Below, piece by piece: positions 1-64,000 of a stretch of 64,000 bases of DNA (within the stretch, counting starts at the first letter, position 1; each line of letters begins with the position of its first letter). This DNA is from Chrysogorgia sp. JL179-B06 (taxonomy: Eukaryota > Cnidaria > Anthozoa > Scleralcyonacea > Chrysogorgiidae). A program made the position numbers and the translations under genes. Under the pieces are notes generated by a model. That model searched no databases. It was not told the origin of the DNA and worked only from the letters and a program-made list of their open reading frames with translations. Location: the NCBI GenBank assembly GCA_035772405.1, contig JAYKKM010000473.1, positions 62,001-126,000 on the forward strand, given 5' to 3'.

Positions 1-87
1 GGTATACCGTTGTTACAGTATCCATTAAGATAAACTGGTATCATGACTATCATCAGTTTATCTTTTTAGGGAAGGTTCATTATTTAT

Positions 88-111
88 GGGGGGGGGGGGG
101 GGGGGGGGGGG
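88..111. repeat. poly-G run (G24)
   Basis: This is an uninterrupted run of 24 G. Similar homopolymers occur at 22836-22858 and, as C, at 31075-31096. Their length is likely to be uncertain in any assembly. The bases before and just after it (1-278) show nothing else that I recognise. Confidence 0.95.
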
Positions 112-278
112 CTGGTGGTCTCCAAAATGTATATATTAAAAAAAATCTGACCCCCTTTTATGCACAACCCAAATAACAGAACCCCCTAGCAACTGGTCAA
201 TGACATGATAAATAATGTTGATATTGAAATAAAAGTCATTATAGTGAGACGTTTTACAGCTACATGTATATTAATACC

Positions 279-371
279 AATATTATACCTCAACTATTGT
301 CCAATCAAAGAGCTAGATTTGCACCACGTCCACGTGACCAGTCAATTTAAGCTCGAATTCCCCGCTATTGA
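279..371 (-). repeat. Dispersed repeat, inverted relative to 30443-30532
   Basis: The stretch around the CACGTGACCAGTCAATTT motif is the reverse complement of 30443-30532, with a few differences. Both copies continue into a short G/C-richer tandem array (584-640 here, 30082-30365 there). This suggests two copies of one dispersed element, family unknown, in opposite orientation about 30 kb apart. Confidence 0.7.
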
Positions 372-413
372 CCTCGAATCACCGGCACAGTTCGAACCTT
401 GATCGAACGTTAA

Positions 414-579
414 GCCTCTTTTCCAGTCATCGCAAAAACTGGTTCGCAGCTCGCTGCGAGTACTCATGTAATTAAAAAGAACTCGCAGTGCTTGTTTGCT
501 CGTTGTGAGTTGTTTTTAATCAGATGCAAGTACTCGCAGCGAGCTGCGAACCAGTTTTTGCGATGACTGGAAAAGAGGC
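414..579. mobile_element. Foldback MITE with TTAA duplications
   Basis: Arms of about 53 bp at each end are near-perfect reverse complements (left arm begins GCCTCTTTTCCAGTCATCGC). The element is flanked by TTAA at 410-413 and 580-583. TTAA target duplications are typical of piggyBac-type transposition, so this is probably a non-autonomous piggyBac-like element; family assignment is inference. It sits inside the dispersed repeat that begins at 279. Confidence 0.75.
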
Positions 580-583
580 TTAA

Positions 584-640
584 GGTCGAACCTAGGTCGA
601 TCCTCGGTCGAACCTCGGTCGAACCTCGGTCGAACCTATG
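584..640. repeat. Short minisatellite, 11-bp unit
   Basis: About five copies of a unit close to GGTCGAACCTC lie directly after the MITE. The same type of sequence (TTCGAACCTTGATCGAACG) precedes the MITE at 391-409, so the MITE landed inside the array. Confidence 0.75.
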
Positions 641-680
641 TCGTCTGGCGTGACCGCAACCGCACTTCAAATTTCACACG

Positions 681-1125
681 ATGGGAAATACGATCATTTC
701 CGACGTTTGTCTTTTCAACGCGTTGTTCGGTGAAATGGGAAAGCTATCTATTTACGCCAGGAATCGTATTGTTTCACTGCAGTCTTCGGGAATAAATAAA
801 AAAACTACAGATAATCTTCGAGAGGAAGGAATAGTCACATCGAGATATGCGGTTAGCTCTATAGTATTTCTTTCTCGTTACCATGGGAGTGGTAGTTTAC
901 AGGATGCGCTTCGAAGTAGTAGAAAGCAACTTTTAAACGAACAGCATTGCAAATACATCGACGATAAGATGACAGAGAACAACTAGTTCACATCTGCGGA
1001 ATTGAAAACTAAACTTGGAAGAATGCGGTGTGAATGTTTCGAATTGGGTTGGAATCACAAGAAAGCATGCTACCATGTTAATCCGTGCGGAAGCCAAACA
1101 AGCTTAAAAGATTGGCGTTTTGTCT
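681..1125 (+). pseudogene. Tc1/mariner-type transposase, N-terminal relic
   Basis: An open frame from the ATG at 681 to 986 encodes about 101 residues that match the helix-turn-helix pattern of Tc1-like transposases: LSIYARNRIVSLQSSG, then LREEG, then a second helix region ending in FLSRYHGSGSLQDALRSS. After the stop, another frame (about 1010-1115) carries the matching next segment (EECGVNVSNWVGITRKH), so at least one frameshift separates the pieces. The DDE catalytic domain is absent downstream. This is a decayed, 3'-truncated copy with no intact neighbour and no visible terminal repeats. Confidence 0.65.
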
Positions 1126-1874
1126 CAAAGCTTTGACGGAGAAAGACATTTTTGAAAACGTGATATTCACGCACTAAAATAGATATCACTAGGCAACAAT
1201 AATATGACACTTCATTGTTCACATGTTGCCAAATTCGACGTCTAAATCAATACGGCGAATTGAATTAAAATTTGACAAACATTTAAGCTGCAGAACTTTT
1301 TCAGTGAATTGTATTCCAGCTGTACATGTTGGTCTATCAAAGCTAACAGTAACAGCTACTTTGTTTCAGAAGTTAGCATTCTGTTTATATGATATAATAC
1401 GTATAATATTCTATAATATGATAAATTATTGCGGTGAACAATCCGTTTTCAAAAGTTGGCGTTTTCATATTTGGAGAACGTTTTTAAAATTCCGTCGCCG
1501 TGTAAATGAGACATGAAAAAGCTTCATCCGTGTGGATAACTTCGCCCGAAACAGCACTAGAATACAATTATTATTCAATATATTCATACGGAATCCTCGT
1601 GTTGACGCCAAGTCTATTCAAACCTGTCAGGCGGTATTTTGATTTACAACGCTTTTAGTTTCTTCAACAAAGGCATTCGAATCCGTTCAAATCTAATTTT
1701 GTTAATGATGATTTTTTGACTACGTCATCAAAAATCAAAGATGCTACTCGGAAAGATACAACACTATCCTTAGTCATGCATTATATCGAGAATGAAATGC
1801 CAGAAGTATTAGGAACAATTCCAAAAGAAGTGAAAAGTTTCTAGAGTTGTCGACTTTAATTAACCATTGAAGAT
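1126..1874. other. No gene recognised
   Basis: This is AT-rich sequence with only short unconvincing open frames (for example 1223-1516). I see no domain, repeat array or RNA gene here. Confidence 0.6.
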
Positions 1875-2765
1875 GGATGGATAATGTGAGGTCAAAGAGT
1901 GGTTATTCCCCAGAGCATGGTCGGTGATATGGTGGCCAAAGATGGATGCCGACCTAGAAGTAAAAGTCAAAACATGTGAGCAATGTCAAGTGAAACAAAA
2001 GGCGCCTGCATCTGCAGCGTTACATCCTTGTGAATTTCCCCATAAACCATGGTAGACTTTCTCCACATATATAGACTTTGCGGTCCATTTTGTGGCAAGA
2101 TGCTCTTAATAATACATTCTCAAAGTGGTTAGATGTACATGTCAAGCAAACATCAACCAGTGCCGCAACAGTGGAGAGAGTACGAGCAACATTTTCGACT
2201 CACGGCCTGCCAGAGGTGATTGTAAGTAACAATGGTCCGAACTTTACCAGTGAAGAATTTGAAATATTTTTGGAATCCAATGGTATAAGACATGTCAAGA
2301 CAGCAACGTAGAGTACCATCGATGAGCATTCAATGGAGTAGCTGAAAGAGCTGTGCAGACCGTGAAAGAAGGTATCAAGAAACATGGAAACAAAATTGAA
2401 ACCAAAGTTTATTCCAGTACAGAATAACACCGCACACCACCACTGGTCAAACACCAGCAGAGTTACTAATGAATCGCGAACTCAAGTCACGCTTAGATCT
2501 TGTTCGACCTGATGTCGACAGAACTGTTAGAGAAAAACAAGAAAAGCAAAAACAGCAGCATGATCAGCATATTCGAGAAAGAAAGTTTGATGCTCAAGAT
2601 CCTGTTTACACCACTAATGATGGAAAAGGAAACAAGTGGATTCCTGCAACCATAACTGAGAAAACTGGCCCTGCAGTGTCTTACACAGCAGTTTTGTAGG
2701 ATGGTAGAAAAACCAAAAGTCATCAGGATCTAATTCTTAAGCGAAAGAACACGTCAGCCCGAAAG
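1875..2765 (+). pseudogene. Ty3/Gypsy pol relic (integrase region)
   Basis: Translation in shifting + frames gives the 3' part of a gypsy polyprotein. A WWPKMDADLEVKVKTCEQCQ segment (zinc-binding and linker region) lies around 1930-1995, then the integrase core with KWLDVHVKQTSTSAATVERV and the motif LPEVIVSNNGPNFTSEEF (2205-2265), where the catalytic Asp position reads Asn. The post-core region MNRELKSRLDLVRPDVD lies around 2470-2520, followed by the C-terminal beta-barrel region. Stops and frame changes are frequent. It is followed by a polypurine tract and an LTR start, so this is the 3' half of one old insertion; the gag, protease and RT parts are not visible upstream. Confidence 0.8.
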
Positions 2766-2968
2766 ACAAGAGAAACAACCAGATGACGATAACCGAGAAG
2801 AGGACAAGGAAATAGTTGAGAGCCAACCCGTAAACATGTCAATCGGCCCAGCAAATGATGCACAGACAAAAACTCTCATTTTTCGAAGCGAAGTCACACT
2901 CGCCCTGAGTATCTATAATATTGACACTTAAACAGATGACATGATCAAGTCAGAGTAAGTTAAATCCG

Positions 2969-2981
2969 AAGAGGGAGGAAT
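2969..2981 (+). other. Polypurine tract of the gypsy relic
   Basis: GAAGAGGGAGGAA lies immediately before TGTAGTAAC. A purine run followed by TG is the usual boundary between internal sequence and 3' LTR, and it lies at the expected place downstream of integrase. Confidence 0.65.
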
Positions 2982-4750
2982 GTAGTAACTATGACGTCAC
3001 CTGTAAACAGTGGCGAAGCTAGCGGTCATGCTAGTCATGCTCAGCATGACTAAAAATTTCCTGAAAATATATAGTTTTGTTTGCTTTTATTTACTTTATT
3101 TGAAATCTCTCCTTAGAACTTTGAAGTCGTGTGCATTTCGAAGAGAACAAGCAATAATAGTTCACGCATATTACGCGGATATTCTCGCTCCTTATCCGTC
3201 CCTGATTGATCGGGCGTCTAAAACCGCCGTCTTCATTCCCAGGCTCTTTTGTTCAGCCTTGCCCCGGCCCAAGTCATGCTCTTTGTGAATAGCATGACCA
3301 GCTATATGAACAGTCATGCTTATTCTCGAAATATGATTGGTTGACGGCACTTGACGCATGCTCAGTTTGCCTATTTTAGACAAGCTGGTCATGCTATTTT
3401 GGTGAGCATGACCATAGCCTGATAGCCCAAAATATTAGCTTTCCGCCTTACCAACCATGGCCTGACTGCACAGTGCGTCTGTTTAAGGAGATCCTTGATT
3501 TATCATGGCATCAACGAGCTCTGATTCTGTCCAAACAGTCCTTGTTTGTGAACTGCTTAGAAAACCGTTTTCGGTTCGAAACATCACAGCGACAAATGCC
3601 GGTTCTTGGCCATTCGTCTTTCTTTCGTTTTATTGGCAATGAATCGCAGTTGAAAATGTTTACCGAGAATTGTAAACCGGCAAACCATTGCAAAGATTCT
3701 CTCCAAGATGACTAGATGACAGAAGCACGGATGAGAGATCAATCATGAAGACGGAATGGACAGCCGAAGGGCGAAGGACAGGAAAATATTATTATGCTGT
3801 GTTGACATTTATCCGTGAGACTCCGTAATATTAATTATTATGAAACGTTGTTTTTGTCTGATTTAAATAAATTCTATATCGAAATGATCACTTGAATCTG
3901 GCGAATCGAACGCTGTACGTTTCGTCTACTTAAAATATGAATATCAGATGTTATATGAGAAAATGCGTAAGCGAGTAAAGTACCCAAACCTCGTATTTAA
4001 ATTAAAATCAAAGGACATGGCTTCAAGATCTATTCGACGTTTACCCGGTGATTCAATGCTTTTATGTCCATTAAGGCGATATAATTTCGTAAAAGATATG
4101 TTTCGTATACCTTGCCGTTGATTTTTATAAACGTTTTGTCACACGAAGACCTTCAATCGAACAGATATTAGAAAAAATAGCATTGCCGTGTTTACTGTTT
4201 ACATTAAAATTTGCGTGTCAGGCGTTATGCATTGGGAGGGCTGAGGGCGGGCTAGCCTGCGTGCGACGGCTGATTTTTCTTTGCATTAGTTCGTAGGCAT
4301 GCTGATGCGCTCTGATATAAAAAGAAACGGTCCAAAATATGAAATTTTATAAACCTTTGAGCTGAAAAATCACCGCTCAGAATGCAGGAAATGCCATTTA
4401 CGGGAATTACGAACCCCTCTAGAAAGCCTCGCGCCTTCGGCACTCGGATTATTAGTTAGCATGACCTCCCATTTGGGACCAGCTTCGCCACTGCCTGTAA
4501 AGACACAGCGTGTAAACTGGATACGACAGATAGTCTTAGTCGCCTATACTATTGTAAAGTGTAACTTGATCCTTGCAGCACACTAATCTTGGGTTGCTGT
4601 GCTTTAACTGATGTCCAGACTTCCGCGACCTATGCAGAGTCGACATGAATCTCGATCTTTGAAAAATATGGATTTATGTTGGCAAATCCGGGGGTTGCGG
4701 TGGCACTCATGAAGCACGTGCGAAACAGGTAGCAAGCTCAACTGCGCATG
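2982..4750 (+). repeat. 3' LTR of the gypsy relic, split by a hAT element
   Basis: The LTR begins TGTAGTAACTATGACGTCA at 2982 and is interrupted after 3007 by a 1.49-kb insertion. LTR sequence resumes at about 4502. Its 3' end is not certain because no second LTR is available for comparison; the end given is a guess. Confidence 0.5.
3008..4493. mobile_element. Non-autonomous hAT-type element, 1486 bp
   Basis: Inverted termini CAGTGGCGAAGCT / AGCTTCGCCACTG are flanked by an exact 8-bp duplication CCTGTAAA (3000-3007 and 4494-4501). An 8-bp duplication with CAGTGG-like ends is typical of hAT elements. No transposase frame is present; the open frames inside are short and unrelated to hAT. Part of the interior (about 4130-4240) matches 22741-22845, so the family has other copies nearby. 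It is inserted in the gypsy LTR and is therefore younger than it. Confidence 0.85.
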
Positions 4751-6062
4751 TTTCACTACGTGTGGCTTTGTTTGAGAAACCTTGCCTTCGTTCTCAGCGT
4801 GCTGAAGATTTACAGTACGGTCAGAACAATCCCTTTACTCGTTTACGTCAGGTCTCTACTTGCTTGTGGAAGTATTCGTCAAGGTTGTGAATATTTTAGT
4901 GCCGAGTCTCGAGGGAACCAGTGTTCTTTATGAATTTATCGGCGCTTTAAAACGCACAGAACATTCCTGTTATCGAGTGGAATACGGCAACAAATGACAG
5001 CGCCCTAATTCAAGCAGACATTATAACCTACTGTAAATGTTTTGAGAACGGTGACATCCCGCGTGTTATTTTAATATTAGAAGGCTGTATGGTCCCCTTG
5101 ATGCGTGGTTTAGATTCTACATTCTATTTATTTTATACTCATGCTACAAGTATAGCACAGTTCTAGAATTATTCTGCTGGCATGCCCGATCCTAAACACT
5201 GCTCCAACCTCGTATACACACTGCTCCTGTGTCAGTTCCGAGGCAGCATTTCACTTCTGTTAGTCACTTTTATTTAACTTTTGTACAGTACGTCACTTTC
5301 AGTCCGCTATGCGTCCTTGTATACATCAGTTTCAGTCTCCCACGCAACTTATTTTTCTCAATTATGTTCATTTTGAAAGTATACACCAAACATATGAAGA
5401 GACAGAAATGAACCAATAATGTCAAATTTATAGTACCAAAGTCAAGCCGAGTCAAAATGGTACATTTTTTATAGAACAAATTGCAGAATTAACACAAAAT
5501 AACGAAAGAAGCCCTCAAAAAACTCTTGTGAGAAAAACAGGTTAACGAAGGATTTCGTTTTACCCTTTTCCTCCCATGCATTGTCAAACAACTGATGTCA
5601 CTAGCAGGTCATATAACATTACTTAATCATTTTCTAGTACTCGGTTATTGAAATTTTGTCGGTCGAGGAGGAATTCTTTCGTTCGCGTTGGCATCATGCT
5701 TCGTTTTCCGAACAATAGTTATGACACATTGCGAATGCTCCCGGGAGCAGAAGTATTGATATTTTATTATCGCCTACTACGGAAAAATTGAAATATATAT
5801 TTGGATTTCTCTTTATCTATGTACTGTATAGTCTTTTATAGACATCCGCTGGGCATTAAAACAAATAGCATATCTTTCTCGTTTGTCTCGCAATTTTATT
5901 TAAAGCCGTGCTTATGAAGCCAATTCATTTCGAGTAGTTCAATGTTCAATATTCCCTTAGGACATATGGTAAAGAGAAACTCATTTAAAATGTTATACCA
6001 CTAAGATAGACTATAAAAGAACGGTGATCACTAGAAAGTATACTTTAAAATAAGTTTTTAAG
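4751..6062. other. No gene recognised
   Basis: The interval probably starts with the end of the gypsy LTR. Open frames at 4748-4933, 5229-5411 and 5270-5479 show no family features. Nothing else is supported. Confidence 0.55.
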
Positions 6063-6139
6063 TCCGCGGAAAGATTGAAAACTAGTTGTTCGAGAGTTAG
6101 TAGGAAGGTTAGTATGAGGGTTTGATTTTGGGTTAGGGA

Positions 6140-6418
6140 TTGAAATGGCTGCCATTTTATGAAGATGCTAAAATAGCTAAATGTAGCATTGCTTTCCAAA
6201 GACACAGGGTACTTTGCCTTCATAATAGGCAAACTAGATACTCTAATTATAATTTAGTCTGTCCAAGATTTACCCGTCAGACTGACGGAGGAAGAACATT
6301 TACTACAACTACTTGTCGAGTATGGAACAGTTTACCCCTATATTTAAGAACAAAAGACTCGTTGTACTCCTTCAAGCATGCTTTATGGAATGAAATTTTT
6401 AATCAACAGAAATTTTAA
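6140..6418 (+). pseudogene. LINE reverse transcriptase, C-terminal fragment
   Basis: The 92-residue frame ends with RTFTTTTCRVWNSLPLYLRT and SFKHALWNEIF, a pattern typical of the very C-terminus of CR1/jockey-clade LINE polyproteins. Only this end is present, as expected for a 5'-truncated copy. It is followed by a short untranslated stretch and the pentamer microsatellite, which is the likely 3' tail. Confidence 0.75.
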
Positions 6419-6496
6419 AATAATTTTATAGTTTAATGTTATATGTATTCTTATCTATTGTAATGTATATAGTTTCATCTATTTAACTCATTTGTA

Positions 6497-6810
6497 AGTC
6501 TTTACCTTACCTTACCTAGTTACCTTACCTAGTTACCTTACCTTACCTTACCTTACCTTACCTTACCTTACCTTACCTTACCTTACCTTACCTTACCTTA
6601 CCTTACCTTACCTTACCTTACCTCACCTCACCTCACCTCACCTCACCTCACCTCACCTCACCTCACCTCACCTCACCTCACCTGTACCTGTACCTGTTTA
6701 CCTTACCTTACCTTACCTTACCTTACCTTACCTTACCTTACCTCACCTCACCTCACCTTACCTTACCTTACCTTACCTTACCTTACCTTACCTTACCTGT
6801 ACCTGTACCT
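6497..6810. repeat. Pentamer microsatellite (CCTTA)n/(CCTCA)n
   Basis: About 60 pentamers are mostly CCTTA, with an internal block of CCTCA and a few CCTGTA hexamers. It lies just downstream of the LINE fragment and probably grew from its tail. Confidence 0.95.
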
Positions 6811-6925
6811 TTGGGTTATTTTTCAAACCTTTATACTAACCCTCACCCTAATATTAACCCTCGTACTAACCTTCGTACTAACCCTCAAACAACTAGTTTT
6901 CAGTCTTTCCGCGGAAACCTTATGT

Positions 6926-8324
6926 TATAGCACACTTTCTAGGAATCCTGGTGATTGTAAATATGGGAGAAATTACTAAGAAAGTTACTTGAACAATCTG
7001 AAGATCCTGAAATGGAATCGCTAGACATTCAATAAGACTATCAGTTTTCTGGATGAATGTTTATCAAACACCTTGACATCATCAGTACACTTTCCAGTTA
7101 TATTCAGACCCAGTCCCTGGGACAGATTTTTTTGGAAATGAATTTTTTAAGAAAATAACAAATACAAAATTGTGCAGTTCTATACATGATTAATAATGGC
7201 AAAAATTACACTTTATAGGCACTTGAGTGAAATTACCAACGTGTTCCTGGAAGCGTTATTCAACAGAAGTTGTGCAGTTGTACTTCCGTTTTCGTTTTAT
7301 TGATTCTACAACGTTTACATATTTGAAAAACACGTAACCTTGAAATGACATTGAAATTTACAGATACATCTCTCAGTTACAACAATTTTTAACTTCCGCA
7401 CGATTAAAAACACGGACTGAAGTACCTGTACCAAAGTCGTCCAAAAATAGCGCGAATTTGCGACTTTATGAACAACGATACGGAGGAAGCGATAGTGAAA
7501 GTGAAATCTGTACTGTATATGCGGCATGATTGTTTAAACATAACCAAAAAGATACAATCCCCGTGGCTACATTTCCCAGCTCAATGATTGAGGTTTTAAA
7601 CGAACGTAAATAAATGGTCTATAAAACAAAATAAATGGTCTATACCTGTCTAAAAGGCATGCACTGTAGTTGACTGAATACCTACTAAATGATGCGTTCT
7701 AAGAGCTATGTGTGTAGAGCGGTATATAGTTTCGTAAGAATCAAGACTATTAACGTAATACCAATTTTGAATACAATTGTCATCCTTGTGAATCCTATTT
7801 ACTCGCTAGAGTCGAAACGACGTATTGTAACATCCGTTAGTGAATCAAAAAACAAGTCTGGGTTGTTTAAAAACAATTTTCGGCATAACGTGAGGGTCAT
7901 CATTGTCAGGAAATGTGACAGTGCATAGACTGAATGATTTTATATAAAATGCAATATACGATACATGGACGATTATCGATCTCAAATCCTCAGAAAATGT
8001 TACTCAGTTCCGGAAAGCGATCGAATGGAGCCTGTAACGTTCTGACTGCCGAAGAAACGCAATAAACATTTAGCTATCGAGACTCAGATGGGAGCGAAGG
8101 TTACAATGATGTGCTGTTTCAATTGATATATGTATACTGCCGCAAGTACGAGGATTTGAGCTTGATGATTTTCCATGTATCGTCTGTCTTCTTCAAGCTC
8201 CCGCATTCACCACAGTAATGTAAGGGAATTAATGTTGAAGATGATCAAAAACAAACCATCTTACCTTTGACGTTTAGGTGATTAGCATGCGATGAATATC
8301 AAACCTTTGGCTTGGCTCACAGCT
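6926..8324. other. No gene recognised
   Basis: This is AT-rich sequence with short frames only (7315-7527, 7689-7928). The stretch 8085-8140 (ATCGAGACTCAGATGGGAGC...) resembles 46206-46290, which lies beside SINE-like sequence there. I see nothing coding. Confidence 0.55.
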
Positions 8325-8400
8325 TCCGTAGATGAGTGTGCTAGAGCGCTGACCTAGAATTCAGGGTCGCGGGGGTTCGATACCGAAAGGCCTTGATGTT
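8325..8400 (+). mobile_element. tRNA-derived SINE-like fragment
   Basis: The stretch has a tRNA-like pattern: GTGCTAGAGCGCTGACCTAG, then GGGTCGCGGG followed by GGTTCGATACC, which resembles a B box. It does not fold as a complete tRNA by eye, so a tRNA-derived SINE or tRNA relic is the better call. Confidence 0.5.
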
Positions 8401-9056
8401 GCTGCCTCGTACCTCAATCCTTGTACGCGCGCGTACTGGCAAGGTGGAGGAGCGGGGCGAGCGAGGCGCGAAGTGGTTGCTGGGAAGGCTTGATGTTGAA
8501 TTTTCGCAACTGACTCGGTTGGATGTAATAATGACATATTTAGCAAAGAAGACGCGGACATCAAGACGTCGTGAAACCTTGGCAAAGATCTTGAAACCGA
8601 TTCATTTTTACTTCCGGTATTAGTGGCGACGTCGTCTTCGTATTATTATTGTAATGGAGCCGTAGTTTGTGTTCTAAATTACGGGAAAACCTTCGATAAC
8701 TGATTCATTTTAGCATCTTAAAAAATCAGAGACAGATAGTCTCTGTAGCCTACAGTAAAACCATATAGGGTCTATTCAAGATGGCCGCCGCGAAATATTC
8801 CCGGCTTCATTTTAATGCAGGATCTAAACAATAGTTTCTCGATCCAGTCTTTACTATTTAGAGATCAGTGTCGTGAATGTCACGACGCTATTACGACGCT
8901 ATTTCACTGTTTTCACTTCCTCACCAGGACCTCACCGTTTTTGTTTATTTATTTATTTATTTTTAATTTTGTCCATTTACAACTTTCATTTATTACACAC
9001 AAAGATTTATGATTATTGTAGGGCTAGGGATCTACTGGAAACCTTTACAGGCTTTT
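8401..9056. other. No gene recognised
   Basis: I see no homology, domain or repeat structure apart from a short TTTA repeat near 8945-8965. Confidence 0.5.
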
Positions 9057-9058
9057 TA

Positions 9059-9579
9059 TTAAAGTGCTTATAAACCCAAAATGGGTTTTTGGTGATTCGG
9101 ATAGAGCATAAAAAGTTAGTTAATCACTTCTGGATTACTTTTTGCGTTAAACTTTTAGTTTCGGAGATATAACGGCTCAAACATGCAAATTGTGCCATTT
9201 TTTGGAAAAAAGTAGCGCCACCAAAATAACACACAGGGACCTGGATCCGAGGAACCCATCTTCAACAACAACTAGGCTTTTGTATAGGAGAAGACAGCTA
9301 TCTTAAGAGTTTTTATTGAAAAATGCCCAAACGATGTGTCTTTACGATGTTACCTTGTCTACTCGAATTGTAATATATTTTTATAAGTATTGAAACATAA
9401 CACGTTCCTCGGATCCAGTCTCCCGGCATGCGCTACTTTTTTTCACAAATTGTGACTTTGAGCCCTTATATCTCCGAAACTAAAAGTTTAAGGCAAAAAC
9501 TAATCTAGAACTTATTAACTAACTTTTTATGCTCTATCCGAATCACCAAAAAGCCATTTTGGGTTTATAAGCACTTTAA
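9059..9579. mobile_element. Foldback MITE, 521 bp, TA duplications
   Basis: Ends TTAAAGTGCTTATAAACCC / GGGTTTATAAGCACTTTAA are followed inward by about 200 bp of imperfect inverted repeat on each side (shared pieces include TTTCGGAGATATAA and GGATCCGAGGAA). TA flanks both sides (9057-9058, 9580-9581), consistent with a Tc1/mariner-type non-autonomous element. No transposase frame is present. Confidence 0.75.
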
Positions 9580-10120
9580 TACCCCTAGTTAAAATTATAT
9601 TTTAATTAATATTTAAATAAAAATCAGTTCAAAATATTAATATAAAATAATAATTGTTTATATTATTATTAATTAATTAATATAAAATAGTAATTGTTTA
9701 TAACTGGACTGTGGAGTCTCATTCCCAATCACTCCTTTTTGTCGTGTTCGTACACCCAAGGTATTTCCCTCTTCGAAAACGAACGGCCCGCTGCGGGCGG
9801 GGAGACGGAGATAAGTCCCTGGTGTTTCGCATCCGCGCTTTGAGATGCTACTTTTAGTTGAATGAACTCACGCCAACTATTCCTTTTATTTTTGTACTAC
9901 TTTAAATCACTTTCTGCATTACAGTAAGGTACCTCAGTAGTCAAAATTCTGTAGGAATGATCTCTCGATCTTCCCTCGTCCCCAGACCGCCTCACTACTC
10001 GGCCGGGAAAACAAACTAAATTTACTAATTAAAGCAATGTTCAGAACACCTGGGTACGAGGTTGGAGATTATCTCGCTCGCGAGGATCAGACTAGCTTTT
10101 TATTTTTATGTTTAAATATA
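9580..10120. other. No gene recognised
   Basis: AT-rich direct duplication near 9620-9700 (ATTAATATAAAATA repeated), then unremarkable sequence. Confidence 0.5.
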
Positions 10121-10190
10121 TAGTCCCTGACAGGAATAGAATCCTCAACCTTCTGATCTCCGATTGAGCTATCAGAACTCAGATGGCGCT
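10120..10190 (-). mobile_element. tRNA-derived SINE-like fragment
   Basis: On the minus strand the sequence reads GATAGCTCAATCGGAG (A-box-like), then AGATCAGAAGGTTGAGG and ATTCCTGTCAGGGAC. The same order of blocks appears on the plus strand at 46383-46450, so the two belong to one SINE-like family. Confidence 0.55.
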
Positions 10191-10414
10191 ATCCGGAGCA
10201 TTTGGAGTGAATTGTGCCTGGGCATAAAAAAGGATTGATAATCATAAATTTTAGTCATAAATTTGGAAACATTTTTTCAGAATGTCTTTAGGCATTTGTA
10301 GTATTTGATCATAGATATAGGAAACAATGACATGGATTGCGGACTCGTAATACATTATATAGATGGCAGTGCCTCCCCTTTATGTAAATCCGCGCGGTAC
10401 CATCAACAAATAGT

Positions 10415-10565
10415 TCAGAATCCGCCAGGAGAATTTAGTACAGTCCAACCCGGATTCGTAGATATATCACCAGCTGAGAAAAGCAAGACAGGCAAGGAGC
10501 AGTATTTTATAAGTTTGATGATTCCAGTTAGCTTCTTGTCGGAGCTAATTCGGTCATGGAATTGG
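10415..10565 (-). pseudogene. LINE 5' fragment with 2A-like motif (tentative)
   Basis: The minus-strand frame ends with LLFSAGDISTNPGW. This resembles the hydrophobic stretch and 2A-like GDIExNPGP motif found near the start of some CR1-like LINE polyproteins, but two motif positions differ (S for E, W for P). No other LINE sequence is evident around it, so the call is tentative. Confidence 0.35.
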
Positions 10566-11384
10566 CGTGTCGTGTTACACATGTAAAAGGAACTTGAGAT
10601 AGTTCTAATCCCATTTGATGATTCTTGAAGCATTAGACCTCTTAAAAATATATAACAGAGGTAGAGAATATACATTTTATGCAGAGCGCCATGCTGTGCA
10701 CGCAAAATAATATTTTGGGCTCGCATTTTGAGTTGGCCTTATCCAAAATGGCGGTTAGGATTAGATTCGGGTTTAGTTTCCTACTCACGAGCCGCGCATC
10801 AGCCAATGACAGCCCGTGTATTTTATCAAGGCATTTCGCAATCTTCCGCGGAAATAAACATCCGGTTTGAGTTAAATTCCAAGAAAATTTCCCACAAAGA
10901 TGGCAGGAAATTTAAAACGAAAGTCAAATGGTATGGTATTTAAATTGTAATGAAATACATGTATGACCAACAGGATATAGATTCAGTTTTCAGGTTATCA
11001 TGTTGCTAAAACATTACTATAGCTGCAGCGCGGCAGTAGGTAAAATTTAGGTGGCGTTTACACTGTATCGGATAGGATGTCGTTTCGTCTCCGAAAGTGT
11101 ACCAGATAAGCATCTTGTTTATATATGGACTATGTCAACGTAGATCAAAGGAGGAAAGTTATAAGCAGTTTATATATGTTTCATGTAATGTAAAATGTAC
11201 TGTCCCAAACCGCATGCTTTCCTATATATAATATTTACAAAATATTTTTCATATTTATTTATTTATTTTATAGTTTATTTTTCTTTCTATTTTAAAACTT
11301 TGAACTGACTTAAACAAATAATGTATAGACAATCATATTATAGCGACTGAAATTAAGGATTTACACCACGAGTGGTGCAAAGCA
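10566..11384. other. No gene recognised
   Basis: I see no coding signal or repeat structure in this interval. Confidence 0.5.
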
Positions 11385-11862
11385 TTAAAGTGCACAGGAA
11401 ATGAAAATTAAATTTGTCTTATTTGAAAGAACTCTTGAAATGATAAATGAACTCTGTCTATAGTTTTTCCATATCGCTTTTCGTTCCTGAGATATTGCGA
11501 TTAATTGTTTGATATGTAAATAACACACTGTATACGTCACATTGTATAATGAGTTGTTGAGAAACCCATGTATATTATTGAAATTATTCTGTTAAATCAA
11601 TCGAATCTTTCATTATTAGGTGTCATAAGATAAATACCCCTTACACGCGCAGTTTAGTGTGACTTTGTTTAATAACTTCAACGATATTTCTACTTTTATA
11701 ATGACTCATTATTTAATATGACATATTTACATATCAAACAAATCAAAATATCTCAAGAACGAAAAACGATATGAAAAAACATAGCTGGAGTTCCTTTGTC
11801 ATTTCAAGAGTTCTTTCAATTAAGACAAACTTAATTTTCATTTCATACAGTATACACTTTAA
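11385..11862. mobile_element. Foldback MITE, about 480 bp
   Basis: Ends are TTAAAGTGCACAGGAAATGAA on the left and a matching reverse complement ending CACTTTAA on the right. About 130 bp of imperfect inverted repeat follows on each side, including TTTCAAGAGTTCTTTC and TATCGTTTTTCGTTC-type segments. The termini resemble the MITE at 9059-9579. Relatives occur at 22097-22500, and a single arm at about 25755-25830. I found no clear target duplication. Confidence 0.65.
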
Positions 11863-12110
11863 TTGCACAAGCAAAATCATATGATTACTTGTCTATTATA
11901 TCCATGGCAAAAGTACAATGTTGTCAATATTAACAAAATGTTTTAGTTTTTCTCTCAACCAATGAGAATGCAGTAATTTTGTCATGCATATAATAAATTC
12001 AACATAATAAATGTAAACTTAAATGTTTAACTTAAATGTAAACTTAAATGTAAATTAATAAATGTAAATGGTGTCTTTGAGTGACAGTTATAAGTTTATT
12101 CCATTGCCAG

Positions 12111-12377
12111 ATGAAGGGTGTTGGAAACTTAGAAAGAGGAAAATATCAGGTGGCATATTCAGCAGATGGTTATCGTCGATTCCTACACCATCGCACAGTG
12201 CAGCTAGGTCAGTTACTGGTCAAAAGTCCAATTCCTTCAGAGTTGCCACTTGTCAGTCTAATACAAATGGAGACACATCTAGTGATGAAAGTAGTGAAGA
12301 GGCTGCTGAAACTATGCTGCAGGAATCAATATTCAAAGAAAGTAAAGGTGTTCATGAAAGAGAACAGTTTGCATCAG
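12111..12377 (+). CDS. ADAR: ADAR-like gene, exon A (N-terminal region)
   Basis: The exon is placed by the acceptor CCATTGCCAG before 12111 and the donor GCATCAG/GTATTA after 12377. In its frame it encodes about 89 residues that are basic at first, then rich in Ser and acidic residues (DTSSDESSEEAAE), as in disordered linkers. It leaves one base, which completes a Val codon with the first two bases of exon 21078-21187. The frame is also open upstream to an ATG at 12068, so 12068 could be the true start and the acceptor spurious. No Z-DNA-binding domain is visible. The call rests on phase match and downstream exons, not on homology of this exon. Confidence 0.6.
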
Positions 12378-13339
12378 GTATTAATATACAACTTGTGGTA
12401 ATACAAATAACTATACTTCGTCATATACCATGAAGTGTCTATGAATTGAAAAATTCTAATCATGTACATATATACAAATGCACAGTCAACCTGTCATGAA
12501 CTGTCATGAACAACTGCCAATGTGAAGAATGTTGTATGCAGTACGCTGTAAACCAGTCGGATGGATTTAGTGTTAGGGGTCGTGCCCGGCATGGGCACCA
12601 GATGAAAGTGTTCACAGATGCTCCCAAGCCCTCTAGATGCATCTTGGCCATATGTCATTCATATGTCCACTTGGAACCCGGCATGTTTTTACTTGCAAGG
12701 GTATTCGGGAAAAAGTGCTGGGAACCTGCATGGACATCCTGTTCAGACTAGTGCTTCGTGCCAGCCTTAATGTGTCCGGGTACTACCTCTTGATGTAGTG
12801 CCTGTTTTTGGGCACCGTGCTGGGTTTTTCACTCGGGTACGGTGTTCAGACTTTTCCCGACAAACAACCCCTTACTGCCCTTAGTCGACACTAATGGTCG
12901 ACAGCTAAGGTAAAAAATTCGAAAAATGGCATCACGAGTCTTGCAAAAGAAGAATAGATTGTTTCATGGTCTGCAAATATAATTGGGCTCTAGGTTTTTC
13001 CTAGCCTGCATACAGGTAGCAGGCATTATTGCAGGTTAGGGGATGTGAATAATCCCATCCAACCTGCTGAGATGCCTGCCACACAGGCTAAATTTTACCT
13101 AAAATGATCCAGTGATATGACTGAATCATTTGGTCATACTCCTTAGTCTAGACTTGCCAAATTGGTCAATAATTTTATTGCCTGATCTCAGCCCCTACTT
13201 AGCAGTTATGATTGAGCTGGACATGTTCTATATTGGTCAATATATGGTAATTTATGAGCACTGAATACAATTAACTCCATTAGATTTCACTCCATTAGAT
13301 TTGAAAGTATGACTGGTATCAGAGATTTTAAGATAATTC
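12378..13339. other. ADAR intron sequence, no feature recognised
   Basis: The interval starts at the splice donor. An 81-residue frame at 12506-12751 has no recognisable domain. Confidence 0.5.
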
Positions 13340-13490
13340 ATAACATAACATAACAACAGAACATAACATAACATAACAATATAACATAACAACATAACAA
13401 CATGACATGGACATGGACATGGACATGGACATGGACATGGACATGGACATGGACATGGACAATGACATGGCCATGACCATGACCATCAGA
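13340..13490. repeat. Simple repeats (ATAAC)n and (ACATGG)n
   Basis: Imperfect ATAAC pentamers at 13340-13400 run into about ten ACATGG hexamers at 13402-13461, then degenerate CATGAC units. The array lies in an ADAR intron. Confidence 0.9.
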
Positions 13491-15190
13491 TCATAACATA
13501 ACTTTATTTATACACGGTATGATCTTCAAGTTAAAATATACAAAGTATAATATTGAACAAAATTAACTAAATACAATTAGATAACGACTACAACTATAAA
13601 CACAGATAATGACTACGATAGAAAATGTGAACAATGTTGTGCTGTCAATTGTTAACAATGATGTTCTGCTAACTGTGAACAATGATGTGCTGCACCTAGC
13701 TGCGAACAGTGTTGTCAACAAGGTTATTCAGCCATGGTAACATTGTTCTCAAATCATTGTTTAACCATCAATACTGTTATAACTTGTTAACAAGGTTGAG
13801 TGCAAAAAAATAGCAAGCATGAATAACCATTGTGTCCATCAATGATGAACAACATTGTTGAAACTATGCCAAACAACAATTTTGTACAAAAAAAACCCAT
13901 TTTGTAATGTAATTGATATTGGCAAACTTGTATGCTAGTTACTCTGAACATGGTTATAACCACAAAGTGTTTTGATTGTTTTAAACAACATTTTGTTCAT
14001 TCAAGCGAATATTGTTCAGCCATGCTAGCCGCGTTGTTGCAGTTATATTGAAACAACTTGTGATATTTAACTTAGCTTTGTAAATAACAATTTTCAAAAA
14101 AAAAATAAAATATGCTGTCCTTACTTTTCGGCATTCATTCTAAAAATCTGTATTAAAATATTCAAGTAAAAATAAGCCAAAGGGAAATCACTTTTCCACT
14201 TACTCTTTCTACCCTGATTTATGCGACAATTTTTAATTGTCTGATACTATAGTAGTGATCGTAAATGCCTTTGTAAATGCGATTGTTTACAGCCTGACCA
14301 CAGGAATTTTGCTATTGAAGATTAACTCTGGCTACCTGCCTGCCTGCACCAAAGTATTTACGTCATAGGCCTATTATTCCCACATTTCAAGCGACGCGGA
14401 ATTTGTCGCATAAAGTTCATCATGTTTGATTAAGGTTTTGGAATGTAAAAGGACACGATATATAAGTTTTAACAGCTAGGACAAAATTGGTGTAATTTGT
14501 TCACGTTTATATAAAAAATAAAACACTTTCCTTTGTCATGATTAAAAAACCGATACCACCATAAGATTCAGCGCATCAAGAAGTTCCAAAATTGGTCATG
14601 AAAACAAAGTAGAATTTTTCATTTCATAGGCTGCAAATGAAGACGAAATCACCACAAACATGTCGCTGTTTGCCATCATGGCAAAGTTCAACATTAACTC
14701 TTGCCCAGTTGCCAGAGGCAAATTTGTTTTTGATTTGGCAACTCCAAATAGCATGTTCTGCTTATTACTACACTGTAAAAACATATTAGTAAAAACAACC
14801 AATTTAACTGGCTTGTTTCGGATTTACCAATTTTTGGTTGTTTTAACCATTCAAATTGGTATGAATCTGAGACAACCTATCAAATTGGCTGTTTCAACCA
14901 ATCTGTTTCTATAGTATACATGTAAAATTCATCTCCCTTTCCACATACCAACTGCGCAATTGTCACCATTCTACTCAATTACTGTAGTTACAAAACATTT
15001 TCTTTAAAAAAATATTAATGCCGACCTTCCTATCTTTAAAAAATTATGAAAATTTCAAATGGTGGCAAGAATATTTAAAATGCAGTCTCGAGACGACGTA
15101 ATCTGCTAGTTCATTTTAACTCTAATCCAGGGGCTCTGAAGTCATCTTTTTGTATAGTGGGTTCCCAAGTATATAATTGGATATAATATG
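13491..15190. other. ADAR intron, degenerate repeats
   Basis: Between 13620 and 14050 the sequence repeatedly contains AACAATGNTGTGCTG-like units, an old tandem array. From 14780 to 14910 there are several AACCAATTT / AAATTGGT words in both orientations, possibly a decayed foldback element. No gene is seen. Confidence 0.45.
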
Positions 15191-15290
15191 AAAAGGAGAA
15201 ATAAGAGAACTTCAATGTGTCGAAAAAGTACTAACCGATAGTAAATTAAAGCTGTGTTGGACTGGTGATTTTACATCCTTAAAGACTTTC

Positions 15291-15891
15291 GTGGTAGATA
15301 ATGTTAAGATCACCGGTGCTTGGAATTCTCCAGGTGGAGAGAAGAAAGTTTATAGCGATAAGACAACGTCGATTACATGGCTCATGAAGAAAACATCTCT
15401 TTACTTTAGTGGTGTGGAAGCCGAACATATCAAGCGTTCTTTCTGCTCAATTATCAGCCCTGATAGAGTCAGTAATAATACAATGGTGGATAAAGTTTAT
15501 TCAACACCTAATTATAGGACACCTTGCCCATGTAAATGCAAAGAACTCGAAACTGACTTTGAGGGAATGAAGATGGACTATAGTAATTACTGAAGCAAAG
15601 CTAAACAAGGATTTACAAGATATTATTAAAACCACCCATATATTGAGAGAAAAGATGCGTGAAATGCAAGAGGAAGTTTCATCCATTAAACGACAGACCA
15701 ACAGCTCGTCACACATGGCTGGTCAGGTCGGTGAAGTGGTTGTCAAAACCTGTGAAGTTAATAAGTTAGGTATAATTCTTATTGATTCTATTTGTCAAGA
15801 ATTACCAAGTCTGAAACCAAAACAATACATGATAAATGGGGCCGAAGAAAAGAATACAAGCTCATCTCATGTCAGAGTAAATCAATCATGA
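15291..15891 (+). pseudogene. LINE A ORF1-like region
   Basis: Two overlapping frames (15291-15593 and 15643-15891) surround a frame change near 15595. The second contains LREKMREMQEEVSSIKRQT, a coiled-coil-like segment typical of LINE ORF1 proteins. Position upstream of the endonuclease supports the call. No RRM or zinc knuckle is clear. Confidence 0.5.
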
Positions 15892-16515
15892 TAATAATGT
15901 CGATCATGCAAATCAATCATCTAATTTAAATGTTGTTTACGAAGAGAACAAAAGAAAAAATGTCGCGGATTTAAATGCACAACTTCTAGCATATCGGGCA
16001 AAGCATAATGCAAAGCAAAAAGAAGTTCACAACAAATCACAGTCCTTTCAACCAAATAAGATAATACGTAATCACAAGATTCAACCAATGATCCCCAACA
16101 AAATCCTCCTTGTTAATTCGTTTTAGAAACAGTTTCATAGTCACTGCTTCAAACAATTTTAATTCGAAATAATTTTGATACTATTTGATATTGTAATTTT
16201 ACCCTTTTAACTATATGTGAACCGTTGTAATTCAGTTTTTTACTGCAAAAATGGTCTATTAAAACAAATTTAATATTTAAATTACTGCACATAATGCACC
16301 ACCTAGTTTTAGGCTACCTAAAAGGGCTTTTCGCTCTAAACCAAATAGCACGGCGAAACCATTCAAAGTAAATATTTCACGACATGGTGATGAGCCCCCT
16401 TTTCGAGAGCGATTAATGAACAGTATACACCTCCACACGTGAGTCGAACACGAAAATATCTCGAACACGTTTATCTCGAAACAAGACGTTAAATTCTCCA
16501 GGTTTTGAAACGGAC

Positions 16516-17356
16516 ATGCAGTCCAACGGTTTAACTGGTGATCTCCATTTATTGAATGCACGTCGTATTGGAGTACTGTCGCCTGTAAATTCGAGGGCAT
16601 TTCTCCCCAACTTTTCAAATATTCAAATTGACTATGAGCTACAAAGCGAAGCATTTAATCATGCAATTGAAACTCGCATAACTGGATATCGCGTTAAACC
16701 TCCCCTTTCTGTACCTCGCCAACCTGTGAGGAAAGTTATTGCTGTTGAACCTAGTAAATCCTATACCTCCCTACCTAGCTTGTTCATCTCTAACTCAAGG
16801 TCATTGGTCAACAAAATAGACGAATTGTCTAGCATAGTCGACAACTGTTCGGCGGATATCGTCGCTATTACAGAGACTTGGCTGTCCGCAAACGTTATTA
16901 ATACTGCAATTGATCTCACTGGCTTTTTTACTTTTGAGGAATGATCGATCAGAGGGACGGCGAGGCGGAGGTGTCTGTGCGTACGTGAGTACACGCCTTC
17001 CCATTGTCCATCTAAAGGAGTTTGAGAGCCCTGACTTTGAGACCCCTGACTTTGAGACCCTGCATTGGCTTCTCCTAAAACCTCACCGTCTTCCCCGCGG
17101 CTTGAACTCCATTGTCCTGTCAATTGTGTACCATCCTCCAGGAAATGACGATAATGCACTTTTAACGCATCTTTCAGAGAACCTTGATCGTACACTCTCG
17201 TCTCATCCAGGTTCTAGTGTTATATTAGCGGGCGACTTTAACCAATTCAGACATAATCAACTATGTAACTCTTTTAACCTGAAGCAGGTGGTCAAAGAAG
17301 CAACGAGAGGTAATAACATCTTGGATACAATTTTTACTAACATCCAAATTCTATAA
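16516..17356 (+). pseudogene. LINE A endonuclease (EEP) domain, frame-broken
   Basis: The first frame reaches LFISNSRSLVNKIDELSS and VAITETWLS, the N-terminal APE-type endonuclease motifs with the catalytic Glu of ETW. A shifted frame from about 16910 continues with RRGGGVCAYVS, VYHPPG and VILAGDFNQF, the Asp/Asn motif. The frame break lies near 16940. This is the nuclease that nicks target DNA for target-primed reverse transcription. Confidence 0.8.
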
Positions 17357-17370
17357 GTGCCCAGAAGTGG

Positions 17371-18966
17371 TTGCCCCGATTGGACTATCGGACCACAACT
17401 CTGTCGTGTTTAAACCGCTCCAGGCAAATGTATTCTCTGGGTCAAGGTCAGTCCGTTTTGTTAGAGATACCCGTCCTGCTAATCTTCGTGCTGTTGGCGA
17501 GTCGCTCTCAAAGGTTAACTGGAATCCGCTCTATCATGGAATCTTGTGAAGAACAGTTCAAGTTTTTCTCTTCTGTTGTTAACAATATAATTGAGGAGAA
17601 CTTACCCTTAAAGCGGGTCAAGGAAGATTCCAACGATAAGCCTTGGATCACCCCGGAAATAAAAGTTCTGATTTCCAAACGTCAGGCAGCTTGGACTGTT
17701 GGTAATGGCCTGATGTTTCGATTTTATCGAAATAAAATTAATGTTCTTTGTAAGAAAGCGCGTTCGTGCTATTACTACCATAATATTGCTGAAGTCCACC
17801 AGTCCAACCCGCGAAAGTGGTGGACAGCTGTTAAGCGTATTGCTGGCCTTTCTTCTAGGAAAAATTTCACCACCCTGATTCATGAAGGACAATCTTATTC
17901 GGACGTGGCACTTGCTAACTTGTTCAACGACACGTTTATTGCTGTTGGATCCTCACTTCCTGCTTTAGACTGGTCACCTTTACCCGTAAACGAACTTCCA
18001 GCTGATTTCTACATCTCCGTTCACGATACGGAAATGGCGCTTCTTTCACCAAAGCTTCATTCATCTGCCGGTCCGGATGAGATTTCCGCATGGTTCCTTC
18101 GCGAGAATGCTTCTGTTCTCTGTCGCCCTCTGTGCGCTATTTTTAATTTATCTGTCCAAGAAGGATCCATTCCATCGTTGTGGAAGTCTGCCAATGTTAC
18201 CTCGGTCCAAAAGTGTTCACCTTCACTGAACGTTAACTCTGACTTTAGGCCAATCTCCCTTACACCGATCGTCAGCAAAATCCTCGAGTCATTCCCATAT
18301 AAGTGGCTGTTTAAGTCCGTTGTTGATAAGATCGATCCTCTGCAATTCGGTTCATTAAAAGGCTCGAGCATCACAATGGCACTGGTATATCTACTCCACA
18401 GATTGCATGAGGCGAGCGATAAAACTGGGTCTGCTTTAAGGATCTGCTTACTCGACTTTTTTAAAGCGTTTGATCGTATAGATCATAACTTCCTGTTGAA
18501 CAAACTATTACACATGGACGTCCATCCTGTGCTCGTTAACTGGATTGCCAACCATACCCGTGTTGGTCCTCACTTTTCCGACTGGAAGCCCATTAATGCC
18601 GGTGTCCCTCAGGGAACAAAGCTAGGTCCTCTTTTATTCCTGGTCATGGTCAACGATCTCGTAGTTTCTGATAGAGCTGTCAAGTATGTGGATGATACTA
18701 CCATTTGGGAAGTCAACTCACTGAATTCACAGTCTCGTTTACCTTCATTGGTCTCTGCGTGCACAGACAATATGATGCTAAATCGGCAAATAACAATATG
18801 ATGCTAAATCCGTCCAAGACTAAAGAAATGCACATCTGCTTCTCGCACCATCCCCCTTCTTATTCTCCTATAATTATTGATGGCCTGGAGATTGATATAG
18901 TCACAGAAGCGAAATTGTTAGGACTGATGATCTCCAATGATCTCAAATGGAACATTCACGTGGATT
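17371..18966 (+). pseudogene. LINE A reverse transcriptase, frame-broken
   Basis: The main 476-codon frame carries the RT palm motifs in order: SSAGPDEISAWFL, DFRPISLTPIVSKILE, ICLLDFFKAFDRIDH (catalytic Asp), GVPQGTKLGPLLFLVMVNDL and KYVDDTTI (the YxDD box reads YVDD). A break near 18780 leads to a frame with NPSKTKEMHICF and KLLGLMISNDLKWN. Sequence then stops abruptly at LINE B and resumes at 20075. Confidence 0.85.
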
Positions 18967-18969
18967 ATG

Positions 18970-20042
18970 GAAAAACCATTGGAATAAACCATTGGAATAT
19001 GGTGTACCTCAGGGTTCTGTACTGGGTCCACTTCTGTTTTCACTCTTTGCGCCATTGGAAGATGTGATCAAAGCCCACGGCCTTGATTGCATAATGTACG
19101 CTGATGACACACAGCTGTATATGTCTATAAAATCTCCATGTGATCGACCTGCTGCTCTAGCTAAACTTGAGTTATGTATTAAGGACATCACCATCTGGTG
19201 TACTATGAATGGTCTTATATTCAATCCAAGTAAAACCGAGATTGTCCATCTATCATCACGTTTTATGCATTGCGAACCAATGCCAGAAATATGTGTCAAT
19301 GATGTGATAATCCAACCGGCTCCGGTTGCACGTGATCTCGGTGTTGCTGTTGATAGACATTTAAAATTAAATACTCATGTAAATAACATTTGAAAATCGG
19401 CCACTTTGGCTATCAGAAATATTGGCAAGATCAGGAAATATTTGAGTAAAAAGGACTGCGAGAAGTTGGTGCATGCATTCATAACATCAACGTCTTGACA
19501 GCTGTAATAGCATCCTATATGGCTTACCAGAAACTGAATTGAGCAAGTTACAGCGAATTCAAAATACAGCTGCTAGACTTGTTGAAGGGGTTAAAAAATC
19601 GGAGCATATCTCCCCTGTGCTACGTAATCTTCACTGGTTGCCGGTGAGATCACGGATTGTTTTTAAGATACTAATAATTACTTTCATGGCTTTGCATGGC
19701 CAGGCGCCTGTTTATATTACTGATTTGCTAACTAAATATAAACCTACTCGTACTTTGAGATCATCTGACCGAAATCTGCTGCTCGAGCCAAAATCCAAAA
19801 CGGTGACTCATGGAGACAGAGCATTCTCGGTTGCAGCACCAAAACTGTGGAATTCATTACCACAGGAAATTAGAAGCTATGAAATGTTAAGTAGTTTTAA
19901 GTCTGCAGTTAAGACTTTTCTTTTTTAAAATTAATAGTTATTGTTCATAGTGTTAATATAATGTAGTTTTTAAAAGTAACTTTAAGAATATATATATTGT
20001 TGTAAGAGCATTGAGACTGTTGTATAATGCTCCTAATACGTC

Positions 20043-20074
<32 letters not shown>
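18970..20074 (+). mobile_element. LINE B, 5'-truncated, nested in LINE A
   Basis: The copy begins within RT just before GVPQGSVLGPLLFSLF and carries MYADDTQLY (YADD catalytic box). After a break near 19390 it continues to RIQNTAARLVEG, NLHWLPVRSRI and LWNSLPQEIRS, then ends in a (TTA)n tail at about 20043-20073. LINE A coding sequence stops at 18969 and continues at 20075, with ATTATG on both sides as a likely target duplication. LINE B is a different family from LINE A. Confidence 0.8.
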
Positions 20075-20326
20075 GTTTGTAAGAAAGCTGCCAAGCGCCT
20101 ATATGCTTTGCGACTACTTAGGAGAAGCGGTATACCTGTTAACGTATTGTTCTTTGTGTATTGCACCTGTATACGACCTATCTTAGAATACGCATGTGAA
20201 ACGTTGCATCATAGCCTTCCCCAATATTTGAGTGATCAGATAGAAAACATTCAGAAAAGGGCATTTAAAATCATGTTTCCAGGAAGAGGATATATTGATT
20301 ATTTAACGAATACCACCTATATGTAA
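20075..20326 (+). pseudogene. LINE A C-terminal domain after LINE B
   Basis: The frame beginning CKKAAKRLYALRLLRRSG and continuing YCTCIRPILEYACETLH and RAFKIMFPG is the standard C-terminal segment of CR1-type polyproteins. It continues the LINE A protein from 18966, which is what proves the nesting. Confidence 0.8.
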
Positions 20327-20680
20327 ACGCTTCTTTTCGAACATGACTGTCCCCTCTCATAAGTTGAATGCATTAGTTCCGCCAAAACGAACATTAACAT
20401 ATAGCTTGAGGGCCCAAGCCTCACTATCGGTGCCGAAGTGCCGCACAAAGCGTTTCTCGGACAGCTTTGTACCATCTGCTACTCGTGTATATAATTCAAA
20501 CTAGATTTATTGTCATCGATTGTTTTCAAAATACCTTACTTATAATTAATTTTTAATAGTCTACCTTTCCCATTTTATCCTAATTGTATATTTTAATATT
20601 TTTATTGTAATGTGATTCCATGTAATTCAGTTTTTAACTGCCATTTGGAAATTTTAATAAATCAATCAATCAATCAATAT

Positions 20681-21077
20681 ATAGTGGATGACGTAATGAT
20701 GTCAAGATAAGCGGTGACGTAATGATTTCAACATAAAAAAGAAAATTCAACATAAGAAAGAAAAATATCCAAAATTACAACGGCAGAACCTTTGTCTGCT
20801 TGCTTGATGACTATATCCTTGTAGTTCTTAAGGTTTTTGAGAGCTAATGTATCCGAACTAATTTATATATATGTAAATTTCAAAAGGTACCGAAATGTAT
20901 AAAATTAACTTATGAATTGAAAATCGACGTTAATCCCGTGTGGGTGTAGAGTGTTAAGGAATAGGACACACGAGGCGACAAATCTCGGGAGCGACGTCCC
21001 CGCGATTTGTAGTCTCGTGTGTCCCAACCTTTAAAGTTGAAAAGTTGAGTATAAACATAAAGCTATTTTTTTTGCAG
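20681..21077. other. ADAR intron with a small foldback
   Basis: A hairpin-forming pair GGACACACGAGGCGACAAAT / ATTTGTAGTCTCGTGTGTCC lies at 20963-21024, probably a MITE remnant. The interval ends in a T-rich tract and the acceptor TTTTTTTTGCAG of the next exon. Confidence 0.6.
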
Positions 21078-21187
21078 TGTGGGATGATATCTTATCTCAT
21101 AGAAAGGGCTTCTCAAATGTTGATGAATATGAATCCAGGGATCCTGTCAGTGTCGTGAACGAGTATGGTCAACAGAACAGATTAAAG
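21078..21187 (+). CDS. ADAR: ADAR-like gene, exon B (start of dsRBD 1)
   Basis: The acceptor TTTTTTTTGCAG precedes the exon and the donor AAG/GTAAGA follows it. The first two bases complete a codon begun in the previous exon. It then encodes WDDILSHRKGF and DPVSVVNEYGQQNRLK, the alpha-1 helix start of a double-stranded-RNA-binding domain (DPVSVVNEY is the usual helix-1 pattern), and ends exactly on a codon boundary. The dsRBD continues in exon 25907-26078 across a 4.7-kb intron filled by a minisatellite. Confidence 0.85.
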
Positions 21188-21638
21188 GTAAGATAGTATA
21201 AGACAGTAAAATACGCTTCCCTTATAAACAAACTGCCCTGGCTGCCAGAGGTTCTTTGGCGCTCGCAAAGGAGAACGGGTAATATTGTGGAAGCGGCAAG
21301 CGTGCTGGACCATTACGAACATCATTAAGACGATTTCAGAATTATAGAATAGTTCCTCTAAGTTTTTTGTTCTTGGCAGATGTTCCTAACATGGTATTAT
21401 TACCGCATGCATACTCTACTCTATCTCGATATTGATTGGCTGTTGGCATACAACTAATTTGTGACATCAGCTTCATGTGACGTCACTGTTCCAATATTAT
21501 GGTTCAAAAAGTGTAGCTATGACATCATTATTCCAATATCAACTTGCTGTTACCAGCTTGTATACAGCGAAAGGAAATGGTGGGTTCTTTGCAAAGATTT
21601 GCCGACGTAACAGAAAACTCATTGTTTTAGCGCTGCTT
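21188..21638. other. ADAR intron, no feature recognised
   Basis: The interval follows the splice donor. A short partial duplication (TGACGTCACTGTTCCAATATTAT / TGACATCATTATTCCAATATCA) is present at 21478-21540. Nothing else is seen. Confidence 0.5.
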
Positions 21639-21810
21639 ATGCATAATAAAACAATTATTGGATTTGGTTTTCGCATGATATCGAGAATTATCAAGGCCTC
21701 AGTTTGTGTTGTCCGCCTCAGCTTTCGGCTTCGGCAGATAACACAAACCTTAGCCTTAATAATTCTCAATATCATGCTTCACCTCATCCAATAACTGTTA
21801 ATTATTAGAT
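21639..21810. mobile_element. Small foldback element
   Basis: Left arm pieces ATTATTGGAT...GCATGATATCGAGAATTATCAAGGC and right arm GCCTTAATAATTCTCAATATCATGC...ATCCAATAA are reverse complements around a centre near 21727. The structure is a near-perfect hairpin of about 170 bp with no coding capacity. Confidence 0.7.
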
Positions 21811-22096
21811 GAGAAAACTTATGCCTTAACCTATAGTGAATCATTAACCAGTGAATTATCCATGACATGTATATTATAATAATGGAACCTACGGTATGTT
21901 TGTCTTAAAAATGCATTTTACACATTTATTCTCTGCTGATTTAGTTAAATCTGTTGTTAGCTTACTAACAGCACTGTCTAGTAATCCACTATGAGAAAAT
22001 TTCAAAACCTGGACGGTCTGTGACCTGGTTTATGCACCATCCACCCCTAGTCTATAACAAATATTGTGATATTTGTCTTTGATCAATCTATCAGTG

Positions 22097-22500
22097 CAAG
22101 TGTCTATGAAATGAAAATTCACCCCAGCTTTTTTATTGTATTTGAAAGAACACGTAAAATTATGAAAAATATCTTTTACATGACTTTCACATCTTATGCC
22201 GTTCTTGAGTTATTAAGCTTCATGTAACTTGAGCTGTGACATCACAAGATGGACACAGGACTACATCAAAACAGAAAATCTGGCATATCTTTGGATTGGT
22301 TTTACTAAACAGGCTCAAACCATGCAGACGTACTGAGTCAACAAGTCTCAGCATTGTGATTGTTGTTATTAGGTTCCCATGTTAACAGATTCGTTCCCAG
22401 GCCACTTTGTTTAGAAATAAAATATTGTATATTTTTCGTTATTGCTCTCAAATACAATCATAAAAAACTGGGGTGAATTTTCATTTCATAGTCACTTTAA
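22097..22500. mobile_element. Foldback MITE, about 400 bp
   Basis: The left end TCTATGAAATGAAAATTCACCCC is the reverse complement of the right end GGGGTGAATTTTCATTTCATAG, which is followed by CACTTTAA. Internal words are shared with the foldback at 11385-11862, so it is probably the same family. Confidence 0.65.
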
Positions 22501-22740
22501 AGGCAACACATCAATATAATGATAAAGACCCTCCATGAACTATAAATGAGTAATACTAATATTTCCATTAGTATCACAGATTTGGATTTATCTTTACACA
22601 GTTTAGATAAGTAGTCTTTTTGTTTCATAAAAATGGGCCTCCCTTTTGGTCACACCCCATGCTCATTGCTCCACAAGGCTGACTCAGGCATTAATGTTCC
22701 ATGCGGTACCCACATGTTCGCATCGCGGACCTATTTTTAT

Positions 22741-22858
22741 ATAAATTTTGACACTCGAACAAATATTACAAAAAATAGCATTGCCATGTTTAGTGTTTAC
22801 ATTAAATTTCGTCTGCGTGTCAGGCGTACTGCATTGGGGGGGGGGGGGGGGGGGGGGG
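22741..22858. repeat. hAT-related fragment ending in poly-G
   Basis: The stretch AAAAAATAGCATTGCC...GTGTTTACATTAAA...GCGTGTCAGGCG matches the interior of the hAT element at 4130-4240. It then runs into G23 at 22836-22858. Confidence 0.6.
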
Positions 22859-23295
22859 TGGGGGGTGTTAATTGTATCAGCATTTGATTATTTGATTATT
22901 GTATATATTCATGGGCTTATAAGTACATGTAGATAACCTGCTCAGAATTAATGAGTACAGCTTATCGAAATTGTCGGTATTACTTTGTTTTGAATGGTCA
23001 CGACTATCAATTTGGGGCTATTGTGCATAAGCACTGTTAGTTTGATTCATTTATGTTGTTGAAACATAATCAATTTCCTCTAGACATGCCTTGTTCCTTG
23101 GCCATTTATTGGCTGTATAATTGTAGCCTAAGTGAAATTTGGTGCTGTTCCAATAATATGAATTGTCAAATTAATAAGAGCATTTGAAGCTGCCTGAATA
23201 ATTATATTATTAGCCAACTTATCAATGTTAACCCAGGGTGCAGGGGACACTGATGGGTTATTGACTGATTGACTTTTTCTGTGACCGTAAAATAA

Positions 23296-23420
23296 TTTAA
23301 CTACTTAATGACCAAGAGTGAGATCTTTACGGTAAAATATCAAACCGTATTGGCCGAGCAATAGCTGCCAAGGTTTGGTATTTTACTGTAAAGACCGAAA
23401 AGGTTATTAAGTAGTCCATT
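23296..23420. repeat. Foldback sequence
   Basis: ACTACTTAATGACC...TCTTTACGGTAAAATA...CAAACC is mirrored by GGTTTGGTATTTTACTGTAAAGA...GGTTATTAAGTAGT. It is a hairpin of about 120 bp, probably a MITE remnant. Confidence 0.65.
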
Positions 23421-23772
23421 ATATGACACTTTTTATTCCAAAATCAATCATGTATTTATTATTATTTATTTTTTATGTTTATAATTGTTTATCGTTTATT
23501 CTCATTTATTTTGCAGCAACAACTCTCTTATTAGGATTTTGTGTTTGTTCCCAATAATCACAGGGCATTAGTCAGTGAAATTTTATCCATAGACACAGTT
23601 GCCATAATGTTCTGTCCAACTTATCACCTTTATCAACCTTGTGATTAAAATAATAAAGATCAACTAACAGTATATTAACACGGCATTAAACTTATGTCAT
23701 GCATTATGCTACTGTTTTATTTAATACGATACATAATTTTATAAAACTTTTCACTGTCCTTGGGACCTAGTT

Positions 23773-25324
23773 TCTGCACTGTATTTCTGCACTGTTTTTT
23801 CTGCACTGTATTTGGGGAGAGAATTTCATTTTTTCTGCACTGTATTTGGGGAGAGGGGGAGAGAATGTCATTTTTTCTGCACTATATTTGGGGAGAGGGG
23901 GGAGAATTTCATTTTTTCTGCACTATATTTGGGGAGAGAATTTCATTTTTTCTGCACTGTATTTGGGGAGAGGGGGAGAGAATGTCATTTTTCTGCACTA
24001 TATTTGGGGAGAGGGGGAGAATTTCATTTTTTCTGCACTATATTTGGGGAGAGAATGTCATTTTTTCTGCACTGTATTTGGGGAGAGGGGGAGAGAATGT
24101 CATTTTTTCTGCACTGTATTTGGGGAGAGGGGGGAGAATTTCATTTTTTCTGCACTATATTTGGGGAGGAGAATTTCATTTTTTCTGCACTGTATTTGGG
24201 GAGAGGGGGAGAGAATTTCATTTTTTCTGCACTATATTTGGGGAGAGGGGGGAGAATTTCATTTTTTCTGCACTATATTTGGGGAGAGAATGTCATTTTT
24301 TCTGCACTGTATTTGGGGATAGGGGGGAGAATTTCATTTTTTCTGCACTATATTTGGGGAGAGAATTTCATTTTTTCTGCACTGTATTTGGGGAGAGGGG
24401 GAGAGAATTTCATTTTTTCTGCACTATATTTGGGGAGTGGGGGGAGAATTTCATTTTTTCTGCACTGTATTTGGGGAGAGGGGGGGGGGGGGGGAGAGAA
24501 TTTCATTTTTTCTGCACTATATTTGGGGAGAGGGGGGAGAATTTCATTTTTTCTGCGCTGTATTTGGGGAGAGGGGCAGAATTTCATTTTTATGTTATTT
24601 CATTATGTTATTACGAATGTTTTAACCGGGACTTTTTTACCGCATTTATATTACATTTATATTATATTTTTTACCGTATTTGGGGAGAGGGGCAGAATTT
24701 CATTTTTTCTGCACTATATTTGGGGAGAGAATTTCATTTTTTCTGCACTGTATTTGGAGAGAGAATTTCATTTTTTCTGCACTGTATTTTGGGAAAGGGG
24801 GAGAGAATTTCATTTTTTCTGCACTATATTCGGGGAGAGGGGGGAGAATTTCATTTTTTCTGCACTATATTTGGGGAGAGAATTTCATTTTTTCTGCACT
24901 GTATTTGGGGAGAGAGAATGTCATTTTTTCTGCACTATATTTGGGGGAGAGGGGGAGAATTTCATTTTTTCTGCACTATATTTGGGGAGAGAATGTCATT
25001 TTTTCTGCACTGTATTTGGGGAGAGGGGGAGAGAATGTCATTTTTTCTGCACTGTATTTGGGGAGAGAATTTCATTTTTTCTGCACTATATTTGGGGAGA
25101 GAATTTCATTTTTTCTGCACTGTATTTGGGGAGAGGGGGAGAGAATTTCATTTTTTCTGCACTATATTTGGGGAGAGGGGGGAGAATTTCATTTTTTCTG
25201 CACTATATTTGGGGAGAGAATGTCATTTTTTCTGCACTGTATTTGGGGAGAGGGGGGAGAATTTCATTTTTTCTGCACTATATTTGGGGAGAGAATTTCA
25301 TTTTTTCTGCACTGTATTTGGGGA

Positions 25325-25361
<37 letters not shown>

Positions 25362-25660
25362 GGAATTTCATTTTTTCTGCACTATATTTGGGGAGAGGGG
25401 GGAGAATTTCATTTTTTCTGCGCTGTATTTGGGGAGAGGGGCAGAATTTCATTTTTTCTGCACTATATTTGGGGAGAGAATTTCATTTTTTCTGCACTGT
25501 ATTTGGGGAGAGAATTTCATTTTTTCTGCACTGTATTTTGGGAAAGGGGGAGAGAATTTCATTTTTTCTGCACTGTATTTCTTTTTTCTGCACTGTATTT
25601 CTTTTTTCTGCACTGTATTTCTTTTTTCTGCACTGTATTTCTTTTTTCTGCACTGTATTT
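23773..25660. repeat. Large G-rich minisatellite in an ADAR intron
   Basis: About 45 copies of a unit of roughly 34-47 bp are built from TTTCATTTTTTCTGCACT, RTATTTGGGG, and a variable AGAGGGGGAGAGAA block. Variation is mainly presence or absence of the extra GGGGGAGAG segment and TTTCAT/TGTCAT. Pure G tracts occur at about 24480-24493 and 25327-25361. A non-repeat interruption lies at 24585-24680, and the last units shrink to CTGCACTGTATTTCTTTTTT. The array lacks stop codons in several frames, giving ORFs of over 600 codons that are artefacts of the repeat. Confidence 0.95.
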
Positions 25661-25906
25661 CCTCTAAATTGCACTACTCTCAGCCAATCAGAATGCAGAA
25701 TTTTTCTCATGAATATTAAGTAAGATACGGAAGCGTTGTAAATTTATGTTTTTTATAATTTCAAGAGTTCCTTCAAATACAAGAGTTTATTTCAAACTGA
25801 ATTTTTCATTGCATATACACTTTAAGCATCATTGTTTTTGAGGTGGAATGTCTCTTTAATCTTTTTTCATATTTAATCAAATCTTATTCAATCTTTTAAT
25901 ATTTAG

Positions 25907-26078
25907 GTTGAGTTCCAACAACTGAAGCACACTGGCCCAGATCATCGTCGTGTATTTTTCTGTGAACTTTATATTGGTGATGAGGAATTTGGAACTGGTG
26001 AAGGTAACACTAAAAAAGAAGCCAAAAAAGATGTTGCTCTTAAAGCGTTAGGTATACTTGGTGGAACGCCAGACAAAG
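25907..26078 (+). CDS. ADAR: ADAR-like gene, exon C (rest of dsRBD 1)
   Basis: The acceptor TTTAATATTTAG and donor GACAAAG/GTACGC bound the exon. It starts in phase 0 with VEFQQLKHTGPDHRRVFFC (beta-1 and beta-2), then ELYIGDEEFGTGEG (beta-3) and NTKKEAKKDVALKALGIL (alpha-2 with the KKEAK RNA-contact motif). With exon B it completes one canonical dsRBD of about 68 residues. One base is left for the next exon and fits exon 28085-28406. dsRBDs bind duplex RNA substrates of the deaminase. Confidence 0.9.
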
Positions 26079-26207
26079 GTACGCTAACACAGATATAATA
26101 ATAATATTTATAGAATAATATAATATTATTATATATAAATAATACATGTACTGTATAATTTAAATTTATCCAGGGTACTTCTTAGTGTTTTTCAGTGGGG
26201 CCCTGCA

Positions 26208-26925
26208 ACATCCGGTAATTAATACAATAATCCTGTAATTAATACAATAATCGTGTCATTAATACAATGATCTTGTAATCAATACAATAATCCTGTAATT
26301 AATACAATAATCCTGTAATTAATACAATAATCCTGTAATTAATACAGTAGTTAATACAATAATTCTGTAATTAATACGATAATCCCATAATTAACACAAT
26401 AATTCTGTAATTCATGCAATAATCCTGTAATTAATACAATAATCCGTAATTAATACAATAATCCTGTAATTAATACAATAATCCTGTAATTAATACAATA
26501 ATCCTGCAATTAATACAATGATCCCGTGATTAGAACAATGATCCCGTAATTAGTACAATAATCCCGTAATTAATACAATAGTCCTGTAATTAATACAATA
26601 ATCCTGTAATTAATACAATGATCCTGTAATTAATACAATAATGCTGTAATTAATGCAATAATCATGTAATCAATACAATGATCCCGTGATTAATACAATA
26701 ATCCTGTAATTAATACAGTGATCCTGTAATTTATAAAATAAACCTGTAATTTATACAATAATCCCGTAATTAATACAATAATCCTGCAATTAATACAGTA
26801 ATCCTGTAATTTATACAATAATCATGTAATTAATACAATAATCCCGTAATTAATACAATAATCCTTTAATCAATACAACGATCCTGTAATTAATACAACA
26901 ATCCTGTAATTAATGCAATAATCTA
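26208..26925. repeat. 20-bp minisatellite in an ADAR intron
   Basis: About 35 copies of a unit near AATCCTGTAATTAATACAAT contain scattered substitutions. Units are contiguous with no spacers. The array starts about 130 bp after the exon C donor. Confidence 0.95.
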
Positions 26926-27103
26926 GGTTATTGTAATTCATTGAGTCTTGATAAACAGGCCTGGCCGTTTGAGGTGCCTCGATTCGTCGTAGTGCGCGTT
27001 TCTCCGCGCGCCTCGTTTGTTGTGTGAGCACGAAATCGCGCGCCTCGTGGTGATCTGATGAATGAAATTGGAGTAAGTCAGATTTCGATGGCAAGTTGTT
27101 CGA

Positions 27104-27409
27104 ATGACTCGTCGAAAGTTCAAGCAGTTGAGCAAGCTATGCACAAGTTCTGTGGCAAGGATCTTGACATTCAAAAGACTTGACTATCCAAACCTTTGTC
27201 TCTTGATCGAATTGATCACATGCGTTGCGTCAGCCTGGTCGGTGAACGAACGTAAAGAAATTCTCAACCGTGCATTAGAAATCTACATGGAAAAAAGGCG
27301 CAAAGTTCAACTCGCTACCAACACACCGTGGATGAAGAAAACCCAGATACGTCAAGCTCATCCGATTCCGAATTCGAAGACAGCGTTGTTGACATTGACA
27401 TGGAATTAA
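27104..27409 (+). pseudogene. Possible transposase C-terminal relic
   Basis: The frame contains RLDYPNLCLLIELITCVASAWSVNERKEI, which loosely resembles the C-terminal dimerisation region (YPNL...S.NER) of hAT-like or zinc-finger transposases. The GFS motif that normally follows NER is absent. Family assignment is weak. Around it, 26938-26960 and 27640-27660 carry short GGCCTGG/CCAGG-type inverted words that could be decayed ends. Confidence 0.3.
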
Positions 27410-28084
27410 GTTGAATTTGAAAAATATTTTTGTATGTAAATATACATACATATATAGTAACTACTGATTTTGTTTAAATTCCGATGTTAAAATATTGTCT
27501 TTTTCCAAATAAATTTTTACTCAGTTTTGTCCATGTTAATCCAGTCTCTAGGCGTAGTTTTTGACAGTTTTATAATAGCGCGCCTGACGTTGCTGAGACT
27601 CGCGACATCCCACGCGCCTGCAAACATTCATATGGCCAGGTCTGGATAGATTAATTTTATTTTCCGCGGTTTGTCTTGGCTTTAGGCAGGTGTAAGTTAT
27701 TGCTGGTCCTTGTATTGTAGTGATATAATATGGAAAATGAAAAAAAATTATTCCTGTCCGCGAATCAGAATAATTTTTTGAGGATATGTGCTTGACGATC
27801 GTCCTCTCCCACATTCACTACAGCACTGTATATATTAACAATCCAAGCATTACTGCATATTTAGTGACTTGTTCCGTACTGTCAACACCTCGGTCTGATA
27901 TTTTCCTGTTATGACCGCGCTCTGACGTCAAATGACCTCAATGACGTCAAACTTGAAAAGAAAACATCCGCTGAGCATCAAGTTTGAGCCGTAAAGGAAG
28001 TTCCCCTTTATGCGATTGTTATCTTAAACATCGGCAACAATTCAGGTCCAGTTCATCTTTCAATATTGAATAATTCATTTTTAG
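27410..28084. other. ADAR intron with SINE-like tail
   Basis: The stretch 27735-27865 (TTATTCCTGTCCGCGAATCAGAATAA..., ACTGTATATATTAACA) matches the tail of the SINE-like sequence at 46430-46565. The interval ends with the acceptor ATTCATTTTTAG. Confidence 0.55.
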
Positions 28085-28406
28085 AAGCGTCTCCATCAAG
28101 CAAAAATTCCATCCCTTGTTCCTCTGTTGATGGTGTGAAACACCCGGTGTCCTTGTTAAATGAGTACTGTCAAGCACATGGCCTTGGTGATGCCCAAGTG
28201 ATCGACCTATCACCAAGAGTCCAAACCATGGACCATTTACCGAAATTCCTGATCGCCTATCATATCAATGAGACACAGTATCCAGCTGCGAAAGGGAAAA
28301 ATAAGAAACTGGCCCAGCGACGAGCAGCTATGTTGGCCTTGAATGAAATCAAAGCTGGACAGGTTCCCAAGGTCGTAAAAATAAAAACAGATTCCTTGTT
28401 TGACAG
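28085..28406 (+). CDS. ADAR: ADAR-like gene, exon D (dsRBD 2)
   Basis: The acceptor TTCATTTTTAG and donor TTTGACAG/GTATGG bound the exon. Its first two bases complete a codon begun in exon C. It encodes a Ser-rich linker (ASPSSKNSIPCSS) and a second dsRBD: HPVSLLNEYCQAHGLG (helix 1), FLIAYHINETQYPAAKG (strands), KNKKLAQRRAAMLALNEI (helix 2 with the KNKKLAQ RNA-binding patch). A linker ending in KIKTDSLFD follows. Two bases remain for the next exon, again in phase. Confidence 0.9.
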
Positions 28407-29797
28407 GTATGGTGTGAATGAAAAATTAGTATACTAGGAAACTACCAGTACAATCTCTCAAATTGACTGTATACACTACTGTACTTGTAAATGCGTTGAA
28501 AATTAACTGTACTAGAAGTACGTTCTGCAATAACGCCTCGCCGGCCTTTTCTACCCCCTAGAGTTTATTTTCTAAATCCAGGGCCCAGACCGCGCACGCC
28601 GTGTATTTGTCGTCTGTAGAAGGCCGATTCGTCGTACGTATATTTTGAACGTTATCTCGGCCAATATTAACTCGATTTCAAATTCAGAAAGCAGATTTGG
28701 AATTACAGAATCTAAATACATAACGTACGTGTCTATTATATTACGGGAACGTGCATATCCTTCGTAAAAGTGGTTTATGTACTTAGAAATTAGTCGGCAA
28801 TCAGGTGGCCGCTTCGTCGATTATTATTTTGAACGTTATCTTGGTCAATATGCATATTTATTAATCGTAGATTTTGAACGTAATCTCGGCCAATATTTAA
28901 CCGATTTCAATTCTGAAAACATATTTGGAATTATCGAGTTTAAGTACATAATATAAATGCCTATTATATTACGCAAATGTGCATACCCTTCATAAAAACC
29001 AGTTTATGTACTTCGTCAGATCGCAAATCCGCCATTGACCGCTTCGCGTTGTCTGCCAAGGCCGAAATATTGTCCGATGCAAACGGAACACCCAAAAGGA
29101 CTTTTTACTTCCTTATAAGGAGTTGGACCTATAATTATAAATAACTATAATTTTAAATTTCCCGAACAAGATACATTATGTTAATATATATTAGCATTAA
29201 TTATCATAAATTATGTTGAAAAATCATTTAATTTTTCTAGAAAAGCCCATCTTGCACGCTCGCGTAGCGTCATGAAAATTCAAAATGCCACCAATCGCAG
29301 AGTTTTTTTATGAAATCAAATCAAATTTGGCGTGTGAGTGGATCTCATGTCGCTGAAGCTTGTCGAATTAAATGTTTTAATCTTGCGTTACGGTGTGCCG
29401 TGTTTTTCGATTGACGACTTCGGGGTCTTCTATGACCCCTTTTGACTGGGCCGGACAGGAAAGAGTTAAGTGAGTTTTATCCGAAAAGAGACTTAGCTCT
29501 CAATTTCCTTTGACGAAGAAAAAGCACAGACTTTTCTTTTTTGTCCGTATTTCTAGAAATACTGATGACGACCAAAAAAAACAAAGCAAGATATTAAGGA
29601 AACAAATTAATAAATTATTTCCTGTTTTGGTCGGTCCGCATTGAGAAATATTTCCCCTGGTCTAAAAAACGTTCCTCGGCCTTTTGAGACTTCAGGATAT
29701 ATTTCTCCATACGGACCTCCCAGCCATTAAATAACATATATGTATTAATATGTAGAAACCTAGGGACCTGAAACGTTGATTTTTATTTATTTCTCAG
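28407..29797. repeat. ADAR intron with a direct duplication
   Basis: Segments at about 28617-28815 and 28845-29060 are diverged direct repeats of about 210 bp (shared pieces TTTTGAACGTTATCT, GGCCAATATT, TTTATGTACTT). The remainder shows no gene. The interval ends with the acceptor TTTATTTCTCAG. Confidence 0.6.
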
Positions 29798-29953
29798 ACT
29801 TGCGGAGCTAAGCTGGACTCGGTACTATGAATTGGAACGTCTCGTTCCAGAGGATTGGAAAATGGTAAATTCCTATAAAATTGTTGCAGCAATTATCGTG
29901 AAGATGTCAGAGAAAGACGAAGGACAGGTTGTGAGTTTGGGGACTGGAAACAG
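29798..29953 (+). CDS. ADAR: ADAR-like gene, exon E (start of deaminase domain)
   Basis: The first base completes the Arg codon left by exon D. It then encodes LAELSWTRYYELERLVPEDW, a segment around KIVAAIIVKM, and EGQVVSLGTGNR. The order and spacing match the N-terminal part of the adenosine deaminase domain of ADARs, where a KILAAIIM-like strand precedes the VSLGTGNR motif; the match is closer to ADAR1-type than to ADAR2-type proteins. The donor GAAACAG/GTATGTT follows. The exons with the zinc-binding and catalytic HAE...PCGDC residues are not found to the right, within 29954-34658, 46147-47023 or 63718-64000. Confidence 0.88.
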
Positions 29954-30081
29954 GTATGTTAGTAAGTCGATAAATTCCCCGAGTGCATGGTCTGTAAATT
30001 ATATATTATACCAAAACAATCTTGAATGCTGTCTTGAAACGTCTAGAAACGTTTTAGTACGTCTTGTTGTTCCTTCATTAG

Positions 30082-30365
30082 TATTCGTGATCATCGGGTG
30101 TATTCGTGATCAGCGGGTGTATTCGTGATCAGCGGGTGTATTCGTGATCATCGGGTGTATTCGTGATCAGCGGGTGTATTCGTGATCAGCGGGTGTATTC
30201 GTGATGAGCGGGTGTATTCGTGATCATCGGGTGTATTCGTGATCAGCGGGTGTATTCGTGATCAGCGGGTGTATTCGTGATCAGCGGGTGTATTCGTGAT
30301 CAGCGGGTGTATTCGTGATCAGCGGGTGTATTCGTGATCAGCGGGTGTATTCGTGATCAGCGGGT
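30082..30365. repeat. 19-bp minisatellite
   Basis: About 15 tandem copies of a unit near GTGTATTCGTGATCAGCGG occur, some with CATC in place of CAGC. The array adjoins the dispersed repeat at 30443-30532. Confidence 0.95.
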
Positions 30366-30442
30366 GATTCGAACTCGAATCAGCGGGTTTATTCGTCATC
30401 AGAGGGTGATTCGATCGAGGTCAACTATCATGCCCCGGAGAA

Positions 30443-30532
30443 ATAGCGGGGAATTCGAGTTTAAATTGACTGGTCACGTGGTACAAATCTAGCTCTTTGA
30501 TTGCACAATAGTTATAATCGAGGTATAATATT
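30443..30532 (+). repeat. Dispersed repeat, inverted copy of 279-371
   Basis: The stretch AGCGGGGAATTCGAGTTTAA...CACGTGGTACAAATCTAGCT is the reverse complement of 279-371, with minor differences. See the partner copy. Confidence 0.7.
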
Positions 30533-33500
30533 GCATAATATACAATTAAAATTCAATTATTATTATTAAAACTTAATTTCAATACGGAGTATACAAATCA
30601 CAAAAATTTCTCTTCCTTGGAGCCGTATACATAAGTGACTGACTAAAAACTTTTAAATAACTATTTTCAAATATAGACAAGAAAATTAAGAATTGGTAAT
30701 CAACTTCTCACCAGATATTTAAAATAGGTACGCAATGCGTACATGTGACTACCACTATATATGGATAGACCATTTAGACTTAAGATGCAGTGCATGAAAA
30801 TGCATGAAAAGCAGAGATACAAATACATTGATAGTTATTATAAATCATTTTATAAATGTGTTGCTAAATTGAACATGGCACATACTATGCCTACATTTTT
30901 ATATGGATTGTTTCCAAAATATAGCATCATCATAAACATGCCCTCAAATTTCATTTGAAGTGAACTTGGGGCTGGTTATACGAAGTCTGGATAGTTTATC
31001 CGGTGGATAAGTCCTAGCTAGAAAACCACTTTAGTGGTGATTCGACAGCTGGCAGATCTAGGATTTCCCTAATGCCCCCCCCCCCCCCCCCCCCCCAATT
31101 TTGGGAACTAAGGAATCGCAGATGTAAAGTATAATAAGTTGCATGGAAACAAGAAATTTGGCTGTTTCGGCATATACCAAAATGCATCCGGCATGCCTAG
31201 TTATAGTGATTCCAACATGGACAACAAACCATCAATGGTAGAAACAGGTAAAAAAAGAAGAAATGTTAGTGGCCAGGATTCTGAAATAGGGCGTCCAATT
31301 TGAGAACATATCAGACAAAAGTGATGACACACGTCTAGGAGGCCCTTCAGAGGCTTCTCTGAACGCCCTTGGAAAATACATGTATTTGAATTTTGGGTAA
31401 ACTGCATTTCCTGAATTTTGAGAGCACTTTGAGCAAAATATAACAGTCTTAAACAAAATTTTTAAATGGGGTATCTCATCATTTTAAATATATATTTTGG
31501 TCCAAATATGCTGTAAATTAGTTATATTTCCATAAGATGTAGTGCAGATAATATTCATATATATTCTCCTTACAATTAAATTTGTAATTCAACAGTTCAA
31601 CAGATTTTACATCTTCAAGAGAAGAAATTCATAATCTGTGCAGTGAATTATTAATTAGAAGTTTACTTCATGTCAACATCTGTGTAATGTATTAAAGATC
31701 GCATCAGACCCATTCAAGATTTTTAGGTTTGCAAGTTTGTGCCGGAAATGCTGCTATTTTAGGCAAATCATTGAGAATAATTTCTTTCTCGCCCAAATTT
31801 TTGGTGACCACTTTTCATTGTAGGGCATCCAACAACACCCAGAATACCCTTCTGGCTATAAGCCTGTTCTGACCAGTGCCCCTAAGAGGATCATTAGTAC
31901 AACTGCACTTTGTTCGGAAACTATATGTGATTTCTTTTCCCTGAGAAACCCCAATGATAATTGGCACAAAATGGTTTGGTTTAAATATTTCACCAGCAAT
32001 GACATTACAATAAACCATATACAGTGTAGATCATCAGATGCAGTTGTTAAAGGAACACTAGGATTGACTTGTTCATTAAATAATAACTTAAACTATCTCC
32101 ACAGTCAGGATAGAACAAAGTAATATTTCTATTTGTGACAGAAGAGAGAAAGAGAATAGAAAGAACGCTAGCTCATTTTTATCCTCAGAATTGGAAATGG
32201 CTTCCAATTCCTCTCCAGATGTACCAAAATCCAAACTTTCGAACAAAACAGACAAATGAAAAGTTTGTTTACACTAGTACATACCTTCAGTTCTCAATAC
32301 AATACAACACAATACAATACAATACAATACAATAAGGAAAAGGTATGTGAAGCTCCTTGTGCTTTGCATAGATGGAATTAAATGACAGATGATTATAATA
32401 AAAATTGGAATTTAAAAAAAGATCATCATAACCCTGAGACTTTCAACAAGATAATTATCTCCTACCATTGCTATAGAGGACACAGAGCTATATAAACAAT
32501 TTCCAGATGCGCCAGATCTAAAATATTAAGATATTAAAACAAGTCATCAGAAATAAAACAGACACTAGACTTGTAACTTGATATATGACATGTAAATACG
32601 CTGTTAATAAATCTGTGTTCTATGAGAAATAATATATAAACAATCCATTTGATAAATTGTACTGTGTATCTTGGTTTTCCACTTATGGTATACAGACACT
32701 ACCAAATGATTAAACGAAGCCTTATTTAATAGTCATAACGTTTACTGTCAGAAAACGGAATAATGGTAATAGCTTGTCTTCGACACACTTCACTGGTTCT
32801 TGTACCCGCCGCGCAGTTTATGATAATTTTGAACGAACATCAATAGGAAAGTAAAATGATCACCAAAGACAGATAAAATATAGATAAAAATATGTAATAC
32901 GCTTACCTTTTAATAATAGAGCGATAGATGGCTTGCTTCTTTGCTCCAGTTTGGCGCTTTGTTGATAACCGGCACGATCTTACGCGATCACTTCTCGAAT
33001 ACCTAGCGATCTTGTCGACATGTCACGATAACTAGCCGAGTATGACGTACATGAGGTCCAAGACAAGCACTCAAGCAAGCAATCAAGCAAGCAAGATCTC
33101 GCCGACATTAGTGACTCCGCTAACGTAGTAGTCACAAAAATAGATAAAGGAGGAGCGAGGGAAGCTATTCCAAAGAACATCGGCCCCTTTGAAATAAACT
33201 CATCTTTTGTATCGCGAGCGGGCGGAATCGTAGCCTTTCCTTCAACCTGATTGGCTGCAGCAGCGGCCGGAATTTTGCGATATTTTGACCACGGTCACGG
33301 AATCCTAAATGCTAAAAATAGGTCCGCTCAGGCGTACATGTATCTGCGCTAATATGTACAGGGGCATGTGTATATAAAACATGTTTTCAGTATTCGCATA
33401 TGTAATATTTAAGGAATAGAAAACATTTTCCATGTTTCCATAGAGTTGATAGAGAAACACGAGTGAAAGGTTGCAACATGACATTTTTGTGGCTGGGAAC

Positions 33501-34658
33501 ACTGGCCCAAAGTGTGAGTGTTTTATCACTATTTTGAGTTCTTCCAATGTTCCATGAGTGTTTCTATATTAACTTGAAGGAAACACAGATCCGAAACACC
33601 ATTTCATTCATATCCATTTCATTCATAAAATAACCCTTTGAAATTTGATAAATGTGCAATTAATCATTGATTGAGCATGCAGTTATACCAATAACAATGT
33701 TATAACTGCAGTCTCAAATAGCACTGTATTTTGTAAGTATACATGTAAATAGTATTAAACTATGAAAAATTGAAAAAGAAAAGATTAATCCAACTTGGTT
33801 CTAAACATGCATGTAAAAGATTAAAAAAATATATACTGTATGAAATTATAATGTATTAAGTTTTGTATGAAATAGATTAATAGATCTTATAAATGTAAAC
33901 AAACTGAATCAGCATTATTGAAACATTTTAAGTTGTTAAGTGTTAACTGTTATGAGCGACTTTGTGTGTGAGCTATATTGTTACTAAATTTCATTACTGA
34001 ACTTATTTTTTTGCAAGTTGATATATTTTGTCTGTTTAAGAAGATAGTTAACCATAACAAACATTACTGGAACAGTAAACTAGAAATACGCAACAACCCC
34101 TCGCCCTTTTGCTGTTTGAAACTTACAGTACAGTACTTCTTTTAGTTCTAAATTACTTGAATTAGATAATAGCCACTTCATTTGCCAAACTACAGTAAAT
34201 AAATTTTCAGTGGACAATATCTCTCAGAGCTTTGTATTGTCTGAATTTAATTGTTTCATAGGACATCAAAATCAATACATGCAGCCCAATTAAACTTTTT
34301 AATTTTTGAGTGCAGCAACAGAATAGTGGGGGGTCTACTGCTGTTTCTACCATCAATCACTAAGAAAGAAATTACTTTTATCACAATATTGATGACTCAC
34401 GAAATAATCAATGCCGTATTGTGTGTATGGACACCAAAGGCTGTTGAAGGAAGAAAGTGCATCTCTATCACACAATGATTGAGTGTCCTTTAAAAAAATC
34501 AAATTCGTTCAAATGTCGACGGATGGCATGCATATATTGCAAATGTATAGGGGTCCATTCAAATTAGATTTACTAAGACATATTAGGGATTCTACTCCAA
34601 GGTACAGTAAGTTGATAATTCTACCCACATGTGCAGCTGGCAGGAATATGGATAACTA
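30533..34658. other. Putative long ADAR intron, no gene recognised
   Basis: The interval holds C22 at 31075-31096, an (AATAC)n array at 32296-32335, and CAAGCAAG repeats near 33065-33095. I examined the + strand for an exon with the ADAR deaminase motif (DCHAE-like) and found none. Open frames at 31201-31456, 32980-33180 and 33305-33547 show no family features. Confidence 0.5.
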
Positions 34659-34880
34659 AATATTGACAGGGCCGAATTAACGTCGCGCGAGGCCCGTGAC
34701 AGATTTTCAGCGCGAGGCCCCCGTACCCCCCCCCCCCGTTATGAAAACCTAACTAATTGAATTCAAGGACACAAAATTGTTAAATAATCGTTTTGAATTT
34801 TATCCGCAAATCATCGCAATTTCGATTGTGTCAACAAGTATAAACAGGATCATATAACAGCTCAGCGCAACTAGAGCTTA

Positions 34881-35460
34881 AGTAGTATAGAATATGGCGG
34901 TACCAGGCCACTTTTCAAAAAAACGAGTCGTTTTTAAAGAATCATCATATTTCATCGTTTGTGAGCATGTGGTGGAGCTATTATATAGTGATGTTGGTGC
35001 GTGTGGTTGGGTCATAATATAGTGATGTTGATGCATGGTTGAGTCATTATGTAGTGGTATTGACGTGTGTTTGAGTGGTTATGTACCATAACTTAGTGGG
35101 GTGGTACCAGGCCACTTTTCAAAAAAAAACGAGTCGTTTTTTAAAGAATTACTATATTTTCCAAAATTATATTTGTTTCTGGCGGTACCAGGCCACTTTT
35201 CCAAAATTGGATTTGTTCTAAAGTATATATATTTTCTCATGTGTGGGTACATGGTAGGATTACTATGTAGTGGTGTTGGCACGCAGTTAGGTGGTTACGC
35301 ACTACAACTTGGTTATGTTTGGTGAGGATTGTTGCAGTTCAGTCAGGTGGGTCTTGGTATTGGTTCAAATATATTGTTTCGATACGAGTCGTTTTACGAG
35401 TCGTTTTACGAGTCGTCTCGAAATGTGTCGTTTTTAAATGTGCTGTAAAATGTGTCGATA
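34881..35460. repeat. Left terminal region of the palindromic element
   Basis: The region contains three direct copies of GGTACCAGGCCACTTTTC (about 34899, 35104, 35184), a degenerate array of about 31-bp units with ATAGTGATGTTG and GTGGTATTGACG (34985-35085), and the 9-mer ACGAGTCGT at 34923, 35129, 35384, 35396 and 35408. The mirror copy occupies 45231-45810. Tandem repeats near the ends are common in Polinton termini. Confidence 0.85.
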
Positions 35461-35497
35461 AATTAGTTAAATTATAAATTTTTTCTTTTTATTGAAT

Positions 35498-38400
35498 CTA
35501 TTTTTCTTTTATTTTATAATGTCCATATGCGTAGCTACTAATACCATCTTTAAGGATGTATCTTTTGTCGTCGAAACAACTCAGTGATATTTTGTTTATC
35601 TCATAACTACCTAGTTGATGGTTACTACTTCTTATGGCTCTCATCTTGTGGGATATTTGTTTGTTATTTACTAAAACATCCTTATAGCTATCGTGTCTTA
35701 TGTTCTTTCTCACAACGCTCTTCTTAACACCTTTAGCAGTCTTTCCACCTTTTCCGTCTTCTTTTAGGTAGCTATACATCTTGGATCTTAAACCTACGAA
35801 CTCAACGATGGGGACTCCTGACGTTTCGTCTTTCATTTTACCAATAACTTTCTTGTTTGTGGTATCAAAGTATGGAGATGACTTATCATATCCACTAAAG
35901 TCAAACATGCTTTTGTCAGCGTAGATGTCTTTATATATGTCGTCCGTCTCAATCTCATATGTTAAACTGTCTGTGTCAGTGAACAGTAACTTGGAACTAT
36001 ATTTCTTTTTCACGTAATTGTAGTGAAAGTCGTACATCAATAATTTCGATAGATCAAGAATACACATACCTACATATGCTGGCTTGTTTAAAGTTAGCGT
36101 TTCTTTGATTCTATGTACAGCTACTAAGTTGTCGTTGAATATCTTACTACTTACAAAGGTTGGCTTAGAGGCGAGCTTCTTCAGTTTATCTTTATTTGTT
36201 ACCAGTTCAACGTTAACGCGCTTTCGAAGATTTTCCATGGTCTTTCCGAAGACACTGTTATTCATCAGTTTGAAGAAATCCTTTTCAAAGTCGTTCTTAG
36301 CATCTGTTCTTTTAACTGTGTTGAAGTCAATATAATCTTTCAACCATGGAGACTGGTTAAACTGTAACACTCTATATACTTTACTTACCTTCATTCCTAA
36401 GGACTTGTACAGCTGCAAGTTCCTATAGTGCACTACGTATCTCTTCTTATTGTTAAGACTTGGTATCAACTTGCTTACCTCTCCTATGGATATGTTGAAT
36501 TTGTCTTTTATTGTTCTGCAGTAGTCAGACAGTTTATCAACCTCTACTTTAGTTCTCTCTGGTGCTAGTGGATAGTCGTTGTGTAAGTCGTGTAACTCCT
36601 TTGGATACTCCAGATCAACCTCTAGTAATAGTCCTTTGCTTGAGTCGTCCTTGTATTTGTCAAGGTTGAACTTCTTGATCCACTTGAATCCTCCAGTTGG
36701 TAGGTACTGATTCATAGCCCAACCATATAGGTTGTTAGCGTCTAGATATACTATGTATTTCGATGGCTTACTATCGTAGTCCTTCATATATTTATTATTA
36801 GCCTTACCATATATATGTGTAATACAGGAGACACCACCTCTCATTCCTTTCTCAATAAACTGAAACATGTCAATATCAGTCATCAACTCTAGTTCCACTC
36901 CTGTCATCTTTAGAGCAGCGTCCCACGATAGTCCAGGTGATGTGAAGTAATGACAAGGATCTAGTTGGTAGTACTGTTTACATGTTCTTTCTGAAGTTCT
37001 CGAACACGTCAGACAATAGTAGCACATCAGTCTTGAGGTATACGTCGTGGTACTCACCCATATTATTCAAGTCGAACGTCTTCCACACTTCTTGTGCGTG
37101 TTCATAATCAGCGTCTGATATATGTTCGTCGTTTAGCACACTGTAGAAGCTTTCCTTTGAAGGTAGCTTTATATCTTCGAACTTATCGAAACTATCCATA
37201 TAGTCATATGGGTACACACCCTTTCTTGATACTAGTTCTAGTTCCTTGTCAGTGAATACCTCTGATGTGTTTTTTAAACACTCTTTACGAAGGTTGTTAA
37301 CCAAGCTGTCTAGACTAGAACCCATGAATTGGAAACTGTCGATGAATACGAGACTTTTTCCTAACATGAAAGCCATATATTTCTCCATGTTGTTTGGTAT
37401 AACATTGATGTTCTGCCCAAGTCCTCCAATATTTTGCATTATGAAGTGACTATCATATCCTCTCAAGTTGTGGAACACCACTGGTATCTTGTTGGTTAGT
37501 CTATGGTTTCTGTTACATAGTTGATGTGCAGAGCCTCTATACTTACCAGTTACATGACAATGATCTCTAACTCTTATGTCTCCACTTTTATATGTTTCAT
37601 CACAAATGTGACATTTGATTGATTCCTTGAAGTTAACCTTGTCAGTGGAAGTCATGACCATGTCTTTGCTAAAGTGTTCCTTTTTAATATTGTCACAATA
37701 CTTAACCTCTTCAAGCATCTTTTTCATAAACTTTTTGACTGCGTTCTCACCACGGAACGTCTCAACAGGTTTACTGTACTTGTTGTCGTAGCAGCAGACT
37801 ACCTTATAACCATACCCACAGTCCGTATGTTGTTGATACTTGTTAGTATACGACTTGTCTGACGATGGTGTTGCTGCACTTATCTTCTCTAAGATCGCCT
37901 CAAAGTCTGCGTATATGACGAACGGAACATCTAGTTGTTTGTGGAAATTTTTGTATTTCAACATATTGTTTCCTTTTTCAGGCATCTTAATTGCCTGCTT
38001 TCCGTTAACCACTATACAATTCTCTACGTGGTTCTTTAGTATAGCTTCTGTGCTAAAGCACTGTAGACAGTATCTACAAAAGTTTTTCTTGTGCTCGTGT
38101 TTAGACTGATTGAACATAAACCTATTAGTCCTTAATGTATACGTAGTGTTGTTTCTCGTCTTTCGTTATTAGCAACAGATCCATATGGTCTTCGTTACTT
38201 TCTTTGGATACATGTATCGGGAACGGCTGCTTGTTTTCATACCCAAACACGTTAATGTTTATATTATTTTTGACTTCTATTTTGTTGTACTGTTTAACTG
38301 ATACTGGGAAGTCGATCCCCTCATAGTCTACAGTGTTAACGTTTCTCTTATGTTTTGACACTCTTTGCGGTTTGTTGTCTACTGGGTTCTTGTGTAGTAT

Positions 38401-39126
38401 GTGGCACCACATAAAACACTTATTATCATCGTTCCTTATGTTAATCAAACCCTTTGACGCGTTCCTCAGTTCTGTTGGTAGCTCAACATAACTGGATCCT
38501 TTCAGAGGTTCGTATACTACCACGTTCACGTAGTGGTCGTCTATGTTGTCTATGACCCATCCAGAACCCTCTGATATCCACACAGCGATTCGGTTTATTA
38601 TCTCCTCACTAGACTGTTTTTAAGACCTATATATGTCACTAACACTATATATCGTCTTAGCATTACAGTTGAAGTATGCTACTTTATGTGTAGTTCTGTC
38701 GTCATCCAGTTGTTTCTCTAACGTCACTTTTAGTGTCTCAACGTATTTCAAACCTCTCAGTCTATCCAACTCTTTTGTCAGTATTAGACTCACAGCGACC
38801 CTCGACTTATTTATTTGCTGTAGTGGATCCTTATTATTGACCACCTCGACACTATATGATATAGTGTACCCTCTTAGAGATGCTCGTATCTGTGACGATG
38901 CAGGAAACTGATTAGGTTTCTCTAAGAGTGCTCTCTGTTTCTCAATAAAGAGCTTGAGTTTTGATGAGAAGTTTCTCTCCTCCAACACTACACGTGCTGT
39001 TCTGACCCTGGTGATGTGGTCTATTACACCTTGTCTTGATGCTCTTCTTAATAAGTCTATCCAATTATATCCAAGTATTTTGGCTTCACCCAAATACTTA
39101 GTAGACAGCTCTTTTAAAATATGCAT
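35498..39126 (-). pseudogene. Left-arm PolB (protein-primed type), broken
   Basis: This is the mirror copy of 41563-45193, with the same domains (see there). It has three lesions: an in-frame TAA at 38620-38622, a 2-bp loss near 38119 (the right arm has TTT where this arm has T), and a 1-bp gain near 36988 (CAGAAAGAAC against CAGAAGAAC in the right arm). The start is taken at the ATG at 39126, because an earlier ATG at 39144 lies inside the conserved promoter motif. The gene reads outward toward the left end of the element, unlike PolB in the 47030 Polinton, which reads inward. Confidence 0.9.
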
Positions 39127-39275
39127 CTTATTATCATACCACATGTTTTATTACGTTTTAAAAACGACTCGTTTTTATTATAAAAAATGGATCTAATTCC
39201 TGGAAAATCGTATAGATTCTAGGAAATGGGTCTAATTCCTGGAAAATCATATAGATTCCTGGAAAATCATATAGA

Positions 39276-39467
39276 TTATAATAAGGATGACGCCTCTAAA
39301 TTTCTCAAATGTTTTTTACTCTTCAAGTGTGCCCACTTAGAGCGAACGTGATATGTATCATCACATGTTTTACATATATACTTATGAGTTCTTACCCACT
39401 CTTTGGTTAATACTCTATTAGCCTCTGCAGCTTCTTCTTTAGTCTGGTAAATTCTGTGTCTCGTCAT
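39276..39467 (-). CDS. Left-arm small zinc-finger protein (63 aa)
   Basis: The protein starts MTRHRIYQTKEEAAEANRVL and has a single C2H2-like finger, CKTC-x(12)-H-x(6)-H, in its second half. It is homologous to the 71-residue protein at 51296-51511 of the full Polinton. The ATG at 39467 is preceded by the shared motif ACATACGGTATTATATA. It lies upstream of PolB on the same strand. Role unknown; a DNA- or RNA-binding regulator is an inference. This arm keeps the frame intact, while the right arm has one extra A. Confidence 0.75.
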   Translation of the reverse strand: MTRHRIYQTKEEAAEANRVLTKEWVRTHKYICKTCDDTYHVRSKWAHLKSKKHLRNLEASSLL

Positions 39468-39732
39468 TATATAATACCGTATGTTTTATTATGTTGAGAA
39501 ACGAGTCGAAGCAGGACCACCAACACCCCGTTTTGGGACCTTGGTCAAAATGACCCTTCTATCAATCACAAACATACTATCAGTAGGGGGTCACATGTAG
39601 TGTCTTAATATTTTACTACTAATTGTATGCTACTAAGACATCTTAGTTGTAGTCTTCAAAGGGGGCGTCGAAACGACGGGGCCTAAAAAACAAAACCACA
39701 CACAGTCTATATATCAGAACCAGCGGTGTGTC
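39468..39732. other. Non-coding stretch between zinc-finger and BRO relic
   Basis: The stretch contains a hairpin-like pair GGGACCTTGGTC / GACC and the words AGAACCAGCGGTGTGTCAG (about 39717-39735), which also occur on the minus strand of the full Polinton at 54294-54317. The mirror copy is 40958-41220, where two bases (TG) are missing in a CACATG/CATG context. Confidence 0.6.
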
Positions 39733-40160
39733 AGTCGATGAGAAAAGAAAGGTTCGAGATCTCAGGTCCCAAATTGGGACCCGAGATTTCGAGTGTCAGA
39801 ATAGACAAGTTTGGCAAATAAATGAGAGTGGTCTATATAGACGTACACATTGACGACATATATAAGGTCAAACGAGAGGTGTTTGAAGGGGGGCGCGAAT
39901 CAAGCCCCCCTTTAAACTTGCAACCAAACACTCTCCTCATATCAGAGCCAAGAGTTTACTCTCTAGTCTTCTTGTCGAAATTAGAGTCTGCTGAGAAGTT
40001 TAAAACATAGGTATTCGCAGAAGTATCACCATCTATTAGAAAGACAGGTCAGTTACACACAATATAACCAGTTGTCAAGTGAGTACTGCAATAGAAGATT
40101 CAAGAGTGATACCACGCTGTCTAATCATCAAAGACACTACGCGCAGCACTCTATCTATGA
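39733..40160 (+). pseudogene. Left-arm BRO-type gene, internally deleted
   Basis: Translation gives DEKRKVRDLRSQIGTRDFEC, then QVWQINESGLYR, then (after about 110 bp of unrelated sequence with a GC hairpin) FLSKLESAEKF and PSIRKTG. A C-terminal finger segment YCNRRFKSDTTLSNHQRHY follows. These are pieces of the BRO-N and zinc-finger parts of the fusion at 53388-54206. The N-terminal third of BRO-N and the whole VRR-NUC nuclease part are missing, and stops interrupt the frame. The first Cys of the finger is Ser here. Confidence 0.8.
39886..39912. other. GC-rich hairpin (left arm)
   Basis: AAGGGGGGC, a 9-base loop GCGAATCAA, then GCCCCCCTT. The mirror copy is at 40778-40804, and a near-identical hairpin is at 54338-54364 in the full Polinton. 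Conservation between two elements suggests a function, for example transcript end formation or replication, but this is inference. Confidence 0.75.
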
Positions 40161-40560
40161 GACGATTTAAGATGATCTATAAGATGATACTACGCGCAGC
40201 ACTCTATCTATGAGATAATCTGTGAGATAGTTGTAAGATAACTGTGAGATGGTCTGTGAGACAATCTATAAGATGATTTATAAACAAGATACTGCGCGTA
40301 GTACTCTATCTATGAGACGATTTAAGATGTACTGCGCGTAGTACTCTATCTATGGGATGATTTAAGACGATCTATAAAATGATCTTGCGCGCAGTACTCT
40401 ATCTATGGGATGATTTAAGACGATCTATAAGATGATCTTGCGTGCAGTACTCTATCTATGGGATGATTTAAGACGATCTATAAGATGATCTATAAGATGA
40501 TACTGCGCGCAGTACTCTATCTATGAGATGATTTAAGATGATCTATAAGATGATTTATAA
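40131..40560. repeat. Central direct-repeat array of the palindrome
   Basis: About seven degenerate units contain TACTGCGCGCAGTACTCTAT, then CTATGAGATGATTTAAGA and CTATAAGATGAT. All units have the same orientation, so this core is not part of the palindrome and separates the two arms. Each unit carries the self-complementary word ACTGCGCGCAGT. It begins where the BRO relic's finger sequence ends and seems to have expanded from the BRO 3' end (TATCTATGAGA words). Confidence 0.85.
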
Positions 40561-40957
40561 GATGATTAGACAGCGTGGTATCACTCTTGAATCTTCTATT
40601 GCAGTACTCACTTGACAACTGGTTATATTGTGTGTAACTGACCTGTCTTTCTAATAGATGGTGATACTTCTGCGAATACCTATGTTTTAAACTTCTCAGC
40701 AGACTCTAATTTCGACAAGAAGACTAGAGAGTAAACTCTTGGCTCTGATATGAGGAGAGTGTTTGGTTGCAAGTTTAAAGGGGGGCTTGATTCGCGCCCC
40801 CCTTCAAACACCTCTCGTTTGACCTTATATATGTCGTCAATGTGTACGTCTATATAGACCACTCTCATTTATTTGCCAAACTTGTCTATTCTGACACTCG
40901 AAATCTCGGGTCCCAATTTGGGACCTGAGATCTCGAACCTTTCTTTTCTCATCGACT
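40561..40957 (-). pseudogene. Right-arm BRO-type gene, internally deleted
   Basis: This mirror copy of the left-arm BRO relic has the same internal loss and the same GC hairpin (40778-40804). It is not translatable as one frame. Sequence identity with the left arm is essentially complete in the stretches I compared. Confidence 0.8.
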
Positions 40958-41220
40958 GACACACCGCTGGTTCTGATATATAGACTGTGTGTGGTTTTGT
41001 TTTTTAGGCCCCGTCGTTTCGACGCCCCCTTTGAAGACTACAACTAAGATGTCTTAGTAGCATACAATTAGTAGTAAAATATTAAGACACTACATGACCC
41101 CCTACTGATAGTATGTTTGTGATCGATAGAAGGGTCATTTTGACCAAGGTCCCAAAACGGGGTGTTGGTGGTCCTGCTTCGACTCGTTTCTCAACATAAT
41201 AAAACATACGGTATTATATA

Positions 41221-41412
41221 ATGACGAGACACAGAATTTACCAGACTAAAGAAGAAGCTGCAGAGGCTAATAGAGTATTAACCAAAGAGTGGGTAAGAAC
41301 TCATAAGTATATATGTAAAACATGTGATGATACATATCACGTTCGCTCTAAGTGGGCACACTTGAAGAGTAAAAAAACATTTGAGAAATTTAGAGGCGTC
41401 ATCCTTATTATA
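41221..41412 (+). pseudogene. Right-arm small zinc-finger gene, frameshifted
   Basis: The sequence is identical to the left-arm gene at 39276-39467 up to an A-tract near 41372, where this arm has one more A (AGTAAAAAAACATTTG). The frame therefore changes at the last His of the finger. The ATG at 41221 follows AATAAAACATACGGTATTATATA. Confidence 0.8.
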
Positions 41413-41562
41413 ATCTATATGATTTTCCAGGAATCTATATGATTTTCCAGGAATTAGACCCATTTCCTAGAATCTATACGATTTTCCAGGAATTAGATCC
41501 ATTTTTTATAATAAAAACGAGTCGTTTTTAAAACGTAATAAAACATGTGGTATGATAATAAG

Positions 41563-44500
41563 ATGCATATTTTAAAAGAGCTGTCTACTAAGTATTTGGG
41601 TGAAGCCAAAATACTTGGATATAATTGGATAGACTTATTAAGAAGAGCATCAAGACAAGGTGTAATAGACCACATCACCAGGGTCAGAACAGCACGTGTA
41701 GTGTTGGAGGAGAGAAACTTCTCATCAAAACTCAAGCTCTTTATTGAGAAACAGAGAGCACTCTTAGAGAAACCTAATCAGTTTCCTGCATCGTCACAGA
41801 TACGAGCATCTCTAAGAGGGTACACTATATCATATAGTGTCGAGGTGGTCAATAATAAGGATCCACTACAGCAAATAAATAAGTCGAGGGTCGCTGTGAG
41901 TCTAATACTGACAAAAGAGTTGGATAGACTGAGAGGTTTGAAATACGTTGAGACACTAAAAGTGACGTTAGAGAAACAACTGGATGACGACAGAACTACA
42001 CATAAAGTAGCATACTTCAACTGTAATGCTAAGACGATATATAGTGTTAGTGACATATATAGGTCTTAAAAAACAGTCTAGTGAGGAGATAATAAACCGA
42101 ATCGCTGTGTGGATATCAGAGGGTTCTGGATGGGTCATAGACAACATAGACGACCACTACGTGAACGTGGTAGTATACGAACCTCTGAAAGGATCCAGTT
42201 ATGTTGAGCTACCAACAGAACTGAGGAACGCGTCAAAGGGTTTGATTAACATAAGGAACGATGATAATAAGTGTTTTATGTGGTGCCACATACTACACAA
42301 GAACCCAGTAGACAACAAACCGCAAAGAGTGTCAAAACATAAGAGAAACGTTAACACTGTAGACTATGAGGGGATCGACTTCCCAGTATCAGTTAAACAG
42401 TACAACAAAATAGAAGTCAAAAATAATATAAACATTAACGTGTTTGGGTATGAAAACAAGCAGCCGTTCCCGATACATGTATCCAAAGAAAGTAACGCAG
42501 ACCATATGGATCTGTTGCTAATAACGAAAGACGAGAAACAACACTACGTATACATTAAGGACTTTAATAGGTTTATGTTCAATCAGTCTAAACACGAGCA
42601 CAAGAAAAACTTTTGTAGATACTGTCTACAGTGCTTTAGCACAGAAGCTATACTAAAGAACCACGTAGAGAATTGTATAGTGGTTAACGGAAAGCAGGCA
42701 ATTAAGATGCCTGAAAAAGGAAACAATATGTTGAAATACAAAAATTTCCACAAACAACTAGATGTTCCGTTCGTCATATACGCAGACTTTGAGGCGATCT
42801 TAGAGAAGATAAGTGCAGCAACACCATCGTCAGACAAGTCGTATACTAACAAGTATCAACAACATACGGACTGTGGGTATGGTTATAAGGTAGTCTGCTG
42901 CTACGACAACAAGTACAGTAAACCTGTTGAGACGTTCCGTGGTGAGAACGCAGTCAAAAAGTTTATGAAAAAGATGCTTGAAGAGGTTAAGTATTGTGAC
43001 AATATTAAAAAGGAACACTTTAGCAAAGACATGGTCATGACTTCCACTGACAAGGTTAACTTCAAGGAATCAATCAAATGTCACATTTGTGATGAAACAT
43101 ATAAAAGTGGAGACATAAGAGTTAGAGATCATTGTCATGTAACTGGTAAGTATAGAGGCTCTGCACATCAACTATGTAACAGAAACCATAGACTAACCAA
43201 CAAGATACCAGTGGTGTTCCACAACTTGAGAGGATATGATAGTCACTTCATAATGCAAAATATTGGAGGACTTGGGCAGAACATCAATGTTATACCAAAC
43301 AACATGGAGAAATATATGGCTTTCATGTTAGGAAAAAGTCTCGTATTCATCGACAGTTTCCAATTCATGGGTTCTAGTCTAGACAGCTTGGTTAACAACC
43401 TTCGTAAAGAGTGTTTAAAAAACACATCAGAGGTATTCACTGACAAGGAACTAGAACTAGTATCAAGAAAGGGTGTGTACCCATATGACTATATGGATAG
43501 TTTCGATAAGTTCGAAGATATAAAGCTACCTTCAAAGGAAAGCTTCTACAGTGTGCTAAACGACGAACATATATCAGACGCTGATTATGAACACGCACAA
43601 GAAGTGTGGAAGACGTTCGACTTGAATAATATGGGTGAGTACCACGACATATACCTCAAGACTGATGTGCTACTATTGTCTGACGTGTTCGAGAACTTCA
43701 GAAGAACATGTAAACAGTACTACCAACTAGATCCTTGTCATTACTTCACATCACCTGGACTATCGTGGGACGCTGCTCTAAAGATGACAGGAGTGGAACT
43801 AGAGTTGATGACTGATATTGACATGTTTCAGTTTATTGAGAAAGGAATGAGAGGTGGTGTCTCCTGTATTACACATATATATGGTAAGGCTAATAATAAA
43901 TATATGAAGGACTACGATAGTAAGCCATCGAAATACATAGTATATCTAGACGCTAACAACCTATATGGTTGGGCTATGAATCAGTACCTACCAACTGGAG
44001 GATTCAAGTGGATCAAGAAGTTCAACCTTGACAAATACAAGGACGACTCAAGCAAAGGACTATTACTAGAGGTTGATCTGGAGTATCCAAAGGAGTTACA
44101 CGACTTACACAACGACTATCCACTAGCACCAGAGAGAACTAAAGTAGAGGTTGATAAACTGTCTGACTACTGCAGAACAATAAAAGACAAATTCAACATA
44201 TCCATAGGAGAGGTAAGCAAGTTGATACCAAGTCTTAACAATAAGAAGAGATACGTAGTGCACTATAGGAACTTGCAGCTGTACAAGTCCTTAGGAATGA
44301 AGGTAAGTAAAGTATATAGAGTGTTACAGTTTAACCAGTCTCCATGGTTGAAAGATTATATTGACTTCAACACAGTTAAAAGAACAGATGCTAAGAACGA
44401 CTTTGAAAAGGATTTCTTCAAACTGATGAATAACAGTGTCTTCGGAAAGACCATGGAAAATCTTCGAAAGCGCGTTAACGTTGAACTGGTAACAAATAAA

Positions 44501-45193
44501 GATAAACTGAAGAAGCTCGCCTCTAAGCCAACCTTTGTAAGTAGTAAGATATTCAACGACAACTTAGTAGCTGTACATAGAATCAAAGAAACGCTAACTT
44601 TAAACAAGCCAGCATATGTAGGTATGTGTATTCTTGATCTATCGAAATTATTGATGTACGACTTTCACTACAATTACGTGAAAAAGAAATATAGTTCCAA
44701 GTTACTGTTCACTGACACAGACAGTTTAACATATGAGATTGAGACGGACGACATATATAAAGACATCTACGCTGACAAAAGCATGTTTGACTTTAGTGGA
44801 TATGATAAGTCATCTCCATACTTTGATACCACAAACAAGAAAGTTATTGGTAAAATGAAAGACGAAACGTCAGGAGTCCCCATCGTTGAGTTCGTAGGTT
44901 TAAGATCCAAGATGTATAGCTACCTAAAAGAAGACGGAAAAGGTGGAAAGACTGCTAAAGGTGTTAAGAAGAGCGTTGTGAGAAAGAACATAAGACACGA
45001 TAGCTATAAGGATGTTTTAGTAAATAACAAACAAATATCCCACAAGATGAGAGCCATAAGAAGTAGTAACCATCAACTAGGTAGTTATGAGATAAACAAA
45101 ATATCACTGAGTTGTTTCGACGACAAAAGATACATCCTTAAAGATGGTATTAGTAGCTACGCATATGGACATTATAAAATAAAAGAAAAATAG
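41563..45193 (+). pseudogene. Right-arm PolB (protein-primed type), one frame break
   Basis: This family-B DNA polymerase of the protein-primed (Polinton/adenovirus-like) type would replicate the element. After an N-terminal basic region it shows a C4-like finger CRYCLQCF, exonuclease motif YADFEAI (about 42778), an embedded endonuclease VII-like zinc module CHICDETY...DHCHVTGKYRG...CN, NLRGYDSHF, YDYMDSF, and polymerase motifs YLDANNLYGW, KLMNNSVFGK and FTDTDSLTY. One break separates codons 1-169 from the rest at GGTCTTAAAAAACAG (42062-42076). The left arm has one A fewer there and an in-frame TAA instead. The start is the ATG at 41563; the ATG at 41545 lies inside the promoter motif. Confidence 0.92.
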
Positions 45194-45230
45194 ATTCAAT
45201 AAAAAGAAAAAAATTATAATTTAACTAATT

Positions 45231-45810
45231 TATCGACACATTTTACAGCACATTTAAAAACGACACATTTCGAGACGACTCGTAAAACGACTCGTAAAAC
45301 GACTCGTATCGAAACAATATATTTGAACCAATACCAAGACCCACCTGACTGAACTGCAACAATCCTCACCAAACATAACCAAGTTGTAGTGCGTAACCAC
45401 CTAACTGCGTGCCAACACCACTACATAGTAATCCTACCATGTACCCACACATGAGAAAATATATATACTTTAGAACAAATCCAATTTTGGAAAAGTGGCC
45501 TGGTACCGCCAGAAACAAATATAATTTTGGAAAATATAGTAATTCTTTAAAAAACGACTCGTTTTTTTTTGAAAAGTGGCCTGGTACCACCCCACTAAGT
45601 TATGGTACATAACCACTCAAACACACGTCAATACCACTACATAATGACTCAACCATGCATCAACATCACTATATTATGACCCAACCACACGCACCAACAT
45701 CACTATATAATAGCTCCACCACATGCTCACAAACGATGAAATATGATGATTCTTTAAAAACGACTCGTTTTTTTGAAAAGTGGCCTGGTACCGCCATATT
45801 CTATACTACT
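45231..45810. repeat. Right terminal region of the palindromic element
   Basis: This is the mirror of 34881-35460, with the same three GGTACC-containing direct repeats and the same ACGAGTCGT words in reverse complement. It ends CCGCCATATTCTATACTACT at 45810. Confidence 0.85.
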
Positions 45811-45852
45811 AGCTTACATGCATATTGCATATTTTCCTGGGGCCAAGCCTAG

Positions 45853-46110
45853 GGGGCGAGGCCCTTAAATTCGCGAGGCCCCTAAATGCGCGAGGCCCCT
45901 AAATGCGCGAGGCCCCTAAATGCGCGAGGCCCCTAAATGCGCGAGGCCCCTAAATTCGCGAGGCCCCTAAATTCGCAAGGCCCCTAAATTCGTAAGGCCC
46001 CTAAATGCGCGAGGCCCTTAAATGCGCGAGGCACCTAAAATGGGCGTGTCCCAATATAAAATGGGCGTGTCCCAGTAAAAATGGGCGTGGACCAGTAAAG
46101 CGCGAGGCCG
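45853..46110. repeat. 17-bp minisatellite inside the hAT element
   Basis: About 11 copies of a unit near GCGAGGCCCCTAAATGC are followed by GGGCGTGTCC-containing units. A related GCGCGAGGCCC word is present in the left part of the same hAT element (34685-34720), which confirms that both flanks belong to one element. Confidence 0.85.
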
Positions 46111-46174
46111 CATCTGCCACGTGGTTAATCCGGCCCTGAATATTGATGGTCATAATCAAAAATTATAACCTTCT

Positions 46175-46565
46175 TATTGCCAGTGACGGCCTCTAACCAT
46201 TGAGCCATCGAGATTCAGATGGAGAGAGGTTACAATGATGCACTGGTTCTAATGATATATGTACTGCCTATGCACAGCAGTTACTATATATTTCAGTAAT
46301 GACTAATGATTGGGTGTGTTAATATATACACTGCTGTTATATCAATAGAATCAGTACATCAATGTAACGTGCACTCACCATCTGAGTCTTGGTAGCTCAA
46401 TGGTCAGAGCATCTCACTGGAAATCAGAAAGTTATCCCTGTCCGGGACACAGAATAATTTTTCTGAGGATATGAGCTTGCTTGACAATCGATTATCCACG
46501 TACTGTATCGTCTGTTTCCCCCCGAGCGCTCCCTTATTCACTACAACAGTGTATATATTAACACT
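46175..46565. mobile_element. tRNA-derived SINE-like sequences, two orientations
   Basis: On the minus strand, 46180-46215 reads GATGGCTCAATGGTTAGAGG (A-box-like). On the plus strand, 46386-46450 reads TTGGTAGCTCAATGGTCAGA, then AAATCAGAAAGTTATCC and CCTGTCCGGGAC. The tail ACTACAACAGTGTATATATTAACA resembles 27815-27840. These are probably two SINE-like insertions in opposite orientation. Confidence 0.5.
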
Positions 46566-47023
46566 GACAAGTATACAGTAATGCTTGTTTATTGCTACTA
46601 AATTGTAGGCCAGGCCCAGGTCATATAAACACAGCAATAGTATGCATGTTTTTTCACCCTAAACTACTGTATATATAGGCTAATTATCAAGCATATAGTA
46701 TTTATAATTTTAATCAAATAATAAACATACTGTACAGGGGCGCAACTAGAACATTTGAGGGCAGGGGTTGAATGCAAAAAACGGCAAAGTAGCTCAGTCA
46801 TTGGCGGCGGAAGATGTTGTGTTTTGGGGGGTAACTGCAACCTCTAGGGGGGTCGGGGGATGCTCCCGGAAATGTTTTGAAAACTAGAGTCTCTGAAATA
46901 GTATTTCATGCATTCTGAGACTGTTCCTCGCAGAATTGTCAGGTTAATTGATTGTACCCAAAATGTGCACGTTTGGGACGTGAGAAGGTCTGTAAGAACC
47001 GATATGGCACCAGAATTCAAGGG
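46566..47023. other. No gene recognised; left flank of the full Polinton
   Basis: The flank contains CAGGGGCGCAACTAGAACAT at 46735-46754, which resembles a hAT terminus, but I could not find its partner on the far side of the Polinton within the window. It ends in the target duplication GAAAAC (47024-47029). Confidence 0.45.
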
Positions 47024-47029
47024 GAAAAC

Positions 47030-47242
47030 CGTAGTATAGAAAGTGGGGCTACCAGCACATTTTTCCATTTTTCATGTCTCAACTTCTCTGGAGAACGTAG
47101 CACTTTTTCCGTTTTTGGATTCCGCATATAACTTTCGAGTAAATATGTGGAATCCAAAAACGGAAAAAGTGCTACGTTCTCCAGAGAAGTTGAGACATTC
47201 AAATGGAAAAAGTGTGCTGTTACCACCACTTTCGAGACTACT
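47030..47242. repeat. Left terminal hairpin of the Polinton
   Basis: The first 213 bp fold on themselves. The outer arm GTAGTATAGAAAGTGGGGCT pairs with the inner arm ending ACCACTTTCGAGACTACT at 47242, and between them a near-perfect stem of about 60 bp (TCTCAACTTCTCTGGAGAAC... with its complement) surrounds a loop near 47125-47150. The inner arm differs from the outer at fixed positions (CTC for TAT) that recur at the right end. Confidence 0.85.
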
Positions 47243-47273
47243 AATAGACAATGTGTCACATGGTTTGGAGTCT

Positions 47274-50200
47274 ATGAGGCGTGTGTCAGATAGTAGGCTA
47301 CAGAGTGAGGTGTCTAGTCGTGGGGCTGCTGTGGGTGAGGATGTCGCTCGTAACAAGACTATGTCAAGTGATATTACACATGATCCTGATATGGACTTTA
47401 TTTTAGGTCATGAGTCGAGTGGGGTTTATGATTCAGAAGGGTCTAAGGACTTAACTATATTAAATAATAAAACGACTCGCATGAAAAGGTCTAAGGACTT
47501 AGCTATATTAAATAATAAAACGACTCGTGTGAAAATGTCTGAGAGTAAACGTAACCCTATTGTGGATGGTAATGTCGCTCGTAGTGGTGCACGTGGTCCT
47601 GCTATAGGTTCTGGTAACTTAGTTATACCGAATGTTAAGATGAGTTTTCTAAAGAGGATGTCTGGCTATCTAGCTGACGCTAAAGCATTGGGGTATAAGT
47701 GGATGGACCTTATTAGAAAGGTATCTAGAGAGGACGTTATTAATAGAGTCACCAGAGTTAGGGAGGTCAGAGAGGCTAGACGCGATCTTAGACGATATGT
47801 TAAGAGGTCACGATTAAGTCAGGAGGTCTCAGACAAAGAGTATGAGAGAATCACTAGCCTTATTGCTAAGACGCGTCCTACTGTAGTACAAAGGAAAGTT
47901 GCTCTCAAAGGGTACACCAAGTCGTATAGTGTTGAGGTGGTCGACAATAAGGATCCACTAAAACAACTAGTCAAGACTAGAGGAGTAGTGGGCTTGGCTT
48001 TACAGAAAGAGTTAGAGAGACTGAAAGGTTTAAAGTTTTCTGAGACATTGAAAGTAACTCTAGAGAAACAAATTGGTGACGGAGAGTCTGTGTTTAAGAC
48101 AGCCTTCTTCAATAGTATAGTCAAAACAGTGACTAGTAGTGTTGATATTAGTGGGACTACGAATCAAGCTAGTGAGGAGATAGTAAATCGTATAGCTGTA
48201 TGGTTGTCAGAAGGGTCTGGGTGGGTTGTGGACAGTGTTAGTGATCACTATATTAACGTGGTAGTGTATAAGCCTCTTAAAGGATCGAGTTATGTTGAGC
48301 TTCCAGATGAGTTGAGGAACGCGTCGAAAGGTTTGATTAATATAAAGAATGAAGATGACAAGTGTTTCATGTGGTGTCACGTGTTACACAAATGTCCTGT
48401 GGGAAAGAATCCGCAGAGAGTGTCGAAGCATAAGAAGAACGTAGGTTCTGTCAATTATGAGGGAGTGAGATTTCCAGTGGATACGAAACAGTACAAAAAG
48501 ATAGAGAGGCAGAATGATATTAGCATCAGCGTGTTTGGATATGAGGACAAGCAGCCATTCCCTATCTACGTTTCTGAGGAGAAGTGTGAGGATCATATGG
48601 ACCTACTGCTAATAACGAATGGTGTTAAACGACACTACGTGTACATCAAAGACTTTGGTAGGTTTATGTGTGGTCAGTCTAATCACAAGTGTCGCAAGAA
48701 TTTCTGTAGGTACTGTCTTCAGTGTTTTACTACCAATGAGATTCTAGAGAATCATAAGGAGGTTTGTATGGTGGTAAATGGTAAGCAAGCGATCAAGATG
48801 CCAGTCGAAGAAGACAGTACTCTTGAGTACGTAAATTACCACAAACAATTAGAGGTACCATTCGTAATATACGCAGACTTCGAGGCTATCACAGAGAAGG
48901 TCGACAACGTGACACCACTCACAGGATCGTACACTAGCGAGTACCAAAGACACACGGACTGTGGGTATGGATACAAAGTAGTGTGCTGTTACGATGATAA
49001 ATATAGTAAACCAGTAGAGATGTTTCGAGGTCAGAAAGCGGTTAAGAAGTTCATGAAAAAGATGTTACATAACTTAGTTAAGAAGTTCATGAAAAAGATG
49101 TTAGAGGAGGTTAAATACTGCAAGAAAGTTAGAAAGGAACATTTTAATAAGGACATGGTGATGACCATAGCTGATAAGGTTAACTTCAAGGAAGCGACTA
49201 AATGTCATATTTGCGATGGAAAATATAAACGTAAAGACGTGAGAGTTAGAGATCATTGTCATGTCACTGGTAAATATAGAGGTTCAGCACATCAGTTATG
49301 TAATAGGAACTATAGATTGACTGATAAGATACCTGTCATATTTCATAATCTAAGAGGATATGATAGTCACTTCATAATGCAAGAGATAGGTAAGATAGGT
49401 CAGAAAATCAACGTCATACCAAATAATATGGAGAAATATATGGCATTCATGTTAGGTAAACATCTAGTGTTTCTAGATAGTTTCCAATTCATGAGCTCTA
49501 GTCTAGCCAACCTAGTGAACAACCTACCAAAGGACTGTCTCAAGTACACGTCTGAACTATTTCAAGGTAAGGAGTTAGAGTTGGTGTCGCGAAAAGGTGT
49601 GTACCCATATGACTATATGGATAGTTTCGATAAGTTTAACGAACTTGAGTTGCCATCAAAGGAGAGTTTCTACAGCATCCTAAACGATGAGCATGTGTCA
49701 GACACAGACTATGAGCACGCTCAAGAAGTGTGGAAGACAATGGGTGTGGAGAATATGGGTGGGTACCACGATTTGTACCTAAAGTCTGACGTATTACTAC
49801 TGGCTGACGTGTTCGAGAACTTTAGAAGAACGTGTAAACAGTACTACCAATTAGATCCTTGTCATTACTTCACGTCACCTGGACTATCGTGGGACGCTGC
49901 TCTAAAGATGACGAGAGTGGAACTAACGTTGATGACTAACATTGATATGTTTCAGTTTATTGAGAAAGGAATGCGAGGTGGTGTCTCTTGTATAACACAT
50001 AGATATAGTAAGGCTAATAACAAATATATGAAGGACTACGATAGTAGCAAGCCATCGAAATACATATTATATCTAGATGCTAATAACCTTTATGGTTGGG
50101 CTATGAGTCAGTATCTACCGACTGGTGGATTTGAGTGGGTTGAGGGTTTTGATATCAATAATTTATACAAGTATGGTAACGACTCAGACAAGGGGTTGAT

Positions 50201-51363
50201 ACTTGAGGTTGATTTAGAGTATCCAGAGGATTTGCATGATATGCATAACGACTATCCTTTAGCCCCTGAGAGGATGAAAGTGAGTAGTGACATGTTGTCA
50301 AACTATTGTAAGACAATCCAAGATAAGTTTAAGATATCTGTAGGAGAGGTTGCAAAACTTGTACCTAACCTAAACGACAAGACTAAGTACGTAGTTCATT
50401 ATAGAAACCTACAATTATACAGGAGTTTGGGAATGAGTGTTAAGAAGGTACATAGAGTACTTCAATTCGATCAGTCACCATGGCTCAAGCAATATATCGA
50501 CTTTAACACGGACAAGAGAACCCAAGCAAAGAATGACTTTGAGAAAGACTTTTTCAAACTTATGAATAATAGTGTGTTTGGAAAGACTATGGAGAATCTA
50601 CGAAAGCGTGTGAATGTGGAGTTAGTGACAGACAAGGAAAAACTGAAGAAACTAACGTCAAAACCAACCTTTGTGAGCAGTAAAATATTTGACAATAACT
50701 TGGTAGCAGTTCACAAGATCAAAGAGACACTAACTTTAAATAGACCAGCATATGTGGGTATGTGTATTCTAGACCTGTCGAATACATTGGTGTATGACTT
50801 CCACTACAATAACATCAAAAAGAAGTATGGCAACAGATCCAAACTACTATTCACAGACACGGATAGCCTAATGTATGAGATTGAGACGGATGATGTGTAC
50901 AAATACATGTACGCTAACAAAGAAGTGTTCGACTTTAGTGGATATGACAAGTCATCTCCCTACTTCGACTCAACTAACAAGAAGGTCATTGGTAAAATGA
51001 AGGACGAGACGTTTGGAGTCCCTGTCGTTGAGTATGTTGGTTTAAGGTAAAAAAATGTATAGCTACGTGAAAGAGGATGGAAAAGGCGGGATGACTGCTA
51101 AAGGTATCAAGAAGAGTACCATTAGAAATAACATAAGACATGACAACTATAAAAGTGTCCTGACAAATGGTGAGCAAATGTCTCACATAATTAAAACTAT
51201 TCGGAGCAAGAGCCACCGACTAGGAAGCTATGAAATAAATAAGATATCATTGAGCTGCTTTGACGACAAGCGATTTATACTACCAGACGGTGTGTCTAGC
51301 TATGCGTATGGGCATTACGAAGTAGTTCAGAACTACTGTTTAAACTTCTCAAGTGTTTTCTAG
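47274..51363 (+). pseudogene. PolB, protein-primed family-B DNA polymerase
   Basis: This is the replicative polymerase of the element. An N-terminal extension of about 130 residues is low-complexity and includes a repeat NNKTTRxKxS around 47460-47535. Then come the conserved basic region shared with the palindrome's PolB, a finger CRYCLQCF, YADFEAI (about 48869), the endonuclease VII-like CHICDGKY...DHCHVTGKYRG module (49203-49310), NLRGYDSHF, YDYMDSF, YLDANNLYGW, KLMNNSVFGK and FTDTDSLMY (about 50850). At the A7 tract 51049-51055 a single extra base moves the last 100 codons into another frame. The frame is open from 47043, but only by GTG inside the terminal hairpin; the ATG at 47274 is the first plausible start. 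A 12-codon duplication (VKKFMKKML) occurs at about 49040-49100. Confidence 0.93.
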
Positions 51364-51511
51364 TCTTGATGTGCTTATATTTAGAGGTCACATGGTATGA
51401 CCGATCGCACGTCTCACACACCCACTTATGAGTTCTCATCCACTCTTTGGTTTGAGCTCTGGCTGCTATTAAAGCTTCTTCTTTGGTTTGGTAAATTCTA
51501 GGTCTTCCCAT
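51296..51511 (-). CDS. Small zinc-finger protein (71 aa)
   Basis: The protein starts MGRPRIYQTKEEALIAARAQ and carries one C2H2-like finger CETC-x(12)-H-x(6)-H. It is homologous to the 63-residue proteins in the palindromic element, so the gene is conserved between the two Polintons although its orientation relative to PolB differs. Its 3' end overlaps the PolB C-terminal frame by 68 bp, convergently. Its ATG overlaps the stop of the upstream gene (TAATG), and GGTAATATATA lies just before it. Role unknown. Confidence 0.8.
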   Translation of the reverse strand: MGRPRIYQTKEEALIAARAQTKEWMRTHKWVCETCDRSYHVTSKYKHIKTRKHLRSLNSSSELLRNAHTHS

Positions 51512-52140
51512 TATATATTACCATATATTTTATTTATCCACTCGTAGTATGGATCTCCTCTCCCATCCCAACCTAGATCCTTGTATACTACACTATACAG
51601 GTTGTGCTCGAATCGCGTCTTGACCTTACCAGGTTTGAGGTCGTTAAGACTACCTCTCAACTCCACACCTTTTCTAGAGCATATTCTTATGACATAGAAA
51701 ATATATTTCGATATGTTCTTGACAATCAGTTTGTTTCTTTTAAGAGACCATATTATCTCTATAAAATCACTGACCACTATTGGTATGTCACTATCGTTAA
51801 CTAGTCTTTTACTAGTCAACATTCTCTCTAACCACTTACTATAACTATGAGCCGATTTCTTGTACATCCAAATATTAGGTACGAAGTTTCTCACACGTCC
51901 ATAGGTAGTCTCTCCACACTTGTTACAACTAAATACACCATCTTCGATTGGGGTTCTGTGGTTACTACACTCGTAACAGTATGTGGTGTCGTACCACTTT
52001 TTTGGTGTCGCGTTCCTACTTCCGTTCTTGATCTCGTCTAATGTGTACCCTAACGTAGTACCACTCCACTTTTTTGATGTCTCAATCTCATCCAACGTGT
52101 ACCCAGCGTGGTATATTCTCATTGTACGTTCGTCAACCAT
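51511..52140 (-). CDS. VLTF3-like zinc-ribbon transcription factor (209 aa)
   Basis: The protein has an internal repeat GYTLDEI (residues 13-19 and 31-37), a zinc ribbon CYEC...CNKC (Cys 55, 58, 72, 75), and then a region with the order aromatic/basic residues, WL, DIPIVVSDFIEIIWSLKR, YVIRICSRK and LYSVVYKDLG. This order resembles the late transcription factor VLTF3 family of poxviruses and other nucleocytoplasmic large DNA viruses. If correct, it would drive late genes of the element. The similarity is by pattern only. It is translationally linked to the zinc-finger gene by a TAATG overlap. Confidence 0.6.
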   Translation of the reverse strand: MVDERTMRIYHAGYTLDEIETSKKWSGTTLGYTLDEIKNGSRNATPKKWYDTTYCYECSNHRTPIEDGVFSCNKCGETTYGRVRNFVPNIWMYKKSAHSYSKWLERMLTSKRLVNDSDIPIVVSDFIEIIWSLKRNKLIVKNISKYIFYVIRICSRKGVELRGSLNDLKPGKVKTRFEHNLYSVVYKDLGWDGRGDPYYEWINKIYGNI

Positions 52141-52170
52141 CTAAGTTAATATACTATATATATCTTTAGA

Positions 52171-52347
52171 TTATAGTGTAGTAACTTTATGGTTGAGTGT
52201 CTCCCACTCACATTTTATTGTTGTGACCTGTTTTAGAGCGTCTGATAGTAGTTGTTCCAACTCTTCTATCTGACGAATTTGGTAAAAGAGTGTCGAGTCA
52301 CGCTTTTTATTAAATTCCATAGCCATCTCCTTCAAAGTAGTGCTCAT
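52171..52347 (-). CDS. Small helical protein (58 aa)
   Basis: A frame begins MSTTLKEMAMEFNKKRDSTL and continues with a strongly helical, Leu- and Glu-rich stretch (IRQIEELEQLLSDALKQVTT), probably a coiled coil. Its ATG overlaps the stop of the next gene upstream (TAATG at 52345-52349), the same junction type used elsewhere in this block, which supports it being real despite its size. No family recognised. Confidence 0.6.
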   Translation of the reverse strand: MSTTLKEMAMEFNKKRDSTLFYQIRQIEELEQLLSDALKQVTTIKCEWETLNHKVTTL

Positions 52348-52763
52348 TATACTACTCTATATATTAAGTAACCTAAAGGTAGCCCAACAACTCCAACGAA
52401 TACCGTTTGATATTCTTTCATCTCATCCGAGGGTTTGTAATAGTCTGACAACTCAGGCTCTTTACTAAATGTCTTCCCATCATACTGTATCGTTAGTACT
52501 TGTCTTAGTTGGTCTAGAGCGTGGTTCGTGTCGTTTATGTCTGCGTTAGCATCTGACAGTTGTTGTCTTAGCTCCTGAATTTTGTCTCTCTGACGAATCT
52601 CGTTCTCATAGAACGACTCTTTAGCTCTAGCAAGACTCTCCAGTGCTTTGTTGTGTCTCTTTATCTCTATCTCGTAGCCGGTATGGTTTAGCTTACTGAA
52701 TAGAAATCCAGCTCCCGCGAACGCTATAGCGTTGAACAACCCACCTGCTACCAAGCTAGCCAT
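52347..52763 (-). CDS. Membrane-anchored coiled-coil protein (138 aa)
   Basis: The order is a hydrophobic N-terminus (LVAGGLFNAIAFAGAGFLF), a long charged helical region (residues 35-95; RQRDKIQELRQQLSDANADI), and a C-terminal hydrophobic segment (VFVGVVGLPLGYLIY). The architecture suggests a virion or membrane-associated structural protein; the function is not known to me. GTAATACATA precedes the ATG. Confidence 0.7.
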   Translation of the reverse strand: MASLVAGGLFNAIAFAGAGFLFSKLNHTGYEIEIKRHNKALESLARAKESFYENEIRQRDKIQELRQQLSDANADINDTNHALDQLRQVLTIQYDGKTFSKEPELSDYYKPSDEMKEYQTVFVGVVGLPLGYLIYRVV

Positions 52764-52779
52764 TATGTATTACGTTAGA

Positions 52780-53013
52780 TTATTTTGAGAACGGGTCAAT
52801 AGGTAAGTATTTCTTACTCTGTGCCCACTTAATGAGTAGCGTTGAGACACCTACAGCAGTCGCTAGCTTGAGGGTGCCCTTCACTGATTCAGGGGTGCCT
52901 AACGGTTCTTTTAGTACTTTCTTTGATGCCATAGACACAGCTACGGCTCCAGCAGTCACAAGGGCTGCGTCGTATAGCTCGTTCATCAGTTCTTTTCTGT
53001 CTATTGATGCCAT
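52780..53013 (-). CDS. Small membrane protein (77 aa)
   Basis: Two hydrophobic stretches are visible (AALVTAGAVAVSMA and LATAVGVSTLLIKWA), with a charged N-terminus. The ATG at 53013 follows ACATATCGTATAATATA, the shared upstream motif. Unknown family; position among other small membrane proteins suggests a virion component (inference). Confidence 0.65.
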   Translation of the reverse strand: MASIDRKELMNELYDAALVTAGAVAVSMASKKVLKEPLGTPESVKGTLKLATAVGVSTLLIKWAQSKKYLPIDPFSK

Positions 53014-53030
53014 ATATTATACGATATGTT

Positions 53031-53330
53031 TTAATCGAAGCTGTCGAGTTTACGTGGTGGTTTTATAACGACGTTCTTAGGCTCTTCAGTCACTACTTGT
53101 TTGTCTTGACTAATCGTGTAATACAGTGAACCAGCGGCTATTACCACTCCTATAGTACCTATGATGTATCCATAGTTAAAACTATCGTCCTCACTTATCA
53201 CTCTCTCTCTCATCTTCCTCTCTTTAGCTGCTTTAGATATGGCAGCCAAGCGTTTGCCTGCCTCTACTCTCTTAGGGTCTTTGACCCTTGTTGTCGACGT
53301 TATAATAGGTACGGACTCACTGTCAGCCAT
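53031..53330 (-). CDS. Single-span membrane protein (99 aa)
   Basis: The N-terminal half is basic (KDPKRVEAGKRLAAISKAAK), followed by one transmembrane segment (YIIGTIGVVIAAGSLYYTI, about residues 54-72) and a polar tail. The ATG follows CGTATAGTATAG. The basic half could contact nucleic acid. No family recognised. Confidence 0.65.
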   Translation of the reverse strand: MADSESVPIITSTTRVKDPKRVEAGKRLAAISKAAKERKMRERVISEDDSFNYGYIIGTIGVVIAAGSLYYTISQDKQVVTEEPKNVVIKPPRKLDSFD

Positions 53331-53387
53331 CTATACTATACGTGGTGTCTTGTTATAGATGACCTCATAGTCATCTCACAGATTATC

Positions 53388-54206
53388 TCACAGATAGAGT
53401 ATTCGATGAAAGTATTTTTGATGATTATACAGTGTGGTTTCACTCTTGAATCTCCTATTGCAGTACTCACACAGAACTCTGGAGTCTATCATATATGTTT
53501 CTATGAAATGTATTATCTCATGTTGGTCTGAGGATAGTAATGTGTTGTACCCTTGTGATCTTAGTCTCCTTAATACCCTCATCTGGTTATTCCTAATAAC
53601 CCCATTACCTTTCGGTGTTTTGAACTCTATAGCAAAACCATTGTATCTCTTATGTAGTTGTGGAACTATCAAATCTGGTTGCCCACCCACATACCCTTTG
53701 TTCCACCCATCTTTTCTTCTGGTTGTTGTGTCTTGATACTCACCGAGTCCTGGAATGGTTATTACCGGATGGTACTCTCTAATGTACTTCACAATGTCGT
53801 AGTGTAGATCTGTCTCATTCATTATCGATAACTGGTTGCATTGTGTGTAAACACCTGTCTTTCTAATAGATGGTAGGACTTCTGAGAACACCCATTTTCT
53901 AAAAGTCTCTGCCGACTCTAGTTTAGACGAGAATATTAGTCTATATAGACCACTTTCATTTATTTGCCAAACTTGCCTATTCTGAATTTGTCTATTTTGA
54001 CACTCGAAATCTCGGGTCCCAATTTGGGACCTGAGATTTTGAACCTTTCTTTTCTCATCATCTTTCACACGCTGTTGTATCGCTTTGGAAGGTCTTTTAT
54101 ATCCTAAGATTTCAGCTACCTCTTTTCCGTAGAACCAAATGTTATCTCCATCTTTTGTAGTAGTGACTGACGTGTTGTTATTTCTAAATATTTTAGTGAT
54201 ACTCAT
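53388..54206 (-). CDS. BRO-N / VRR-NUC / zinc-finger fusion (272 aa)
   Basis: Residues 1-118 match the BRO-N domain of viral BRO/KilA-type DNA-binding proteins (IWFYGKEVAEILGYKRPSKA, NESGLYRLIFSSKLESAETF, PSIRKTG). Residues 130-240 show a VRR-NUC-type nuclease pattern: GGQPDLIV near 174-181, EFKTPKG near 194-200, and a downstream Gln and helix. A C2H2 finger CEYC...H...H closes the protein. The predicted role is site-guided nuclease or regulator. The frame also opens with GTG at 54209; the ATG at 54206 is chosen. The motif ACATGTGGTATAGTATAG lies just upstream. Shortened relics lacking the nuclease part are in the palindromic element. Confidence 0.8.
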   Translation of the reverse strand: MSITKIFRNNNTSVTTTKDGDNIWFYGKEVAEILGYKRPSKAIQQRVKDDEKRKVQNLRSQIGTRDFECQNRQIQNRQVWQINESGLYRLIFSSKLESAETFRKWVFSEVLPSIRKTGVYTQCNQLSIMNETDLHYDIVKYIREYHPVITIPGLGEYQDTTTRRKDGWNKGYVGGQPDLIVPQLHKRYNGFAIEFKTPKGNGVIRNNQMRVLRRLRSQGYNTLLSSDQHEIIHFIETYMIDSRVLCEYCNRRFKSETTLYNHQKYFHRILYL

Positions 54207-54209
54207 CAC

Positions 54210-54337
54210 CTATACTATACCACATGTTTTATTTTTGTGTCAGAACAAACTCCTAATTGGTGATACTTCTGAGCACCTACTCTTGGAACTTGTCGACTGA
54301 CACACCACTGGTTCTTACATGTAGACCTGTGTTTAGG
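54210..54337. promoter_or_regulatory. Intergenic region with shared upstream motif
   Basis: AATAAAACATGTGGTATAGT lies on the minus strand before the BRO fusion. The block AGAACCAGTGGTGTGTCAG (minus strand, 54294-54317) is also found in the palindromic element at 39717-39735, so this stretch is conserved between the two elements. Confidence 0.55.
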
Positions 54338-54851
54338 AAGGGGGGCGTGACTCGCGCCCCCCTTGTGTTTCGTCATATATTTTATTGTACCTTTTCACCA
54401 TTCCGTTAATTGGTGGGCATAAGTCAGTCACATTATCGTCCAACACTTTAACGTCTGAGAGAAACATTGACTCATTGTAAGGAAGACCTCTAAGGTACGA
54501 TCTTAGTTGTGTCAGTATCTTTTTATAGCTAGTGTGTGCGAACTTACAATGCTCCACTCTACTAGTCAGATTGGATTTAGCCAAGTAGCCTTGGATGATC
54601 ACACCAGGACCACTAATACAAGCAATGATTAGAGGGTTAGCGGTTATCGATCCAGCTATAATCCCTACTGTCGTTAACCCTATGCTAGTCATGTTTAACG
54701 ATAGTTTAATTTTCTTCAACCTCTTGTATTTCCATTTGTAACAGGCTTCTAGTTTGTGGTAGTACGCGTACAATCGTTTGAGCTCTAGCACCTCTTCCTC
54801 TGACATATCCTTTGATATGTGATTGAAAACAACAACTGACTTCTTCCTCAT
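54333..54851 (-). CDS. Two-span membrane protein (172 aa)
   Basis: A charged helical N-terminus (MSEEEVLELKRLYAYYHKLE) is followed by a basic stretch and two adjacent hydrophobic segments (MTSIGLTTVGIIAGSI and PLIIACISGPGVIIQGYLA, about residues 54-90), then a polar C-terminus. The C-terminal end overlaps the GC hairpin. No family recognised; probably a particle or membrane protein. Confidence 0.65.
   Translation of the reverse strand: MRKKSVVVFNHISKDMSEEEVLELKRLYAYYHKLEACYKWKYKRLKKIKLSLNMTSIGLTTVGIIAGSITANPLIIACISGPGVIIQGYLAKSNLTSRVEHCKFAHTSYKKILTQLRSYLRGLPYNESMFLSDVKVLDDNVTDLCPPINGMVKRYNKIYDETQGGRESRPPS
54338..54364. other. GC-rich hairpin conserved with palindromic element
   Basis: AAGGGGGGCG, loop TGACTCG, CGCCCCCCTT. 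It covers the last codons and 3' edge of the 172-codon frame. A close copy (9-bp stem, 9-base loop) is at 39886-39912 and its mirror. A transcript-end or structural role is possible. Confidence 0.75.
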
Positions 54852-54856
54852 ATATC

Positions 54857-55808
54857 TTAGCTCACATCATATTCCTTCATCATATCTCTACCAACTAATA
54901 TTATGTCTCGGCTTGTCATGTAACCAGAGACAATCTTCACACCGTAGAACTCTATCAAAGACGGGTACTTATAGGGTGCGAGTGGTATTCTTGGTCGATG
55001 CACTCCAAAGATCGTTACGTGAGGAGACCCTATCTCTTCGTAATTAGCTGTGAAGTCTGAGTCTGTTGATATTATGTTGTTCACCTTAACGTAGGAGTTA
55101 CCCATCCGCCAATGTATTGATATCATATGTCTCTTGGTGATGTCGATGTTATTTGGGATTGTACACGTATACTCCTTTGCTGGAGCCACCACCATATGAT
55201 AATTTATCGTTTTCTCCTCCTTTGTATCCTATGTATTTGTCCCACGATCCATCATCGTTTGAGATAATTGCCTCCCAATCTATCGTAGAAACCCTCGTGA
55301 CTAATCTCACCACCATAAAAACGGATATGTCACAGTATTGCATACGTGGACAGTTAAAATGCACTCCAGCTTCAAACGGAATTGGAGTTAGCTCGGGGGA
55401 TAGGAAGCTATGACCATTGTTAACACCAATAATAGGACCATACGTTGGGTCGTATTGTACTAACATGTTTGTTTTATCTCTAATGGTTTTCACTTTATTT
55501 GTTCCACTGTGGTATTCCACCGTACTCACAGCATGGTTTGTGACGTTAAAATCAAATAGAACGTTATAGGACTGCGTTCTAAAGTATTGCGATAAGTATA
55601 CAGACTCCAACACTTTTTTATTGATAGCATCCCAATCGTCTTCTGGATCTGCTACGTTTTTGAGTGCCCTGAACGCCATATCTATATTCCCAGACATCCT
55701 CCCACCGCTAACGCTTAACTTAGGGTCACTGTCTAGATGTCTCTTCGCTCTTCTTAATATTTTGTCACTCTCGTAGTCTCTGTCCTCAAATCCATAACTT
55801 AGACTCAT
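54857..55808 (-). pseudogene. Tail-fibre/lectin-like protein, one frame break
   Basis: The first frame (55149-55808) has a helical N-terminus, then SGGRMSGNIDM with NVADPEDDWDAINKK. This motif pair is typical of phage and Polinton fibre proteins. A beta-rich region follows (YNVLFDFNV, GPIIGVNNGHSFLS, VFMVVRLV). The rest (54857-55195) is in another frame and contains HMISIHWR and YSGYM-type strands like a concanavalin A/LamG-fold lectin domain. A single inserted base within AAAGGAG near 55170 explains the change. The start is the ATG at 55808, preceded by GTGTTATAGCATA. It probably encodes a surface spike binding a cell ligand (inference). Frame restoration is not attempted here. Confidence 0.65.
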
Positions 55809-55812
55809 TATG

Positions 55813-57416
55813 CTATAACACATATTTGCTCACTAAATAGCCAGACACAGCCGAGACCCCTAGGACTAGCCACAACTCTGTGTTGTCTGGTGTCACCTTT
55901 GGTTTATCAAGTGTGACCAGATGCTCTTCCTGATGTGTCACGTTTGGTGTCAGACGATGTGTCACCTTTGGTTTATCAAGTGTCTCCAGATGCTCTCCAC
56001 CTTCTTGATGTACTTTCTTAACCTTCGTTTCTGTATAGTTTAACCCACTATTTACCCCAAACTTCATACTCTGTGTAGCAGTCTTCAATAGGTTGTTGTA
56101 CCCAGCGATTTTGTTCTTGAGGATTACAACGTTACTTGGCATTAACCACGTAGACGGTGACAGTGCAAGGTTTTGGACAACGTTAGTGTCTCTAATCGAC
56201 TTGTTCATGTTGAGAATCCACGTTGACACGTCGTAGTTTATAACACTGTCCTCCATCAACTTTCGGAACTCTTGTTGAGTCTCTAGACTGCCTGCAGAAT
56301 CACCAACGACTGACACACGTGTTCTCGCTTGCGCACCAAGTGTAGAGTAAACAAAGGCCTCTATGGACTGATTTAGATATTGTCTCCCAATGTTGGTGAA
56401 CCATTCGACACCAGAGGAACGTATCGTTTGTAGTCGTTCTTAACGTCGTTAATCGTGAAGACTCTCTCCTCACCTGTTGTACCATCAGCAAGAACCTTAC
56501 CTTGGTAGTAATGTTTTCTAGGAATCTTGTCTGTCTTACCATACAATTCTCCAGCGTCAAACTCTCTACTTATAGATCTCATACTCTCACCACCTTCCAT
56601 CCTTCTGAGAAGTCTTCTAACAGTAAAGTATAGATGGAACCTCATCACACTCGTAATAACAGGGTGAACTTCTTGTGAGGGTGACAAGTGTTGCAACGAC
56701 ACTCCACAACAGAAACTTGAACAATATGTTGCAAACACAACCCTGTAGTAGCTCTCGTTGTCGTCCCACTTTGACTTTGTCTTTGACGTGGTGATTTGTA
56801 GTATTGGTAGCTTTGAGAAAAAGTAGTTCTTTTGATTAACGAAGACTCTAAAGTTATTCACTGGGTAGTTCAACACGTTTTCTGTTGGATAGCCATCCCA
56901 AAGTCCCCAGTGGTTCTTGCGACCTTTTGGTAATGGTTGAATAGTTCCACCAGATAGCCATATGTCTGGAAACTTGTCGTTGTGACCTTTTGGAGACTTG
57001 TTGTGTAGCCAAACCCACATACTCTTGTCGTTTTTGAAGGTATCACTAGTTATGTTAGTGCTTATGATGTCGTTGTTTCTAAAATATATGTCAACGCCAT
57101 TAACCTCACCGTCTTGTGAGACAGTTGGATCGAACTCAAACTTGCTCAAAGTGATGTGAGGGTACTTTTTCACTAGATTCAGCTTAGCCACGCGTACGGC
57201 GTTAGCTATCTCTTTTTGGTTAACTATCATTGGTTTGTTTATCGTTAGATACTTAGTGTACTCCGGGTTACTCTTAAACCTACTTGAGTCTACCGAAACG
57301 TCACCAATATTAGTTTTCGTCACGAAGAATATATGTATATGCATATTGTCGTCAACGTCAAGAAAAAACCTATTCTTGTCAGCATAAGGATACTTTCTTT
57401 TGAACGCGTCCATCAT
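55813..57416 (-). pseudogene. Large conserved Polinton protein, one frame break
   Basis: Codons from the ATG at 57416 encode about 325 residues with a compact beta-rich start (FLDVDDNMHIHIFFVTKTN), WLHNKSP, GLWDGYPTENVLNYPV and SPSQEVHPVITSVMRFHLYF. Near 56425-56445 the frame changes; the continuation to 55813 contains GVEWFTNIGRQYLNQSIEAF, STLGAQARTRVSVVG, ETQQEFRKLMEDS and STWLMPSNVV, then a repeat (LDKPKVT twice) and a C-terminal membrane anchor. I recall the same motif order in one protein of animal Polintons, so the two frames are probably one gene of about 530 codons. Function unknown; a structural protein is likely. It starts 17 bp from the divergent putative penton gene. Confidence 0.65.
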
Positions 57417-57433
57417 AACATACCGTACGTTAT
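57417..57433. promoter_or_regulatory. 17-bp divergent promoter region
   Basis: Only TACCGTACGT-type sequence (AACATACCGTACGTTAT) separates the start codons of the leftward block (57416) and rightward block (57434). On the minus strand it matches the shared motif ACGTACGGTATGTTATG, and on the plus strand it gives ACATACCGTACGTTAT. The core CGTACG is self-complementary. Confidence 0.6.
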
Positions 57434-58080
57434 ATGAGAGTGGTAGTATTGATTAGTGGTTCGACGAAAACTATAGACCTACAAGAGTCAATTTTAGCAA
57501 TAAACTCAGACCCTTACGTATTGGTAAATAAGGCAACCATCTTTTGGGACTACCTTAACGTAACCACAGCTAACAACAAGATAACTTATAACAGTAGTGA
57601 CTACGTTTTTAGCACTGGGTACCACACCTTTAAAATGATCGCCGACGACTTGAAAGAGTTAGGAGACGTCAAGCTAGTAGCTAACAGACATGACTCGACG
57701 TGTACGATAACAACTGATCAACAAATAGAACTGTTTGAATTTGGACAACTTTTAGGATTTGACGAAAACACTACAATAGCCACCACAAAAACCAGTCCCA
57801 ACGTTGTGAACGTTAACAGAGGACTGAGATACATACAAGTAACATCTAATATTGTGGACAGATCTAAGAACATAGTTAACGGTAACAGAAGCGATTGTAT
57901 CACAGTACTGCCAATAACTATAGCACACAGACATTAAAGGGTTCTGTACAACATTTTGGTGTTGGGTCGAAAATCCCAATAAACAAAGGAGTCATCAACC
58001 AACTAGAGTTCAAGATAACAGATCAGGACGATAACAGTGTTAGCGTTGGTAAGGTGCTGTTAGATTTACACATCATGTAG
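57434..58080 (+). pseudogene. Putative minor capsid (penton) protein, one frame break
   Basis: The first frame runs from the ATG at 57434 to 57937 and has beta-strand-rich sequence with LFEFGQLLGFDENTTI and LRYIQVTSNIVDRSKNIVNG. The last part, to 58080, is in another frame and ends GKVLLDLHIM. The size (about 215 codons) and the pattern of a surface-exposed strand region followed by VELHI-like ends resemble single-jelly-roll minor capsid proteins of Polintons. A one-base loss between about 57905 and 57935 accounts for the break. It is directly followed by integrase. Confidence 0.5.
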
Positions 58081-58085
58081 TGTAT

Positions 58086-59606
58086 ATGGAGCAAGAACTA
58101 AGAGATATTTACTATAATCCATCAACTGGTTACCAGTCTGCTGAGAGACTGTACCAAAGAGCGTTGGAAGATGGACTAAGTGTTAGTAGGGCAAAGATAA
58201 AGGACTGGTTAAAATCTCAAGACACGTACACCAGGTACAAACCGATTGTTAGGAAACATAAGTTTAGACAAACATTTGTTGACTATCTGGGTGAGCAGAT
58301 ACAGATGGATTTGGTCGATATGGGTAAGTACAAGCATAAGAACAACGGGTACTACTGGATACTAACAGCCACTGAGATCCTTAGTAGGTATGCTTTCGCA
58401 ATACCTGTCTACAGGAAAGACACGAAAAACATGACTAAGGCTGTCACAAAGTTACTAGAGAAGGCTAAGGTTAGATTTGGTGAGTATCCAAAGCTGGTTC
58501 AGTTTGACGACGGTAAGGAATTCTATAACGTTGGTGTGAAGGATCTATTGGATAAACACAATGTGAAGTACTTTAGCACGAACTCTGATAAAAAGGCAGC
58601 AGTCGTGGAACGGTTTAACAGAACACTCAAGACGTCTATGTGGAAGTACTTCTACAGTAAAGGAACGCACAAGTGGATAGACATTTTAGACCAGCTCGTC
58701 GAAAATTACAATAATACCAAACACAGTACTATTCTAATGAAACCTAAAGACGTTAGTAAGAAAAACGAAAATGAAGTATGGACGACATTGTTTGGACACC
58801 ATTTCGGTGACTACCCACTACCAAAGTTCAAAGTAGGTGAGACTGTCAGGATATCGAAGTACAAGAGCATATTCGCAAAGGGGTATGAGGCTAACTTCAC
58901 CGAGGAGCTATTCAAAGTGTCAAAGGTTATGCGTGGTGACCCTACCGTGTACGAGATAGAGGACCAGGCTGAAGGAGGGTTCGATGAAATCGAAATGCAA
59001 GATCGTAACGAGTTTGATAAATATACAGACGAACAGTTAGAAAGCGAAGTCAACCGACTCAATGATATAGTCGAGGAATACGGGACAACACAAGAACTTA
59101 GTAGCATACATAACAGAATCACCAGGGTGAAACAAGAGATAGAGACTAGAGTTATAGATCGCAGAGTACAAGACAGAATCAGACATGCGGAGACGTCGTT
59201 CGTAGACAATGACGACGGAACAGTGTTAATAACTAGTAAAGGAACCACCACTAATGCCCCAGCAGTAGTGTTTGCTGAACCGGTGACATATGGTGACGTC
59301 CACGACGAGAGTTTTAATTTAGCTTTCGAAGATGCTATCGAAATCGAAAGAAGACTGAAAGAACTAAACGAACTCAACAAAAAGTTGGTAAGAAATGGTA
59401 TAAAAAGAACTGATCTAATAAGTATAAAAATACGTAAATTGTATAACAAAAGACTCAGTAATGATGATATGTCAAGGAATATAGTTAATAGGTCATACGT
59501 GACACCCTCAGGTTCTATACTTTTCAAACCGATAAACGAAGACGGTGAGTATTTGAAACCTAAACTAATTCTAAAACCTGGAAAAAAATGGTTTGATCTA
59601 CAGTAA
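58086..59606 (+). CDS. Retroviral-type integrase with C-terminal extension (506 aa)
   Basis: This enzyme inserts the element and makes the 6-bp duplication. Residues numbered from the ATG at 58086: an N-terminal helical region, then an rve core with Asp 75 (QMDLVDM), Asp 141 (QFDDGKEF, where TDxGxEF is usual) and Glu 175 (AAVVERFNRTL). The D-x33-E spacing is close to D35E. An SH3/chromo-like region with VGETVRISKYK and GDPTVYEIED follows at about 255-300. The last 200 residues are charged and helical and unlike integrase; they look like the start of the next protein fused in frame. The frame at 58080 begins with GTG, so ATG 58086 is preferred. Confidence 0.93.
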   Translation: MEQELRDIYYNPSTGYQSAERLYQRALEDGLSVSRAKIKDWLKSQDTYTRYKPIVRKHKFRQTFVDYLGEQIQMDLVDMGKYKHKNNGYYWILTATEILSRYAFAIPVYRKDTKNMTKAVTKLLEKAKVRFGEYPKLVQFDDGKEFYNVGVKDLLDKHNVKYFSTNSDKKAAVVERFNRTLKTSMWKYFYSKGTHKWIDILDQLVENYNNTKHSTILMKPKDVSKKNENEVWTTLFGHHFGDYPLPKFKVGETVRISKYKSIFAKGYEANFTEELFKVSKVMRGDPTVYEIEDQAEGGFDEIEMQDRNEFDKYTDEQLESEVNRLNDIVEEYGTTQELSSIHNRITRVKQEIETRVIDRRVQDRIRHAETSFVDNDDGTVLITSKGTTTNAPAVVFAEPVTYGDVHDESFNLAFEDAIEIERRLKELNELNKKLVRNGIKRTDLISIKIRKLYNKRLSNDDMSRNIVNRSYVTPSGSILFKPINEDGEYLKPKLILKPGKKWFDLQ

Positions 59607-60351
59607 AGACAGTAGAAGTAAACGTGCGATTGAGCAGTTCAAGCAGTTAGTTGAACAAATCCCTGACACCTCAACTAACGTTACAGGAAACACCACAGTT
59701 TCGAGTGACTTCCCATTAATTGAAACAGAAGTGAACTACGATAATGTATTTGGGTTAACAGAAAAAGAAAATAGTGAGCTACGAGGTGTCCTAAGCCCAA
59801 ACAACAGTGTCGATCCAGACACTAGATCACTATTTGTAAAAGAGCAAGCCGATCATTTTCAGAACGCTATTGACAAGACCGCAGACGATATGAATAGAGA
59901 GGAATATGGTTCCATAAAGAGGACAGAATTGTATGAGCGATTGACAGGTCTTGAGATAGCTAAGGATCGAACCTTAAATCAAGTGGAACTCGAGTCTATT
60001 AGAGAAGAACAAGAAGAGGACATCACTCGGTTACAAAAAATAAAGGAGTGGTTTAAGGAAAACTGGTTGGGTGCTTCAGCTATGGGAATAACCATAGCCT
60101 CTTTTATCACCACGATCATAATATCCGCTAGAAGTGTTGTCTTCAAAGGTGGTCAAGCACTTGGAAAATTAGGGAAAGCTATAGCTAATCTAGCCACAAA
60201 GGCTGGCCTTCTACTGGCTGGACTGCTAAACGTGGTGGCGACTGCGTTAAAGTGGGGAGCTGCAGGCATATCTTGGTTAGCGTCTAATTTATGGATCCTA
60301 GCGATAGCACTAGCTTGGTTCGTCTACGATCAGTACAAACAGAGGAAATAA
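59593..60351 (+). CDS. Membrane protein (about 250 aa), start unclear
   Basis: A long acidic/polar N-terminal part (GLTEKENSELRGVLSPNNSV, KEQADHFQNAIDKTADDMNR) is followed by multiple hydrophobic segments (SAMGITIASFITTIIISA, AGLLLAGLLNVVATALKW, WLASNLWILAIALAWFVYD). The frame has no ATG near its beginning and overlaps the 3' end of integrase. The A7 tract at 59582-59588 lies exactly where the two frames meet, so an indel there may have split one longer integrase-proximal protein. Homologous membrane proteins follow integrase in other Polintons as I recall. A virion membrane role is inferred. Confidence 0.65.
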   Translation: MIYSKDSRSKRAIEQFKQLVEQIPDTSTNVTGNTTVSSDFPLIETEVNYDNVFGLTEKENSELRGVLSPNNSVDPDTRSLFVKEQADHFQNAIDKTADDMNREEYGSIKRTELYERLTGLEIAKDRTLNQVELESIREEQEEDITRLQKIKEWFKENWLGASAMGITIASFITTIIISARSVVFKGGQALGKLGKAIANLATKAGLLLAGLLNVVATALKWGAAGISWLASNLWILAIALAWFVYDQYKQRK

Positions 60352-60376
60352 AACATGACTTGTGTTATAATATAGT

Positions 60377-61609
60377 ATGAACACTAACGAGAGAGAGTTG
60401 CTTCCTGGATATAGACGTCGCGGAATATCTTCTATCAAAGGCATGAGAACCCGTCACGTTGTAACGCTAAACCCTAACAAAGCCAATCCAGGGGAAGAGT
60501 TGTACATCGACATCCCCAAAACAAAGGGTAACACTTGTTTGGTACCCTCTAGTCTCCATCTTCTATTCGACTTTAAGAGTTCGAACGTGAAATCATGGTT
60601 TCTTAACAACCTTTCTAGACTACTACTAGAGAGACTGGTGGTGAAACTAGCAGGTGAGACTGTGTACGACAACAGTGGTGAAAGCGTAATCGGTACGTAT
60701 AAAGACCTCTGGAAATCTAGCAGTGAGCGAGACCAGATGGTCGAATATGGTATAGCAAACGAGAACCTTCGAAAGTTAATCTCAAAGGACGACAGTGGTG
60801 CAGCCAGTGGAGACACACAAAAAGTTAGTGACGGTCTGATGTTCTCCGTCCATGACACTAAACAAAAGATTCAAATCGACAAGATTCTAGAAGATCATGG
60901 TCTATATGCACCATACAACATGAACAACAATTTCAGGTACATAATCACACTCCCCAAAGCATCTGATATTATGGTGGCTCAATCTGGATCAGCTGTGGCT
61001 GGCTATACGTTAGAGAACCTCGAGTTAGAGTACGAAACTATCGAGAGTCAAGAGATTGCTGACGAAGTATCGTCTCTATACGCATCCGGTAGGTCTCTAT
61101 CATACGAACACGTCACGCTAATGAAGACTGTAGAGTGGGATAAAGGAATCACACTCGTGAATGAGAATATTAATCTACCGAGAAAATCGATGAAATCTGT
61201 CGTTTTACTCTTCACAAATAAAACAAGAACTGATAGTGAAGAGTTCATCTATCCAAACATAGAGTCAGTCAAACTCACCATAGAAGGCGTGCCAAATATG
61301 GTATACAGTCAAGGAATACCTAAATCAAGACTATGGGGAGAAGCAAAAAGACTATTCGGACAACTAAACTATGACTATATGACTGTCCAAAAGTTTTACA
61401 AAGACGGTTTCGCTTTGGTTATTGACCTTAGGTCTATCGAAGACAACGATAAGGTTGCAACTGGAAAGAAGATCGTGAACACCCAGTCAGGAATACTGAT
61501 GGAAATCACTAAAGAAGCTACAACAGCGAACGTCATGTGTAGAATATTCGTACTCTCCGACGGTCTTGTAAACTTCATCAACAATGATCTACAATCAATC
61601 CAGTACTAA
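60377..61609 (+). CDS. Putative major capsid protein (410 aa)
   Basis: An intact frame starts from an ATG preceded by ACATGACTTGTGTTATAATA. It is beta-rich throughout, begins with a basic region (GYRRRGISSIKGMRTRHVV), and has NPGEELYIDIPKTKG, VPSSLHLLFDF, RLLLERLVVKLAGETVYDNS and LENLELEYE. A second half contains VILLF-type strands and IPKSRLWGEAKRLFGQ. Length and position between integrase-side genes and the packaging ATPase fit the double-jelly-roll major capsid of Polintons. No short diagnostic motif exists, so confidence is moderate; structure prediction would settle it. It overlaps the ATPase frame by 26 bp if that starts at 61584. Confidence 0.6.
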   Translation: MNTNERELLPGYRRRGISSIKGMRTRHVVTLNPNKANPGEELYIDIPKTKGNTCLVPSSLHLLFDFKSSNVKSWFLNNLSRLLLERLVVKLAGETVYDNSGESVIGTYKDLWKSSSERDQMVEYGIANENLRKLISKDDSGAASGDTQKVSDGLMFSVHDTKQKIQIDKILEDHGLYAPYNMNNNFRYIITLPKASDIMVAQSGSAVAGYTLENLELEYETIESQEIADEVSSLYASGRSLSYEHVTLMKTVEWDKGITLVNENINLPRKSMKSVVLLFTNKTRTDSEEFIYPNIESVKLTIEGVPNMVYSQGIPKSRLWGEAKRLFGQLNYDYMTVQKFYKDGFALVIDLRSIEDNDKVATGKKIVNTQSGILMEITKEATTANVMCRIFVLSDGLVNFINNDLQSIQY

Positions 61610-61625
61610 ACATATAGTACTCTAT

Positions 61626-62270
61626 ATGAAAACACCTTTCAACATGCTAATTGTTGGTATGACAGCCTGCGGTAAAACGTACTACCTCTTGGATATGATA
61701 GAGAAAGACTACATGAATCACTTCGATTTCATCATTCTTATATGTCCAACATTTGAATGGAACAAAACGTACACAGAGTGGAAATACTTCAGAGACCCAA
61801 ACTTCATAGCTATTCAGTGTGAGCAGGACAAGGTCGACGTAGTTCTTAAATATGTGACTGATACTTATAAAGGCACCAACTCATTAATAGTATTAGACGA
61901 TTGTGCTGGTGGGCAGGACGTTAAAAACAGAACAAGTGAACTAGTTAAACTAGCCTTTAGCGCTAGACACTACAACCTATCCACAATAGTCATAACACAA
62001 CAACTAACCTCAATTAGTAAACCATATCGTGAGAACATCTCAAAGTTAGTAACATTCTACAACCCTAACAGAAACGATATGAAAATTATCGTAGACGATT
62101 ATCTCAACGGAGTTGATAAAGTGGAAATTCATAAAATAATAAGACAGTTGAAAGACAACGAGTACGCAAGATTGGAGATATTTCTAAGACACCCGTACTC
62201 GTACGAAATAGTTATTCCGCAAAAACAAAACCGATGTGTTTTGTATAGTATAGGACATGCCAAAACGTAA
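61626..62270 (+). CDS. Genome-packaging ATPase, FtsK/HerA (A32-like) family (214 aa)
   Basis: From the ATG at 61626 the Walker A motif GMTACGKT is at residues 11-18, Walker B LIVLDDC at about 87-93, and a polar sensor ITQQ at about 123-126. This arrangement matches the small packaging ATPases of Polintons, virophages and poxvirus A32. It would pump the linear genome into capsids. The frame also has an ATG at 61584 inside the capsid gene; 61626 gives the usual short N-terminus before Walker A. Its stop overlaps the start of the next gene by 14 bp. Confidence 0.92.
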   Translation: MKTPFNMLIVGMTACGKTYYLLDMIEKDYMNHFDFIILICPTFEWNKTYTEWKYFRDPNFIAIQCEQDKVDVVLKYVTDTYKGTNSLIVLDDCAGGQDVKNRTSELVKLAFSARHYNLSTIVITQQLTSISKPYRENISKLVTFYNPNRNDMKIIVDDYLNGVDKVEIHKIIRQLKDNEYARLEIFLRHPYSYEIVIPQKQNRCVLYSIGHAKT

Positions 62271-62805
62271 GACAAAAAATACTGATACAATTGATGAACT
62301 AATTGAAGACATACGAGAAGCAGAACAGGAAGTGATTGATGAACCACAAATCGACACATCACAAGTTGACGACACTCCTCAAACTGATGTAGACAAGAAA
62401 CGAGACGAACTAAGAAGACTCTCAGAGGACGGTGAGATAGACAAACCCATCGCTTATCTCAAAAAGGCCTCAGATAAAGTTATCAACAAGATCTACGAAG
62501 AATGGGAGGTAAAAAGAATGGAGAAAGCGAACGTGTTTCTCTGTGACCTTTTAATAAGCAAGTTCGCCCACGCGTTAGGAGGGTTCAACGCTATTGAATC
62601 ACCTGAAAAGCTCGAAAAAGAGTTGATTACTGACCAGCTACTTAAAAGAGACGTAGAGAAGTTTATATCATACGTATCCCCCTACCTCCCTTGTTTAGGG
62701 TTGTTATCGGGTGGACTAACAACTAGTAAACACGTATTTAGCCATATGTCTAGAGGGGAAATCCCCGAGGGGGGACCCCCGAACGAAGGAGACAGTGCTA
62801 TCTAA
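62257..62805 (+). CDS. Conserved Polinton protein of unknown function (182 aa)
   Basis: The first 60 residues are highly charged and probably disordered. The middle has a helical segment (DKVINKIYEEWEVKRMEKAN) and the end a hydrophobic stretch (YVSPYLPCLGLLSGGLTTSK). It overlaps the ATPase by 14 bp, suggesting co-expression. No catalytic triad of an adenovirus-type protease is present. Near the stop, GGGGAAATCCCCGAGGGGGG could form a small hairpin. Confidence 0.7.
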   Translation: MPKRKTKNTDTIDELIEDIREAEQEVIDEPQIDTSQVDDTPQTDVDKKRDELRRLSEDGEIDKPIAYLKKASDKVINKIYEEWEVKRMEKANVFLCDLLISKFAHALGGFNAIESPEKLEKELITDQLLKRDVEKFISYVSPYLPCLGLLSGGLTTSKHVFSHMSRGEIPEGGPPNEGDSAI

Positions 62806-63162
62806 TTACAATATTAGCGGAAGCGAGTCGAAGACGATGTATCACACTACTATGTTCTTCAAGACGGAATGTGTGACAAACGACACAGCTGTGTCACTTT
62901 TTCCGGATACATTGTCTTAGATTGCGTAACAAACGACACAGCTGTGTCACTCGCACGGATAAGTGTAATGGACTGGGAAAAGAAGTCCAACTCACGATTC
63001 GAACGCCCTTAGTGAGTGTGTACAACGCTTAACCCCGCGAGCCACCACACCCATAGTAAGTTATACACTCATTTTATAGAATTTAAGTAAATCAAATTTT
63101 GGTTGGCGAACGTAGGTCCACACGGCTAAACCACACACTATTCCAAATCGTGTAGATTCCTA
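62806..63162. other. Non-coding stretch with palindromes and tRNA-like sequence
   Basis: GACACAGCTGTGTC (14 bp, self-complementary) occurs twice, at 62882-62895 and 62935-62948, each preceded by AAAC and followed by AC. On the minus strand 62986-63055 has a B-box-like GTTCGAATC and an A-box-like TGGCTCGCGGGG about 35 bp apart, resembling a tRNA gene, but the stems are incomplete. Confidence 0.6.
62986..63055 (-). other. tRNA-like (Pol III promoter-like) sequence
   Basis: The minus strand reads TGTGGTGGCTCGCGGGGTTA and, further on, GGGCGTTCGAATCGTGAG. The box order and spacing fit a tRNA-derived sequence, but acceptor and T stems do not pair well by eye, so I do not call it a tRNA gene. It may be a SINE or tRNA relic inserted in the Polinton. 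Confidence 0.35.
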
Positions 63163-63480
63163 ATGGATCTGACTTCTGGAAAACCGTCCTTGTATCGCCG
63201 TGTTCTACACTACTCTCCAGGGCTCCAGCGCTCATACACGGTAATGAGCGCTGGAGCCCTGGAGAGTAGCGTAGAACGTCAGGAATCAGTGGAGGAAAAG
63301 ATAGCGAGACTCAACAAAGATTTGTTATTCACCTATCAGATTAGAAAGCTCAAACGACAACTTTTCGCTAAGAGTAGCTTAGAACGTAAGAAACTAGACG
63401 AGAGGTTTAAACATACTGTACTTGGGAAAAGGATGGCCAGTTGTAAAAGAGAGTTGCGGCTTCTACGTACTAATATTTGA
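63163..63480 (+). CDS. Small basic helical protein (105 aa)
   Basis: The second half is helical and basic (EEKIARLNKDLLFTYQIRKL, LKRQLFAKSSLERKK), likely a coiled coil. The first half covers a near-perfect hairpin at 63202-63277, so the encoded residues there may be incidental and the true start could be later (ATG at 63244). It is the last gene before the right terminus. Function unknown. Confidence 0.5.
   Translation: MDLTSGKPSLYRRVLHYSPGLQRSYTVMSAGALESSVERQESVEEKIARLNKDLLFTYQIRKLKRQLFAKSSLERKKLDERFKHTVLGKRMASCKRELRLLRTNI
63202..63277. other. Long perfect-stem hairpin near the right end
   Basis: CTACTCTCCAGGGCTCCAGC GCTCAT (63210-63235) pairs perfectly with 63244-63269 across an 8-base loop, and the stem extends to 34 bp with one mismatch. 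It is GC-rich in an AT-rich element and lies inside a predicted reading frame. Confidence 0.9.
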
Positions 63481-63612
63481 AAAACTATTTCTGGAAACGC
63501 GTTATGGTTTTCGAGTCTAATTTATTTTGTTTCACTTAACGAATTTTATTTTGTCTTGTTTAGAGAATTTCTCATTTTATTTTATTTAACGAATTTTATT
63601 TCGTATCGTTTT

Positions 63613-63711
63613 AGTAGTCTCGAAAGTGGGGTTAACAGCAAATTTTTCAATTTTAGTTGCGAAGCACGAAAAATTGAAAACTGTGCTGGTAGCCCCACTT
63701 TCTATACTACT
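63613..63711. repeat. Right terminal hairpin of the Polinton
   Basis: The inner arm AGTAGTCTCGAAAGTGGGGT pairs with the terminal arm that ends AGCCCCACTTTCTATACTACT, and TTTTTCAATTTT pairs with AAAATTGAAAA inside, leaving a short loop AGTTGCGAAGCACG. The outer arm is identical to the left outer arm over 29 bp, and the inner arm carries the same variant bases as the left inner arm. Confidence 0.88.
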
Positions 63712-63717
63712 GAAAAC

Positions 63718-64000
63718 GAACCAAACCTTTGAATAATTTAGTTTATCTTTCGCTGAATATCCGTTGGCGTTAAACAAGGGAACAAACAGTGTTTTAGCTC
63801 TAAAATCCTAAAAATATTGGGGGGCTTAGCCCACCCATTTCAAATATTGGGGGGCTATAACCGCCGCCCTTGCGCTCAGTATTCTAAACAATTTGGGATA
63901 CTAGATATCTTCGTTATGCTTCTTCAAGAACACTCAACAACTACAACAACAACAACAACCACAACAACAACAACAACAACAACAACAAAATTACAACAAC
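63718..64000. other. Right flank of the Polinton; (CAA)n at the end
   Basis: After the duplication GAAAAC (63712-63717) there is unassigned sequence with two ATATTGGGGGGCT words (63813-63858). An (ACA)n microsatellite at about 63930-64000 reaches the window edge. No exon is seen. Confidence 0.7.

What the first reader, a model, noticed from the sequence alone, without database searches (positions are those of the whole stretch)
34881..45810. A 10.9-kb Polinton-derived element that is one giant palindrome with a single 6-bp target duplication
Seen: two arms of about 5.25 kb are near-identical reverse complements, both ends are the same terminus (AGTAGTATAGAA...), and AGCTTA flanks the whole unit once on each side. 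Known: adenoviruses, which also use a protein-primed PolB, give rise to palindromic defective genomes with two copies of one end. Inference: this is the integrated counterpart, a fold-back or template-switch product of Polinton replication that was inserted by an integrase supplied in trans. The alternative is that an ordinary insertion was converted in place to a palindrome, which would also keep the duplication.
Basis: partly seen in the sequence, partly recalled or inferred. Interest (0 to 1): 0.92.

Follow-up and report, generated by a model that had tools for sequence, protein, structure and literature searches.

The report
A mirror-image jumping virus-like element
This genome holds a family of jumping DNA elements built as two mirror-image halves, each with the same DNA-copying gene, and the family seems to spread in this mirrored form while keeping its two halves almost identical, which is not how virus-like transposons of this class are usually built.

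Summary
The palindrome at 34881-45810 is real: arms of 5249 and 5250 bp, 99.8% identical, a 431-bp repeat-rich spacer, AGCTTA on both sides. It is not a one-off. In the same 781-Mb assembly the fold-back boundary occurs in inverted pairs at 44 or more loci (100 of 117 exact sites listed); both arms were compared at 15 further loci and match at 95-100%. Of 20 loci read at both ends, 14 have their own exact 6-bp duplication. Within 15 elements the PolB arms differ by a median of 0.06%, between elements by a median of 5.1%; 15 of 15 arm pairs are monophyletic. The fold-back nucleotide is the same in 14 of 16 elements. PolB is under strong constraint (median dN/dS 0.08). No integrase matched in the pieces searched; integrase loci are abundant elsewhere. 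Best reading: one old snap-back of a Polinton founded a lineage that copies itself and inserts as a palindrome, keeps its arms identical through a self-complementary intermediate, and borrows integrase. Palindromes, movement and concerted arms are shown; the intermediate and the borrowed integrase are inferred.

The parts
34875..34880 (.). left copy of the 6-bp target site duplication, AGCTTA
34881..40129 (.). left arm: terminus, PolB block, Bro-N remnant
40130..40560 (.). spacer (core): tandem repeats; its left side continues like the 3' flank of a Polinton Bro-N gene
40561..45810 (.). right arm, reverse complement of the left arm
45811..45816 (.). right copy of the target site duplication, AGCTTA
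42026..45193 (+). PolB-type ORF of the right arm, 1055 aa, with a sub-threshold EndoVII match
41545..42069 (+). 174-aa ORF; in some other copies it runs in one frame with PolB (1221-aa ORF in L026)
35498..38583 (-). PolB of the left arm, split over three frames
38620..39144 (-). 174-aa ORF of the left arm
39721..40162 (+). remnant of a Bro-N gene; the last piece, 40079-40162, crosses the arm boundary and is 82% identical to 53386-53470 of the canonical neighbour
40614..40969 (-). mirrored Bro-N remnant in the right arm
47030..63711 (.). neighbouring canonical Polinton with a terminus of the same type and its own duplication GAAAAC at 47024-47029 and 63712-63717; example of a possible integrase donor
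58086..59606 (+). rve integrase of the canonical Polinton
53388..54206 (-). Bro-N/VRR-NUC gene of the canonical Polinton, homologous to the sequence at the fold-back boundary

Best explanation
The window holds one copy of a multi-copy family of palindromic Polinton-derived transposons. Founding step (inferred from the junctions): while a Polinton-type element was copied by strand displacement, a strand that had passed the Bro-N gene and entered the minisatellite behind it snapped back, GATGAT pairing with ATCATC at the Bro-N end of the same strand, and synthesis ran back to the terminus, giving two copies of one end. Since then (shown by the shared junction, separate sites and separate duplications) the palindrome itself has been copied and inserted. 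Each arm carries the same terminus (putative protein-primed origin) and the same PolB gene, which evolves under purifying selection. The displaced strand would be self-complementary and fold into a 5-kb hairpin with one duplex origin; mismatch repair in that hairpin, or renewed snap-back, would make the arms identical in each cycle (inferred). Insertion with 6-bp duplications is probably done by integrase from canonical Polintons with the same kind of end (inferred).
For: Palindromes: 15 of 15 further paired loci have mirrored arms, 95-100% over aligned pieces of 1.1-6.1 kb. Movement: exact 6-bp duplications, different in sequence, at 14 of 20 loci read at both ends, and a paralogous empty site for one. 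One origin: same fold-back nucleotide in 14 of 16 elements; 44 loci with an inverted pair of the boundary, reversed-pattern control 0 and 0. Polinton origin: the canonical Bro-N 3' flank runs into a similar minisatellite. Concerted arms: within-element PolB difference median 0.06%, between-element median 5.1%; 15 of 15 pairs monophyletic; C301a is 10% from any other sampled copy, its arms differ by 0.06%. Mirrored structure: PolB deletion with the same breakpoints in both arms of C301b, a foreign stretch of at least 3.4 kb in both arms of C301a. Constraint: median dN/dS 0.08 over 210 pairs, one pair undefined; an ORF of at least 1150 aa in 12 of 30 arms. Integrase: no match in the 31 pieces of the paired loci; 84 integrase loci besides the window's among 85 scored.
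Against: No extrachromosomal or hairpin form has been seen. Chromosomal gene conversion could also keep arms alike. Of 20 loci, C351 has no duplication (1 of 6), C229 has lost a terminus, C23 gives 4 of 6 in an AT repeat, and C35a, C143 and C270 have 5 of 6. Two exact ones, TTTTTT (C348) and TACCTA (C344), lie in simple repeats and weigh little. C444 and C35b do not show the shared boundary. Within- and between-element distances overlap: C143 and C348 differ by only 0.06%, C270's arms by 2.3%. In six canonical flanks checked, GATGAT occurs in one only, so the pairing step is weakly founded. The direct parent is unknown. The middles of C301a and C270 were not fetched, so an integrase there is not excluded. 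Pfam gives only a sub-threshold EndoVII match for this PolB; the PolB label rests on homologues.
Confidence: 0.72

Rival explanations
1. The palindrome spreads by transposition, but its arms are kept alike by gene conversion between the arms after insertion in the chromosome, as in mammalian Y palindromes (recalled).
For: Long near-perfect inverted repeats invite gene conversion; the mirrored deletion and foreign stretch fit it as well. C143 and C35a have near-identical arms but a mutated duplication, 5 of 6, as conversion after insertion would allow.
Against: The most diverged pair, C270 (2.3%), also has a mutated duplication, though this is weak given C143 and C35a. C175 carries a different insert in each arm that has not been copied across. 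dN/dS to the nearest copies stays at 0.06-0.14, so most divergence between copies seems to have arisen in active lineages.
Confidence: 0.17
2. Each palindrome formed independently by fold-back of a non-palindromic parent at a sequence hot spot, and then inserted once.
For: The boundary has a short inverted match (ATCATC against GATGAT, 12 times in the window core), so the same fold could recur. C348 is symmetric to its centre, at a short palindrome of the core, as a second fold-back would be.
Against: No non-palindromic parent with arm-type sequence was seen: of the 18 unpaired sites among the 100 listed, 3 have a partner by other evidence, 10 are canonical Polintons, and 5 are truncated, altered or unresolved. 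Both junctions of the core are the same across diverged copies.
Confidence: 0.08
3. An ordinary Polinton insertion was converted to a palindrome in place, keeping its duplication.
For: It would also leave one 6-bp duplication.
Against: It would have to happen at every site and stop at the same nucleotide in most. The TIR match found between the ends of the canonical neighbour is only 46 nt.
Confidence: 0.02
4. The palindromes are assembly or fold-back-read artefacts.
For: Long-read libraries can produce fold-back chimeras (recalled); some indels between the window arms lie in homopolymers.
Against: Each palindrome with both ends read stops at the terminus with different flanks, 14 of 20 with a matching 6-bp duplication; a fold-back read would run on into mirrored flank. 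The assembly keeps arms that differ (C270, C351).
Confidence: 0.01

Closest known systems
Polinton/Maverick transposons (polintoviruses)
   Same: PolB-type gene, AGTAGTATAGAA-type terminus shared with a canonical Polinton 1.2 kb away, 6-bp duplication
   Different: 10.9 kb, a palindrome, two copies of PolB, no match to integrase, ATPase or most other canonical ORFs inside
Palindromic defective adenovirus genomes (recalled; no paper on them seen)
   Same: protein-primed replicon with two copies of one end, probably made by snap-back
   Different: those are by-products of infection; this one is inserted in the genome at many sites and its gene is under constraint
pGKL1-derived palindromic and hairpin plasmids of yeast (recalled; Kikuchi et al. 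1985 seen only as a reference in PMC4443254; not held)
   Same: a PolB-type linear replicon reduced to a palindrome and its hairpin half
   Different: extrachromosomal; here an integrating multi-copy family
Foldback/Galileo transposons (PMC3573991, passages seen)
   Same: long inverted repeats making up most of many copies
   Different: P-superfamily transposase, TIRs up to about 1.26 kb, 7-bp duplications, longest-TIR copies without transposase; here arms of about 5 kb each with a PolB gene
MITE-like deletion derivatives with inverted repeats (recalled)
   Same: depend on an enzyme from elsewhere for insertion
   Different: here a large gene is kept under purifying selection in both arms; among the loci examined only C301b has lost it entirely in both arms

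Membership tests
[quoted passage not shown]
   6222 homologous proteins among the 7993 candidates scored, 67-70% identity in the 120 listed, 14 of these 120 with PF03175; PF03175 itself was not reached by the query in Pfam, and protein priming was not tested
Polinton/Maverick | RVE-family integrase in the element | tested here: not met
   no tblastn match to the neighbour's integrase in the 31 pieces of the paired loci or in the window element; the middles of C301a and C270 were not fetched; present in the neighbour and at 84 other scored loci
Polinton/Maverick | FtsK/A32-type packaging ATPase and capsid genes | tested here: not met
   no match to the ATPase inside the window element or the paired elements; ORF347 and ORF147 matched only in the flanks of C362, ATPase only in the flank of C418. 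Capsid genes were not identified by Pfam in the neighbour, so for them this is not a clean test
Polinton/Maverick | terminal inverted repeats and 6-bp target duplication (recalled as the Polinton rule; seen in the neighbour) | tested here: met
   14 of 20 loci exact, neighbour GAAAAC exact
Polinton/Maverick | length of 15-20 kb (PMC4028283, passage) | tested here: not met
   10.9 kb here; about 3.6 to 19.9 kb among the paired loci, most near 10-12 kb
Foldback/Galileo | P-superfamily transposase and 7-bp duplication (PMC3573991) | tested here: inconclusive
   duplications here are 6 bp, which is not met; P transposase was not sought by profile, only the ORFs of the arms were listed
Protein-primed hairpin/palindromic replicons (adenovirus, pGKL1 type) | extrachromosomal linear palindrome or hairpin with terminal protein | not testable with these tools
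   needs DNA from the organism

The most novel reading that the evidence does not exclude
A transposon lineage whose heritable unit is really half an element: it passes through a self-complementary hairpin in each cycle, so its two arms evolve as one (as the two LTRs of a retrotransposon are made from one template), it replicates itself with its own PolB and parasitises only the integrase of Polintons. This would be a replication-autonomous, integration-dependent satellite of Polintons.
Probability: 0.52. Interest if true: 0.88.

Novelty: new variant of a known kind. Interest (0 to 1): 0.82.

Why it matters
To my knowledge, how Polintons replicate has been inferred mainly from gene content. 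A family that has stayed palindromic while its copies diverged, with arms that evolve together, is a natural record of that replication: it fits strand displacement, a self-complementary single strand and snap-back, as in adenovirus. If arms are made alike at each transposition, arm divergence is an insertion clock. Selection on PolB without a linked integrase would show that the replication and insertion functions of Polintons can be uncoupled, giving a new satellite lifestyle. It also shows near-perfect palindromes of about 10 kb, usually taken as unstable, at many sites of one eukaryotic genome.

Tried and rejected
Rejected: assembly artefact and in-place conversion (see rivals). Rejected: a normal Polinton TIR; the TIR match found in the canonical neighbour is 46 nt. 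Rejected after a look: C35b and C444 as separate fold-back events; deletions at the spacer or inner arm can explain them. Not a palindrome in the fetched 6.4 kb: C418 (L042), one arm between pieces of canonical Polintons; C288 (L040) has only terminus-like sequence in 6 kb. Led nowhere: IMG/VR viral contigs by protein (3 pattern matches, none confirmed) and by terminus pattern (0). Paper searches for such elements (listings only, some capped: 25 of 44 listed, 25 of 32, 14 of 14, 15 of 754, 12 of 14, 12 of 30) showed no title or abstract start that describes one; I opened none of them for this beyond the passages cited. Kikuchi 1985 is not held. The host was not identified.

Limits of counts: one search scored 40 of 226 first-look candidates, 40 of 1672, 85 of 6571; one search listed 100 of 117 sites; one search scored 7993 candidates and listed 120. 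The loci were chosen by their terminus and for having a partner, so they lean towards palindromes; leans less. Of the 44 loci with a boundary pair, both arms were compared over most of their length in 12 (C35a, C143, C175, C229, C301a in part, C301b, C344, C348, C351, C375, C442, the window); in the others the pair alone was seen, or short pieces (C30, C101, C123, C428b). In one search ten further loci were tried: both termini were found in four; for C30 the pieces mirrored each other without a terminus, for C64, C208, C341 and C360 only one terminus was found, for C38 nothing matched. The fuzzy match was offset by 2-3 bases and some ends by 1-2; one search read all 20 again with a fixed anchor and gave the figures used; 649 comparisons between elements, none dropped; C301b (no PolB) and C288 are not in it. 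In one search C35a2_R and the canonical row were left out; the C143 pair has support 0.87 and the C348 pair none printed.
Full report
OBSERVATION. The palindrome is real. The arms are 34881-40129 and 40561-45810, 99.79% identical as reverse complements, with 4 substitutions and 5 indels. The spacer of 431 bp is rich in tandem repeats. AGCTTA stands directly outside both ends, and the flanks beyond differ. The right arm has a 1055-aa PolB-type ORF with a sub-threshold EndoVII match and a 174-aa ORF just upstream; PolB of the left arm is split over three frames. A canonical Polinton lies next door at 47030-63711, with rve integrase, A32-type ATPase and Bro-N genes, a terminus of the same type, a 46-nt TIR match and its own exact duplication GAAAAC.

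NOT A ONE-OFF. The window is part of an unnamed 781-Mb, 522-contig assembly; its size, and the reverse transcriptase and Polinton genes, point to a eukaryote. The first 520 bases of the element match in inverted pairs at many loci, and so does the inner arm. I fetched pieces from both ends of 15 such loci. In 15 of 15 the arms mirror each other: 95-100% identity, aligned pieces of 1.1 to 6.1 kb; C175 and C270 are broken up by other sequence. These loci were chosen for having a partner.

THE PALINDROME MOVES. Of 16 loci with both ends looked at (15, the window), 11 have an exact 6-bp duplication, each with its own sequence: AGCTTA (window), AGTCGC, TTCCAA, AACTAG, ACAGTA, TTTTTT, TACCTA, AATACA, GAAGAA, AAAACA, TAGCAC. 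TTTTTT and TACCTA lie in simple repeats. Three have 5 of 6 (C35a, C143, C270); C351 has 1 of 6; C229 has lost its left terminus. I then tried ten more loci chosen by the fold-back boundary; both termini were caught in four: three exact (C101 GAACAT, C428b AACAAG, C439a CGTTAT), one 4 of 6 in an AT repeat (C23). All were read again with a fixed anchor: 14 exact of 20. C301b sits in a tandem array of units of about 280 bp; its joined flanks with one AGTCGC run across neighbouring empty units, with no gap within ten bases of the junction in 9 of the 10 spanning alignments (some are the same units seen through overlapping loci) and a 17-base gap abutting it in one.

ONE ORIGIN. In 14 of 16 elements the arm ends at the same nucleotide...TCTAATCATC, followed on one side by AAAG or GAAG and on the other by TTA or TTG; C444 and C35b are the exceptions and may be later deletions. 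Genome-wide the exact boundary pattern occurs 59 times forward and 58 reverse, the reversed control 0 and 0. Of the 100 sites listed, 82 form 41 inverted pairs with spacers of 272-3963 bp, median 558, and three more have their partner by other evidence (the window; C196, one mismatch; C254): 44 loci. Both arms were compared in 12 of them. Ten single sites are canonical Polintons: the Bro-N end is followed by ORF99 and ORF138 matches, and four of the ten lie about 5 kb from a listed integrase match (C149, C379, C416, C437). The other five are C35b (arms mirrored, second boundary missing), C35:642150 (part of a doubled locus), C148 and C381 (both run from core into other sequence) and C237 (core-like, no partner within 1.4 kb).

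WHERE THE FOLD LIES. In the canonical copies the Bro-N end is followed by AAA(A/G)ATACTTTCATCGAATACTCTATCTGTGAGATAATCTGTGAGATGACTG-like repeats, and one side of the palindrome core continues in a similar way. So the core probably comes from the minisatellite behind Bro-N. The window core has 12 GATGAT and no ATCATC; pairing of GATGAT with ATCATC at the Bro-N end of the same strand would explain the other junction. Against this, GATGAT is present in only one of six canonical flanks checked. C348 is symmetric to its centre, but for two adjacent bases, and the centre is TACTACGCGTAGTA, a short palindrome of the core repeat, as a second, later fold-back would leave.

ARMS EVOLVE TOGETHER. PolB differs between the two arms of one element by a median of 0.06% (15 elements, maximum 2.3%), between elements by a median of 5.1% (649 comparisons, range 0.06-11.6%). 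The ranges overlap, since C143 and C348 are near-identical elements. All 15 arm pairs are monophyletic (C143 support 0.87, C348 none printed). C301a is 10% from its nearest sampled relative while its own arms differ by 0.06%. C301b lacks PolB in both arms with the same breakpoints (arm positions 577 and 4232), and C301a has the same foreign stretch of at least 3.4 kb from arm position 2420 in both arms. Against ongoing conversion: C175 has different inserts in its two arms. The most diverged pair, C270, has a mutated duplication, but so have C143 and C35a with near-identical arms, so a strict clock is not shown.

SELECTION. Over 210 pairs of 21 copies the median dN/dS of PolB is 0.08, and the two nearest partners of each copy give 0.06-0.14 (one pair undefined). 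ORFs of at least 1150 aa stand in 12 of 30 arms, in both arms in four elements (C143, C348, C375, C442). In L026 the only ORF over 120 aa is the PolB fusion of 1221 aa. Constraint could be inherited from unsampled non-palindromic relatives, but none was seen.

HOW IT PROBABLY WORKS. Shown: palindromic copies at separate sites, shared junction, concerted arms, constraint on PolB, no integrase match in the pieces searched (the middles of C301a and C270 were not fetched), and 85 scored integrase loci with the window's, 82 of them without a stop in the first match. Inferred: protein-primed copying from either end displaces a self-complementary strand; this folds to a hairpin whose stem end is a duplex origin; mismatch repair or renewed snap-back makes the arms identical; integrase from canonical Polintons inserts the product. 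Copying of an adenovirus single strand through a panhandle is known from the title of a 1988 paper in the reference list of PMC9863843; the rest is recalled.

COMPARISON AND NOVELTY. It works like palindromic adenovirus or pGKL1-derived replicons (recalled) that became integrating and heritable. It is Polinton-derived, but as a Polinton it fails integrase, ATPase and length. Galileo/Foldback elements share long inverted repeats but not the duplication length or coding arms (PMC3573991, passages). My paper searches (full text of an open library, listings only, some capped) showed no paper describing such a family; most subscription papers are not in that library.

OPEN. The host, the direct parent (PolB is inverted relative to the neighbour), and whether a hairpin exists in cells.

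Noticed in passing
47030-63711: A canonical Polinton next door; its PolB frame ends at 51050 with a further frame at 51055-51363, and its integrase lacks about 65 codons near residue 295 that lie between the two matched parts in other copies.
   Followed up: partly
47031-47241 and 63609-63715: Both end regions of the canonical Polinton are themselves imperfect palindromes (99-nt and 46-nt arms), so the ends could form hairpins.
   Followed up: no
L019/L020 (C362:773691-784847): This palindromic copy seems to be inserted inside another Polinton: matches to ORF347 and ORF147 lie in its left and right flanks.
   Followed up: partly
L009, L010, L039, L061 (C35:620054-647975): The same right arm and right flank occur twice about 15 kb apart, a tandem or assembly duplication of the locus; the duplication GATATA is exact with the second right end.
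   Followed up: partly
L042 (C418:1803900-1810300): A single arm of the family lies between ATPase and PolB pieces of canonical Polintons.
   Followed up: partly
L025/L026 (C348): An 11.3-kb palindrome symmetric up to its centre, at the short palindrome TACTACGCGTAGTA.
   Followed up: yes
23760-25723: A long degenerate tandem array with strong GC skew and overlapping long open frames on the + strand.
   Followed up: no
11398-11844, 407-586 and 63202-63277: Further imperfect palindromes in the window, with no match to this element in the self-comparison; the last lies inside the canonical Polinton.
   Followed up: no
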